Positions 1 to 64,000 of a DNA stretch of 64,000 nucleotides are shown in pieces (position 1 is the first letter of the stretch; every line of letters begins with the position of its first letter). The DNA comes from Symbiotaphrina buchneri (lineage: Eukaryota; Ascomycota; Symbiotaphrinales; Symbiotaphrinaceae). The stretch is from contig BCIG01000025.1 in assembly GCA_001599915.1 (NCBI GenBank), forward strand, positions 62,001 to 126,000, written 5' to 3'. A model generated the notes under the pieces. It was not told the origin of the DNA, did no database searches, and saw only the letters and a program-made list of their open reading frames with translations. The position numbers were made by a program, and so were the translations under genes.

Positions 1-1024
1 TATGCAGCATGACATAGAGAAGCAAAAAGAGAGCAAAAGGGCGACGAGAGATATTGCTTCAAGGGAAGGCGTCAAGGATGAGAGGAGCTTTAATGCAAAA
101 AAGAGCATTGCATGCATGAGCTTTATCTTCTTCTGCATCAGACTCTTTTTGCTTGTATATTGATCGAAACGACAAAAAATAAATAGATACCTGGGTGTAT
201 ATGCTAGGAATGTGTGTGGCCTTCTTTTGGTATGACCTAATCGAAACGGATTGGCAGGCTTTATAACCAGAACTCAACCAGCGATGATAGGGCGTTCTCA
301 TGCAATACCATACATCCCAGATAAGACATTGTCAGGTCGGTTGGTCGACGAATGTAGTAGTGGTAGTATTACTATATCAGTATCGGTCCCTAGTTACTAC
401 TGAACAGAAAGATGAGGTATTAGTATTACAGTGGAGGATCAGGTGCATCTTATCTTTCTTGAAAAGAGCTCAGAGGGCAGGGCGGCGCGGAGAAAAGACT
501 TTAATAAGTTTAGTTAGATCCGGTATTTGAGTACAGTGCTACACCCCTCCATGCCCTCCCTGCAAAAAGAATCTATCTGACCGGGTTCCAGGAGCAGCAG
601 ATATAGGGGTGGGCAGGAAGTAGGAGCTAGAGCCGTAAGCATCAAGCAGGCGGGAGAAAGTGAAACATATAATGCACTTCAGTACATGCACACTCAAATT
701 AACAGACATAAACTTGGTGGGGTGAGGTGAGGTTCATATAGATAGCGATCGATGGGTATTTACGCAAATTCATCTGGCCGCTAGATAGTCTCGCTCAACC
801 AATATCATTCCCCCATCATCCGATTACTCGTCTCCGAAGCAGCAAGTCCAACGTCGCTTCCTCGTTCCATTCCTTTCAACCTGAACCACCCCGAGTGTGT
901 AACTACTAAGAGATATTCCAGCCCAGCACAGGCCCACGCTCCACGCTCCCAGTAAAAGGACACCTCCCGTCCCATACCACCATTGCCTTATCGTCCAATC
1001 CAGTCCAGCCTCCAGTACACTCCA
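1..1024. other. Intergenic, no gene seen
   Basis: I see no convincing coding region. Open frames here are short and show no recognisable domain. The right end is the 3' flank of the UNC93-like gene. Confidence 0.6.
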
Positions 1025-2651
1025 TTACGCCCTCGCCGCCTCAGCACTCTTCTTCTCCGAGTGCGTCTGCGCGGCGGGTGTCTCCAGGGGCAAATCCGGA
1101 ATCGCCAACCCAGGCGCCAGGACATCCGCAATCGTCTCATCGCTAAACTTCAAATCCTCCTCGATCGCCACATGGTCCGTAACCTTCCACCAGACCACCG
1201 GCGCCGCACACAGCAGCCCCCCCAGAAGCAGGCCCCAGCAACTGGCAAACATGGTCATGTATGGTTTCTCGAGCGCGTCAATGCGCCAGCTGACGACCGA
1301 GCCTGCGCTCTGGATGCCCTTGTAGAAACCCACGAAGAAGGCTGCTTTGCGCGTGTTGTTCGTCAGCGCGCCCATCAGCCAGTACACCGTCGTCTGCCAG
1401 CCGGCGTCGAAGAGCCCGTAGAAAATGTATAGGAACATGGGCCCCACGTAGCCGCTGCTCGACCAGTCCATGCTCCCGCCGGTGGTTTCCGGGCGCGAGG
1501 CGCGCGAGTACTGTTTCTGCCAGTCGTAGCCGCCGCCCCAGACGAACAGCCAGGCTATGGCGAGGCGGGCTTTGAGGGAGCGGCGAATCGGCGAGTCGAG
1601 CGCGTAGCCGAAGATGACGGCGCCGAAGACTTGGGCTAGCCAGTAGAGGACGCTGTTTAGGGACCGGGTCCGGATATTGAAGTTGGCCAGGTTGACGGCG
1701 TTGAATTGGTACGTGTAGAACCAGTTGGACGCGAAGAACATGGGCCATAAAGCCACGATGTAGAAGTCTGTGTGGATGCATTCCCACATGCCCAGGAATT
1801 CCGTCTTCCATGTGGGCCGCTTCATGACCACGGGCTTGGTCCCGTCCTCGCGGATGATTTTCTTGGGGTCGAGGAGGCAGCAGGCGAAGAGGGCGCCGAT
1901 GAACATCAGGATCATGAAGGCCGCGAAGGTGCCGTCCGTGGCGTTGCTGCTGCCGTTGTTGATGTTTTGTCCAAGAGGGATCTAAAATGGATCAGCGAGC
2001 TGTTTTCGAGCGGGGTTGTAACCGTGTTCTCCGAGCACTTACCAAAGAGCCAATAACAGAACCCAGGTTAAAGATCAACCAGAAGACAGAAATATATCTT
2101 CCCTTCTGATGCTCAGGCGGGTAGGACGTCATAACCGCACCCTGCGCCGTCCACAGCAGCGCCGCACACACACCCAACAAGGCACCGGCAAAGATACAAA
2201 AGCCCGTGTTCTGGGTATGGTTCCAGCACAGCAGACTCGCCGCATAAATAAAGTAGCCCAGGCCCCCAAACGACAGGGCCCAGCGCAGCCCAATGGCATT
2301 ACTAATGCTGCCCCCAAAAAAGCCAATGACAGAGAACGTCGAGTACAGCGCCACGTTGGTGTTGTCGGCCGTCTTGGTGTCGCTGATCCCGGCCCCGCCC
2401 AGCGACGTTAGCGCGTTGAACATCCCCGGGCACAGGAAACACGTGAAGGCCACGACCAGCAGTTGGCCCCGTGGAGAGGCGTAGTACGGCAGTTTGATGG
2501 GACCGAGCTTGAGAGACTTGTAGATCCAGCCGGTGGGGCGGGCGGGCACGCCGCCGGACTCTGCGAGGGCGGCATCGACGGCGGAGTCGTGCCCGTTGTG
2601 GGATTGGGTGGTGGGGTTGGAGGACGTCTTTTCGTCGCCGACGGTCGCCAT
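1025..2651 (-). CDS. UNC93-like MFS membrane protein
   Basis: Predicted multi-pass membrane protein of the UNC93 / DUF895 branch of the major facilitator superfamily; the substrate of the fungal members is not known. Two exons: 2043-2651 and 1025-1981, joined by a phase-0 intron (GTAAGT donor, TTAG acceptor), giving 521 aa. The ATG at 2651 is the first in frame; the frame is open further upstream only through a GTG. The N-terminal ~45 residues are polar and probably cytosolic, followed by hydrophobic helices such as LLVVAFTCFLCPGMFNAL, a glycine-rich stretch near GFFGGSISNAIGLRWAL, and the PPEHQKGRYISVFW loop, which is typical of the family. The C-terminal ~50 residues are polar. The next gene is about 1.7 kb away and divergently oriented, so there is no sign of a shared pathway. 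Confidence 0.88.
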
Positions 2652-4358
2652 GATGAAATTTGTGTCTTTCGATAAGGCTCCGGTCACAATACTGCTGAGG
2701 ACAGATTGAGGTGGTGAAGGGAAGATGAGGTGAGATGAGATGAAGGTGAGGGCGACGGGACTGCTGTTCAGGAGAAGGGAAAAGGCGGAGAAGGTTGGCG
2801 CTAATCCCGGTCGGTCAGGTGCTTATCGTCAATATCGTTTAGCTGAACCGTAGTAGCAAGCGGTTGGCTGCCGGCAAGGGTGTCGAGGAAGGGCTGGGGG
2901 CACACAAGCAAGAGCCGAGTACGATGAATAATAAGAATTATCCAGTCCCAGAGCTTGTCAGGTAGAGCAAGGAAGGTTTCGTAAAAAACAAGACCCTGTC
3001 CCGGATCTCCCTGGTGCTTAAATACCTAGCATATCACCAGGCAGAGCTGAGCGACACATGTGTATCAGTCAAACGTCGAATCCCTTATCTCTCCAAGGGT
3101 GCCTCAGCTCCAGCACCACTAAAAGCTACCGGTCGTTGCGATACACACAGCAATTGGTCTCGTGTGAGTGGTGCACACACCAGTCTCGGGCCATGTTCTC
3201 CGCAAAAAGCCAGCGACGCAACCTTCCTAAAGCACCCCCCCTGCTATCATCACCGCCAAGCCCCCTCCTAATCGACGGGTTTCATTGGACGTGGAAAGCT
3301 CCCTATCAGTGATTCAGGCCCCCAAGCCGAGGTGGTGCCAATCTTACCTGCCAGCAACGTTATCGAATCAGAGCTTAAGCATCTGCCGGACTTCCCGGCC
3401 TTCTGTGCAGCTGCGTGATTGGGTCTAGCGGCGGCGCTGCAAGGGATTTTGGGTGTGGTGGGTGCGAAGATACCTAGGTAGCGGCCGTACGGTTAGAGCG
3501 TTGTGTGTGGTGGGTGCGCTGCCAGGCGGGAATGGCTTGCAACGTTACATTTTCGCGCTGCGAGCGAGAAACGGTCGGGTTTAGATCAGCACAAGCAAAC
3601 TCAGGGTACAGTACTTCGTACGGTACTTCACTGATAAGTGGATAAGGGAGCCTATGAGCTTGCAACAACCTGGAAATTGATCGAGATGATTTGCAGCGAC
3701 GGAGTCAAACGTTGCATTTCTGCTAGATTGATTGGCTGGCTTCATCTTGACCCGTGATTGCCTGCTGAGCTGCCATGATGTGCGTGGGTGCTACGTACCA
3801 CCAGTTAAATATCTTAGCCAGTACAGTACCGCGTTCCGGTCCGGCCAGAAGCTCCGAACCTTTTGGCTTCTCTTCTCGCCTTCTAGAAGATCGACCGTCC
3901 AGCCACGCCCACAAACTGCGCTCTTGCATTTCAAGCCCACCGGAGAAATATGTCAAAGTTGTGAATAATACCGTAATCACTTTTCAAGTTTTGTAACAGT
4001 AACCTTGTGGTCGCAAGCACCTGACGACGCAGACCAGCGCATCATTTCACTTTTTGCCCCACCTAGCAGTAAGGTACTGTAGTAGTAACTTAACAAACGT
4101 CCGAGCAAAGCAGCGTCTGATAAACGGGTCCCCACCCATCCAAGCAGCTCCCGCCCGCCCTTATCTCCTACTGCCTACAAGCGCGCAACCACGTGAAATC
4201 CCGACGAGATAATTTTCCCTGCGCTGCGCTTCCTAAGGTCTCGATCTATTGCCTGCCTGCATCTAGATCCTCCACAACCTTATCGCACTGGCCGCATCGC
4301 CTCACATCACATCACCTCACAGCACTCCAAGCGCAGCCATTTGCGACACCACCTCACA
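2652..4358. other. Intergenic, promoter region of two divergent genes
   Basis: 1.7 kb between the divergent UNC93-like and deaminase genes. It should contain both promoters. I see no credible extra gene; the short open frames on both strands lack domains. Confidence 0.55.
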
Positions 4359-5778
4359 ATGCGCCTCATCATCCGCGACGACCCGTACGCCGCGTCGACG
4401 CACATAGCGGACTACATCGTCGGTTCGTCGCATCTCCCATCTCCCACCCTCAGAGTCCCCTTCAGCAATCACATGCGCCTCTGCATCAATACCTTGAAAA
4501 GAAAAGCGCTGCTGCGGTGGAGATACCTAGCTAACGATGCCCGCGCAGACCGCATCAACGCCTACAATCCCACGCCCGAGCGGCCCTTCGTGCTGGGTCT
4601 GCCCACGGGCAGCAGTCCCGAGATCATCTACAAGCTGCTGGTGCAGCGGTATAAAGCGGGCGACATCTCGTTTAAGAATGTCGTTACTTTCAACATGGTG
4701 CGCCGTCTCCCTTCTGCCCACATCCCTCTCCCGTCCCTCCAATCTCCCATCCCTTGCACATCCTCCCAGTCTCGACTCCCAGTCTCGACTCACGCCCCAC
4801 AGGACGAATACGTCGGCATCCCGCGCGAGCACCCAGAGAGCTACCACAGCTTCATGTACACGCACTTCTTCTCGCACGTCGACGTGTCCCCAGAAAACAT
4901 CCACATCCTGAACGGCAACGCGCCGGACCTAGACGCCGAATGCCAGGCGTACGAGGCGGCGATCAAAGCCGCTGGCGGCATCGAATTGTTCCTGGGTGGC
5001 ATTGGCCCCGACGGGCATATTGCGTTCAATGAGCCTGGTAGCAGTCTGGCGAGTCGCACGAGAGTCAAGACGCTGGCGTATGATACGATTATTGCGAATT
5101 CAAGGTTCTTTGGGAATGATCTAAGAAAGGTGCCGAAGATGGCGCTGACGGTGGGGGTGCAGACTGTTATGGAGGTATGCTTCTCCCTCCCTCCCTCGCT
5201 ACTCCCTCCCTGCCCCCTCATCCCTCCCTCCTCCCTCACAACTAACATCTCCCCCTCTTTCCGTCAAACAGGCGCGCGAAGTCGTAATCATAATCACAGG
5301 CGCACACAAATCTCTCGCACTACAGAAATGCATCGAAGGCGGCGTGAACCACATGTGGACGCTCTCTTCTCTACAACTCCACCCACACCTGATGATCGTC
5401 GTCGACGAAGACGCCACCCTCGAACTCCAAGTCAAAACCGTCAAGTACTTCAAGTCCATCGAGGCCGTCGCCGCGAGCCAAGGCTTGGGACAGGTCCTGC
5501 CTGCGACGCCGGTTAAGGATCGTGCGCCAAGACTGGACACTGCTGCAGCGGAAGCTGGGGCGGGTGCGGGAGCAGGGTCGCAGGGCAGGCTGGGGCAGAA
5601 CGTGGGGATCCCGGATTTGAGTCGTGCGGTGACGCCCCTGGGCGAGGGACTGGTTAATGGCGTTAAGGGAGAGGAGGGCGGATTGAAAGCCCCTGTTCCG
5701 GATCGCCCGGGCAGGTCGGTTACGCCCGAGTTCATCCCGGATCGCATGGCGAGTCGGCTGCGGGATGGGATTATGTGA
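4359..5778 (+). CDS. NAG1: Glucosamine-6-phosphate deaminase
   Basis: Converts glucosamine-6-phosphate to fructose-6-phosphate plus ammonia, the last step of GlcNAc/chitin catabolism in the cytosol. Four exons: 4359-4422, 4549-4697, 4803-5174 and 5272-5778; the phases are consistent and give 363 aa. The start MRLIIRDDP matches the family N-terminus. Seen motifs: GLPTGSSP (phosphate-binding loop), [18 protein letters not shown] with the catalytic Asp, and [17 protein letters not shown] with the Asp/His/Glu active-site residues, then TGAHKSLAL and [14 protein letters not shown]. Beyond the catalytic core is a low-complexity tail of about 90 aa, rich in Gly/Ala, with two related motifs, SRAVTP and [13 protein letters not shown] tail like this is absent from bacterial NagB. 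Intron donors 1 (GTTCGT) and 2 (GTGCGC) are weak but fixed by homology and phase. No neighbouring GlcNAc genes are seen. Confidence 0.95.
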
Positions 5779-6528
5779 GCGCTGCTAGATGCTATCGATG
5801 CGAAGGAGGGAGTGACGTGGTGGCCTGGACGGATGCAGGGTTGGGGATTGTTTCGCGTTTTGGGGGATGAAGGATGCGGAGAGCTGGTGATGGGGAGAGC
5901 TGTGGGTTGCAAGAGACTTTTTCTTCGAGGAAGACAAGGCGCGAAAAGAGATATGTCTGCATTTCTGGCGTTCTTTTAGGGCACTGAAATTTCGGGCTGC
6001 GAAAATCCAGTTTAACTACCTTAAATTTCACACAAGATCCTATCTCGCATCATTTTCCCCACTCCCCTCTCTCACTCACTCATCTCTCCCTCCTCCGGGT
6101 GTTTCAATGGATGGATGAGTGCTCGATGTCCCCAAATTCGTCCAAGTCTACCGTCCTCTATCTCCAAGTCTCTCTACCCCTTTCACCAGTGTACAGCCAT
6201 AGTAATTAATAATAATAATCAAGCACAGAAATCAGCTCGTAAACATATCCCCTCTGATCCAGGCGCGATAGCGATAATTCCCCGATTCGGAAACGCCTCA
6301 CATCAGCAACCGGGAAATACCACATAGCGGCACCCGGTCCACCGGCGGGAAACTCTAAAATCCGTTATTTTAGTTTAGCTCAGGGACGCGAATGACACAT
6401 TTAGGCAACGGCTTTTCCCACTTCGCAGCTTCAATGACTTTCAGTTCCAGCTTCGATGTCCTTTCGTTCCTCAGGCCCCATTGTACACTCAGTTGTAGAT
6501 ATCAAGCAGGCAGCAGCAGCAGGCGGTC
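5779..6528. other. Intergenic, promoter of acyltransferase gene
   Basis: Holds the 3' flank of the deaminase gene and the promoter of the next gene. Pyrimidine-rich stretches occur around 6050-6100. No gene is seen. Confidence 0.5.
6335..6344. promoter_or_regulatory. CGG-N4-CCG inverted triplets
   Basis: CGGTCCACCG lies about 185 nt upstream of the acyltransferase ATG. Inverted CGG triplets are the usual target of dimeric Zn2Cys6 regulators, but a match this short is expected often by chance in GC-rich DNA. Confidence 0.2.
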
Positions 6529-8461
6529 ATGGCGGAAACAGATCCCCATAAGATGGAACGCCTGCGGCCTGTAGGTCCGTCTTCACCTCCCACTCCACCT
6601 CCCCTTGCCTACGTCTCAACAACTCAATCCCTCTCAATCCCTCTCCACCTCTTCAACCCCTCCAATCTGGCTGGAGCTGAGTCACTAACACCCCCCAGGA
6701 AAACTAGAAGCCTACAGCACCGCACGGCACCACCTAAACCTATACCAAAACGTCGGGCTCAGCGCCTACTACTCCACTTCCACCCCTCCCGTGCGTCTGC
6801 GCCCACTGATCTACCGCGCGCTCGCGGCCGTGATCGCGCGACACCCAGTTCTCAGCGCGATCCCCGTCGACGAGGATAAGCGCGAGGCGTATTTTGCGCG
6901 TCTGCCGCGTGTGGATCTTGATGGCGCGGTGAGCTTTGTGGAGAGGAGGAGGGCGTATGTGCCGAATCCCGAGCCAAATCCCGAGCCAGCCGCTGAGGGG
7001 AGTGGAGAGAGGGGAGAGCGGGATGTGGAGCTGGATGACTTGCTGGAAGCGCAGCATAACATCTCGTTCAAAGCGCGTTATGGCGAGCTGCCGTTCTGGC
7101 GCTTACTGATCCTCTACACGCCCGCCTCCTCCTCCTCCCCCTCCTCTACTCAGAACGGGGTTACGGAAAGCGTCAACGCCCCAGAGGAGCCAACCGCCTC
7201 GTCCTTCGCCGCGGCATTCATCTTCCACCACGCGCTAGGCGACGGCGGTTCCGGGCTCGCCTTCCACCGGACCTTCTCCACCGCACTCCATTCCGCCTCC
7301 CAGCACACATCCAGCACTCCCGCACCCTCCCTCATTACTCCGCCCAGCACGCCTCTCCTCCCGCCCCTCGAAGAACTGCACCCGCTCCCCCTCTCCCCGC
7401 TCTTCGTGCTCAAAGCGCTCTACAACGACCTCTTCCCGCGCTCCAAGCGGGGCACCTGGACGGGCGCGCCCATCACGGACGGCTCTGCGCCCCACACGCG
7501 TTTCCGCAGTCTAGTTACCCCGCGCAGCACCACGCGCGCGCTGGTACACGCGTGTCGCCGCCATAAAGCGACGGTCACGGCCGCGGCGCAGGTCCTTGTT
7601 GCGGCGGCGCTGTTCGAGGCGCTGGATGCCAGGGAGGCTAAGAGGCTGGTGGTGCAGAGTAATATCTCGCTCCGACGATGGCTGGATCCAGCCAAGGTGG
7701 ACGATGATGAGATTGGGGCGTGGGTCGCGGCGTATGATGATGTTTATGTGAGGGATGTGCTCCTACCATCATCTCAGCAGAAACAGAAGCAGGAGCCGCA
7801 GCAGCAGCAGAAGCAGCAAAATGGTACTGCTGCCCCTGCCCCTTCCTCGAACCAGGCAGCAGCAGCAGCAGCAGCAGCGTTCTGGGCGGAAACCCAGCGC
7901 AGCCGTCGCAAGATCGAGAAGGTGCTGGCGTCGCAGGGCCGCAATCAGTCCAGCGCGCTGCTGCGCTGGGTCGATGACCTGCATGCGTACTTTCTCAAGA
8001 AAACGAGTACGCCCCGTGAACATTCTTTCGAGATCAGCAATATTGGGGTCATGAGGCTGGGTCCTGCTTTGCCTGCTTCCGCTGCTGTGGCTGCTGCTGC
8101 GGCGGTGAAGGTGGCGAAGCAGCCGGATGCCCTGGACAGCACAGGCAGCGCTGGCAGCACAGCCAGCACCACAGTACCAGCCTCAACAGGCAAGAAGGCA
8201 GAAGCTGGTCCCCAGCCGCACCAGCCACCGCAGCCACCGCAGCTCGAACAAGCCCAGCAGCCAGCATGGACGCTCGGCAGGTGCCTCTTTAGCCAGAGCG
8301 TGTCTGTCAACGGGGCGGCGGTCGAGGTCGAGTTGGTTACGGGCCTGGACGGATGTCTGGTCTGGGGATTCACGTGGCAGCAGGGAGTCGTGCCGGATGA
8401 GGTCATGCAGAAAGTTATTCTGAGTGTCGGCAGGAGGGTGCGGGAGGTTGTTAGGGAGTAG
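6529..8461 (+). CDS. Alcohol acetyltransferase family protein (PF07247)
   Basis: Predicted CoA-dependent O- or N-acyltransferase of the AATase family (relatives: yeast Atf1/Atf2, Sli1), part of the chloramphenicol-acetyltransferase / NRPS-condensation superfamily. Two exons, 6529-6574 and 6699-8461 (phase-1 intron), give 602 aa. The junction restores RPVGKLEAYSTARHHL, the family's N-terminal signature. The catalytic HHxxxDG motif is present as FHHALGDGGSG, about 220 residues in. Low-complexity inserts interrupt the fold: a Gln/Lys-rich run followed by an alanine run (about 7770-7880) and a Ser/Thr/Gln/Pro-rich stretch (about 8120-8260). These probably form surface loops. The gene ends 393 nt from the stop of the convergent NRPS gene; together with the transporter beyond it this suggests acylation of a peptide-like product. 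Substrate unknown. Confidence 0.87.
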
Positions 8462-8854
8462 GACTGTAGGAGAGGGATCGATATAGATTGGGGGTTTGGT
8501 AATGTGTAATAAGACGGCGACAAGAAGGGTCGAGGGGGTGGTGAGGGAGTAGGAGAAGTAAACTGGGGAAAGAGTATAGATTGGTTGTGCGGTAATGTGT
8601 GATAAGATGGAAATCGGTGTTAATAGAGTAATAATGGAATAATATCAGATCAGAATCAGAGTAGATAGATCATCCATGTCTAAATGCACCGTGAATGATC
8701 AGATCAAGCGTATTAACCCTTTGCTCAGATAAGACGACTGCTACTATCGTTCCCTGTATGCATAGCAGGAAAGAAAAACAAAAGCATGACTGCTACTCTA
8801 CCCGTGTATTCAAAAGCAACCAAAAATATCAACATAAACCCACGCTCAAGCTCC
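8462..8854. other. Convergent intergenic region
   Basis: Short AT-richer spacer between the convergent acyltransferase and NRPS genes; presumably the two 3' UTRs. No gene is seen. Confidence 0.5.
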
Positions 8855-11800
8855 CTATTCCCATGTCGTCCCTAGATCTCTCCCTCTCCGTACCTCCCTC
8901 ACCGCCCCCAGCACAATCCCCTCCATCGCCCCCACAAACTCCCCCAGCAACTCCTCCAAAAACCCCTGCTCCGTCGCGCCCGCAACATCAACCTGCAGCC
9001 TCCCATCCTGCGCCTGCATAACATACAGATTCGTATACCTCGGCTCAACCACCCTCCGCACTTGCTTCTCTCGAAAAACCTCTCTCGCCCTCGCCTCCTC
9101 CCCCGCGTCCCGCTCGGCCAGCTGGATGTTGACGAAGGTATCGAACGGCAGTGGCGGAGCGGAGAGTTGCCGGGCGAGAGCAAGGGTGCGCGCGTGTGTG
9201 AACTTGCTGATTTGTGCGAGGGAGGAGGCGAGGGTGCGGGCTGTGCCTGCAAGGGCGGTGTTGCTGCTGCCCGACGACCAGGAGGAATGAGAGCTGGAGG
9301 GCAGAGGGGAAGGGAGCGAGACTTTCAAACTGGCCATGCAGAAGGCCGGGCCGTCAATCTGATCTACCCCTGCGACAGGCGCATCACGATTCCCAAATAC
9401 CGCCGCGAACGTGACCGTCTGCTGCCCCGTATGGCGCGCCAACGTCGCCGCCCACGCCGTATACACGACTGCGGCAATGGTCAGGCCGCGCTTCGCAGCG
9501 GTGTGGAACAGGCCCATATCCAAGAACCTTGACGCGCGCTGGCTCGTGCTCGTGCGCGGCGGGTTGAGCATCGTGCGCGGCGCATCGGCCAGATATTCTT
9601 TCCAGAACGCGGCCGCGGGCTCAGGGTCGGTTTCAGAGACCCAGCGCACGTAGTGCTTGAAGCGAGGGCGCGTAGGGAGCGAGAGGTCGTGGTAGGCCCG
9701 CGCGACGTCCTGGTACAGGAAGCGCTGCGACCAGAAGTCGAAGAGCGCGTGGTGCATGGAGATGACGAGCGCGGCGCCGGCGTCGGCGACGGTGATGCGC
9801 CACGGGAGGACGCCCCGAAGAAGCTCGTCCTGGAGGTCGGTGTCGAGGAAGGAGGATAGTGGGAGGGTGCTTGAGGTCCAGGGGAGAGGCATGTCCGAGC
9901 GGACGACCTGCAGTAAGCCGGCGCGCTTGTCGGAGATGAAGGTTGTGCGGAGGATGTCGTGATGCTGGAAGACGGTCTCGAATGCGTCGTGGAGCTTGCT
10001 GATGTCCAGTCCGTCGAGGCGCCAGATCCGCTGGTATAAGTACCCTTTCTGCCCGGCTTTGGAGGCACCGAGCATGAAAGCCTGCATTGGGAGGACGGGA
10101 TACGCGTCGATGACGCCCGGTTGCTGCTTGAACATTTCACGGGTGGAAGGCTCTTTGATCAGAGAAAAGGCCTGCACGTCATGGTCCATCGACTCGGTCG
10201 TAGTCTGACTGGCCTTCGCCGCGACTGCCACAGCTGCTAGATCCCCGGCACTGAGGATGCCGGCCAAGTCCAGCGCAATGCCCACTTTCCTCAGCTCGGC
10301 GAGAACACGGAGCGCTTGGATGGACGTGCCGCCAAGGTTAGTGAACGAGTCAGTCCGACTGATTGATTCTTTTTCCAGGCCCAGAACGTCGGCCCAGACC
10401 TTCTGGATATGCTCTTCCAGGCCTTGAGACACGGGAGCATGGTTAGAAGATTTCTTGACGAGGTCTAGAAGACCGTCTCGGCCGAGCTTCTCTGCCTTCT
10501 CCCGCAGTGAGCGCATGTCCGTCTTGCTATTAGCATTAAGCGGGATATCATCCAGCTCCATCCAGTAGCTTGGGACCATGTACGATGGAAGGATGCCGCG
10601 CAGATGCTCTCGTAGGGGCTCCACACCGGCATGGAAGTAGCCTTCCTCCTTCAGACCGGGGTGTAGAGCCACGCCGGCGACCAGCGTCGTGTCCCCTGAG
10701 ATCGTAGCACCGAATACAGCGCAGAAACGGACAACGGGGCACTTGCTCAGCGCGGTGGTTACTTCTTCCGGTGCAACCCTCTGACCGCCAACCTTGACTC
10801 GGAAATCCGTACGGCCGACGATGTCGAAAGTGCCGTCCACATGCTGCACAGCCATGTCGCCGGTCCTCAGCATAGCCCCCTCACCAAAAGGGTTCTTGAT
10901 GAACACCCTTGCAGTTTCTTCCGGACGGTTCAGATAACCACTCGCAAGCTGGGGTCCTGCTAGACACAGTTCCCCTTCCGTCTCAGGGGGCATCACCTCG
11001 ATCGAATCCGGCCGCAGCACAAACGCAACCGTTGTATCCATCGGCCTACCTACAAACGTCGCCCGGCCACCTCTCCGCAGACGCGTTCCAAAATTCAAAT
11101 GGATACACTCACTGAGCCCATAAAAATTCCACAACTCCACCTCCTCCGCCCACCGCTCAATCGTGCTCGCATGCACTCGCTCGCCCACCATGATGACCTT
11201 TCTCACCCCAGGCACGTCGCGCGGGTCCAGCAGTGCCAGCGCTGATGGTGTCATGCGCAGCCCGTCGACACCCATCTCGTTAATAATTTCTGGCAACCGC
11301 GTCGTCAGCGTGCGCTTGCTGGCTAGGCACACGCATCCGCCGTGGATAATGGTGCCCCAGATGGCGCGCTGGGCCGCGGAGGAATTGGGCGCAAAGAACA
11401 GTAGCCAGCGCGTAGTATTGGAGAGTCGCACACTTTGCATGCCGCTGCTGGCAGCGAGGTGCGGGATAATGACGCCCTTTGGCAAGCTGGTTGAGCCGGA
11501 GGTGTAAACAATATAGGCCGTGTCGTTGTAGTGGGCGAGGCTCAGGGCTGAAGCCAAGGTGGCTTGCTCCTCTTGAGCGGTCCGACTAGATAAGAACCTT
11601 TGGATGTTCAGGCCGGTTGTGAATTGGTGAGCTGTCTCATCATCTGTAAGGACGAATTCAGCCTCGACATCGGCGATGATGAATTGATGTCGCTCCGCTG
11701 GATATTCAGGATCCAGAACCACATAGGCTGCACCGGCTCTCATCACAGCCAGCATCGAAGCAATCATGACGACCGAACGTTCCATGCAAATTGGAACAAT

Positions 11801-12007
11801 CGTGCGTTTCCCAAAGGGAATTAATCGTCGAACATCTTCTGCCAGATCACCAAGCTCTTTCAGTGACAGTGGTTTATCATTCTCGAACTGAACAGCCACC
11901 TGATCCGGATGACTATCCAGTCTATCCTGGAGAAGATCAGGTATAGTGCGCTTGCACGGAGCTTTTACCGGAGCCATGACCGGCGAGACGCAGCTGAGCG
12001 AGCCCAT
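8855..12007 (-). CDS. Single-module NRPS, domain order A-T-C
   Basis: One uninterrupted exon of 1050 aa. Adenylation domain about 25-500: A3 YTSGSTSLPKG (168-178), A5 NFYGLSE (294-300), A7 GELCLAG and RTGD, A8 GRTDFRVKVGGQRVAPEE, A10 NANSKTD with the catalytic Lys. Carrier domain about 525-600 with LGGTS and the phosphopantetheine Ser near 562. Condensation domain about 620-1050. Two core positions are unusual. At A4 the stretch FFAPNSSAAQ replaces the usual FDxS, so the Asp that binds the alpha-amino group looks lost (Ser by my alignment), suggesting a substrate other than a standard alpha-amino acid. The condensation motif reads HHALFDF (752-758) instead of HHxxxDG. Ending in C with no TE/R domain means the loaded unit is probably passed to an external nucleophile, as in A-T-C enzymes such as Aspergillus FmqC (from memory). 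The ATG at 12007 is the first in frame. Confidence 0.93.
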   Translation of the reverse strand: MGSLSCVSPVMAPVKAPCKRTIPDLLQDRLDSHPDQVAVQFENDKPLSLKELGDLAEDVRRLIPFGKRTIVPICMERSVVMIASMLAVMRAGAAYVVLDPEYPAERHQFIIADVEAEFVLTDDETAHQFTTGLNIQRFLSSRTAQEEQATLASALSLAHYNDTAYIVYTSGSTSLPKGVIIPHLAASSGMQSVRLSNTTRWLLFFAPNSSAAQRAIWGTIIHGGCVCLASKRTLTTRLPEIINEMGVDGLRMTPSALALLDPRDVPGVRKVIMVGERVHASTIERWAEEVELWNFYGLSECIHLNFGTRLRRGGRATFVGRPMDTTVAFVLRPDSIEVMPPETEGELCLAGPQLASGYLNRPEETARVFIKNPFGEGAMLRTGDMAVQHVDGTFDIVGRTDFRVKVGGQRVAPEEVTTALSKCPVVRFCAVFGATISGDTTLVAGVALHPGLKEEGYFHAGVEPLREHLRGILPSYMVPSYWMELDDIPLNANSKTDMRSLREKAEKLGRDGLLDLVKKSSNHAPVSQGLEEHIQKVWADVLGLEKESISRTDSFTNLGGTSIQALRVLAELRKVGIALDLAGILSAGDLAAVAVAAKASQTTTESMDHDVQAFSLIKEPSTREMFKQQPGVIDAYPVLPMQAFMLGASKAGQKGYLYQRIWRLDGLDISKLHDAFETVFQHHDILRTTFISDKRAGLLQVVRSDMPLPWTSSTLPLSSFLDTDLQDELLRGVLPWRITVADAGAALVISMHHALFDFWSQRFLYQDVARAYHDLSLPTRPRFKHYVRWVSETDPEPAAAFWKEYLADAPRTMLNPPRTSTSQRASRFLDMGLFHTAAKRGLTIAAVVYTAWAATLARHTGQQTVTFAAVFGNRDAPVAGVDQIDGPAFCMASLKVSLPSPLPSSSHSSWSSGSSNTALAGTARTLASSLAQISKFTHARTLALARQLSAPPLPFDTFVNIQLAERDAGEEARAREVFREKQVRRVVEPRYTNLYVMQAQDGRLQVDVAGATEQGFLEELLGEFVGAMEGIVLGAVREVRRGRDLGTTWE

Positions 12008-13223
12008 GATGCAATGTAAAGAGCAATTGAGTGATAGTCAGCCTGTACCAGATCCAACAGGCCAAACTATCGCAGAAACCTAACATCTCCATCTCGAATA
12101 TGCCGCCGTCTCCAGTCATTACTTTATATCCCGATATCTCGGCTTGGCTTTGATCCGAGTAATCCTTGGCCAGACGTCGTGTTGCGGCTTGGCTAGAGTC
12201 GTGGTGAGTCGGCAGTTGGCTAGAGATGGCCTGGGGAGGGATCACCCTTGCCAAGAGACCTGAGTAGATGCAAACTACGCCCAATCACAGCCGCACCGCG
12301 TGTAATTCCTTGCCGCAACGAGTAGGTTCCCCGAGACTAGTCAGACATAAATAAGCTTAACTTTATTTATTTTCTGGATCCAGAGCATGATCGGAAAGGG
12401 GCAGGCAGGTATCCAATGGGACCCCAGGCATGACATCTTCTGGAAGATGTCGGCATGTCGGGGTCTTTGGATGCCGACGGATGCAGACTTCTGTGTGATG
12501 GTTATTGTGTCGGATGCAACCTCGGCCTCGATTCTTGCTTAATAATGCTTGTTCCGAAGTTCTGCTTTCTAGATGCATGTGACTTGGCAGAAATATATGA
12601 ATAGATGGACCCGAGATCTCGGATTGGCACTGCTCTGTTATGGCTGGCCTCATCAAGCCGCGTGTGTCACGGTTTAATGCATTGCAACCTTGCAGAGTGA
12701 CACAACGATCCCGAACCACGCGATATCGACGGGCCGGACCATTTTCAATGCGGATGAAATGGAAAATAGTACCTCTGTTTCCAATATTCCCGAAAATGTC
12801 CCCAGACGCAGACCTCGCCGTCGCTGGGTTCTTGCGGCCCGAAAAGGGCGCGGGAGCCGACGGGGCGTTAGCCATCACCAGGCCAGAGGGGCCCGAACTG
12901 TCTTGTCACAGAGAAAATATGCCTAGAGAGCATCTCGAAAACCGCTTGGACACAAAAGCCGGCTGCACAGTACATGTGGACCGAAGCTGGGTATATTAAC
13001 TGCAATAGAATCGGACTATTAATCTAGCCTCAAGCAGGTGCGCCGTCATGAAGATCGTCATACCAGAGAGAAATCAGGGCCTCTCCATATGTACATGCAC
13101 ACAAATTATGCTGTACGGAAATATCTTGCCCCTCAGCCACATCACATCTACAACCCCAACTTGACCGCTTCCCTCAAATCCTCACGAATCAACATCTTCA
13201 ACCACCGTCGGATGATAACCCAT
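12008..13223. other. Intergenic, NRPS promoter
   Basis: Region upstream of the NRPS gene and downstream of the MFS gene. It holds the NRPS promoter and a small perfect palindrome, CATCTTCTGGAAGATG, around 12428-12446. I see no gene in it. Confidence 0.5.
12131..12142. promoter_or_regulatory. CCG-N6-CGG everted triplets upstream of NRPS
   Basis: CCGATATCTCGG, about 125 nt upstream of the NRPS start codon. Everted CCG/CGG triplets with fixed spacing are bound by Zn2Cys6 dimers, so this is a candidate pathway-specific operator. Only its position and form support it. Confidence 0.3.
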
Positions 13224-15093
13224 TCAAACAGCCTTCTCTCCCACCGGCTGCACCTGTGCTTGCACGCTAGTCTCCTTGGTCTGGCCGGACACCCCATCAC
13301 CAGCCTGGGGCGCCGTCTCAACCTGCGCGGCCACGTCGGCGATCTTGCAGTGGTAGTCCTTGAACTTCTTGGCAGGCACTTTGGCCTCGAAGATCTCATC
13401 GATCTCCTCGAGTGAGCGGCCTTTGAGCTCCGGCAGGAAGAAATAGAAGAAGAGGAGGGTCAGAAAGCAGGATCCGGACCAGATGTAGCCGTATTTGGCA
13501 CCCTGTTACAGGAACATATATGTTAGTGGATATAAACTCCTCATTATTTGGACAGACGGGAGCGGGAAAAGGGGAGAGGGGACAGGAGAAGAGCATACCC
13601 AGTTCAGCTCCGTCGGATTAATAAAATACGGGGAGCAAAAGCTCACCAGCCACGCGCCCACAAACCCCAGCGCCGTACCCGTCCCCACCGTCCACGTCCT
13701 CAGCCTCGAGCTGACGAGCTCCGTGCCGACCGTATACTGCATGCATCCAATCGTGCCGTTGTAGAAAAATTTGAAGATGCACGTAAATGCCACAAGGGCC
13801 TGGCCGGCCACGACGCCGCCGGGCTGCGCGCTGTACGCGATGGCGCCGGCGAGCTGGCACAAGCAGCAGGTGGCGGCGCCGAACATGAGCTGCTTGCGCC
13901 GGCCGACGTATTTCTGCATGCAGACCAGCCCGATGTTGCACCCCACGAACCCGAGACACGCGGACATGATGCTGTATTGGAAGTTCTTGGTGATGCCGGC
14001 GATGCCGAAGAAGTAGGTTAGGTAGCTACGTTAACGTTAGAGGGATTGGCAGAGACATGCCGGATGTGATGGCGTACCTGATCAGGAACCAATACCCGGT
14101 CGAGGTCTGGCAGAGCAACATCCCATAGCAGATGAGTGTCCGGCGTAAGTCCGCGCCTGTCAACCCCGTCTATTAGCACAATGTTATCTGGAAGTGGAAA
14201 CTCGGCCATACCGCGGAACATATCCAAATATCCAACAGTCCTCGCAAGGGCCTGTTCCTCTTCCGCTCCCCGGACAATCTCCGTCCACTCTGCCTCCAGC
14301 GTTTCGGGTGCGCAGCTGCCACCACGGATCCGTTCAAATGCCTTGCGTGCCTCCGTCGCCTTCTTATGATGCAGCAGCCACCTCGGGCTCTCAGGGATAA
14401 AAATCAACGCAATGGACAAGAATGTCGGAATAATATAATGGCATGCCATGGGGATCTGATACGAGGCCTTTCCCAGATGGACCTTCGTATAATTGTCGAT
14501 GATAGACCCCAAGATGGTGCCGATATTGATCCAGAAGCCGAACAGCGACACGAGCACGCCGCGGAAATGCGGCGGCGCCAGCTCCGCGTTGTACACGGTC
14601 GCGAAGGTCGCGAAGAAGCCGTTGGCGAAGCCCATGAAGATCCGTCCTGTGTACAGGGTGGCCCGTGTTGTGGCCCCGATTTGTAGCGCGGCCCCGATGG
14701 CGTTGAAGATGCATGCTGCCCATAGCCCGGCGCGTCGCCCGAAGTAGGCCCCGAAGACACCGGCGAAGATGGAGGAGAGGAAGGAGCCTAGGGTGACGAG
14801 AGAGGTGATGAGTTGCTGCACGGTGGACTGTGTGATGATTTTGTCAGCATGATCAATTCGAATGGCTGTGCTTTCCTCCCTCTTTCTGGAATAAGGGGAC
14901 TTACGTCAATGCTATAGTGGATCCGTGCTGTAGGATCATAATATCCGAAGACCTTCAAGAACCCCGGCATGGCTTGCAGGCCGCCCACGGCGCTGCTATC
15001 GAGGCCGATCTGCATACATGCCGTCGCAATCATGCAGCAGAACATCAGACACTTGCGATTCGCCCACAAGGACGTCTTATTGATAGGAGCCAT
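13224..15093 (-). CDS. MFS sugar transporter
   Basis: Predicted 12-TM proton symporter of the sugar-porter family in the plasma membrane. Five exons on the minus strand: 14905-15093, 14212-14827, 14078-14156, 13599-14025 and 13224-13502; all phases fit and give 529 aa. Seen motifs: FGRRAGLW, RIFMGFANGFFATFATVYNAELAP with the following RG (the sugar-porter R-G segment), PESPRWLL, YVGRRKQLMFG in the second half, and PELKGRSLEEIDEIFE near the C-terminus. The third exon is only 79 nt and is easily missed: reading through the 55-nt intron before it replaces GADLRRTLICYG by a wrong peptide. The C-tail of about 45 residues is polar. The gene lies upstream of the NRPS on the same strand, so it may export or import a compound of that locus, but the family mostly imports sugars. 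Confidence 0.9.
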
Positions 15094-17269
15094 TATTTCC
15101 GTATTCCTTCCCTTCACTCACCCTAAAACCCAACCTAGAGACTCCTGAGGGGCAGATAAAGTGCCATCGAACTGGGCGGGCAACGGCTTCCCTTTATGAA
15201 CCATGGGGCGGTCCGATAATCCAGAAATACTCCTCCGTTAGGTCCCACCCTTTTTTTGCACGGCTGCATATGCACGCTACCCTTTGGGGTAATCGCACCT
15301 TTCCCGAAAACTGGCAGCATGCACGGGAAACGCACCGATAAGGCCCGGCCGGGACGCGCATGGCTGCGTAGGAGCGTGGTTCACGCAGCAATCATGCCAT
15401 GGAAAAAAAGAATAGTGCTGCACGTCCTTACCCCTCCCGAGACCGGGCCAGTGAGGAAAAAACCTGTCCCACCTGCTTCGCTCATCTCATTGGCGTCCCG
15501 TTTCGTGGAGGCGGCTTTAGCCCGGATAAGGGTGAAAGAGGGGGTGGCTGTCTTGCTCAGGAATGCTGGCTATCGGCGCCGCCAAGACCGTCAACGACAC
15601 CTCCTTGCATCCTGCGGCGTCCTGTTGGATCCTGTTGGATCCTTCTGGCCGGCAACGTCTGCAGCAAAATCTGCCTGGGCTACGTACCGCTGCGCTGTCT
15701 CCGTGACCAATCGCCTGCGCTTTCTGGCTGCATATTGCGTGCGACGTGGCCAATGAGGGCTCATGCCCACCACCGGTGCGTTATCATTGAGTTTTCTGCT
15801 TCTTTCTTTCGGCGTAGCGGCCCTGAGTTTTGCAGCGAGTTCACCAGGCCCGCACCGGGGGCGTTCCGTACCTAGCTAAGAGGCTGGTTCGGTGCCAGCT
15901 CATCCCTTGATTGCGCTGCCTCCTCCGCTCCCTGCTCTTATTGGCCCTGACTCACGCGAGTTCCGTTGGCTCCCAGCGGTCCGGAACGATTGCATGCTCC
16001 AATAATGGTTCACGGTATGTAGCGTCCAGCACGAAAGCACGAGGGCACTCCGGCGGTTTGGTGGACTTTTTCGGATTAAGATGCCCAGCACCTGGTGAGA
16101 AAGCTCCATCAAGGGAGCGCTTACTAAGTTCAAGAGTAGCCCTTGCCTCAGTTCGAAGCGCTTACACATCGAGACATTTACTAGATATTTCAGCGGCAGA
16201 GATAGAATCGCTCACCTTTCTGAAAGGGACCGGGCGGGAAATGGTCAGGCGCGAGTCTTCTGGCGACGTCAGGCAGAAAAAGCCGGCAGCCTCGATAAAA
16301 TTCCTTTTCGCAATCTGCTCTTCCCGCGCTCGTCTGCCTTGCGATCTCGTCCGCCCCGATGGCCATGGTCCGGAGATCTTTTGGCGCCAGCTGGTGCCTT
16401 GTGTACAGGTGGTGTGTGTTCCTCAGTCTGCTTGTTACTACCTTAGTTAAGGTATGAATCAGTGTTGTTCAGGACGATTCACCAAGGGCCCATTGGCCAA
16501 CGGCATCCTTGCAGTCAAATTGACCACCCTGACGAAAGCCGTTTGTGAATATTTTGAGTGAAACGTTTACTGAATGTCTGTTATTGCAGCTTGACTACAG
16601 CCCTTCGTTGTCATTTCCCTTTCAAACCCGGTCGCGTCGCTTCATTTCAGCCTTTGTCAACTTTATCTCGACCACGTCTTCGCCATGGTTATGATAAACA
16701 CACCTGTTTCAGGAGAAAAGTTTCGTCGTTATTAGGAATAGTATCTCCGTCTCCAGTTACCCCTTTACTTAAACTTTCCAGTCGGGAGAATAGAAGCACC
16801 ATCCACCGTTGCTCAATAGCGCCGCCATCTGCGAAAGGCTGATTGGTGACAGCTATCGGACAATTGGTCAACGGCGCCCATCTATTACCCTTGATGAGAT
16901 TGATGATTGAAGTGCAACGTGGTCTAGATAGCTGGATTTTATATCTGGTTTGGGAATCCTGAGGATGAACGCTTCCAACGGTTATGTGGGTAGGGTTAAT
17001 GTGGCATATTTTCTTTTTCTGGCTATCCGGCAGCCTGATAGCACAATGTGCATGTGATCAGGCAATGCCCGGTTGCCTACTCTGTGCAACATGGGCAGCC
17101 TGGGCGGGCGGCTCGCTTGGTTAAAAGCACGCTGAAAAGGTTGTCCACCGCCTGTCTCTTTTCTATCTTGCTTCTCGCGCCAGCTGTCCAGCTACTGCAA
17201 CCCGTGCAATCACTTATCTCCACCACATTTCATACGGCAAACACACGTTACTACACAGAACCGGTCGAA
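15094..17269. other. Intergenic, no gene recognised
   Basis: 2.2 kb between the divergent MFS and CorA-type genes. Several open frames of 60-180 codons occur on both strands, but none shows a domain, a plausible start context or introns. A short tandem GGATCCTGTT-like duplication lies at about 15615-15640. Confidence 0.5.
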
Positions 17270-20200
17270 ATGCAACGACTTCCTCCTTTTAGAGATGCCA
17301 ATCTGTCGCCGCCGCCGCCGCCGCCGCCGCCATTCCGCACAGCATACGAGAACGCCACTCATAGAGCCGGAGAAGCAGAAGGCCTCTCGAGACATGTCGA
17401 GCATTCGAGAACGCAAACACGAGTGACTTATCAGAGTGCTCCAGCCAGCCTACCTCTCACTGCGTACTCAGCCCCAAGACGAGGTCGACGTGTTCAACAA
17501 CTGATCTTGAGCGATGATGTACTTGAGATGCCAGAACGGAAGCGAAGTAAGCGCCCTAAACGAATGGACCTCTTCGATTACGAAGGTATGCCTCCTAGTC
17601 CTTCCGAGGATAAACGGCACTCTTCCTCGGATTATTCGTTCGACCCAACTTTCTATGAACAGATTTTTGGCGTAGGTGACCATCTGCCTGATACGAAGGA
17701 GTCGTTCGAATCGACGCCGCATGTTGGCAAACCAGTTAGTCCGATGAAAGCTTGTGATCACTACAACGAGACGGAGTATAAGGTAACTTTTTCGAAATAC
17801 ACCGGAAGTACTGAGGAGGGTAGCCTCGACGTAGAGGTGGCAGCGTATTCGAACACGGCCCCTCCTGAAATGGAACCTTTGCCGGCAGTCTACCAGTGGA
17901 TCCATCTACAGAACCCAGTCTTGCACTTTACGGCATTTGTCGAGCAAGCTTCGAAATGTTCTGGACTGACCCAATTCGACAGCATGAGCGCCAGGGAGCT
18001 GCTTGAGAGAGTTCAAAGGCAGAAGGAACAGACCTTGCCACCAGGCCTGAGTGGAAGGTATTTGGTGCCGACCGTGACCCTGGATGAAATACGCCAGCAC
18101 GAATCAGATGCAGAGATGCATCAATACACATTTGTATGCATACCATACATCATTCTCGACCGGTACTCTAGTGTAAGTCTCCCTGATAAGTCGGCTGCAC
18201 ATCCTCTTCGATCGCTGCTGCAGACCCGGTATCCGTCCTCAGGTGAGAAGCGAGAGCTGAAACAAGCTGTATGCGGTTTGGGCTCTGCGCCAAGGAACCA
18301 CTGCTTCCATGTTTCACAGCTATGGTGTCTTCTAATTGGAGATCGTCTACTTATCACATGCGCACGATTGCCTCCGGAAGAACTGCACGCACCACCAATC
18401 CACCTCGTCACATCGTCGCCAACGCCAGGGAAGCGACCTGAGCTACCGCTGCAAGTCTATGACGATACAGGACGAGTATGGCTTCTTCGCCTAGCAGAGT
18501 ACGGTACCTGGTTCAAGTTTATTTCCTGCATTGCTGCGCTCCGATCTCAGTACACAGAGCACAAGATCCTTCTCGAGGGCACATCAGTCAACAGTAAAGA
18601 ATGGCCACGGGTAGTGGAAGAGTCCCAAAGGAAGATACTACGGCTGAAAATCGAGAGCAAGATTCCTAGGTATTCTTCGGATGACGAATCAGACAACTCA
18701 TCTGGGTCGGAAACAACATCCTTGACCGATGACGGCGATCCGGCATCACTACGGGCCATTAGCAAGCTAAAGGCACGTACATGGTCCAAAGATCCGGCCT
18801 CTACCACATATAGAGAGGCACAAGACGCGGACGAGGAAGTAGCGTTCGCTCTCAGACATCCTCAGCCAACGGAAGGACAGTACCGTCAAAGTCCGACCAT
18901 AGACCGTCCGACGGACCCACCAATGGATCTCTCAGAAGGCGATGCGCCCAATAATCGAAGCAGCAGAAATGGAGCACCTATCCAAAACCAGTATAAGCGT
19001 AGAAACACGACCCCACCAGCCGATGCCACCGAGGACGGCGGAGAGCCGAGGTCACAATTGAAATTACGGAAAGACCACGCTTCTTTCCGTGTATTGGAAT
19101 GGTTAAGAGCGGAGGGAGTGGTGAGGGTTCCGGCAAAATCTCCTGATACTGGTATTATTCTTGCTATCACAAGTTCTCCACCTGATATTGACAAACTTGA
19201 ATGTAGTTACAGACAAGATTCAATCCAAGATGTCTATCATCTTCTCCGAGACACATGAGCTTCTATCGAAGAGCTCCGTGCCGCCTATACGGAAAAGCTA
19301 CGTAAAAGCTCCTGAAGTAACTCTGATAGATTTCGAGACAGTGTTCGACCGGGTGGCAAAGAAGATTGCATCTCAGAAAAAAGCGTCCAAGCGTTCTCGT
19401 GGCAGAAGAGTTGAAGACGATAGTCTCAAGATCGTACAAAATGTTGTTAACATCATGGATTTCTTTGTTCAGGCTGAGTTCGACCATGTCGTTGTTCGTA
19501 AGTGTCTGGGGGCGCTACATGACGTTCTTTTCAAAAATATCGACTTTTGGGCATATCCACAGGCTCTCAGTGGTTTAGAAGGAGCATTAAACAGATTTGT
19601 TTACTATCTCTCTACCGAGGGTGCACCGCGATTTACGGATCTTCTCAACCGTCCATTTGTCGGGGAACAAGTCTGGTTGGCATGGGTGCACTTTCTCAAG
19701 GGCCTCTTCCAGATATCCAGGAGACGTTACCACTCCCATCCTGGTAATGAGTTCAGCACAAGTGCCATCCACATCATACAGGGTCTGGAAGCTATATTGA
19801 ACCGGGGGAGCGGGGTTGCCTTGTCGGGAAAGAGTGCAGTGATGCCTATAGGCATGCTCTCCTTGTTTATTTCCCGGATGCTGTCAGATATGACAGGTGG
19901 CCACCCAGATTGCTTGTCCACCTATTGGTCTTACCTAGATAAACTCGTATGTGCGTCTCATAACACTGATTCTACACTTGGCTAAAGTATGTACCAGGAG
20001 GCGGAAGTCCGGAAAGACCCCCTTAACCGGAGACATCAGGAAAAGCTCAGCTACCTCTTGCAAGAGGTAGAAACAATCCTGGAAGTGCTAGCTGAGCAAG
20101 TTTCGATTGTTAGTAGTCTCACAGATGTTCTCGAAAAGAGGGTTGACAACCAGCCCCGTCATGTACAAAACATGATGCTAAGGACTGAACTTGAGACATC

Positions 20201-20677
20201 ACTCTTACGAGATGCCATGTCACAACTCCGTGCCAAGATGCAAAGCTATGGAGACATGCAGGCAACCGCTAATTCTCTCGCCGCCTGGGTAAGTACCACA
20301 TATGACAATCCCATCCAACCTTCTAAGCTGACCCATTGCAGAATCTACGAGCAATAGAATCCAACAGGGACAGACAAGAGTCGGCTATCTTGGCTTTCAC
20401 AATCGTCACGCTGATCTTCCTCCCGTTGTCGTCAATTGCATCCATCTTTGGGATGAACACATCAGATATACGGAACATGCAAAACTCCCAAGCAATTTTC
20501 TGGGCAGTGGCGGTGCCAGTCACGGCTATCGTTATTGGCCTTACCGTGTACTTCGTTGGAGGAGAGCTCAGTGGCTTGCGCGCAAGCGTCTCCAAGTTCT
20601 GGCCTCGTCGAGAAGCTCGTGCGTCTGCGCCTTCGGGATCTACCAGCCAGAGGCAGAGTGCTGAAGGCTCGGTGTGA
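17270..20677 (+). CDS. Long CorA-like Mg2+ transporter domain protein
   Basis: Four exons: 17270-19151, 19213-19946, 19998-20288 and 20342-20677, with consistent phases; 1080 aa. The C-terminal ~120 residues carry the CorA signature: a long charged helix, TM1 ending in IFGMNTSDI with the GMN selectivity motif, and TM2 IFWAVAVPVTAIVIGLTVYF, then a short basic tail. This is the Mg2+/divalent-cation channel fold, in a membrane. The remaining 900+ residues are unusual for CorA: an N-terminal polyproline run (eight Pro encoded by repeated CCG), a basic KRSKRPKR patch, a middle region with no recognised domain, an acidic Ser-rich segment (YSSDDESDNSSGSETTS), and a second soluble block. The frame is open upstream to 17048 only through a GTG, so ATG 17270 is preferred. 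Intron 1 (19152-19212) is placed by phase; it avoids a stop at 19256. Confidence 0.82.
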
Positions 20678-22201
20678 TCGGGCCGCTCCCCGTGGGCCAC
20701 AGTGCCTGAAGAGCCACAACCGAGCAGCTAGGGCTAGGGGTAGCCGTGTCCATAACATTCATGTTTCTTTGTGCCAAACTATGGCAACTCTGCCAACGCT
20801 GAGTGCCTGGGTCCTGGCCTGATCACGCCTGCACAAGCTTTCTGTTCAACAGCATCATGGTTGATGTACGTGATCAATGTCTCGACACTACGGACATTGA
20901 CTGCACAACACCTGGCTAAAATGAAAAAGAGCGCTTTCACCGTTCTTCTCTCGGTGTCTGATCAGGCGGAGCCTTGTTACTTGGTTGGTCCCGTCAAGGT
21001 TGTTACAGAAATTGGGAAAGTTTATTATAGGTCTCCGGAAGGGGTGAATATGACTCTCGCCGATCTACTTCAGGCCCCTTTTTCCCCTAATGGGATCAAA
21101 ATCACGTGTATCTTGGTGGAGTAAATTGCAAAAATCCACTGCAGTCTTAGTTGCTTCTTTTAAAGCCATATATTGAGCTTCGAAAGGAGATTACTCAACC
21201 CGCACGCACTCATAATTCAAGGTTAGGAACATATTTAGTGAGGCGAAGAATTTGACTTGGCTTTTCAACTTTGAGGATTCAACACTGGCTCAGCATGAGT
21301 GTGCAATTTGTTTCTGCCTTCCATCAGCTCAGGAGATTCTCAAGTATACCACGGTTGAGTGGTGGTTAAAATACCCGAGCAAATCGGTAGATAGCGGGGA
21401 GGCGGAGTTGCCCTAGCGGCGATCCTCCATTTAGTCACCCGGGAATCCCTTCCGGTAAAAGTGTTTGAGGGCCCGTCTGTACCTGTACGAACTATGTACA
21501 AGACGCTTGGGATCTGAGCCTCAGGATGATTTCCGTAGCCAGACAGTTTTGAGTAAGGACGGTATGGGTGTTAATGCTGATCATTGGCTTGTGAACATCA
21601 ATCAACGTCATTGCGGCGAGCCACATCCCTCCAATACCTACCTATAAGAGGATGGAATTTTGGGCCGGGCGCTGAGTTTCCCGTTTGAGCACATGGAAAA
21701 TTAGAACCGGATGTTATACCCGGCCACTGGAACATCTCAATCTCTGGACCGGGGCCCACATTGTCGCATTGTCCAGCGAAGGATTAGCGCGTTCGCGGCG
21801 CTGTACGAAGTATGATTCGTAAATTACGGATTATGTCATGTCAAACGGGTGGCCGAATTACGAAAGCACACATCCATGGGCAAATTTTTGGGGGAAGGTG
21901 GACACTCGGTCGCTTGTCGCCTTGGTTTGCTTTTGCCGCATCGGATTTTGCATCCCAGCAAAATTCCCCATCCCGCCCGCCCCTGCTGCCGCCCGCCCCT
22001 GCTGCCGCCCGCCCCTGCTGCCGCCCTACGCAACCTACGCAGCCACCATCCCCCTCCTCTCATTTCCCATGCCGACCACGCTGGCATCAATTTTAGCCCG
22101 CACACTGCCCTAACCATCCATCCCCGACGACATCGTCGCTCCCACCATCAAGACAGAACCGCGCATGAGTTCACCGCAAGCTGGACTTGCGCTGAACGCT
22201 T
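20678..22201. other. Intergenic with a 16-nt tandem repeat
   Basis: 1.5 kb between the CorA-type gene and the Zn2Cys6 gene. An open frame at 20771-21124 (+) has no domain and I do not call it. From 21974 to 22026 the 16-mer CGCCCGCCCCTGCTGC is repeated three times plus five bases. It falls about 180-230 nt before the regulator's start codon. Confidence 0.55.
21974..22026. repeat. 16-nt GC-rich tandem repeat, 3.3 copies
   Basis: Perfect copies at 21974-21989, 21990-22005 and 22006-22021, followed by the first five bases of a fourth. It sits in the promoter or 5' UTR of the transcription-factor gene and could vary in copy number between strains. Confidence 0.85.
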
Positions 22202-24804
22202 ATGAGGTCCGAGGAAATGGACGATGCGTTGATGGATGGGGTGGATGGGGAGCGCTCGGAGAATGAAGGGTCAAAGAGAAAAGAAAGAGCCGCACTGGCA
22301 GCGCAAGTGAGACGCACAACCGTCCCTTCGCCCGCCACGGCATGCATATCCGATTCTAATCAGCTTGTACTAGGCTTGTGAAACAGCAGGGCACGAAAGA
22401 CAAAATGCGACGAACAACGTCCCAAGTGCAGATTGTGCACGCGACTAGGGGTCGAATGCGTCTACCGAGAAGCCAAGCCCACCAAGTCAGTGCTGACGCC
22501 TATGGTTGGTAACATGAGAGTACTGTGCAACGACTGATCGTCATTATAGGAAAGACAAGACGCTTGTTCACATCCTTCACAGTCTTCATCGAATAGAAAA
22601 CAGACTCGGTACCATTGCCCCTGAGTCCTTTGGGACCTCAACTTCAACTGTCAGCGCTTCGGACCCGTCACCATCTTCAACTTCACCATTTCCTACGCCA
22701 CCTGTGCCAGTACGCTCACCTCATGAATCACGGAAACGAGTTAAGCAAGAAGGAGAGCGTGGGGGAAGCATGGATAGCCAGTCTACTAATATAGTCAACC
22801 CGCCGGTACCACTCGAGTCGCAAAACACTTTCAAAGTTGGCGACAAGGAACTCTCAAGGCCTTATCGGCATATGGCCGCGGCACACAAGATCTTGCTTTG
22901 GCCAGCGATGCGAGCCAACTTAGAACAGCTAGGTATCAAGACCGGCGAGACATTCCGGTTACTGGAAAAGGATGGAGTTTCGTGGGTCATTCGTCTGCAA
23001 CGAGAACGAAACTTCATTGGTCTGCCGGTCCAGGACGGTACACCAAGGCTGGTAGAGAGTCAAGTGACGGAGGGAAGACAACATTTTCAGAACCTTCCTC
23101 CAGAAGATATGCGGATCCTGGCAGACTACTATTTCGACACCTTCAATCTACAATATCCAATTCTCGACCGGGAGACTTTCAATCAACAAACACTGCCAGA
23201 AGTGCAGAAAAGGGGTTTTGGACTTGATGATGCAGACTCTGTGATTGCTCTTCTGGTATTCGCGCTGGGGAAGGTCGGGTATGAGGGTACCTACGGTCCG
23301 CCGATATCATATACCAATGGCCGACAGAGCGGCATCCGGGGCGGTACACCAAAGATCCCCCCGGGTCTGGACATCTTCAACGAAGCGCGCAAACGGATGG
23401 GATTCAACATGTCGAGATGTGATTTGGGTGACGTTCAAGCCTTTTCTCTCGCAGCGTAAGCAGAACGTCACAAGGTTGGGTTTGTCAAAGCGTTGGACTC
23501 ACGGTTTGATCGACTAGGTTATACTTTGCTGCTTGTTGCCGACATTTGGTGAGAGATCAACACGATACTGTTGGGACTTGTTGGACTAACTTCACCTCCT
23601 AGGATTTTTGGAGGATGGCTGTTACGGCATCTACAGCTTGCCAGGCGTTAATCAAAGGGTAAATTGCTATGGGTGCACACGTCAAAGAAAGCAGGCTAAT
23701 TCTTTCAAGGTCTCTTCCCATCGATTGGAACACTTTTCTCGGCGATCAAATCAAGCGAGTTTACTGGCATTGTATTATTATGGAAGAGTGAGCCGATCAT
23801 TTCCTCCATAGTGGTCAAAGCTGACTCCTATGGCAGTTCGCTTCTGCTGGAATTGGATATGCCCTCGACCGGGATTCGCGCATTTGCTGAAGAAGTTCCC
23901 TTACCACAATTCATAGCTCCTCATCCCAAAGAACGACAACTGGCCGACAACGCTCTTCTTTTTCAATACCACTACCTAGCGCAAATCTCCGTGCGACGAC
24001 TCGGCACGCGAATACACTCCACGCTCTACAGCAGTAGGTTGCGCGCATCGCACACGTCATCTGCCGCTAACATCACCGTCCAGCTTTCGAAGGCGAGCAG
24101 GAAGATAATTCGAATTCGGGCGTCCCGCCTATGTCGATAATCAAAGAGCTGGATCGGCAATTGGAGTCGTGGAGATCTCTTTTGCCTGCTCCCCTTCAGT
24201 GGGACGATCCTGTGATGGACCACGCAGCAGGCGACGGTCTGGATAACTCTTCGATACCGTTGTACAGTGCAGACCACTCCGCTGTCCGTAGGGACATACC
24301 ACACAATATGGATGTCGTAGTCGCCCAACTACGGTCCCGGTACTACTTTACGAAATATCTCATCTATCGACCTTTTATCTACAAAGCGCTGCATTTCCCG
24401 AACAACATGACCGAAGAAGACATCGAATGCTGCGCCATATGCCTAAAGGTTCCTTCCTTCCCCTCCAATCTCTCCCTCACCGGACTTCACTAACTCCTTT
24501 TCAACCAACACAGTCCTGCATCCGCTGGCCAATCTACATGGCGCCACCCGTGACCAAGATCCGACTCCTACCCTACCTCTTCACATGGCCTCAGAACTAC
24601 CTGGGGATCCTGCTGATCATGCACCTGACGCAGGAGAACGACATCCTGCGGCACGTGCGCGAGACGCGGTTCGAGCCCGGCGAGATGGAGGAGAGCGTGG
24701 CGCTCATGCTGGACTTCATCTGGGACCTGCGGCAGATGTGCACCATCGCCGAGTGGTCCACCAAGGTGCTGCGCTATATCTACCGCATGCCGCCCACGCC
24801 GTAA
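22202..24804 (+). CDS. Zn2Cys6 transcription factor, zinc cluster frameshifted
   Basis: Nuclear regulator with an N-terminal Zn2Cys6 DNA-binding cluster and a fungal-specific transcription-factor domain (PF04082). Nine exons: 22202-22306, 22374-22485, 22550-23455, 23518-23548, 23603-23658, 23710-23787, 23837-24033, 24084-24448, 24514-24804. Exons 3-9 join in frame and give characteristic stretches: LADYYFDTFNLQYPILDR, VYWHCIIMEDSLLLELD and YRPFIYKALHFP. In exon 2 the cluster reads ACET, then RARKTKCDEQRPKCRLC and TRLGVEC, but the two parts are in different frames: one base (a T of the second Cys codon) is missing between 22385 and 22386. Exon 2 is 112 nt, where the flanking phases require 113. 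So this copy either lacks a working zinc cluster or has a sequencing error. The ATG at 22202 fits exon 1; another ATG at 22165 is out of frame. Targets unknown. Confidence 0.85.
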
Positions 24805-25715
24805 CATACGGGCGAGAGCGAGGCAAGGAGAGGAGGGAGTTAGTGGTGGTTGAATGCGTGTGTGCGTATGCGCCGCACGGTATAATTGTTGCGATTTGGC
24901 GATGGAGCTAGCCTCACGCACTCATGCTGCTTTGTCTGGTGGATTTCTCCCCGAGGCACTGTACAGAGGGAGGCTAGGTACAGTGATGTTTGCAGCGGTA
25001 CTGCTCGGGTTGATCGCTCGGGTGGATGGTGGAGCGGTGCTTTGATGACCATGCATAGCATTGTTGCGTTGCAGCGAGCACGTGCTAGCTTGCATAGCGG
25101 GCGGGCTCTGTTGAGCTTGCCGTGATATATCTCGATTGAGATAGTGGCCTTTAGGACTGTCGGACAGTCCATGTATATACATACATATTCCTCTGGGTGG
25201 AAAAGAATCGAAGGGAGGACGGCCTTGGGAAAAGAGGCCCATGGCTTTATAACAGGAACACACGAGCTTTGAAGATATGAAGCGAGATGTTTCCCCGATT
25301 ATCTTCAATGGTCCTGGTGTCGTAGGCGTGAGGATATGAGCTTTGCCAGCCTAGGCTCCTTGATCTTCAGGCCTATCTCCCACACTCCTAGCCCGTAGTA
25401 TTATGGAAGAAGATGGTGAGCATTTGCTTACTCAGACCTGGTTTGCTCAGCCTGGTGACTTTCAGTGCACTATTGGCCACGTCATCAAGCTTTCGAGAGC
25501 CAAAAGCCATGCTGTGGTGTTCTTTCCGGCAACAAGCCCATATTATCCACGGGCACATGTCAAGATAGAGACTGCCATGGACATGGCCACCTGCGACCGC
25601 GCGCGGATCTGCCCACCAAGACTGCGCACAAACTTCCACTCCAGAACTACCGCATAGAGAGTGTGCTCCCATTCCTTAGCTGTCTTTGCCAAGTTGCTCA
25701 GGTTGCTCATTGGAT
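24805..25715. other. Convergent intergenic region
   Basis: 0.9 kb between the 3' ends of the regulator gene and the HTH gene. No gene or strong repeat is seen. Confidence 0.5.
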
Positions 25716-26240
25716 CTAAACTCTTGCCTTCTGAGGAATCGTCTTATACTTCGGATGGCGTCCCAGAACCGCGTCAACCACATTCTCTTGACTCTCTTTG
25801 ACAAGCAGCTCTAGCCGCTCATCTCTAACCCGTTGCCATGACTTTGACCGCGGTATCCTTTCATACTTCGGAAACCTCTTCAAAAACCTCGTCAACCACT
25901 GCTGACCCAGCGGCCCCGCCTTTTCCCTTTCCTCCTCCGTCAGGCCCTTTCTGTAAATCCCCTCCGCCGCTCTCTTCACATGCCTTTTCTCAAGCACCAA
26001 CCCAATCTCCTCCGCCAGATCGAGAAAAGCACACAGCGCCGCCTCCTGCGCTTCAGAGAGGCGCTTGTTGGTCGCCGCCCGAGCGCTTTTGGATTGCCGC
26101 CCTTTGAAACGCGCGCGGAGCCGGGTGGCCGGGAGGTTTTTGTCACGCGCTAAAGCTGCGATGTTGGGTTTTGGGTTGTCCCTGACGGATTCTAGGGCTT
26201 CAGAGATGCGTGATTCGATGGAGGCGTAGGATTCGGGCAT
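25716..26240 (-). CDS. Lone CENP-B-type HTH protein (transposase-derived)
   Basis: 174-aa single-exon frame starting at MPESYASIES; the frame upstream is open only through non-ATG codons. Residues about 5-60 look like the N-terminal psq-type helix-turn-helix (ESVRDNPKPNIAALARDKN then TRLRARFKGR). Residues about 65-140 look like the CENP-B/Tc5 HTH (LSEAQEAALCAFLDLAEEIG and PLGQQWLTRFLKRFP). These two modules form the DNA-binding half of pogo/Tigger/Fot1 transposases. The DDE catalytic half is absent: the frame ends shortly after KYKTIPQKARV. Free-standing proteins of this type are common in filamentous fungi. It may be an exapted DNA-binding protein or the 5' remnant of a dead element. I saw no terminal inverted repeats around it. 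Confidence 0.72.
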   Translation of the reverse strand: MPESYASIESRISEALESVRDNPKPNIAALARDKNLPATRLRARFKGRQSKSARAATNKRLSEAQEAALCAFLDLAEEIGLVLEKRHVKRAAEGIYRKGLTEEEREKAGPLGQQWLTRFLKRFPKYERIPRSKSWQRVRDERLELLVKESQENVVDAVLGRHPKYKTIPQKARV

Positions 26241-27584
26241 GGTTTGTGGAGATAGGTTTGTGGGGGAGGTAAGGATCGAGGTGGTTACGTGGAGCTGGAA
26301 GGTTGCGTTGAGCAAGGGCCCTTGGCGTAGGTTAGGTTAGGGAAGTGCAGCGAGACTGCCATATATTTGCTCTGGTATGATTTGGGAGGGGAATTAGCAC
26401 TTTTCCACCTGATTTATTTGCTCGATTTCTTCCGAAAATGCCATAATAACAGAGGCTAATTCGGGCCACTTAATGGGGCATCTTGGTTCTTGCTCCAGCC
26501 ATATGCACAGCGGGAGAGCTTTTCCTGAAGGAACGAGATTCCCCTTCGGCATCTACGATTCTACACCGTAGCAGGGGTATTTATTGTATGTTACGAGTTT
26601 GAGATTCCCCTTCGGCATCTACGGCTCTACTGTACGAAGGACTACCTCCATCTCTTTCAGGTACGCTCTTTCTTCGACGGCCTTCCAGCCTCCAGACAAG
26701 GGCTGGCCAAGTCATGTGAACAGAGAACACACTTGGCGCAGGGCTCGTTGTCGGCTTGGCCAGAATCTTGGCGCATGTAAATGGCTGAAGTCAGCATCAT
26801 TCCAAGAAACACTCGACTGTCTGACCTGAAACCCCCAAGAAAACGTCCAAGACCTTCTTTTTCCCTCTCCGAAGTCCACGCCGCCCAGACGTCCAATTAA
26901 CGTTGGCACCATCCGACTCCGGTAAACTCCCCGTTCGGACCCACTCACGCCATTCGCTCGATTTCCCTCGCGATCCTTCGCGAACAATCTCCCGTATCGG
27001 GATGACCACCAATGGCGTAGGTGGCTCTTACGCCCAGCTGGCTGGGCACACCCTTCGATCTTCATCAGCTGTTCGATTCTCGGCCTTGGCCTCGGGTTCC
27101 CCTTGCACATATGCGGCTGTCAGCTGTTGGCATTACCTGATGCGCTTGGTGTCTCTCACGCGGAGCCGGCTGCTGCGCCAATAATGTTCGTACGCAGCAG
27201 CAAGCAGCAGCGAACCAGCGTGCGAGGAACCCGTCCCAAGCCCGCAGAGTAACCCCACAGTCACGGTATTCGGTCATGAGGCCACGATCCTGGATGGGGT
27301 CGCGCCCAGAGTGGAACGTTTCACGCATGTGTGGAGAAGGTTCTTGGAACTGCCGCTAGAGCCCCGTGGAAGGATGTCTGGGGCTGGATGAGGGCGAGTA
27401 CTTTTACTCGCCCACCCGCCCTTTTGTTATCCCCCTCCTTCCCTCTTTTCCGTAAGAGTCAACATTCATCCAACGCTTCGATAACAATACACCTATATCT
27501 GCGTCGCACCTCCTCTGTTCTGGAGCTTGTCTCGTTGCCTCTGCCTTCCAGAACACAGGAGTTGAACTGCACCAGCTAGCAACC
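26241..27584. other. Intergenic, divergent promoters
   Basis: 1.3 kb upstream of both the HTH gene and the hexose transporter. It contains a 23-bp direct repeat (26535-26557 and 26601-26623). No gene is called. Confidence 0.5.
26535..26623. repeat. 23-bp perfect direct repeat pair
   Basis: The same 23 bases (GAGATTCCCC then TTCGGCATCTACG) occur at 26535-26557 and 26601-26623, 66 bp apart, each followed by a similar short run (ATTCTAC versus GCTCTAC). It looks like a local duplication about 300-370 bp upstream of the HTH gene. Confidence 0.85.
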
Positions 27585-29465
27585 ATGTATCACATCGCCA
27601 ACATCTACTTCATCGCCGCCGTCGCCATCATCGGCGGCGGCTTATTCGGCTTCGATATCTCCTCCATGTCCGCCATGTAAGCATATCTTCATGCGATTTG
27701 ACGTGCAGGTGTTGACAACTCGACCAGCATCCCATCCCAAGCCTATCTTTGCTATTTCAACCAAACCGGTGTCAATGCTCAAGGCCAATGCGGTGGCCCA
27801 CGATCAGATGTCCAGGGCGGTATCACTGCGTCAATGGCCGGCGGTTCATGGCTTGGGGCCTTAGTTTCAGGTCCTCTGAGTGATATCCTAGGCCGTAAGA
27901 AGTCCATCATGGTCGGCTCCGTAATTTGGTATGCGATCCGACCCCTCCCATAACCATTCACCACTAACATTCACTCCAGGGTAATCGGATCCGTCATCTG
28001 CTGTGCCTCTCAAAACATCGCGATGCTCATCGTCGGTCGTGTCATCAATGGCCTCTGCGTCGGAATCTGCAGTGCCCAAGTCCCCGTCTACATCTCCGAA
28101 CTTGCGCCGCCAACAAAGCGTGGCCGGCTAGTCGGCGCCCAGCAGTGGGCCATCACCTGGGGGATCATGATCATGTTCTACATCTCCTACGGCGCGTCCT
28201 TCATCAAAGGCGGCAAGAGCGAAGCCGTCTTCCGCCTCCCCTGGGGCCTGCAGATGATCCCCGCCGTGTTGCTTTTCTTCATGATGTTCTTGTTGCCCGA
28301 GTCGCCGCGCTGGCTAGCCCGGCAAGACCGCTGGGAGGAAGCGCACGACGTTCTGGCATTGGTGCATGGGAAGGGCGATCGCAACTCGCCCTTTGTGCTC
28401 GCTGAGCTTAACGACATCAAGGAGATGTGCGAGTTCGAGCGACGCAACGCCGACGTGACGTACCTGGAGCTGTTTAAACCGCATATGCTCAACCGCACGC
28501 ACATCGGCGTCTTCATGCAGATCTGGCAGCAGCTGACTGGAATGAACGTGATGAGTACGTTCCCCTATGCCATCCCTTCTACACATCTCCAACTAATCCC
28601 CTCTCTTTTAGTGTACTACATCTCCTACGTGTTCGCCATGGCCGGACTCCAAGGAAACAACCTGCTCGTGTCCTCCTCGATCCAATACGTCATCAACGTA
28701 GTCATGACCGTGCCCGCCCTCCTCTGGGTCGACCGCTGGGGCCGGCGTCCCACACTGCTCATCGGCGCCGCTCTCATGTCCGTCTGGCTGTTCGCCAACG
28801 CCGGAATCTTCGCCACCAAAGGCGTGTACCAGCCGGACGGCATCAACGGCGTCAAAGAGGCGTCGATGCTCGTCCACGGGTCCGCAGCGAAAGCCATCAT
28901 CGCCTGCTCGTACCTATTCGTGGCCAGCTTCGCGCCGACATGGGGCCCGATCGGCTGGGTGTACCCGCCGGAACTGTTCCCGCTAAGGCTCCGTGGGAAG
29001 GCGGTGGCGCTGACGACCAGCGCCAACTGGGCGTTTAATTTCGCCCTGGGATATTTTGTCCCGCCTGCGTTTGTGAATATTACTTGGAAGACGTATATTC
29101 TGTTTGGAGTTTTCTGTGTGGCGATGTTCTTCCATGTGCTGTTCATGTTCCCGGAGACAGGTAAGTTGCCCCTCCCTCCTTTCCCCTCTCCCTGCCCATC
29201 ACTCACTCTATGCCCCTCTCTTGTACGCTCGTTCGGTGGGCTAAGGTTCTCTCTCTCACAAATAGCGGGCAAGACCCTCGAAGAAGTCGAAGAGATGTTC
29301 TCGGACCCGCGCGGGCCGCGGTACATCGGCACGCCGGCGTGGAAGACGCATGTGGCGACGGCGCGCACGGCGCGCATGGAGCACGGCGAGGTGGATCCCG
29401 AGAAACTCGCGGCGTTTGCGGCGGAGCATCGTGAGAGCAAGTCCACCGCCGGTGCTACTGTGTAA
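27585..29465 (+). CDS. MFS hexose transporter
   Basis: Plasma-membrane proton-coupled monosaccharide transporter, sugar-porter family, 12 predicted TM segments. Five exons: 27585-27676, 27728-27928, 27980-28554, 28612-29160 and 29266-29465, with consistent phases; 538 aa. Motifs: GGGLFGFDISSMSA at TM1, GRKKSIMVGSVIW, GRVINGLCVGICSAQVPVY followed by SELAPPTKRGRL, LPESPRWLARQDR, QIWQQLTGMNVM (the QQxxG region of TM7), DRWGRRPTLLIG, GWVYPPELFPLRLRGK and PETAGKTLEEVEEMF. These fit the fungal glucose/xylose permease group and its usual length of about 530 aa. The last intron (29161-29265) separates the PET and AGKTLEE parts of the C-terminal signature. No sugar-metabolism gene flanks it. Confidence 0.94.
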
Positions 29466-30177
29466 CTAAGTTGTATGTGAGAAGGGGGGAAAGGGGAGAG
29501 AAGTGGCTTGTTGGCTGGTTGGGAGGTTGAGTCGCGTGGAGTATATGCTTCGTGTTGGTCAGTTGGGAAGACGGTGATATGGTCATTCGACGGAGGAGTG
29601 GGAGAAGAACGGAGAGCTGGGTGTGGAAAAGTTTCATTGCTTTTCTGTTACATGCGGGTGCCTAGGTAATTAAGAATGGATCGGAGCGGGTCTTATGTGG
29701 CCTTGCTCCTGTAATATACGATATGATGTATATCTTAGAGTATAATTCTTAATACCCAAATGCCGTCCACGTTTTTCTCTCCAACCCGACATCTACTACT
29801 AAGGATGGTTTTGGTTTATTGCCACTGGCGCATGGCCTTGAAACTTTATCGGACGGAACAAGGTGGATTACGCCTCACTTTACAAGCAATGCCAACCTTA
29901 CCTTACACGATATCTCGAAAGGCTTTTGCCACATTGCCATTCAGTTCTGAGTAGTGTTCATATGGGTTAATAGGTTCAAAGAAGGGGAAAGGCGGACCGC
30001 TCAATTCGATCGCCATAATCAAATTCATGCTATGTAAGAACAATCCCGTTGATGCCTTCGCCCGGTTACCATGCTAGAGAGCAAACTGTGCTTTCAATGC
30101 TGAGCGACTGTCTGACTGTGCAGGCCGTATCATAGAGACATCATCCTTATTGTGTCCTGAGATAGCCACCTCGATTT
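29466..30177. other. Convergent intergenic region
   Basis: 0.7 kb between the 3' ends of the transporter and oxidoreductase genes; nothing recognisable. Confidence 0.5.
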
Positions 30178-31257
30178 TCACTCAGGCATGACCAAGACGA
30201 CCTTGCCAACCGCCTTATTCGCCTCCATATGCTCATGCGCCTGTCCGACGCTCTCGAGGAACAGGACTTTGTCCAGAAACACCTCCTTACTGAAAGTGCC
30301 CAGTTTGATCTTGCGGATGACCTCGTCCAGCGCCTTCTGGGCTTCTTCGTAGTCGTCGTCTGTGGTGGCGTACATAGTCATCTTCCTAGTCGGCGGGATC
30401 ATGGCCGGCGTGAAGTCCTTGATGCTCCATTCCTTGGTCAAGACTCCCGTCACAACCACCGTGCCATGCCTAGCCAATGCACGCAAGGAGAATTTCTCCA
30501 GTTTGTCAGGGCCCACCAGCTCCAATATCGTATCAAAGCCATCGGGCGCGACCTCCCTCCAATGCTTCTCAAGCTCGTCCTCTATCAAGACCTCATCCGC
30601 GCCCGCAGCTTTCAGTTTGATCCTTTTCGCTCTCTGTCTCGTCGTCGCCACAACCTTGCATCCCCTCTCCTTCAGCAGCAAGATCGCCCACACGCCCACA
30701 CTGCTGCTGGCGCCATGCACCAAGACCGTATCGCCCTCCTTGGTCTCGCCCGCCACAAACAGCGACCCCCACGCCGTCCACATGCTCATCGGCACCGCGC
30801 CCAGGATCGCCCACGGCACATCCTCGCTCTCCTTCGGCAGCCGCCACAGCCGCCGCTTGTGGCAAATCGTATACTGCGCGTACGCGCCGTCGTACGCCTT
30901 GCCGCCGCCATAAACCCACCCGGCGACGCGATCACCCTGCGCAAACCCACTCTCACTCCCTGCCTCCGCAACCTCGCCGACGAACTCTTCGCCCAGGATT
31001 TTAGGCGGGTCTTCGTGGTATTCGGACGCGAAGATGCCGAATTCAGGTGGCGCCGGCTTGTCCCCGTTCCGGCCGCGGAGTTCGGCCCGGTTCAGCCCTG
31101 CGGCGCGCACGCGGATCAGAGACCATTCCGGTCCTGGCAGCGTGGGCTTCGGGTAGGATTTGTCGATTGTGAAGCAAGAGGATGGCGGGTCGGCGCCAGG
31201 AGAGGACAGCACGGCAGCGACCATGGTGCCCGAAGGCTTATTGTCCCAAGAGGGCAT
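30178..31257 (-). CDS. Quinone oxidoreductase-like MDR dehydrogenase
   Basis: Medium-chain dehydrogenase/reductase of the zinc-independent quinone-oxidoreductase / enoyl-reductase type, expected to be a cytosolic NADPH-dependent reductase. Single exon, 359 aa. Seen: RVRAAGLNRAELRGRNG in the GroES-like half, ILGEEFVGEVAEAGSESGF with GDRV, then the Rossmann half with GDTVLVHGASSSVGVWAILL, where the GxxxSVG element takes the place of the usual GAAGGVG nucleotide-binding loop, and TTRQRAKR, a basic patch consistent with NADPH preference. The Cys/His zinc ligands of alcohol dehydrogenases are not present. Start and stop are unambiguous. Physiological substrate unknown; its neighbours give no hint. 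Confidence 0.9.
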   Translation of the reverse strand: MPSWDNKPSGTMVAAVLSSPGADPPSSCFTIDKSYPKPTLPGPEWSLIRVRAAGLNRAELRGRNGDKPAPPEFGIFASEYHEDPPKILGEEFVGEVAEAGSESGFAQGDRVAGWVYGGGKAYDGAYAQYTICHKRRLWRLPKESEDVPWAILGAVPMSMWTAWGSLFVAGETKEGDTVLVHGASSSVGVWAILLLKERGCKVVATTRQRAKRIKLKAAGADEVLIEDELEKHWREVAPDGFDTILELVGPDKLEKFSLRALARHGTVVVTGVLTKEWSIKDFTPAMIPPTRKMTMYATTDDDYEEAQKALDEVIRKIKLGTFSKEVFLDKVLFLESVGQAHEHMEANKAVGKVVLVMPE

Positions 31258-31946
31258 GCTGGGCGATGTTGCAGCGTTATTTGCAGCGCTGGTGAGATAT
31301 GTAATGGAGATGCAGCTTCAAGTTCTCAATAGCCTTTTGTGGTTTTCATAAAGAAAAGAAGCTGACGGAGAGCATCGGCAGGGCAGGTGCGAAGGAAGTG
31401 GAAGTCCATGGACTTAAGGAACCCTTGTACCTCCGTTCGTATAGCCGACGTCATCGCTCTCCACCTCCGCACCCCACCGACTGGTGTGACAGGATGTCTT
31501 CGAAGACTGCATATTTTCGGTTCTTTACTCCTTCCTCCGACAGCGCTTCCTTGCTCGTGGGACCGCTTTATGATTCAAGGAAAGACCCATCACTGAGGTG
31601 GCCATGGTTCGATGTTGACAGTTTACTAGTTGGATTTCGGTCGCGCCGCGACCTTTTCAAATCCGGTCTTCATCACATCTGACAAGCTAGGACAGTAGGA
31701 TCCAGCAACGAGCTTTTCCAAATGCAGTGGTACATAATCATACAGCCGCCATATTCGCTGCCTGTTGAGGACAGTTCACCAGTGACTTACGGACGATTAA
31801 CATGATGTCGAGGACGATATGTTTCAAGACTAAGATGCACGCCTAAGGTAGTCGGTTACGCCGTCCCCGATCAGGAAGGTGATAGGACTCAACGGCCAGG
31901 CATCTCTCATTCCTCGTTCCTGTCTCACTCCCAACTCCAAGTCAAG
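31258..31946. other. Intergenic, divergent promoters
   Basis: 0.7 kb between divergent oxidoreductase and beta-lactamase-like genes. No gene seen. Confidence 0.5.
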
Positions 31947-33882
31947 ATGCTGTCCCTATCGGCATTCATCCTGGCATTCTCCATCGCCGGAGCATATGCC
32001 GAGTGCTACCGTCCCGGTCCCGCCTTCCCCAAACCCACATTGAAAGCCAATGACCCCGCACTCACGGCGCTGTTTTACAACCTGACCTCAGCCGTCAACG
32101 GCCTATTGTCCTCTGGCAGCACCACGAATCCAAAATGGGAGACCAACTCTACATCCTTTTCCATCCAGCTGACGTCTGCTGATGAAGCGCTGTGGTCGCA
32201 CCATCACATTGCTCCAGTGCTGGGTAATTACAGTGAAGCCGAGCCTGGGTCTGTGACGGGGGACACGGCGTTTCGGATTGCTAGTATTTCAAAGACCTTC
32301 ACTGTGTATGCTTTGCTCGTAGAAGGAGTCGATCTGAAATCGCCGATTACGCACTATATCCCTGAGTTGCTTGATGGGAACGATGGTGGTGTGGATTGGG
32401 AAGAGATAAGCCTGGAAAGTCTTGCAAGCCAGCTGAGCGGGATCCCAAGAGAGTGTGAGCTTCTCTCACAATGATAGATGACGGTGGATCAGCTAATGCC
32501 GGAATAGATGGCCAACAAGACCTCACAGTTGACCGAGAACTGCTCGAGGATCCACTCGCTGCAGGCCTGCCTCCTGTATCCGACGATGACATTCCCTTGT
32601 GCGGCAAGACGCGGGATGACCAAGTTTGCACCAAAGAAGGTAAATCCTCGTTCCCCCTGCCTTTGACAGCCACTGAGCGTTAGCAGTGTATCTTCGGGGT
32701 CTCAAAACCAGATCTCCAGTTTACGCTCCGAACCATATCTCCACCTACTCCAATGTGGCGTTCACCCTGCTCGGCTTAGCGCTGCAGAACGTCACCGGAA
32801 AATCATACAGTGAAGCTATCAATCACAACGTTCTGAAGCCTCTACAGATGGCTGATACTGGGGTCAACACACCGCCGGATTCCGCGGGTATCATACCTGC
32901 CGGTGCGAACGATTGGGCTACTCAACTCGGCGTCAACAATCCGTATGTCATCCCACCGAACTATTAATAAGGTTGTAACACATGTGGCTAATACTCGAGT
33001 AGGTCCGGAGGCATCTATTCCACAACCAACGACCTGGTACTCTACATGCGCTCACTCCTCAACCCCCAACTCCTCTCCACCGCACAGCTCAACGCCTGGC
33101 TGAAACCGCACTCCTACGGGCCGGGCCTATACTCCGCCTACGGCATGCCATGGGAGACCTCCCGCCGCACCGATCTGTCCTCCGACGGCCGCGCGATCGA
33201 CATCTTCACCAAAGGCGGGAGTCTTGCGGGCTACTACTCGACCATAATGGTGATCCCCGAGTTCAACATCGGCCTTGTGGTCCTCGTTGCGGGCGATTTC
33301 GCTGCAAAGCCAGCCTTGCAGGACGCTCTTGTGGCGCGTATTGTTTCCGGTATTGAGAAGATTGTCAGAGAAGATACCCGGAAACGCTATGCGGGCGTGT
33401 ACGAAGCGAGCGGGCTCAACTCGTCCATCACGCTAGAAGTCGACGACTTCGGATCGGGGATGCGTATCGCGCGGTGGATATCCAACGGCACGGACTTCCT
33501 GCCCGTGTACGGCAAGCTTCGGAACAACCCCGACAGCCGGCTCAAAGACGACGGGCGAGACTGGATGGAGGGATACCAGGCGCGGCTGTTCCCGGCTGAT
33601 TTGAAAAAGGGGGAGCATGGGGAAGCGTGGCGGCTGCAGATGTGGAAAGAGGATTCTGATCCGGAGGATCAGAGTATGTGCATGAATGATGTCGATAGCT
33701 TGATGTATGGCAATAGGGCGCTGCAGGAGTTTGTGTTTAGGATTGCGGAGGGCGGACGGGTGCAGGCGCTGGAGTTGCCGGCTTTTAGGGTGGTGTTGAA
33801 GAAGCGGATGCAGACAAGTGGCAAGAGTCCCATGGGAAGGCTTTGGGATGGTGGGATGCAGGTCCTGGGCTTTCAAGGCTGA
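31947..33882 (+). CDS. Secreted serine beta-lactamase-like / S12 family enzyme
   Basis: Predicted secreted hydrolase of the class C beta-lactamase / D-Ala-D-Ala peptidase / esterase fold. Four exons: 31947-32454, 32508-32639, 32687-32942 and 33003-33882 (phases 1, 1, 2); 591 aa. N-terminal signal peptide MLSLSAFILAFSIAGAYA. Catalytic elements in order: SISK (SxxK, nucleophile Ser and Lys), YSN in TYSNVAF (YxN), and KGG in FTKGGSLAGYY (KTG-like box). The conserved GLPPVSDDDIPLCG loop of fungal members is recovered only with exon 2 read in the frame set by phase 1; the other open frame across exon 2 gives an unrelated peptide. Multiple N-x-S/T sites fit secretion. The C-terminal ~200 residues form the usual extra domain. 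Substrate unknown: lactonase, esterase or peptidase activities all occur in this family. Confidence 0.88.
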
Positions 33883-34122
33883 TACGAAAAGGGAGCTTTG
33901 TTCCTCGGCATTTTGAGTAATGGAGGGCTTGCTCCACTGCGGTCCGACAGATGGAGATGGAATGCTCCTGCCGAGCAGTATGCCATGGACATCTCAGATT
34001 CCGTGACGTCGTCAGACTCCAGAGTGATAGATACAAGCACCATCCACACAGTCCTCCATTTCTAAACCTGTCCTTCCATTTCCTTCAACCAAAAAATGAC
34101 CCTTCCCACCACCTCCTCTCGC

Positions 34123-35289
34123 TCAAATCAGGCCCGGCAGGAATCTCCACCTGACCCTACTCACATACTCATCCCACTCCCCTCCCCACTCCCTCTTCAT
34201 CATCCGCTCCTCCTCCCCCGTCCTCCTCTTCACCGCCCACCCCGTCCCCAGCGCCCACGCCGCCCTCGCCAACCCATCCACCCACCCGCTCCTCCCAGCA
34301 TCCTCACTTCTCCAACACCCCAGCACCACGCCATCACTCCTACAAAAGATCCAAAACGCGCTTACACCCGCTATATACACGGCCGTATACGACGGGTGTC
34401 TAACCCACGCATACAAACCCCCCGTCATCAATTTCCTTGGTCGCGCAAGCTGGAACGTAAAGTCCGCGCCGAGCTGGCGGTATGCGAGCAGCCGCGCGCA
34501 GGCGCTGAGGTAGAGTATTGCGAGTGGGATGAGTGTGGAGGGAGAATAGGTTAGGAGCGAGGGGGAGATGTTGCGGGGGTGGGGACAGAGCCGTGAGGGT
34601 GCTGGAAAGGGTTGGGAAGAGGAGGAGGAGGAGGAGGAGGAGGAGGAGGAGGAGGAGTAGATTAGGAGGGAGTGGTAGATNNNNNNNNNNNNNNNNNNNN
34701 NNNNNNNNNNNNNNNNNNNNNNNNNNNNNNNNNNNNNNNNNNNNNNNNNNNNNNNNNNNNNNNNNNNNNNNNNNNNNNNNCCCGTCATCAATTTCCTTGG
34801 TCGCGCAAGCTGGAACGTAAAGTCCGCGCCGAGCTGGCGGTATGCGAGCAGCCGCGCGCAGGCGCTGAGGTAGAGCATTTCGGGCGGGATGGCCGTGGAC
34901 GCAAAATAGGTTAGGAGCGAGGGGGAGATGTTGCGGGGGTGGGGACAGAGCCGTGAGGGTGCTGGGGAGGAGGAGGAGGAGGAGGAGGAGGAGGAGGAGG
35001 AGGAGTAGGAGGAGGAGTAGATTAGGAGGGAGTGGTAGATCGGTAAAGTGAGGGAGAGCAGAGGGATGAATTGCAACAGGATCAGCGAGTGGATCTGCCC
35101 TGCGCGGCCGGGCGGGAAGACCGTGTCCTGCACCACGACGATGGAGCCGGGCCGGGAGGCGCTCACTGGCGCTGCTGGTGCTGGCCGTGGTGGCGCGGGG
35201 TTCGGCGGCCGGACGATCTTGAAGAGCAGTGGCCCGGTGATGAAGAAGGCGAGTGAGAGGAGTGTGTGGGCAGCTCCGGTAGTGGTCAT
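34123..35289 (-). CDS. ICMT/PEMT-like methyltransferase, spanning assembly gap
   Basis: Membrane protein of the isoprenylcysteine carboxyl-methyltransferase family (PF04140-like). The C-terminal part shows the family's SAM-binding signature: LMTGGLYAWVRHPSYTAVY, then EEERMMKREWGGEWDEYV and a short hydrophobic end. The N-terminal part starts MTTTGAAHTLL at 35289 with hydrophobic helices. The middle is not reliable: 100 N at 34681-34780 are flanked by two 260-nt near-copies of the same coding segment, each with a long serine run from a (GGA)n microsatellite, so the predicted protein contains that segment twice. The real gene most likely has one copy, or there are two paralogous copies collapsed here. 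The serine run could also lie in an unrecognised intron. Function beyond the family is unknown. Confidence 0.72.
   Translation of the reverse strand: MTTTGAAHTLLSLAFFITGPLLFKIVRPPNPAPPRPAPAAPVSASRPGSIVVVQDTVFPPGRAGQIHSLILLQFIPLLSLTLPIYHSLLIYSSSYSSSSSSSSSSSSSPAPSRLCPHPRNISPSLLTYFASTAIPPEMLYLSACARLLAYRQLGADFTFQLARPRKLMTXXXXXXXXXXXXXXXXXXXXXXXXXXXXXXXXXXIYHSLLIYSSSSSSSSSSSSSSQPFPAPSRLCPHPRNISPSLLTYSPSTLIPLAILYLSACARLLAYRQLGADFTFQLARPRKLMTGGLYAWVRHPSYTAVYIAGVSAFWIFCRSDGVVLGCWRSEDAGRSGWVDGLARAAWALGTGWAVKRRTGEEERMMKREWGGEWDEYVSRVRWRFLPGLI
34421..34680. repeat. 260-nt near-duplicate, left of the gap
   Basis: This segment is repeated at 34781-35040 on the other side of the N run, at exactly the same length. 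The first ~94 nt are identical; a cluster of about ten substitutions follows within ~36 nt (34515-34550); then identity resumes up to a GGA microsatellite whose length and phase differ. Probably unmerged contig ends from two alleles or two paralogues. Confidence 0.9.
34681..34780. other. Assembly gap, 100 N
   Basis: Exactly 100 N, the usual placeholder for a scaffold join of unknown size, inside the ICMT-like gene. Confidence 0.98.
34781..35040. repeat. 260-nt near-duplicate, right of the gap
   Basis: Partner of 34421-34680. On the minus strand it encodes FASTAIPPEMLYLSA where the left copy encodes SPSTLIPLAILYLSA. The GGA run here is interrupted by GTAGGA units. Confidence 0.9.
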
Positions 35290-35852
35290 GATGTTGGGCT
35301 TGCTTGCGTTTGTTGTTGCTGTTTTTTCTTTGGTGAGGAAATGCAGATGTTGTCAGCTCCGGTGGAAAAGGCTGTTCGATGGTGGCTTGGCGCTGTGTTG
35401 GCGCTGTGGGATGGGTCTTCTTCAAGAGGAACAATCTTTCAACGGTGATGTGTCCCGCTGTTTCTTGCAGATATGCCGCTGGTTGCGCGGGATGTGAGGT
35501 TGAATTCCTTCCTTTGCAATGGAGTGCGAGTTGGAGAGTCGACTTTGACGGCCTTATGTTCGTTCCTTCGTGCCCTTCATGTCAGAAGCGAGAAAACAGG
35601 GCCCACTTTCAAGTAAGCACTGAGCCTAAAGACGGTAATATTGCGCGCCAGGTCGATAAATCGGTATGCCTGACTCACTCTTAGCCTTTTATATAAATCG
35701 CAAAGTGCGTACTTGTACGAAACTTATGTGCCTGAGGTCTTGCACTGGCTTACCCTAATTCCAAAGCCAACTTCATGCAAGCTGTACATCTAGAAGACAG
35801 TATATGTATGCTGGATAGCCCAAATAAGTCGAGCATGCTGTCGGCTCCCCAG
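35290..35852. other. Intergenic
   Basis: 0.56 kb between the start of the ICMT-like gene and the end of the next gene on the same strand; ICMT promoter and the other gene's 3' flank. Nothing recognised. Confidence 0.45.
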
Positions 35853-36797
35853 CTATGCATCCTTAACACCAACAACCCAGCTCAACTTCCCAATCAACCA
35901 GGTATGCGTCTCGACGCCACTCCTCCAGCTCCACCCATCCTTATCCTTCTCGCTCGGCAACAACGTCAACACCTCTTCCGGCGTCCTCGTCCTCAGCGCA
36001 CTGATATACCCATCCAATACCACAACCGTCGGGATGACAGGCACGACATACGTAAAGAACAAGTGCACGGGGTCGCGCCAGTAGTAGTACGGCGACACCA
36101 GCAGGATGAGCGGGAACATGAGCGTCAGCATCACAAACGACGCCACCGACCGCGTCTGCAGCTCGAAGATGCCGATGCCCGACGAGTTCTGTAATGCGTC
36201 GGCGAGGATCCGCCCTGCGAGCTCGTCGTCGAAGTGGTGGAAGGCCAGGAAGAAGGTGCGGAATTCTTTGGGCCCCGCGCTGGGTTTTGCGACGCCGTTG
36301 AGGTGCCCGTTCGTGGAGCCGTCGGAGTCGGGCTCTGCAGTCTGCTCGCTGAGTGACTTCGCCCCGTAGATCTTCCGCTCCAGCACCGGGCCTTTCGTGT
36401 CCGCTGCGTCCACGCCCTCGGCTACCCATCCCAGGCGACCATTACTCAGCTCACTGACCCCCCTCCAAGCACTCTTATGCGGATGCAGATCCGTCAGCAC
36501 GAACTGCACAGGCGGGAGACCCCTCTGTTCCAAGCGCGTATTGACCTCTCGTTCGATCGTTGGCGTCGGTCCGCCGGCGCCCGAGCAGAAGTCGACGAAG
36601 GTGTATGCGGAAGGGGGGTCGAGGAGGCGGAGGAGAAGCCGGGAGACGAGCGAGGCCGGAGAGGAGGATTGGATTGGTGGGAGGTGCAGTGCCCACAGCG
36701 TGGTGAGCACGGATTGCACGCGCGTGCGCAGGAAGGGCGGGAACCACGGCTGGTCGTTGATCTCGAAGAAGTGGATTCGGGGGACCAGGGGGACCAT
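35853..36797 (-). CDS. Conserved fungal protein, methyltransferase-like fold
   Basis: Single exon, 314 aa. The segment TFVDFCSGAGGPTPTIE near residue 70 resembles a SAM-binding motif I, and FVLTDLHPH about 30 residues later resembles motif II with an acidic residue at a strand end. FFLAFHHFDDELAGRIL fits a later motif of the Rossmann-like fold. After that come one or two hydrophobic helices (FVMLTLMFPLILLVSPYYYW and FFTYVVPVIPTVVVLDGYISAL), so the protein may be membrane associated. I recognise it as a widespread uncharacterised fungal family but know no substrate. The ATG at 36797 is a clear start (MVPLVPRIHFFEIND). It is head-to-head with the four-TM gene, 587 bp apart. Confidence 0.75.
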   Translation of the reverse strand: MVPLVPRIHFFEINDQPWFPPFLRTRVQSVLTTLWALHLPPIQSSSPASLVSRLLLRLLDPPSAYTFVDFCSGAGGPTPTIEREVNTRLEQRGLPPVQFVLTDLHPHKSAWRGVSELSNGRLGWVAEGVDAADTKGPVLERKIYGAKSLSEQTAEPDSDGSTNGHLNGVAKPSAGPKEFRTFFLAFHHFDDELAGRILADALQNSSGIGIFELQTRSVASFVMLTLMFPLILLVSPYYYWRDPVHLFFTYVVPVIPTVVVLDGYISALRTRTPEEVLTLLPSEKDKDGWSWRSGVETHTWLIGKLSWVVGVKDA

Positions 36798-37384
36798 GGC
36801 TCGGCAGCCCGGTTGAGGAGATTTTGCGACCGGAGGACTGAGGCCGGGTAGATGCGATATCTTGAATTGAAAGGCGGATGCTGGACTTTATGCGAACAGA
36901 CGCATGATCCGCGGCCCCTATGTTGGCAGCAACTGAGTTGCGCTGAAAGGAGCTGGTGCAAGTGCCAAATCTAAGGAAGTCGTCCGGCAGCAAGTGACGC
37001 ACGCGATGAAACGCCGTGAAACGGACCGTGCGCGTGTCCCCGGCCTTCCGCTTGATTCGCCGAAACGTCATGAAAAGATCGGCGCAGCCAACCACCCAGA
37101 ACCCTCAAGAACAAAGAAAAAAGTCGCGAGAAGCGCAGGAAAATATAACACCAGAAATGCCCCGCGATGAACCCGTATCCTCTCACCATACTCCTCCACA
37201 TCCGCCGGAATCAGCAATCAGCAGTGAGCAAAGTCCGCAATAATCAGCATGTCATCCTCCTCGAGCTACCCTAGCTAGGCTTCATGCCGCGTCATAGCCT
37301 CCATCAGTCTGCGGTCAGCCTCCACGCAACCAAACGAGCAGAGTGCCCAAATCTCTAAAAGCTAGACAGATAGCAGTCTAGACC
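36798..37384. other. Divergent promoter region
   Basis: 0.59 kb shared by the methyltransferase-like and four-TM genes. No gene called. Confidence 0.45.
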
Positions 37385-37897
37385 ATGGATCTCTCCCTCC
37401 CCAGGCCCCCGCCTCTAACCCGCGCATCGCTTCCCTTCCTACTGCACCTCCTCATCGAGCTGCCCGCCTGCATCTTCTTCTTCCTATTCCCCTCCGCCAC
37501 GCTCTCGCGGCCCCAAGTCGCCGCCCACGCGCTCATCCGCCAATACGCCCTGCTGCTGCTCAGCACCAACGTCGTCGCGTGGATCTTCGCCTGTCGCGCT
37601 GCCGAGCTTGAAGCTATTCCCCGGGCCCGGAACCTCGGCACGCCGGGGAGCGCTTCTGTCGCCTCGAGCGCGCTGATTGGCGATGCAGGGCAGACGGGCC
37701 AAAGCGACGAGAGCGAGCTGCTGCTGATCAAGCACGTCGCCTGGGCGCTGGCGGTGTATCATCTGGGCCCGATGGTGCGCGCGACGGAGAAGATCATGAC
37801 GCGCGTGGGCAGCAGGAAGATCCGCCGTGCGATCCTGGGCCCGGAATTGCATTTGGCGCTGCATGCGCTGTGTTTTGTGGCGTTGGCGTTGGTGTAG
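37385..37897 (+). CDS. Small four-TM fungal membrane protein
   Basis: Single exon, 170 aa, not assigned to a named family. It has about four hydrophobic segments: LPFLLHLLIELPACIFFFLF near residue 20, YALLLLSTNVVAWIFAC near 55, AWALAVYHLGPMV near 120 and LHLALHALCFVALALV at the very end. A polar, Gly/Ser-rich loop lies between the second and third. The ATG is in a good context (ACCATGG). The conserved-looking layout and high GC at third positions argue that it is a real gene. Function unknown. Confidence 0.68.
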   Translation: MDLSLPRPPPLTRASLPFLLHLLIELPACIFFFLFPSATLSRPQVAAHALIRQYALLLLSTNVVAWIFACRAAELEAIPRARNLGTPGSASVASSALIGDAGQTGQSDESELLLIKHVAWALAVYHLGPMVRATEKIMTRVGSRKIRRAILGPELHLALHALCFVALALV

Positions 37898-38449
37898 TGT
37901 AGAAAGGAAAGGACGGATCCTGCGTGGCAGAGGAGGCTGGTGAGAGGAGTGGTGATGCAGATGTGGAGACCGTTGGCGGGTGGTGGTATTAGCACTGCTG
38001 TATAGAAGAGATTTGCATGAGCAGTGACGGAAGAGTCTCCTGGGTGAGCGGGACTTGATGAAGGCACGACTGCCATATAATCTAACTCGTTTAAAGTCGC
38101 GATGATTGTATGATGCATAGATGGATAAAGGGCTTTTTCTGCAAACTCATTGAACCGTCCTCAAAGCTAGGGCCGGCCAAGGAGAATATTGCAAACCATG
38201 TAGCCTTCACAAGTTGCCTGGTGAATGACGCTACATGAATATATTGATCAGCCCCTGCAGTGTATCATGATTGTGCCACTGTGTACGTAAACCTAAGAGA
38301 AGAGGAAAAAGTGAAGTCTAAGCTTGTCTATGATGCGCTTGCCCTGAACAAACCTAAGAGGTAAGGAGACCTTGTGAGCGGCGGGCTCATCCATTCCATG
38401 TATTCATGCCGACGGACATCTGGCCCGGTGCCATATCCTCAAGCGCCCT
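37898..38449. other. Convergent intergenic region
   Basis: 0.55 kb between the four-TM and type III PKS stop codons; nothing recognised. Confidence 0.45.
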
Positions 38450-39983
38450 TCAATCCAGATCCTCAGCAATCATCCCATCAACTCCATTCGCCTGAACGCC
38501 ATTCGTCCCATTCGTCCCATTCAAATCAGAAACAGCCTCGTCCGTATCCGGGCCAAGCTTTGCTCCCTTCAATCTCCTCAAGAGACACATCTCCACCGAG
38601 ATCCCTGGTCCGAAAGCACAGCCGACCACATTTTCTCTTCCTCCCTCTCCTACATCGCCCATTTCCAACAATCTCTTCAGAACGCTGAAGAACGTAGCGC
38701 TACTGCTGTTTCCGTGGTTGATATACACGTCATATGATGTGCGTAAATGGTCTTCTGTGAGGCCCATTGCAGCTTGTACGCCTGTTATAATGGTACTGCC
38801 ACCGGGGTGGAGCGCCCAGTCGAAATCGGAGGCTGAAGTTGAGGATAAGAGAGAGGATTTCTGAGAAAGAGAGGAGAGGGTAGATGAAATGAGGGTATCG
38901 AAGAGTGGTGGGACAGCTGCTGAAGCGGCCTTTGGAACTCGCTGTGTCAGGATAACTTTCCAGCCTGCAACAAGCACTGTCAGTAGGCTATTATACCACG
39001 GTTACAGTCATATACGTACCTGATGGGTGCACATCAAATCCCAGGTCCTCCTCGGTATCGGGTATAATGTCATGCTCCCACCCTAATAGCTCAAATATAC
39101 CCTCATTTTCCCCTTTCTTCTCCCCAATGCCATTACTCAATATAACAGCACTCGCGCAGTCACTAAAGAGACATGGCGCAATCCGTACTTTGCCACCCTC
39201 TGCTACACTATCCAGCTCGCTTCTAACCAGTACACTGGATATCTCACAAGCCAATACCACGATTCTTGCTGGTTTCTTCTGAAACGCGGCGCCCAGGGCC
39301 AGATTTGCGGCAGTCCTCAATGCTGCCACCCCACCAGCACAGCCTATACCATGCAGCAGCACCTTTTGTGTATTTCTCTTTAGCCCCACTTGTTTTGCGA
39401 CAAAATGATCGAAGCCTGGATTCGCTGAGTTTGTGCATGTCGTGCTGACCATGTGTGTTATATCGTCGGGAGAGAGGTGAGCAGTTTTCAAAGCAGAGCG
39501 CACAGCGCTAACAGAGAGGGGAATGCCATGGTCGACAAAGACGCGGTTGAGGTCTTCTATTGTAGGGGCGGTCGGCTGGTTGACGATTGGGTGGTCGACA
39601 GTACCGATCGCAGAGCGTGTATCGATGCCGGTATATTGGTTTATCGTAAGGACCTTTGAGAGACTGCAGGAGTCAGCAAAGGGCAATTTATCTCGACCCA
39701 GTAAAGCTCACGCTTCTGATTTGGGATAGTATCGCTCTGCCAGCGTCTCCAAAGCTTCTGGTCCTACTTTGAATGGCGGATACTCGACTCCAATACCGGT
39801 GATCTTGAGCGACAGGTCATCATGTGGTGTACCGCTGTCAGTGTAGCCGTTCGCGTGACCATTTGGTGTATAGCCGTTCGTGTAGCCATTGGCGACACCG
39901 TTCATGGCGTCACCATTTGAGTGACCATTGGCGAGATGGGCGCTCCCATTCACTCCCTGCAATCCTTCTGGTAGCGACGGCAT
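38450..39983 (-). CDS. Type III polyketide synthase
   Basis: Homodimeric chalcone-synthase-fold enzyme that extends a CoA starter with malonyl-CoA and cyclises to resorcinols, resorcylic acids or pyrones. Three exons: 39712-39983, 39020-39663 and 38450-38964; 476 aa. The catalytic triad is visible: Cys near 199 in HGIGCAGG, His near 358 in LHPGG, Asn near 391 in INHGNSSSAT. The CoA/cyclisation loop appears as AFGPGISVEM. Fungal members are usually near 400-430 aa; this one is longer because of two low-complexity ends, an N-terminal region of about 45 residues with many Asn-Gly dipeptides and a similar C-terminal Asn-Gly stretch. The upstream frame is open only from a GTG, so ATG 39983 is chosen. 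It shares a promoter with the P450, which points to oxidation of the polyketide. Confidence 0.95.
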
Positions 39984-40508
39984 CTCTAGTGGTGGTTGCG
40001 ATGTTATCGCTCGTGGTGTGCGTCGATCAGGTACAGCGTTAGGATCTGGTACCTGAGCAGGGAGAGGCTGCGAGGTGGAGGGGTGGCAAGGGAATTTGTT
40101 GGGAGCTGGAGCTGCACATGCACCTGCGCTGCGCTCGTTCCGTGGGCAGCTTGGATGAAACCGAGCTTGGCGACAAGACCAATGGAGAAGGGGCGATTGC
40201 CCTTGCCAGGCTTGCTCAGGTACGCATTTCGGCACGAAAGGGGGCTAGGAACGTTGCGTCACGACGTCAGCATTTCCCGTGCCCAGCCAATCGCCCAATC
40301 GTTAACCGAGGCTGACATCGGGCCTAGTTCACCGCATCTGCGTGTCAAGTCCTCTATCTCAAACTTCCTCGGCATGCTCACCTCCTTTTCATTATTCTAA
40401 AGTTAGCAACAGGAGAATAACAAAGCCGAGGTTATATTCTATGACTCGTCGATGAAACCTATGGCAGTCGCATGATGCGTCTGTACTCATAAGCCACTCT
40501 TTTCTTCA
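39984..40508. promoter_or_regulatory. Bidirectional promoter, T3PKS / P450
   Basis: 525 bp between the two divergent start codons. It contains two CCAAT boxes eight bases apart (40287-40291 and 40295-40299), and a pair of bZIP-like half sites, TGCGTCA (40255-40261) and GACGTCA (40263-40269), just beside them. CCAAT boxes suit the fungal Hap complex and the TGACGTC form suits ATF/CREB-type bZIP factors; binding is inferred. Confidence 0.55.
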
Positions 40509-42214
40509 ATGCTCACCGTCCTATTACTTTCCCTCCTTGCCATTGGTCTAAGCATCTATCATGTGATCGTTCAATCACAACAACGCATACTGCGCAATGG
40601 GAAGAGTTTACCGTACGTATTGCCTTGGGCTGCAGCAAGTAGGGCTAATTGATCCATGTAGGCGACCTCCAAATACTCTTCCCCTCTTCGGCAATGGCAT
40701 CCTCTTCCTCCAAGAGCGTCATAAGCTCTTCAGCTGGTTCACCAAATGCGCCGACCAATTTGGGCTTGAAACTTATGAAATCTCTGTCCCAAGTCTCCCA
40801 CCAGGTGTCGTGATAAATGATCCACAAAATTTGGAGTTTGTGTTCAAGCATGATGAGATCTTCACGAAGGGGCGGTTTTTCCAGAAAAGATCATGGGACC
40901 TATTCGGTAAGTTTTGGGATACGCTTCTGTTGATGAAATGGATTACTGATCGATGCAGGCAACGGCATCATCAATGCTGACGGTGCACTGTGGAAGGCGC
41001 AGCGCAAAGCAGGGCTGCGTTTCTTCAGCCCTGCCAACGTAGAGAGGCTGGTCGATGAAGAACTTCCCCGCTTCTTTGGAAGCACGGAGGCCGTTCTTGA
41101 AGATGCTGCAGAAACCGGCAAAGCTATCGATCTAGAGAATGTCTTACTGGATCTCACGACAGCCATCATGGGAAGGCAAGCTTATAATGTAATATCACCA
41201 TGCCTGTTTGCAATTGCATAGGACCGCAGGACAGCTAACTCTGGCTGGTTTCATCAGATGGACATGGAAGCCTCCCATCCTTTCTCTCAAGCTTTCGATT
41301 ATGCATCCGGCGTCATAACAGCACGCTTTCAGAATCCACTCTGGTGGCTAACAGACCGACTCCTGAATCGTCGCTTTTGGAAGTCTATCCGCGAGGTCAA
41401 GAAGTTTGGTCGCGAGATCGTTTCCAAGGCGGTCCAAGACCGCGAGACGTCTTCGGATGTATCATTATCTCGTCAACCTACTCTCATCGGTCTCTTTCTC
41501 GACGGGTTGACATACCACGACATCGTCGCTGATGCGGCATTGAACTTCCTCTCCGCTGGACGTGACACCCTCGCCCAAGCTCTCACCTGGGCATTCTACC
41601 TCCTGGCACAACATCCTTCCATCGTCTCCGCTATTAGATCTGAACTTGCTGCTCTCTCTACATCAAACACATCAAACGCGCGTCCGCTCTCTCATGCTTT
41701 GATCCAGTCTTCCCTTCCCATCACACATGCCACCTTCCTCGAATCTCTCCGAGTCTATCCGCCTATCCCCTTCGAACTCAAAACTACCACTCGCCGCACC
41801 ACTCTCCCGGACGGCACCGTCCTCCCACGCGGCGCCATAATCCTCTGGTGTCCATGGTCCATGGCTCGCTCGACCGCCATCTGGGGCCCCGACGCGGCCG
41901 AATTCAACATCCACCGCTGGCTCGAACCCGTTTCTCCATCAGCAGCTACCAACGGTCATGGAACCACAACACTAAAGCTGAAGCCAGCGCCTCCGCCATC
42001 TGTGTTTCCGGTGTTCAATGGCGGCGCGCGGCTGTGCTTGGGTAAGAAGATGGCGGAGATGCAGGCTGTGTATGTGATTGCGAGGGTGGTGCAGCGCTTT
42101 GATATGGTGCTTGCGGAGCAGGGCGAGAGGAGGAGTAAGACGAGCTTGACGTTGCCTATGGAAGGCGGTTTGCTGGTTTTTGTAAAGGAGAGGGAAGGAG
42201 CACGGGGCATTTAG
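40509..42214 (+). CDS. Cytochrome P450, CYP52-like
   Basis: ER-anchored haem monooxygenase. Four exons: 40509-40612, 40662-40906, 40959-41188 and 41258-42214 (phases 2, 1, 0); 511 aa. N-terminal anchor MLTVLLLSLLAIGLSIYHVI. PRPPNTLPLFGNG is the proline-rich hinge. I-helix: LNFLSAGRDTLAQALTW, the AGRDT form typical of fatty-acid/alkane omega-hydroxylases related to CYP52. ExxR: ESLR followed by VYPPIPFELK. Haem loop: FNGGARLCLGKK, axial Cys near 453. A short Ser/Thr/Asn-rich insert (SAATNGHGTTTLKLK) precedes the haem loop. Divergent to the type III PKS, so a long-chain alkylresorcinol or pyrone is a likely substrate; a T3PKS-P450 pair is known from Penicillium soppiline biosynthesis (from memory). 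Confidence 0.93.
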
Positions 42215-45200
42215 GTAGGAATGGAGGTTGGAGACATTGGCGGGATACTTTGGTGTTATGTTGCCATTCTCAGAGACTGGCGGAGGAGCCAGTCTGATTA
42301 TAGTCCACAGAGCGTAATGTGAAGTACCTATACAGCTGTCTCGTCTCGTTTTCTGAAGTATTAAGGTAATATGCAAACTACAGAATTTTCTCGGAGCTGA
42401 AGCCCATTCCAATGATTATATCAAGCTTCAAGTCTCAAACCACACCAGCCTGATCGACCCTGTACCCGGGCATTCCTCAAGCACCAAGCAACGCCATTTC
42501 AGCATGCTCCTTGGCCTCGTCGTCCTTTGTTTCTTGCGAATTGTCAGAAAACGGGACTTTCCTGTTCGGTGGAGATAAGGCTCGTTGGGATCATCTCCAA
42601 CTATGTCGTCGATATCTTGTCGCACTGTGGAGATCATCTCTATCAGCCCATCCATCCTCATGTCGGGCCACGAATCATTTCCCAATACAGATGCATCGTC
42701 TTTCTCCGAAACGAAGCTTCAGCTACCTGCCAATATTCTCATTGAATGTCCGAAATCCCATGTCACACTCTCCAGACCCCGTTCTCCTCGGGAGACAACA
42801 GGTTCACCCACCGATGGTTGCTGTGCAACATGGATGTTGAAGAAAGCCCGCTGCGAAGCTTGTAGTGTTGGGCTGCTACTCCACATCGAGAGCTTTGGGC
42901 GGGAGATCAGTATGGAGATTGGAGAGAGACATGACTAGCCGATGTAACTCAGACGCAAGGTATGTAAGGATCGGACAGCCACGGAAGGGCATGCCGAGCC
43001 CTCGGAAGATCCAAGCCACGGCCACCGAGCCCCGACGTGCTTCGTCCCAGAGCCATATCGTCAGCTCGAGCTTGACCCTTTCCTCCGGAAGATTGTCTAG
43101 GACCCTAGGTTGTATGCTACTACGGATGGCAGAGTCGCGGGTTACGGGGACAGCTCCAGCAGGAGAAGCGGGTGTTCTGGGACCTACTTACTCGATGATA
43201 GAGTCAGTGAGGGTCGGTCACCTCCCGGAGGTGTCATGTTGTAGAGGTCGGTAACAGGTTGATGGTGATGTCCGGGATGTTGGTCTTTGCCGGATTGGTC
43301 GGTCATAGGGTGTAGTTATCTATGGGCCCATCGCCCGTCGTGGTCAGAGAGGTCTTGTTCGAAATGAAGATTTGGTAACGGTAAGAGAGCTAGCGAGGTT
43401 TAGTCGGACATCTTACATCCGTCCCCTGTCTGGTAGGAGAGTCTAACTTTCAAGATGTACTTACCAGAAGATGGGAGAACGAGGGGAGAGCATCGTGAAA
43501 AGGGTGCCTAAGATGGTTGCAGTCATGGTGCGCGGCCGGATGGTCACAACGTGTGGAAGGCTCAAGCACTCCTCGAAAGGTTTGGGTGCCCAGTGGTGTC
43601 GGCTCATATGGCAGCGAGTTGTCAGCGATTGTCATAACTGCTAATACATTCGGAGACAGTATATGGAAAGGCCTTTTGAGAAGCTTGCTTCTGTGGCTCC
43701 GTTATTGTACATTTCAGTTCGTGTTGCGCTACAACATCCGGACTGACATTGGTGATAACATCATTCCTTGACACTGCTTCTTGTTTCGTTTGGTACGGAT
43801 GGCAGTTTGACTACAACGTCACTGGTGTGTATATAAGCTATTGACGTGGTTCTTGCATTTGAGTTGAGATGGCATCGGGCTTCCTGATTGGCATTGCGTT
43901 GCCCTTTTGGCATGAACAGCGCACAAATCGCTAGCTGGAATTTGGATCAGTCAAGTTATAATATATAATGGTATTGTAATTTTCATACACTCAAACATGC
44001 CTACCAAGAATGCTTCCGCTGCTTCTTGTTACGATTCCACAGCACTGGCGTGGGACCGGATATCTTTTTTTTTATTGGGCGGAACGTAATCTGCCTAACT
44101 AGTCGACTGAACGAGGTTTTAGGTCAATGCTGCGGTTGCGGTGCTCCAGCGGTACTGTTTTATCTCCTTCAGTGCCCTCACTATAGATAGTTATCAAAAT
44201 GTCCTCTATCGGTAGAACTGGTTATACTTACACGCTTGTAAGGAGCGGTTCAGAATGGCACCATGAGTTTCTATCAGAGATGCAGCAGGACCCCCTCCCT
44301 GTTCGAGCCTGTAGCCATTGGTTTCCCTTCAAATCTTCATTTATTCCAGCGTCCGAAGGGTATCCTTCGTCACCGCAAGCTCCTCTCATAAAACTTTTTC
44401 CGGGGCGGAGGGCGCTGGCTGTAGCTTCATCTTGTCAGTATGACCCTCCATGCTCGAAAATCACAAGCTGCGTCCACTGTGACCTCTATACCAATCCACG
44501 AATTCCGATATATCTGCAGAAGGGAACCCTATTCCTTGTGCCCATTTCTATCCAGGCGTCCATGCTCGATCTCGTCATTTCTATCCGGAGGGAATCCTTT
44601 CGGGAGCCATACCGGAACCACACATCACCTTTCGGAGTGGTAGACGTCACGCTTTCCTTGCGGCCATGCCACACCAGCCATTGTATGCCCGTTTGGCAGT
44701 TCTTGCAGGTGTCTTGAGCCTTGAGCTTAGCTGCAATACGATTTGTATATTTAGGGTCCTGATCATTGGAACTTAGACTTGTAAAATCTATGAAATTTTT
44801 GTGCAAATTAGAGCGTACACATGTATGACCAGGGGTTGGGAACTTCGACTGCAGATGCACATGTACTCGAAGCTAAGAAGAAGAACTGTACACTATTAGC
44901 TAGGCCCCTGAGTATTTGGAGAAACCCTTTAATACTCTGACCAAGATGCCGCCGCCACAGGCTTGGGGGTAACTTACTTGGTAGTTAAATAGGTAATTGT
45001 TATGATATCTCAATTCTTCTTAGAAACGCTTATCTTTACGAAACCGGAACTCCACAGACCAGAGTGTAACGGAGGTTGCACCATTGCTCGGGTCGGGATG
45101 GCGATATAGAGGGTGAGGCTGCGCCATTGCCAGTAAGTCGACGCAGACTTTGCTCCCAACAGTATAGACACTCCCGTCCTCTGGAAGTCGTCACATTGAC

Positions 45201-45238
45201 CAGGTTGGCGACTCCAAGTACCCCTGTTCTCTGTTTGT
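42215..45238. other. Gene-poor region, no confident gene
   Basis: 3 kb with only short open frames. The minus strand around 42430-42930 is open for long stretches broken by one stop, and could be a decayed gene, but I recognise no domain. An open frame at 44199-44717 (+) and an antisense one at 44486-44860 (-) also lack any match I know. I leave these uncalled. Confidence 0.5.
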
Positions 45239-45710
45239 TCAGACAACATTGAAGATGATGATCTCATTTTCATGTGCTTGAGCACCATCGATTGACAGTA
45301 CTGTAATTGTCACTGTACTCCATCCATCTCGTTCCGCTGTTACACTTAGTAAGTGTACTCGAGACATATATGCAGCGATAACTGTAATTTTCTCTGGATC
45401 AACTCCCATCTTCCAGATCAGATGTAGGACCAGTTCGCTAACAGTCTGTGCCTCTGTACAGTTATTGTAACTTGTTCCGTTTCTTCCTTGTTGGCTATCT
45501 ATCACATTAAAGAAGTGAGAGAAATGTTTGAATGCAACCACATTATTGTTGTTATCGCGCATAGGGCCTGTTGTTTTCATCGCTCGGCACAAGAAGTTAT
45601 TGAAAGGTCTGCCTCTGGTGCTATGGTACGTCTCTATTTCATTATCATAGAATAGAGCGTTGGTGTGCGCAAACAGATCCGCTGTTGCACGGTATTGCAT
45701 AGATAAATGG
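45239..45710 (-). pseudogene. SF1 (Upf1/ZNFX1-type) helicase fragment
   Basis: A piece of the second RecA-like domain of a superfamily-1 helicase (AAA_12 region). It begins with MQYRATADLFAHTNALFYDN, matching the QYR...FYD element, and continues to DPEKITVIAAYMSRVHLL and TVLSIDGAQAHENEIIIFNVV, matching the VI.xYxxQ..LL and TVDSxQGxExDIVI elements. The usual Gln of the QG pair is replaced (SIDGAQ). After 45239 the similarity goes on weakly in shifted frames (a trace of LESPTWSM for the usual RLNVALTRA segment). Walker A and B motifs and the first RecA domain are not visible upstream. The piece is therefore truncated and decayed. Confidence 0.55.
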
Positions 45711-48590
45711 AAGCACTCCCAGCCACGGTGCTACATTCTTTCCATCATCGAACACTACCATAGCTGTTACACCAATGGTCTATAAAGAATAGGACCAAAT
45801 CGAATTATTAACTTTTCGTACTCCTTGATCTCTTTTCTCAGGCCTCTATCTAGCCACAGAATCTCCTTGTCTTTCAGACTTGAGATCTGTATGATTTGTA
45901 CAGAGAGGTCGTTGTCTAAGTTCTTCTATCCATGAAATGTTAATTGTGTTTGAATGGAAAAGAACCCTGAGAATATATACCCTTGACTTTTTCTTTGGTT
46001 CCGGCCAAGCTGACAAATGGCAGAGGTATCTGTGGTGGAGGTCGGATGGGGACGGAGATAGAACCGTGCAACCACATGACCATTTGATCAAGGACGGATG
46101 CCTTCAGTCCAAGGAGTGACCACGTAGAGCTGTATGGGCTAAGCCGTCGTACTGTTTGGGCACTTTATTGATCATTGTCATGGGATGTTGCTGCACTATG
46201 AGTAGGTCGTACGACTTCATGCGTTACATGTTGCAGTGCATGCAACCATTGAATCAGTCGCTGGTCGGACCAAACCTGGTTTGATGAAGTCCAAGCCTAC
46301 ATGCTCTCCAATCTGAATCTTATCTGTGTGATCAACTTGGTCAATGTGGTCACTGTCATATGGTGTCACATGAGATGTTGAAATCAGGGAGCAGAAGCTT
46401 CTTAGTAATGAGTTCCGGTGACTCAAAGGGGAGATCTGTTTTAATTATTAGTTTAAATTGGCAGAACTTGACGCAACTCTGGATGTCATACCTTGAGATA
46501 ACCTTGGAACGGGTTGCGGTGTGCCCGGACCTGTGCATTACACACATAGTCTGTTTCCGATATGTTGACTTCTCGTTTCCTGATTTTCTTGAGGTGAACG
46601 GCCAATGCAATGGCCATGAGCATAAAGTCTGACAACCACACCTGCTGAAAGCCATGGGCTTGTGCTATCTGTAGCATCGTCTGAATGCTGAATGTCATCG
46701 GGCTGGGATCCCAGAGCAGGCAAGCCTGTCTGGTTGAACGGTTGATGGGTGGGGCCATTTTTGACAGTGTGGACAGGTTCAGATCTCGGGATTGGGGTTC
46801 AAAACGTGCTTTGCTTGAGTGTACTTTTTAAATGTGCTTCAACTGGGGTGGGAGGGTTTAAGTAGAAACCCTGGACCAGATCAGGGTTGACCAAACTGTC
46901 AATCAAAAGATGAATAGGTGAATAGGTGAATAGGTGAATAGGTGAATAGGTGAATAGGTGAATAGGTGAATAGGTGAATAGGTGAATAGGTGAATAGGTG
47001 AATAGGCACCAGTGGCTTGTGGTCAGTTGGTACTATCCCTGTTGCTGGCTCCTTGAAGTAATGACAGAACTTCATTGCAAAGGTGACCATTGCCGTTCTT
47101 TGGTAAGTTGAACAACAAGTTCATCATGTTGTTCATCTGCAACTTCTGACACAGTTGCAACTTGGGATAGCAACAGGGCAAGGGCCTCTTGATAAGCTCC
47201 TTTATTCATATCTGATTCTTGGAAGCTAAACAGTATGTTCCGAGTGTACACAAGAAGTTGTTTGACAGGTAAAGATTTCCTTCCTTGCAGATCGGATAAG
47301 TTGTATTGTTTGATTCTGTTAATGGTTGTCTTTAGACTTGGTGATACAAACCAATTCTGTTCTTTAACATTGATCTCCTTGGAGTTCTCATTGTACATAT
47401 CCTCCTCATGTAGAATGACTTGCAGTTTGTCTAGGGTGAATGATCATAATCTTCAACTGTTTTAACCGGATGACTGGAATATCTGGGTATTCAACATTGC
47501 TTCCTCCAATTCCGCTTGTTCTTCCTGTTGTCGTTGAATGGCTTGGTACGCTTTAGCACGGTCTGAATCGATCTTATCTTTGAGTCCTTTGACTCTAGTA
47601 CCGATGTAGGCTTGCAGCTATATTAATAAGATATATATATAGTAGATGAAGGATAAACCCTCCAGAAACCGGGCTTAGAGCCCTTCTTTTATACACCATC
47701 CAACAGTGTTTGCTACATTTAGCAAGTGTTTGCTTACCCCTTATCTACACAGACTATTCACACGCGTTGAGTCAAAAAAGATATGGCTATATACCAATGA
47801 CTCATATAGAGCCAAACAACTGCAGCAGTGAAGCCGCCAGTAACGGCAGAGCAAACATGCTTCTGCAGTTGATCAGCGGTCAAGTAGGAGTGCGCCCGGT
47901 GAATGGGGCAGCCCAGATGACGGGCAATGGCGGTTATTGGGGTTATACGTGTGGAAGCATGGAAGGTCTCCCATGTACGGGATGGGCTTAATAGTTCTTG
48001 TTTCGGTCTTGATCTGGCGGGCTACGCGGGCAAGATAGATTGATATTACTCGCAGGTAACTGGGGAACTAGGTCATATTCGAAAATGTCCACGGCTTAAT
48101 CTATCAAAAGTGGAAAGGAGCATTTCCTCCACTACCTAGCACCTGGAATTTAGGGATCCTGCGCGAATTTTAGGGGAAAGACAGGGGCTGTCTTATTTCT
48201 GTGCGCACAAACACACACTTCAAAGCCATTACCGCCGGGCAGAGCGGGTCTTGTTTGCTATCCTGAAGGTCCAGGGGTGAAGGCATGTTGTATGTCACCT
48301 AGTGAGTCATGCATATCAGCTGGCCGGAAGAGGGGGTATGGATTAACTTGGCCCTAGGTCATGGTGGCTGATATCGCTGCTCTCTCAGGGGCGTTCAGGG
48401 GCATCCAGGAGTCCTCGGGCAGCTTGGACTATACTGACTGCCCTCAGGGGCTGTTCAAGATGTCTAGGCTGTCGATGCTTTGGAGACAGAGAAGTTGCTC
48501 CTCCACTGGCCAATGGCGTTAAGAATACAGAAAAGCCAGACTACCTAGGTATGCTGACAGCGAACAGGACCTTTCTCCGCTAGAACAAGC
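45711..48590. other. Gene-poor, AT-rich stretch with minisatellite
   Basis: 2.9 kb without a confident gene. A possible two-exon frame on the minus strand (46486-46758 joined to about 46217-46440 through GTATGA...AACAG) would give about 160 aa with no known domain. Around 47072-47620 (-) short open frames encode charged, coiled-coil-like peptides. AT-rich DNA with TATATATA lies near 47630. A TDHKPLV-like peptide at about 47020-47090 (-) hints at a retroelement RNase H fossil, but it is too short to call. Confidence 0.5.
46911..47006. repeat. (TGAATAGG)12 minisatellite
   Basis: Twelve perfect, uninterrupted copies of an 8-nt unit. Read on the minus strand, three units make 24 nt and encode a repeated octapeptide PIHLFTYS, so the array is open in that frame. 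The absence of any mismatch suggests recent expansion. Confidence 0.97.
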
Positions 48591-50377
48591 TCAGTACTGG
48601 CCCTCAATGGTAAGCGTGCCAGTCTTCGTGACCAGGTACTCATTAACCGCAACCTCCGGCCCGCTTTCCTTGCCATAACCTGCGCCGTGAGTGTCAGTTG
48701 ACTCATTCTCATTTAACTAAGGCAGCAAAGCAAACGATCAAGGGAGAAAAGAAAAGAATGCAGGCTGACTTACCGGATTGCTTCATGCCTCCAAACAGAC
48801 TCTCCGCCGCCGATCCGTTGCCAGTATTCATACCCACCATACCCGCCTCGAGGTTCTCCAGCAGGCGCCACGTGCGGTCGACGTTCTTCGTGAAGAAATA
48901 CGACGCCAAGCCCATGGAAGTGTTATTGGCCATCTCCACCGCTTCCTCCTCGGTGTCGAATGGGAACACCGCGCAGATCGGCGCAAACGTCTCTTCCTCG
49001 GCGATGAGCATGTCCGTCGTCGCATCCGCGATGACGGTCGGCTGGAAGAAGTACCCCTCCAGCCCCTGAACGCGGTCCCCACCACACAGGATACGCCCGC
49101 CGCGCTTCTTCGCGTCCTCGACGTGCTGCGCCGCCTTCTTCAGCGACTGCGGGACCGTCACGGGGCCCATCGTCGTGCCGGCCTCGGCGCCATGGCCCAC
49201 CTTGATGGATTTCGTCTTGGCCACCAGCATGTCGGTGAACTTCTCGTACACGCCGCGCTGCACGTAGAGCCGGTTGCAGGTGATGCAGGCCTGCCCCGCG
49301 TGCCGCCATTTGAGCGCCAGGAGCGCCTCGAGAGCCTGGTCGAGGTTGGCGTCGTCGAAGACGAGGTATGGGCAGTTGCCGCCGAGCTCGAGGGTGACTT
49401 TCTTGAGTCCGACGGCGCAGTGCTGCGCGACGATTTTCCCGACGCGCGTGGAGCCCGTGAAGGAGACTTTCTTGACCAGGTCGTGCTTGCAGAGCGCTTC
49501 GGAGAGCGAGGGCGTGTTGTCGAGGTCGGTGGTGAGGACGTTCAGCACCCCGTCTTCGAACCCGGCCTTTTTGGCTAGGTAGGCTAGCGCGAGAGTGCTC
49601 AGGGGTGTCTCAGGGGAGGGCTTCACGATCATGGTGCATCCGGCGGCCAAAGCGGCGCCCGCTTTACGCAGGATCATCGCAATAGGGAAATTCCAGGGGA
49701 CGAGAACGACAGCGACACCAAGGGGCTGCTTGATGGTGAAGAGGCGGCGGTTTGGTGCGGAGGGAACGGAGGTCGTGCCGTGGATGCGGTCCGCTTCACC
49801 TGTTACCCCTCCCTATCAGCACAACTATTGCTTTCCACAGGTAAAAGGACTATACGGTTGGGCCTCACCAGCAAACCACCACAGGAAGCCCTGTGAGTAA
49901 TCGATCTCTGCCTGCGCCTCAGCCAACGGCTTGCCCGTCTCATATGTGACGAGCTTCGCCAAGTCATCTCTGTTCTCCAGAAACAGCTGATGCCACTTCA
50001 TCAACTTCTGGGCGCGGACCCTGGGATTGACTTTTCTGTACGATAGCCATGCTTTATGCGCCGTCTGCACTGCCGCATCGACATCCTCGACCGCGTTGTT
50101 GGGACAGCTCGCGAAGGCCTTGTCATTCCCTGGGTCTGTTTATTTATTGCAATCAGCGTCGTCTTGCCAGCCAAAACGGATCCCACGATGGCGAAGATAC
50201 CTTTAACATCGAACCACTTGCCAGATTTTGCAGTCACCCATTGCCCACCGACGAAGGAATCGGTATTCCACAGCTCCGGGTTATTCAGCTTTCTCGGACG
50301 TTAGTTGACTAGCTTCGGCGATAGCGAGGGGGTAGAGAAGGCATAATACGTACCTTGAACGGTGGTCCTGACACCAT
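48591..50377 (-). CDS. Succinate-semialdehyde dehydrogenase-type ALDH
   Basis: NAD(P)+-dependent aldehyde dehydrogenase, best fitting succinate-semialdehyde dehydrogenase, the last step of the GABA shunt. Five exons: 50354-50377 (8 codons), 50201-50288, 49869-50135, 48774-49799 and 48591-48679; phases agree and give 497 aa. Seen: VVLVPWNFPIAMILRK, KPSPETPLS, FTGSTRVGK (nucleotide site), ELGGN with the general-base Glu, GQACITCNRLYV with the catalytic Cys, EETFAPICAVFPF, GMKQSGYGKESG and EYLVTKT near the end. The last exon is only 89 nt, and the first is very short, so automated models may miss both. No targeting peptide is evident: the protein starts MVSGPPFKLNNPELW. A related semialdehyde substrate is possible. 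Confidence 0.93.
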
Positions 50378-51272
50378 TTTGATCGTCTGGTCACTTTAAT
50401 GGCCGAATCCAAGGATTATAAGCTTTGATATTCCTCAACCGGCGCAAAGGAAGTGTTGGAGAAAGGCAGAAGGACACAATGTTTGTAGCTCAAGACCCCT
50501 CTCTCAGGGCTTGGCAACCCCACACTTTAAGTTCTTGCGCCGAATCGCCGAGCGGTCCGCCAGAGAAGTCAACCAGCTTGCCTGTACGCTCCTTTCTCTG
50601 GTCAAGTAAGCAACCGCCCGCAGCTGGGTTAGTCCAAAAAGATATATATAAAGAATGTTTTCCGATTATTCTCCTGCTCCAATCCTTTAAACCGGTCGGA
50701 GCTGGCTCAAGAATATAAACCGGGTTGATATACCACATATTGTGTTCGGGAAGTGGATTGCGATTCCTATCTCCGCCGGTGCTAGCGCGCCCGGCGCCGA
50801 TGGCCGGCCCTGTTCCCGGGCCAGGGTGAGTTGGGAGGTGTCATTGCGCCTCGAAATACTGCGCGATTTGAGAGGTTCTCTTCTCTTGATGAGCACATGG
50901 AAGCCCTCCTGTTGCCGGTGCCGGTGGCTGTCGCCCATGAGAGAGAAAGCGTCCAATTGGATGGAAGAAAGGGAAGAAGCTGACCTACGGTGACCTTTCC
51001 GGCACATGGACGACGAACCTCCGAGGCCGTCCCGCTCTGTTCAACCAGCAGAGGGAGCGGACGGGAAAGGGTAAAAGTCACTGAAGCAATCTCTACAGCA
51101 GGAGAGAAGAGGGTAGAAGTATTAGCACGTTGAATTGATTCTTCTATCCACTAGTAATCCATAGCTACTAGCCAAGAGTCCTCCCTCGGAGTTTCTCTTT
51201 GCATTCGGAGATGGTCTTCACTGCACATGTCAAGCACAATCGCACCATCAAGTTCGCATCCTCAGACAAGCT
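50378..51272. other. Intergenic
   Basis: 0.9 kb between two minus-strand genes; promoter of the dehydrogenase. No gene seen. Confidence 0.45.
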
Positions 51273-52644
51273 CTAAGTACTACCCAGCCCCTGCGCCATG
51301 ACGAAGTCGTTGATGACCTTGTAAGCACCGGTAGAGTTGTAGTGGACGTTGATCCCATGCCCAGTGTTCGGTTGGACGTACGCTTCGAATGTCTTTGCAC
51401 GCGGAAACCCTGCTGCTGCTGGCGCAAGAATAGAAGGGACTTTGGGATCGCCAGTTGTCGAGCAAGAGCCACCACAGAAGATCATATCCTGTTCTGTGTT
51501 GACGTGCCGATTAGCCTCTCATCTCAGATGAACACGAGCGGACAAGGCAAAGCATTACTTACCTCCAGTGACAATCAGGACCGGGCCAGTGAACGCAGGT
51601 GCACCCGAAGGACCTCCCAGGATGGTGAAAAGCTCTCCAATGGTGACGGGTTGCTTGCCGGCTTCAGAGTACGGTAGGATTGCAGGGTCGAAGTGACCAG
51701 GAAACAAGAACGCGTACTGGTTTGCTTCCACGTTGCCCCATGTCAGGTAACCGCTCGGGAGATTTGCAGGCACAGCGGTATCCGTCAGGTCGACGTCTGG
51801 GAATAGATTTGTCAAGCCTCCGAGCGACAACACTTCTTGAACAGCTCCTGCAGTCAGGTTCCCAAATCTCAGCGGCGCATTCAAGCGAGCCACTTGCAGA
51901 TTCCAGGCGGCCACTGTCTTGTCCCAGAACGATCCGTTAGGAGAGTAGCCAGTCAAGATGATGCCGTCTGTGGCATTCGGGTAGAGTGAAGAGAGCCAGA
52001 CTTTCTGCACTGATCCGAAAGAATGACCGACATTGACAATCTTCTTGAATGCTGTGGGGACACCAGGCAGGGTGCCGGCACGGAGCATCAGGTTGAGCTG
52101 GTGGAGAGCAGACACTTCAGCAGGAGCCTGGATGATGTTAATGGGATCAGCGATTGACGAGTTGCCGATGCCCAAACGATCCAGACTCAAGGTGCAGAAG
52201 CCCGCTTCAAGAGCTGCATTGATGTAGCTATAGTTGAAATTGTTGTACGGGAGATCCCAATACCTGCATCTCGTCAGATAACGCACCACAGTCGCGCAAC
52301 TGTCAGGGGTTCTACGTCTTGTCAAAGCCAATGCCGTGCGTAAGGACCTGAACGGTGGGGTTGGTCGCGCTGTAGTTGTCCGGCTTACAGAATTTGACGC
52401 TCATGCTGTAGTTACCGGTCACCGTGTGGTAGCCGGTTAAGGCCTCTTCGGTGAAGTTACCGGCGATGCTCGTGTAATTGAGTGAGAAGGTTGTGACATC
52501 GAAGTTGCCTTGGGGTTCAGGGACATTGAAGATGCCTTGACGCGCGTCGATGCTCACTGGAACAGTGATATTGAGGCAGGTCTTTGCGAACGCGGTACCC
52601 ACAGCCCAGGAAACGACTGCAAGCAGAGTCCAAAGCCGAGACAT
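51273..52644 (-). CDS. Secreted alpha/beta hydrolase
   Basis: Predicted secreted serine hydrolase. Three exons: 52316-52644, 51563-52263 and 51273-51493 (phases 2 and 1); 416 aa. Signal peptide MSRLWTLLAVVSWAVGTAFA. Oxyanion region VLTHGIGFDKTYWD, nucleophile elbow VNVGHSFGSVQ (GxSxG), acid-residue region GPVLIVTGGEQDMIFCGG, and the catalytic His in PNTGHGINVHYN near the C-terminus. The layout is that of a fungal alpha/beta hydrolase_1 family with many N-glycosylation sites. The last junction uses the acceptor CACAG at 51494, which restores the GGEQDMIF segment; the nearer AACAG would shift the frame. Substrate unknown, probably an ester. Confidence 0.9.
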
Positions 52645-55321
52645 GATGATCTGAGTTGATACGTGTATAGCTTTTGATGACTTTCGACAATACCAGATGA
52701 ACAGAGACCAATGGTACTGAGACAGAGAGATGGTGTGGAGAGGAGGATGGGGGAGGAGAGGTGAGGAAGTACGCGATTATATATTCACCGATTCACAGCC
52801 TCGACGCGCCTGGCACATCCAGGGATCCCGCCATCCCAGCAGCGACCTGCATCATTCACGAAATCCTACATCCTAAGCGATCCATGAATATGTCACCAGA
52901 TTTCCTTGAGCCTATCACTTCTTTGATGCTGTCATGCGTCCCCCACTTTGACAGCCTGGCTGCAGATACAAGGTACATGGGGATGTGACAGCTCTGCATA
53001 TATTGAAGTGCCGGCTACACCGCACATTGTTATTGCAGCCAACAAGGTAGTGTTGCGCGGTTGCAGTGCATGGCTCTGGCAGTTAATATGCAGGCTCGCC
53101 GCAAAGGGCGGGTGAAGAGTGGAGAGAAAAGTTGGTGGTCGTTGATGCGGGATTATCGGGACCCCGGCAGCTAAAGGGTACCTTAAGCTTAACTTTCCCG
53201 CGCCTTTCGTTCAGAATGCGGCACCAAGCCTCACAAATCTTCCTCCTCCAATGTGGTAATAAGCCGATGGCGGAAGCTCTTTCTGCCCGCCTCATTATCG
53301 GCCCGTCCAAAAAACAAGGGACCATCATGTCACTTGACAGCTGAGAGAAGTGGAGATACTTGTTCTTCTTCCGTCATTAGATGCTTGATTACTCTTCAGT
53401 CCCTGTCGCTTTAAGTAGCGAGCTTAGGTCTTGCAGTAGCTGCACGCCTTTCCGCGTCGATAGCGCATTGAACATCCCGAGGCCGAGAAGTAATCATTGC
53501 AAATACTCTCTCAAGGCCAGCAAGCTTACAGGATTGCAGACCTGTTCATGCACGGTCACGTGTTTTTGATCTTATACAACTTTGTGCAGCCGCTCTTTTT
53601 TTCTGTAGCCATTAGTCATATGGTTTATTATGGTGCATTGATAGTACGCCAGAGTTGCAAGGCTGATGGACATCATGTTTATTTCATCTGCTTGCAAGTG
53701 TCATCTTGCCTATGTCTGTCCAGCTGTATCCGGATCATTTCGCGCTATTCAACCTTAATTAGGCTGGTTTCCGGACCGAGGAAGATTTCCGCCCCATGTG
53801 GACTTCCAACATTGAGCTATACAATTACTTCGTCAGAAGATATCTCGCACAGGCCATGTGGTCGTGGAACATGACTGCGTGCTGGTGCGACAATGAAAGT
53901 GTCACAGCAACGGTATCCAGCTTGCTATCGATATGCCGATGTGCCACAGCATCAGGATGAACTGAGGGGTATTGCAGGGCGAAAGCGCAAGTTCCAACTG
54001 CAGATAAGATGGGCTTTTGACAAAGGGAAATTGTTGTCCTTCGCGAAGTCTCCATATCCTACTATGTCTGGACTCTGAAGTCTGCAATGGTGAAAAGTGT
54101 CAGCTTCTCTAGATATCCAGGTCATCCCTTTAAGATCTCACATGGGAGCCCACATCGTTCAAACACCTTGATATGGTCTTGGAAGGCAAAGTATTTGTGG
54201 CAAACAACTAGCATTATGGCGTAGAAAAGTCCTTCATGCTGACACCTCCATAGATCCTCTTGAAACAGACCTCATTGATTTCCGAGGGTGTACCGTTCGC
54301 CGCTCTTCAGCCTTCGATAACTCAGTCCATTTAGAGATGTATAGATGTGCAAAGTTCAGGAAACACATTTCAGGTGCGGGAATATTGGGACACGAACGCT
54401 CTCCTGGCCGGAACGCCGGTTGCTTGATTGCTGGGATGAGGATCGTCCTTGCACCAAAGTGAGACACATTCAATCCAAAAATTCTTGTGGAGTACGAGAC
54501 TGCAAAGAGAAACGGAGAGCTGTTTTGCTTCTCTATGAAGGGAAGCCTGAAGGGCGGGTGTCGGGTGAACTTGTCTAGCAATGATTTGAGGTTGAATGCT
54601 GGCTGGCTTCCTCTGCGACGCAAGTTTGATCGACAAGATGACGCAAAGCAGCAATCGATCATCTGCAGTCAGCCTTTTGTCTTATCTTCGCAGGTCAACA
54701 GGAAAAGATTCCCAGATTTCTTTTGACTTCGGAAGCGCCACACAGCCTTCTAATGGTGTTCTCAAGCACAAGCGGCCCAAATACTGTCCATCCACACTGC
54801 AGCCAATTCGAGGAATGACTGGGGATCGCATGTTTCAGCTTGGGGGCCTTGAATTATTGTTTGACAACTAGTATTTCACTGAATCTCTCTCAAGGTGCGG
54901 CAGGAAGAGGTTTCAGGAGGTAATTTCCCCCTTTTCTGCACATAAGATGCTGACGGCTGCGCGGCCCGGTGAGATTTTGACAGCGAGTTATCTTACCGAG
55001 AAGGGCACACGGACCTCCTCGATCGGCCCAAATTGGAAAGCACTTGGCTTAACAAGCATCTGATCGCTGGCTTGGCTGCAAATCCAGGCCTGCCAAGACT
55101 GTCAAAGCACGCAAAGAGGGCTCTAGCGGCACATCCAACCAGGAATAGCCCTGCACCTGCGTGTCGCTTCAGGGGCGTCGCCCAGCGTGGCCATGATCTC
55201 TTTTTGGCTGGCTGAAAACCGGTCCGAGCTGTCAACCACTTTCCCTATCTCGCCCGTCCCCATCTTTTCTCCTCACCCTCACGACCGCCGACGGCCATTT
55301 GAGGCTGAGCACAACGACAAC
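52645..55321. other. Intergenic, no gene recognised
   Basis: 2.7 kb upstream of both the hydrolase and the DUF3405 gene. Open frames of 60-140 codons occur, including 54234-54662 (-), but none has a domain, signal or intron structure I can defend. Confidence 0.5.
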
Positions 55322-57850
55322 ATGCTCGCCGGTCGGGTCGGCGTGCCTAAGCGCTTCATTGCACTCGCCGTGCTTGCCATTTGTACGTTTCTTTATCTAG
55401 GAAAGTACGGCGTGCCCGATCAAGTGTACCAGTACCAGGAGATTCTGGGCGGAAGTGGGAAGAGCACCGGCAATGTGACAGGGATAGATGAGTCAAAACT
55501 GGACCCAGCGAAGGGCTCAGCTCTGCGACCAGCATCGGCAAAATCAAATGCTGCAGCTCAAGGAGTGAAGACTGCACAATTGGACGGCACATATTCAACG
55601 AAGACGCCTACAGTACCTTCAAAGGCGCCCGACGTTGGATTCGTCTATGGGTCCGACATGAAAGAAGGCACCTATATCCCAGGCGCTGTTGACAGTTTTC
55701 TACCAGAAGTAGACACTGAGCCAGTTCCTTCAGCTCCTGCTACGGCCACGGCCGTGGAAGCCAAGCTCAGACCGCTTCCCTCAACACTGTCGCAGGTTGA
55801 GGCCCTTGCAGCTTTGGGCCCAGCAAAGTTCAGTCAAGACGAGTTGAAAGCGATGAGTCCAGATCATTGGCCTGATTATCTCGAATACAAGGAAACGGAC
55901 TATGATCCCAATCGATGGCATCAGTTCCCATTGTATGTCCAGTCATGACCTAGAGGTGGCAAAAGTATGTTCTACTAACGACCATTCAGAGAGAACGGGT
56001 ACTTCAAACACGGCATCGGCGAGCTTGAAGGTGCTCCAGCTGGCGAAACGCCCACTCCAGAGCCATATCGACCTTTCCCTAAGTACAACACGCCTGAATG
56101 GCGGAAACACTTCAAAGGAGACTACAAGACATGCATTGGACCTCGTGGTACTCCGATTGATTCCAGCATGGACGATGAGGTTCTAGCATACAAAGGGATA
56201 CCCAAAGGTATGCTTTGAGGGCTCATGTTCCAATATCCCAAAGCTCATAGTCGATGTTAATACTCACTGCTCCATAGATTTCACCCCGCCTTTCTTTGGT
56301 TCTTTCCAAGCAGTGGGGCTTGACAACGACACTTGCTTCGATCGCTATGGGAAGATGGGAGCTTACGGCTTCAGTGACGAGCATGAAGAGCTTGCAGACT
56401 GGACCGGAAAGGCCTACAGACCTTCAGCGGTCGATTGGGCTACGGTCAACTGGGGAAGGTTACAGGTCGATTGTATAGAGAGGAACGCCAACCGTTTCAA
56501 GCCTACAGGTGCCAAAGAACTCCACATTGCTGAAGCTCTCGACGCTGCATCAAAGTCGAAAAAGGTCTGGCAGCCACGTCAGGCCGTTCTCATTCGAACT
56601 TGGGACACGTATGATTACACTTCCAATGACCGTGAGCATCTGCGCATGCTCGTCTCAGAGTTATCTCTTATGTCAGGCGGCGAATACCAAGTCTTCCTCT
56701 TCGTCCAAGTCAAAGACAACGATATTCCTATCCTGACTGATCCGGACGTCTATGAAGAAAAGAAGAGAGAGTACGTTCCGGAGGAGTTCCGTGACATGGC
56801 AATTCTCTGGAATGAGAAGATCGTCCAAGACCTGTATCCGAATGTCGGAGAAAACAGTGTCTATTGGCAACAGTTCCAACCAGTGCAATGGTTTTCGCAA
56901 GAACATCCAGAATTCGAACACATCTGGAACTGGGAAATGGATGCCCGGTACACGGGGCATCACTATCACTTCTTCGACCGACTTGGTTCGTTCGCCCGAA
57001 CCCAGCCACGAAAGTATCTCTGGGAGCGCAATGCACGCTTCTGGATCCCCTCGATTCATGGCACTTGGTTCGACTTCTACCGACTCACAGAAGCCAACAC
57101 ACCAGTATCTGAGAGTGTCTGGGGCGCCGTCCGCACTCCAGATGTACCTGAAGTCCTCGGGCCTGAGCCGCCCCACTCAGTCACCGAAGACAACTACGAA
57201 TGGGGTGTAGGCGAGGAGGCCGACCTGGTCACCACACTACCCATCTTTGACCCACAGGAGACATACTGGGCCTGGCGGGACATAATCTACAACTACGGCG
57301 AAGGGTCCGCGTCCACTCGTCGCATCTTCATCAATACCGTAGGACGGTACAGCAAGCGGCTCCTCGGGGTAATGCACTCTGAGAACCTAGCCGGGCGTAG
57401 CATGGCCAGCGAGATGTGGCCGGCCACGGCGGCACTGCAGCACGGTCTGAAGGCAGTCTATGCGCCGCACCCGCTGTACCTGAGCCACCAGTTCCCGGAC
57501 TACTACGCGGACGCGGTCTTCAACGCTGGCCCGCCGGGGAAACCGAGCCAGGGCGGTGACAGCGTCTACAACCCGGATCGAGAGCACAATTTCATGGCGT
57601 TCAGCTGGTATTTCATCAGCGATTTCCCAAAGGTGCTGTACCGCCGCTGGCTGGGCATAAGGACGAAGGACGTTGATGGCGTGGCCATGTTTGGACGAGA
57701 GGTAAGTGCAGCTTGCTTCTCTGCGGCTTCTGGCAAAAGACTAACTGTGTTTTCTAGTGGGAGGAGACGCACAGCCGGATGTGCATGCCGGGGATCCTGC
57801 TGCATCCGATCAAGAACTGGGATTTGTATAATGGCAGGGAGGACTTCTAG
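55322..57850 (+). CDS. DUF3405 type II membrane protein
   Basis: Large protein of the fungal DUF3405 family (PF11885), whose fold and DxD-like motif suggest a Golgi glycosyltransferase, not proven. Four exons: 55322-55932, 55990-56207, 56278-57701 and 57758-57850 (phases 2, 1, 0); 781 aa. The start MLAGRVGVPKRFIALAVLAI gives a short cytosolic tail and one N-terminal TM anchor, then a Pro/Ala/Ser-rich stalk of about 150 residues. An in-frame ATG at 55193 would add 43 residues before the anchor and is less likely. The catalytic-like core begins near YGAYGFSDEHEE-type sequence and includes RTWDTYDYTSNDREHLR, WNWEMDARYTGHHYHF, WIPSIHGTWFDFY, RIFINTVGRYS and the C-terminal WEETHSRMCMPGILLHP. Length is normal for the family. 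Confidence 0.9.
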
Positions 57851-58839
57851 CGTTATATATAAAGATGCATTTACCGGGTGTTTGGAGTTGACACTGGAGC
57901 TAGTCTATAGGATAGAGAGATCTTTCAGGCAGGCGGAAGGCAGGGGTAAAGGTACACAGGGCCCGGTGATTTTCATTCCAATATACCATCTGTGGATATT
58001 TCTTGGATAAAAAGGAACAATCATGTCACCAGCGCGAATTGAACCCGGGTCCTACCCAGATCAGGTGATGAGAGTGGCATAAAGTTAGGGGCCACCCGCC
58101 AGAGGCAGGCAACGCTATGAAAAGACTCCAACGACTTTTGCTATGCTGTGTCGGACGGCCTAGCCCCAAGTTGGCGTCCCAACTTGGGGAGTACCCCAGC
58201 ACCACCGGAGTAATGGTCACAGGGAGGACGTCTCCAACCACTGCGCCATTACTCCGGAAATGAAAATAAATGCCATATTGCAAAATATATGTTTATGTTA
58301 ATAGTGAATGGGTGCCCTGGTACCATTGCTTGCCAAAGGCTCTTAGTGCTGCTGCACTCTGTTCCATTCACTTATATCGCCGGCTGGATACAATGACAGG
58401 AATGCAGATTCAGCTTTGCCCATTACTGACAATGCGGAAAACCGCATTCTGATCCTAGTATTGATGTTTCATCCGAGGGCTGGCCCACAGTCGCTGGATA
58501 GTCCCATGTTTTAAAGATGCACGGTCAATATGTATCTCGCACCACTGCTTTTTGTGTGAAGGGGCTTGCGGTTCATGAGCAATGACGGCGTGCGTGAATG
58601 ATGGAACTCCATTAATATTATGTCAATCTGGCTCACAGAAAGAACGACTGCAAGTGAGTGTATGAACGGAAGACGCCCATTGATGTACAAGCAAACGGAA
58701 GAAGGGAGAGAACAAGAGTATCCCGACAACGGAACCGTGCTTGCAAATAATAGACTGCAGTGCAACATCCTAGATTAAAAAAAAACAACCCCATTCAGGC
58801 TCGGCCTCAGGCTCGGCCTCAGGCTCAACCCGCTCAGAA
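57851..58839. other. Convergent intergenic with a structured repeat-like element
   Basis: 1 kb between the convergent DUF3405 and GT2 genes. It contains the palindromic, tRNA-like element described separately (58021-58257). Near 58797-58825 the decamer GGCTCGGCCT is repeated. No gene is seen. Confidence 0.5.
58021..58257 (-). repeat. tRNA-like / SINE-like element with two perfect hairpins
   Basis: On the minus strand it opens with CCGGAGTAATGG, which pairs perfectly with CCATTACTCCGG 29 nt later (12-bp stem; 58246-58257 with 58205-58216). The loop contains TGGCGCAGTGG, a good RNA polymerase III A-box. A second perfect 11-bp stem follows, CCCCAAGTTGG with CCAACTTGGGG. Near the other end GGTTCAATTC resembles a B-box, followed by a weak T-stem. 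The A- and B-boxes are about 180 nt apart, too far for an ordinary tRNA. It could be a tRNA-derived SINE remnant or an unrelated structured RNA. No target-site duplication or poly(A)/(T) tail is evident. Confidence 0.4.
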
Positions 58840-61606
58840 CTACCACGCAAACGTCATCAACGCCGGATTCAGCGCCAGCGGGAGGAGGAAATGACTAGCC
58901 AGCACGCTCGCGAGCGGGACGACGGCCTCAACCTGTCTGATATGCCAAGAGAAGGGGACAAAGTCCGCAAGCGCCACGACGCACATGCCCGCAGCGCCCA
59001 AGACAGCGACAGCCATGGAGAACCAGAAGCGGCGCAGGACGCGGGGGGCCTCGCGGAAGAAATTGGACGACTCGGCCTCCTTGGCGGTAGCGCCCCAGGT
59101 CATATCCACCTCGAACATGTGCGCCAGCAGCGCCTGCGAGATGTGCATCGACAGCCCGCCCAGGAAGATGGACATCAGCAGCGCCCACTTGAAGTTCTCG
59201 ACCAGCGCGGCGAGGAAGGATTTTGAGCCCGTCCGGTGCCGTAGTACGGCCAGCGCGACGTTGCCGAGTCCGCTGAAGACGAAGATTAGGGAGAGGTAGA
59301 CTTCCCAGCTGTTGAGGTAGTATTTGTCCAGCAGTGGCTTGAACTCCCCGACTAGGATGTAGTTGGCCAGCGTCATCAGCCACGCGGCTCCGATGGCGTA
59401 GTAGGTTCCGATGTAGCCAATGATGGTCGCTTTGGAGGTCAGGGGGATGCTAGACCGCAGGAATTTGCAGAATAGGGGTGTAAGAGGCCCGCGCATAGGC
59501 CAGAGCCGGATGGGGTGGAAGAGAAGCTCGTTACAGCCGTATGCGTACTTCTGCCAGCGAGCGAGCTCGTCGTAAACCTGGACAATACGCAGTTAGATCT
59601 CTGCAGCGTGAAAGACGTTCCAGACGGAGCATAAAGGGGTTTCAGGGATCTATAGGTGAGAGCATAAGAAAACCGTACCGTTAATGACACTCCTTCCTTG
59701 AAGCCATCACCTGCCCAAGCGGCAAGTCTTACAATATATCCATTGCACTGCATGCGAAGAGCCATATCGAAATCTTCCGAAACATGAGACTCAGACCAAA
59801 ATTTCGTCCTGCCATCTTCCTCGAAAGCGACATGCTGGACGGCAGACCAGCGAAGCATAGCGTTATGGCCAACGAATGGAGCGACATCACCATTCGCGCA
59901 CCCGTAGCGGATCGCCGTGTAGACCAGGTTGGTGAAGAAGGATATACCATTCTCGAAGTAGGTGTGGGTGACTTGCATCACGCCAGATGAGAACTGTAAT
60001 ATTCCCACTTCGGGTGATTGTTCCATCTCACTAGCAGCATCCAGGAGACAATCAGCGGGTACCTCAGTGTCAGAGTCCACTGTGTGGATCAGTATACATC
60101 ACATAGAGGGCATCGGAACATACGTACCTATCAGGACATAGTCACCGATGCGAATGTTGCCGGCAGCCCAAGCACGACATCCTGGTTTGGACAGGGTGCT
60201 TTGCAGCGCCAATTCATACGCTTCCTGCTCATCATCGACAGTCCATCCGTCATGTCTCGCAATCTTCCTCAATCGGTCCTCCACCGAACAAGATATATCC
60301 AACGCGTAGTTCATGTTCGAAGCTTTCTTGAATTTCCCCTTACGCTTGAATCCGTCAGGAATATTCTCATGCGGAGGTCGCGCAACAAAGCCAATGCCAT
60401 GGTCAGCATAGAAATCCATCCTAGCCTGCCGCTCTTCGGGACTGATAAGTTGTAGGCCATCGTCGTTGACAAATATCGACGCGGAACCATCTTGGAGCTC
60501 ATAGGTACATATTGCTTGCTTTAGAGACCGCACGGTAGGTGCAATGACAGCAGAAAGACTCTCCTTATAGACGGGGCATTGTATCGTGATATGAGGAAGG
60601 TCATAGGTGAGTCTCGGTGGACGTACGGCAGAGTAGTGCTTCGAGTTGATAGCCATCTGATGAGTAGGGCCGAAGCACTGAATGATATTGTTGACAACAA
60701 CATTGGCCATGAACAAACCGAAGAAGAACCACATGGGTGTAAGTCCAACAAGAGCTATGCGGGTGTAAGGGTTTGCAGTGTGACCAATTTCCGTGGTTAG
60801 TTCGATTGTGATCTGCCGGAAACCAAGCCCAAGGGTGATTGTTAGAGCACAGAGAGCAATCGAAACTCCAAAGGCGTTGATCCAAATGGTAGGCCTCGCT
60901 TCCGTCTGTTTTTCCGCGTCTGGCATGATATCAGTCATCACCTGAGTCACCTTCTTACTATCCTGTCTTCCCTCCACGTCTGTAGCCCAGAGCAGTTGCA
61001 TGATTTCCTGCTCAATCTGTCTTGCTCGGTCGATGACATTGAGTGGTTCGTCGTCCCATACGACCAGAATGGCCTCGGATGTAATGAAGGCTGCGAATTG
61101 GTAGCTTCTTGCTCGCGCCAGGTCTGCTACCGTGGGTAGGACTTGTATTCGGCGGCCATTCAAGAGAGGTATGTCAGTCGCTTCCGGACAGCTCTCCAGC
61201 ATAGCTTTGACTACGTGGGAATTGACCGTTACGGCCGCCTGTAAGATAGCCGTCAGCATTTGGGGCGGCTCCAAGCGAAGCATACACTTACTTGCACGTT
61301 CAGTATTGACAGAGCTTCTGCCAGTGGTGACGATAACAACTCATGAGGACGGGCCAGATATTCACCCCTACTCCAGCGTAGCAGTACGCCCTCAACATTT
61401 CCACGGCTGGAATCCACCCAGGACTGATTGACTTGCTGCTGATAGAGATAGGAAACCATAACTTCATGTTTGAGATTCATCGTGCTCATGTTAGACTGGT
61501 TGTCTGACCTCAATGAAGGAGTCAATCGAGGACCCTGGGCCGGAGAACTTTGGGCCGCTGAGGGTGTAGGTTGAGCAGGCTTCTTTACTAATGACCGTAG
61601 ACCCAT
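58840..61606 (-). CDS. Processive GT2 glycosyltransferase (cellulose/chitin-synthase-like)
   Basis: Membrane polysaccharide synthase of glycosyltransferase family 2. Four exons: 61292-61606, 60128-61238, 59679-60079 and 58840-59577 (phases 0, 1, 0); 854 aa. The first ~180 residues are soluble. Two TM segments follow (INAFGVSIALCALTITLGLG and MWFFFGLFMANVVVNNII). Then the catalytic domain: ITIQCPVYKESL, VNDDGL, YVLIVDSDTEVP (the DxD that binds nucleotide-sugar and metal), SEDFDMALRMQ (the base-bearing ED) and the downstream ELARWQKYAYG, which stands in for QxxRW. At least four TM segments follow. It resembles the fungal GT2 proteins implicated in hyphal surface and filamentous growth in plant pathogens (from memory). 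It is divergent to the GH16 gene. Confidence 0.92.
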
Positions 61607-62952
61607 GATGACCGTCTATTTCCAGAAACCAACAGAGGCGTAGCCAGAAAAGAACGGCTTGAAGGCGAGCAAAAAGAAGAGAGTGACCGGTAACGACGGG
61701 ATGCCCGTTAGAAGGGCAAGCAAATGCAGTCCAAAAGCTTCGAACTCGGGAGACGATTATACCAAGTGTTGAAAAGGAATTAGATAGATGTAGGAAGGAG
61801 CCGCAGGAAATTCGAGTGACAAGAGAGAACACTCAAAAACCGAAAAGAAAACAAGCTGCCTTTGCCAGCCAGCTTATGATGCATTGGCATCTGTGGCTTG
61901 GCCATGGAATTGAATCACATTTGGAATAGTCATATTAGACCCACTAGGGGACGGTCGCAGGTCGGCGACTTGACTCTGAGACAACACGGAAAAAATATCT
62001 GGAGCTCTTGGGTAAAATCCCCAGAAGGAAGTACGTGCGATGGCAGCATGAGATGACTTTAAGCAAACATAAGTTTCTGTGCGGCGGCCTCGTAGTGACG
62101 GGCTACTGTTCTTCTGTTCAACCAGGCGAGGCGCAGAGCAGCCATGTTCCAACCAACAGCTTTACGCCCATACAAAAGCCGAGCTTACAGGCGTCGATGG
62201 CGGAGGGGCAAGCGAAGTCCGGCATCTGCATGATCATTCGTTCCCACGAGGGGCGGAGATGAGCTCCAGGACGGGATGCCATGATGTTGCGGAGCCAAGG
62301 TCCAGACATCCCACAAATTCGGTTCCCGGTTCCTGGGAGAGACATCGGCAAGGGTTCCTTCGCTACCCCTGAATGATCGCCGCGCTAGCGCGCCATCAAT
62401 GACTCGGAGTTCCATTTCCAATTTCCATCTTGAACTACTCACCTTCAGCTAGAATTACTTGCCATGAGCTTGCAGATAATCTCGCTCATCGAGTAATAGG
62501 CAATCTCCATCAGAGACTTGTTTCATCACCCAGCGGGAATTGATGTAATTATTGCCGTGTTCTATGATCTTGTTGCCGCTGCAGTCCGTAATCTGGAATT
62601 ACTCAAGCTCAAGCATAGCAAACATTACATCTATGCAGCTGGCAAGTAGATCAAGGCCACTGCAACTATCGAGTCTGCAGTTCCGAGACCATGGTTCAGG
62701 ATCCTGATGTCTCAGGCAACGGATACGGTTCCTTGGAACTCTTGAACCTCCTCATGTTTTCGGCTCAAGCGGATTCTCTGGCTTAGGCCATGGCAGGGAC
62801 AGCTCGACGCTATACTGGCTCTATCAGCTTTTCTGATTTTCCTCGTTCTCCCCCTTTCCTTTCTGTTATTTTGTCTTCTAAACCGCTGCTACTCCGGGCG
62901 TACCTCACCGGAAGTCGTCTTTAGTCCCTCTTTCTCGCTCTACATTTCAAAC
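61607..62952. other. Divergent promoter region, GT2 / GH16
   Basis: 1.35 kb between the start codons of two genes acting on cell-surface glycans. No gene recognised; the last ~120 nt before the GH16 start are pyrimidine-rich, as in many fungal core promoters. Confidence 0.5.
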
Positions 62953-64000
62953 ATGAATCCTTCTGCAGCTGGCAGTGCTATCCCAGCTACCTCCAGCATC
63001 ATTAACGCATCTGCACTCAACGTCCAACGCACCCGGCCATCCAGCTCCCAAAGCTCCAGCAAGAGCTCGGCGATCCGCAGGGGTCCCAGCACAAACTACT
63101 TCCGTTCTCGCCGTATCACCCCCGGGGAAGTAGAGCAGCCGTGGTTGAACCAGAAAGATCCCCGGCAGAAATGGCATACAATCATTCCCTTGCTGGGGAT
63201 CGGTATTGGAATCCTCGTGTCCGCGCTGGCGTGTTGGCAGGGCTATCTCTCTGTAGATAACTTCGAGTACTGCCCCGTACTGATCGAGGACTTCTCGAGC
63301 GGTTCGCTTGATGAGGCTGTCTGGACGAAGGAGGTGGAGGTGGGTGGATTCGGGTGAGTTGCACATTTACAGTCTTTGGGATATACAGAACCGGCTAACA
63401 ATGGTGCAGCAATGGGCAGTTCGAGCAGACGACGGACACGGAAGAGAACGTCTTCGTCAACAACGGCGAGCTATGGATCAAGCCCACGCTCCAAGACTCC
63501 AGCCTGATCGAAAATGACTGCATCCTGAATCTCACGGCTCTGGGCATATGCACATCTACTGAAGTCGCCAGCTGCGTGGCCGCCACGAATGTCACAAACG
63601 GTACCATCGTCAACCCAGTCCGTTCCGGCAGGATCAATACGAAGAAAGGAGCTTCCATCAAATACGGCACGTTACCTACTGTCTATTTCCGCAGCACTCC
63701 ACTAACCTCTCCAGGCCGCGTCGAAGTCGTCGCCCAACTCCCCGCCGGCGATTGGCTCTGGCCCGCGATCTGGCTGCTGCCGGTAAACGAGACCTACGGC
63801 GCCTGGCCCGCATCCGGTGAGATCGACATGCTCGAATCGCGGGGGAACAACCACAGCTACAGTCCCTCGGGTATCAGCTCCGGCAACAACATCGGGACCA
63901 GCACTCTGCACTGGGGCCCCGACTCGTCCACAGACGCGTGGATCAAAACAACGAAGCGCACCAGCGCGCTGCACACCACCTACGCGGCGGGGTTTCACCT
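62953..64000 (+). CDS. Membrane-anchored GH16 glucanase, partial at window end
   Basis: Beta-1,3-glucanase-type glycoside hydrolase family 16 (laminarinase / GNBP-like subgroup). Exons in the window: 62953-63353, 63410-63666 and 63715 onwards; the gene continues past 64000. N-terminal cytosolic tail of about 75 Ser-rich residues, one TM anchor (IIPLLGIGIGILVSALACW), then the catalytic domain: GRINTKKGASIKYGRVEVVAQ, AGDWLWPAIWLLP, and SGEIDMLESRGN holding the ExDxxE catalytic pair. The intron at 63667-63714 is a GC-AG intron with an ACTAAC branch site 10 nt before the AG; its 48 nt are in frame with no stop, so read-through would insert 16 residues between YG and RVEVV. Shares an intergenic region with the GT2 gene. 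Confidence 0.92.

Follow-up and report, generated by a model that had tools for sequence, protein, structure and literature searches.

The window analysed here, a 64,000 nt stretch of Symbiotaphrina buchneri DNA, corresponds to positions 62001-126000 of contig C25 in a genome of 23.4 Mb in 82 contigs. It contains a gene for a single-module non-ribosomal peptide synthetase (NRPS) with one adenylation (A), one thiolation (T) and one condensation (C) domain. The gene and its domains are located as follows.

8855..12007, minus strand: A-T-C single-module NRPS gene, complete, 1050 aa (open reading frame and Pfam)
10931..11929, minus strand: adenylation core, AMP-binding (Pfam PF00501, E 8.9e-53)
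10523..10762, minus strand: adenylation C-terminal subdomain (Pfam PF13193, E 7.8e-7)
10232..10408, minus strand: thiolation domain, PP-binding (Pfam PF00550, E 2.7e-9)
8855..10144, minus strand: condensation domain as modelled, 429 residues (Pfam PF00668; AlphaFold2 mean pLDDT 87.5)

The gene is a single unbroken frame of 1050 codons (3153 bp) that starts with an ATG at 12007. The chance of 1050 open codons at the local composition is about 6e-16 and the GC3 of the gene is 0.70. The Pfam matches run in the order AMP-binding, AMP-binding_C, PP-binding and Condensation, all above cut-off; the TIGR01733 score (295.5) is below the curated cut-off of 317.4. A reading made from the sequence alone (the sequence-only reading) had given the module order as A-T-C with nothing after the C domain, and the Pfam order, the full-length frame and the lack of NRPS domains in the adjoining ORFs all bear this out. 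It had also named a missing downstream exon as an alternative, but none of the 19 minus-strand ORFs of at least 70 aa between 4530 and 8669 matched an NRPS domain and neither did the two upstream ORFs (12366-12905 and 11940-12284). In the genome search, in which only the best candidates were scored, contig C25 matched AMP-binding, PP-binding and Condensation once each, and every one of these matches fell in the A-T-C gene. A missing exon or a second module is therefore unsupported.

A Kyte-Doolittle scan of the protein gave two weak segments (70-88 and 575-593) that lie within the A and T domains, and no convincing membrane segment. The full-length structure model had a pTM of 0.54 and does not settle the packing of the domains, and structure comparison returned many tied NRPS entries, which leave both the subtype of the C domain and the class of acid unseparated. 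Judged from its consensus, the alignment behind the full-length model is dominated by epimerisation-type rows beyond the T domain; the C domain was therefore modelled separately. This model is continuous through residue 423 of 429.

The genes that surround the A-T-C gene in the window are listed below.

1992-2822: MFS/UNC-93-type transporter
4197-5516: glucosamine-6-phosphate isomerase-like gene
6689..8461, plus strand: alcohol-acetyltransferase-like gene, convergent with the A-T-C gene and a possible partner (Pfam PF07247, E 1.4e-7)
13227-14905: sugar transporter, right flank
38450-39707, minus strand: type III polyketide synthase (PKS), 26 kb from the A-T-C gene
41222-42214, plus strand: P450, 29 kb from the A-T-C gene

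No biosynthetic cluster is evident around the A-T-C gene. We scanned 50 of the 76 window ORFs of at least 150 aa, a search that could miss short exons, and those less than 25 kb from the gene had no PKS, terpene cyclase or P450 match. To the left of the window there is an NDT80/PhoG-type regulator and a hexokinase (L015:1893-7603), the only matches among the 10 of 19 ORFs scanned in the adjoining 8 kb. Together with window positions 1992-5516 this flank looks like an N-acetylglucosamine catabolic cluster and not a biosynthetic one, as the row of regulator, hexokinase, transporter and isomerase fits what we take to be the make-up of such clusters in fungi. The alcohol-acetyltransferase-like gene encodes an HHALGDG motif and long low-complexity stretches. 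Further to the right, the type III PKS, the P450 and a methyltransferase-like ORF (34123-35352) possibly form a separate small cluster. An ORF at 25716-26336 (minus strand) has a Tc5 transposase DNA-binding domain and is likely to be a transposon remnant, and two ORFs at 31806-33882 (plus strand) match halves of the PF00144 beta-lactamase family and probably belong, as exons, to a single gene for a serine hydrolase.

The residues of the A domain that bear on its substrate were placed by alignment.

11369..11392, minus strand: A4 region APNSSAAQ, with Ser210 at the Asp235 position
11366..11368, minus strand: Arg214, pocket position 239
11255..11257, minus strand: Arg251, pocket position 278
11108..11122, minus strand: A5 motif YGLSE, with the conserved Pro replaced by Leu298
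11099..11101, minus strand: His303, pocket position 330

A scan of genome contigs for relatives gave 72 bacterial loci with 23-31% identity, which serve as a comparison set only; no match was found among viral contigs. The bacterial set is biased, because its members were retrieved by two patterns, LP[ED]I[IM][NR]EM and HHAL[FY]D[FG]W. It yielded 191 A-domain hits, of which 127 were counted once 64 partial or weak ones had been removed.

Ser210 aligns with Asp235 of GrsA in three alignments (against LgrA, the multimodular NRPS of the same genome and the 127 bacterial A domains). The comparison domains have Asp at this position in 126 cases, Ile in one and Ser in none, and the A4 stretch is gap-free in 126 of them. 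The sequence-only reading had reported an A4 core (FFAPNSSAAQ) without the Asp, and this holds. It had allowed that the Asp might lie at a shifted position. There is no Asp or Glu at all between residues 163 and 239, so that a shift is excluded.

Asp at position 235, the mark of A domains for alpha-amino acids, is thus replaced here by Ser. In a review of A domains, this Asp is described as replaced by Ala or Gly in hydroxy-acid domains, by Ile in keto-acid domains (with the A5 Pro changed to Met in StsA) and by Asn in aryl-acid domains, where the A5 motif of DhbE is QQVxFMAEGL, and as still used in beta-amino-acid domains (PMC11253843). Set against the StsA type, with a hydrophobic residue at 235 and the A5 Pro replaced, our protein has Ser at 235 and Leu in A5. 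Its A5 region reads NFYGLSE, without the DhbE-type signature; with Ser and not Asn at 235, a DhbE-type aryl-acid A domain was rejected on these features. The A5 Pro is absent in 43 of the 127 comparison domains (34 have Gln), and 42 of these 43 retain the Asp, so the A5 change alone is weak evidence; both the Asp and the Pro are missing in only one of the 127. The lack of Asp235 thus favours the proposal of a non-standard acid (aryl, beta-amino or hydroxy), and the Leu in A5 adds a little to this, but the three classes do not fare equally, because beta-amino-acid domains keep the Asp and the DhbE signature is absent.

The pocket columns of the A domain read S-A-R-R-I-V-F-H-L. None of the 127 comparison domains has two basic pocket residues together and seven have one. 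Four of these seven carry it at position 278, three with the string DLPRVGHVG and one with DLTKVGHVG, which we take to be of the aspartate code type (DLTKVGHIGK presumably being a code for Asp). As aligned, the pocket combines two Arg and one His and lacks acidic residues, which suggests that the substrate would carry a further negative charge. The pocket string SARRIVFHLK occurred in none of the nine papers that a literature search listed. Code-based prediction has been called not possible in fungi (PMC10192304).

An ordinary A-T-C enzyme for alpha-amino acids of the AneB/TqaB type, with a drifted pocket, has to be considered here. TqaB and FmqC are alanine A-T-C enzymes. Amino acids are likewise the substrates of most A-T-C enzymes that the AneB paper names (PMC10720950), and McyG has Val at 235 and yet activates Phe (PMC11253843). 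McyG takes Phe without the Asp, so the class of substrate here is not proven. A drifted pocket is nevertheless unlikely, given the complete lack of acidic residues over 163-239 and the fact that Ser at 235 and the pair of basic residues are each absent from all 127 comparison domains. The pocket is better read as one for a substrate that lacks an alpha-amino group, though this is not certain.

The T and C domains contain three regions of interest.

10319..10336, minus strand: LGGTSI, with Ser562 as the predicted phosphopantetheine site (motif)
9728..9757, minus strand: C3 motif MHHALFDFWS, with His752, His753, Asp757 and Phe758 (alignment)
9329..9352, minus strand: C5 region, with GPAFCMAS where GxxxNTLP is usual (alignment)

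The change of Gly to Phe that had been read from HHALFDF is plain in the C3 motif (HHALFDFWS). The C-domain alignment has 47 rows, made up of the window protein, four of the five pieces from the same genome (L021 was omitted) and 42 of 48 bacterial pieces. Gly stands at the position of Phe758 in 46 of 46 comparison rows, or in 46 of 47 once L021 (HHALYDAVS, with Ala) is counted, most of the 46 having been fetched by a pattern that favours HHAL[FY]D[FG]W. In a looser count a regular expression matched 69 of 76 C hits, and Gly was found in 63 of the 69, some of the other six looking spurious. The C5 columns hold Asn in 43 of 46 rows and Pro in 45 of 46; our protein has CMAS followed by a Ser-rich insert. 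This altered C5 motif could impair catalysis.

The ordinary LCL type has HHxxxDGxS and a short T1-C1 linker with a median of 59-60. Here DF replaces DG, and the T1-C1 spacing is 72 aa by our own count, compared with 78 in two modules of the multimodular NRPS from the same genome. Published medians are 59 for fungal LCL domains and 85-86 for the FUM14 and CT types, although the motif borders used may differ from ours (PMC10212144). The fungal motif is printed as QHxxxDxxS for AneB, where the Gly site is left open and was not mutated in that study (PMC10720950), and as SHxxxDxx(T/S) for LCL-A domains, again with the Gly-site residue left open (PMC10212144). Since the published fungal motifs leave this position open, the change to Phe says little about the acceptor, and loss of the Gly is weak evidence for the acceptor type. 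His753 and Asp757, in turn, match H794 and D798 of AneB, residues of a conjugating-type C domain.

With A4, A5, C3 and C5 all changed, the gene might be a decayed or inactive enzyme retained as an open frame. We regard this as quite improbable, for the 1050 open codons and the GC3 of 0.70 speak against decay, the domains give confident models, and the ATP-binding, phosphopantetheine and His/Asp residues are all kept.

The protein thus has one A, one T and one C domain with the expected active-site residues Ser562, His753 and Asp757, and several known systems can be compared with it. NPS6/SidD siderophore synthetases have an A-T-C module followed by dA-T-C (PMC2823734, PMC10192304); no second module was found at the A-T-C gene and this type was rejected. 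Closer in architecture are AneB, which joins proline to an alcohol in vitro, and ThmA, which has been assigned tryptophan (PMC10720950). Like these and FlvI, our protein is a stand-alone A-T-C enzyme with the His/Asp of the C motif and the Ser of HxxxDxxS; unlike it, they activate amino acids and belong to terpene pathways, and AneB has QHxxxDxxS. The cited texts name two A-T-C enzymes for non-amino acids. One is the hancockiamide A-T-C, cited for N-cinnamoylation (PMC10720950), which has the same domain order as our protein and, by citation only, adds a non-amino acid. The other is AstA of Aspergillus oryzae, of the astellolide pathway, which esterifies benzoate or 4-hydroxybenzoate to a sesquiterpene in vitro (PMC5024094). 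With AstA, AneB, ThmA and the cinnamoylating enzyme published, what the sequence-only reading inferred holds in outline and is a known kind of enzyme.

Our leading reading, to which we give a probability of about 0.6, is that the gene encodes a complete stand-alone acyl-conjugating NRPS that would join an acid without a free alpha-amino group to a free small molecule. The A domain, judged from Ser210 and Leu298, would activate such a carboxylic acid, which would then be loaded onto Ser562 of the T domain. The C domain, through His753 and Asp757, would let a hydroxyl or amine of the free small molecule attack the thioester, and an ester or amide would be released. Transfer to an external amine or alcohol, as the sequence-only reading had it, agrees with the stand-alone A-T-C architecture and with the AneB, ThmA and AstA precedents; the step itself, like the activity of the enzyme, the class of acid and the nucleophile, is one that we infer.

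A special case of this reading would be an enzyme like AstA that forms an ester between an alcohol and benzoate or a related aryl acid. By description, AstA shares the domain order, takes a non-amino acid and a free alcohol, and has an acyltransferase gene in its cluster, AstG, which acetylates (PMC5024094); an acyltransferase-like gene also adjoins the A-T-C gene. Also by description only, AstA differs in its length of 1338 aa and in its location in a terpene cluster (PMC5024094). Our A domain has no DhbE-type A5 signature and has Ser instead of Asn at 235 (a register shift that would place Asn208 there is possible), and two pocket Arg are unexpected for benzoate. An AstA-like enzyme is thus possible but on the unlikely side.

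From Arg214, Arg251 and His303, an acid with a further negative group would be the favoured substrate of the conjugating enzyme. Stated in full, this would be a soluble single-module NRPS in which a di- or tricarboxylic acid, or a keto or hydroxy diacid (for example a malate- or tricarballylate-like acid), is held by these three residues without Asp235 and joined as an ester or amide to a free small molecule; we put this forward tentatively and consider it unlikely as it stands. Such a diacid-loading enzyme has chemical precedents in FUM14 and polymalate synthetase. FUM14 is a T-C protein not known to have an A domain and differs from ours in being bidomain, with two domains only. Its C domain forms an ester in fumonisin (PMC5024094, PMC10212144). 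The polymalate synthetase of Aureobasidium has A-like, T and C-like domains that act on a hydroxy-diacid, and a gene of 5049 bp with six membrane segments is reported for it (PMC9210645, PMC11905612). Our protein, encoded by 3153 bp and with no convincing membrane segment, has neither this length nor the six segments, and is therefore not of the polymalate synthetase family.

In the rest of the genome, at least eight Condensation matches were found, one in the A-T-C gene and seven in one region of contig C11. That region (C11:94372-109486, minus strand; L010 and L017-L024) encodes a multimodular NRPS that is SidC-like by eye, with several C domains, xGxDSL-type carrier motifs and one C motif in which Gly is replaced by Ala. 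Ketoacyl synthase gave at least seven matches on at least five contigs. A 968-aa ORF on contig C27 (L011:4277-7183), with a carrier match in the genome search, by eye combines an adenylating domain with a carrier and with a hydrolase of thioesterase-like type. The confinement of the Condensation matches, among those listed, to the A-T-C gene and the C11 region would suit transfer of the acyl group in trans to the multimodular NRPS or another carrier, but with that NRPS on another contig and a C domain of its own in the A-T-C protein we consider transfer in trans highly improbable.

A stand-alone A-T-C enzyme determines the acid with which a finished small molecule is conjugated, and such conjugating enzymes have been described before. 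To the sequence-only reading the present analysis adds the change of the A5 Pro to Leu, the Arg pair and the His of the pocket, and the CMAS sequence in C5. If the reading with an anionic acid is true, the presence of two Arg in a pocket free of acidic residues would offer a rule, open to testing, by which fungal A domains for anionic acids could be recognised, and activation of an acid and FUM14-like ester formation would be combined in one chain. As the C domain has a continuous fold in spite of its changed C3 and C5 motifs, it may also help to show which parts of the C-domain signature are needed for a free acceptor.
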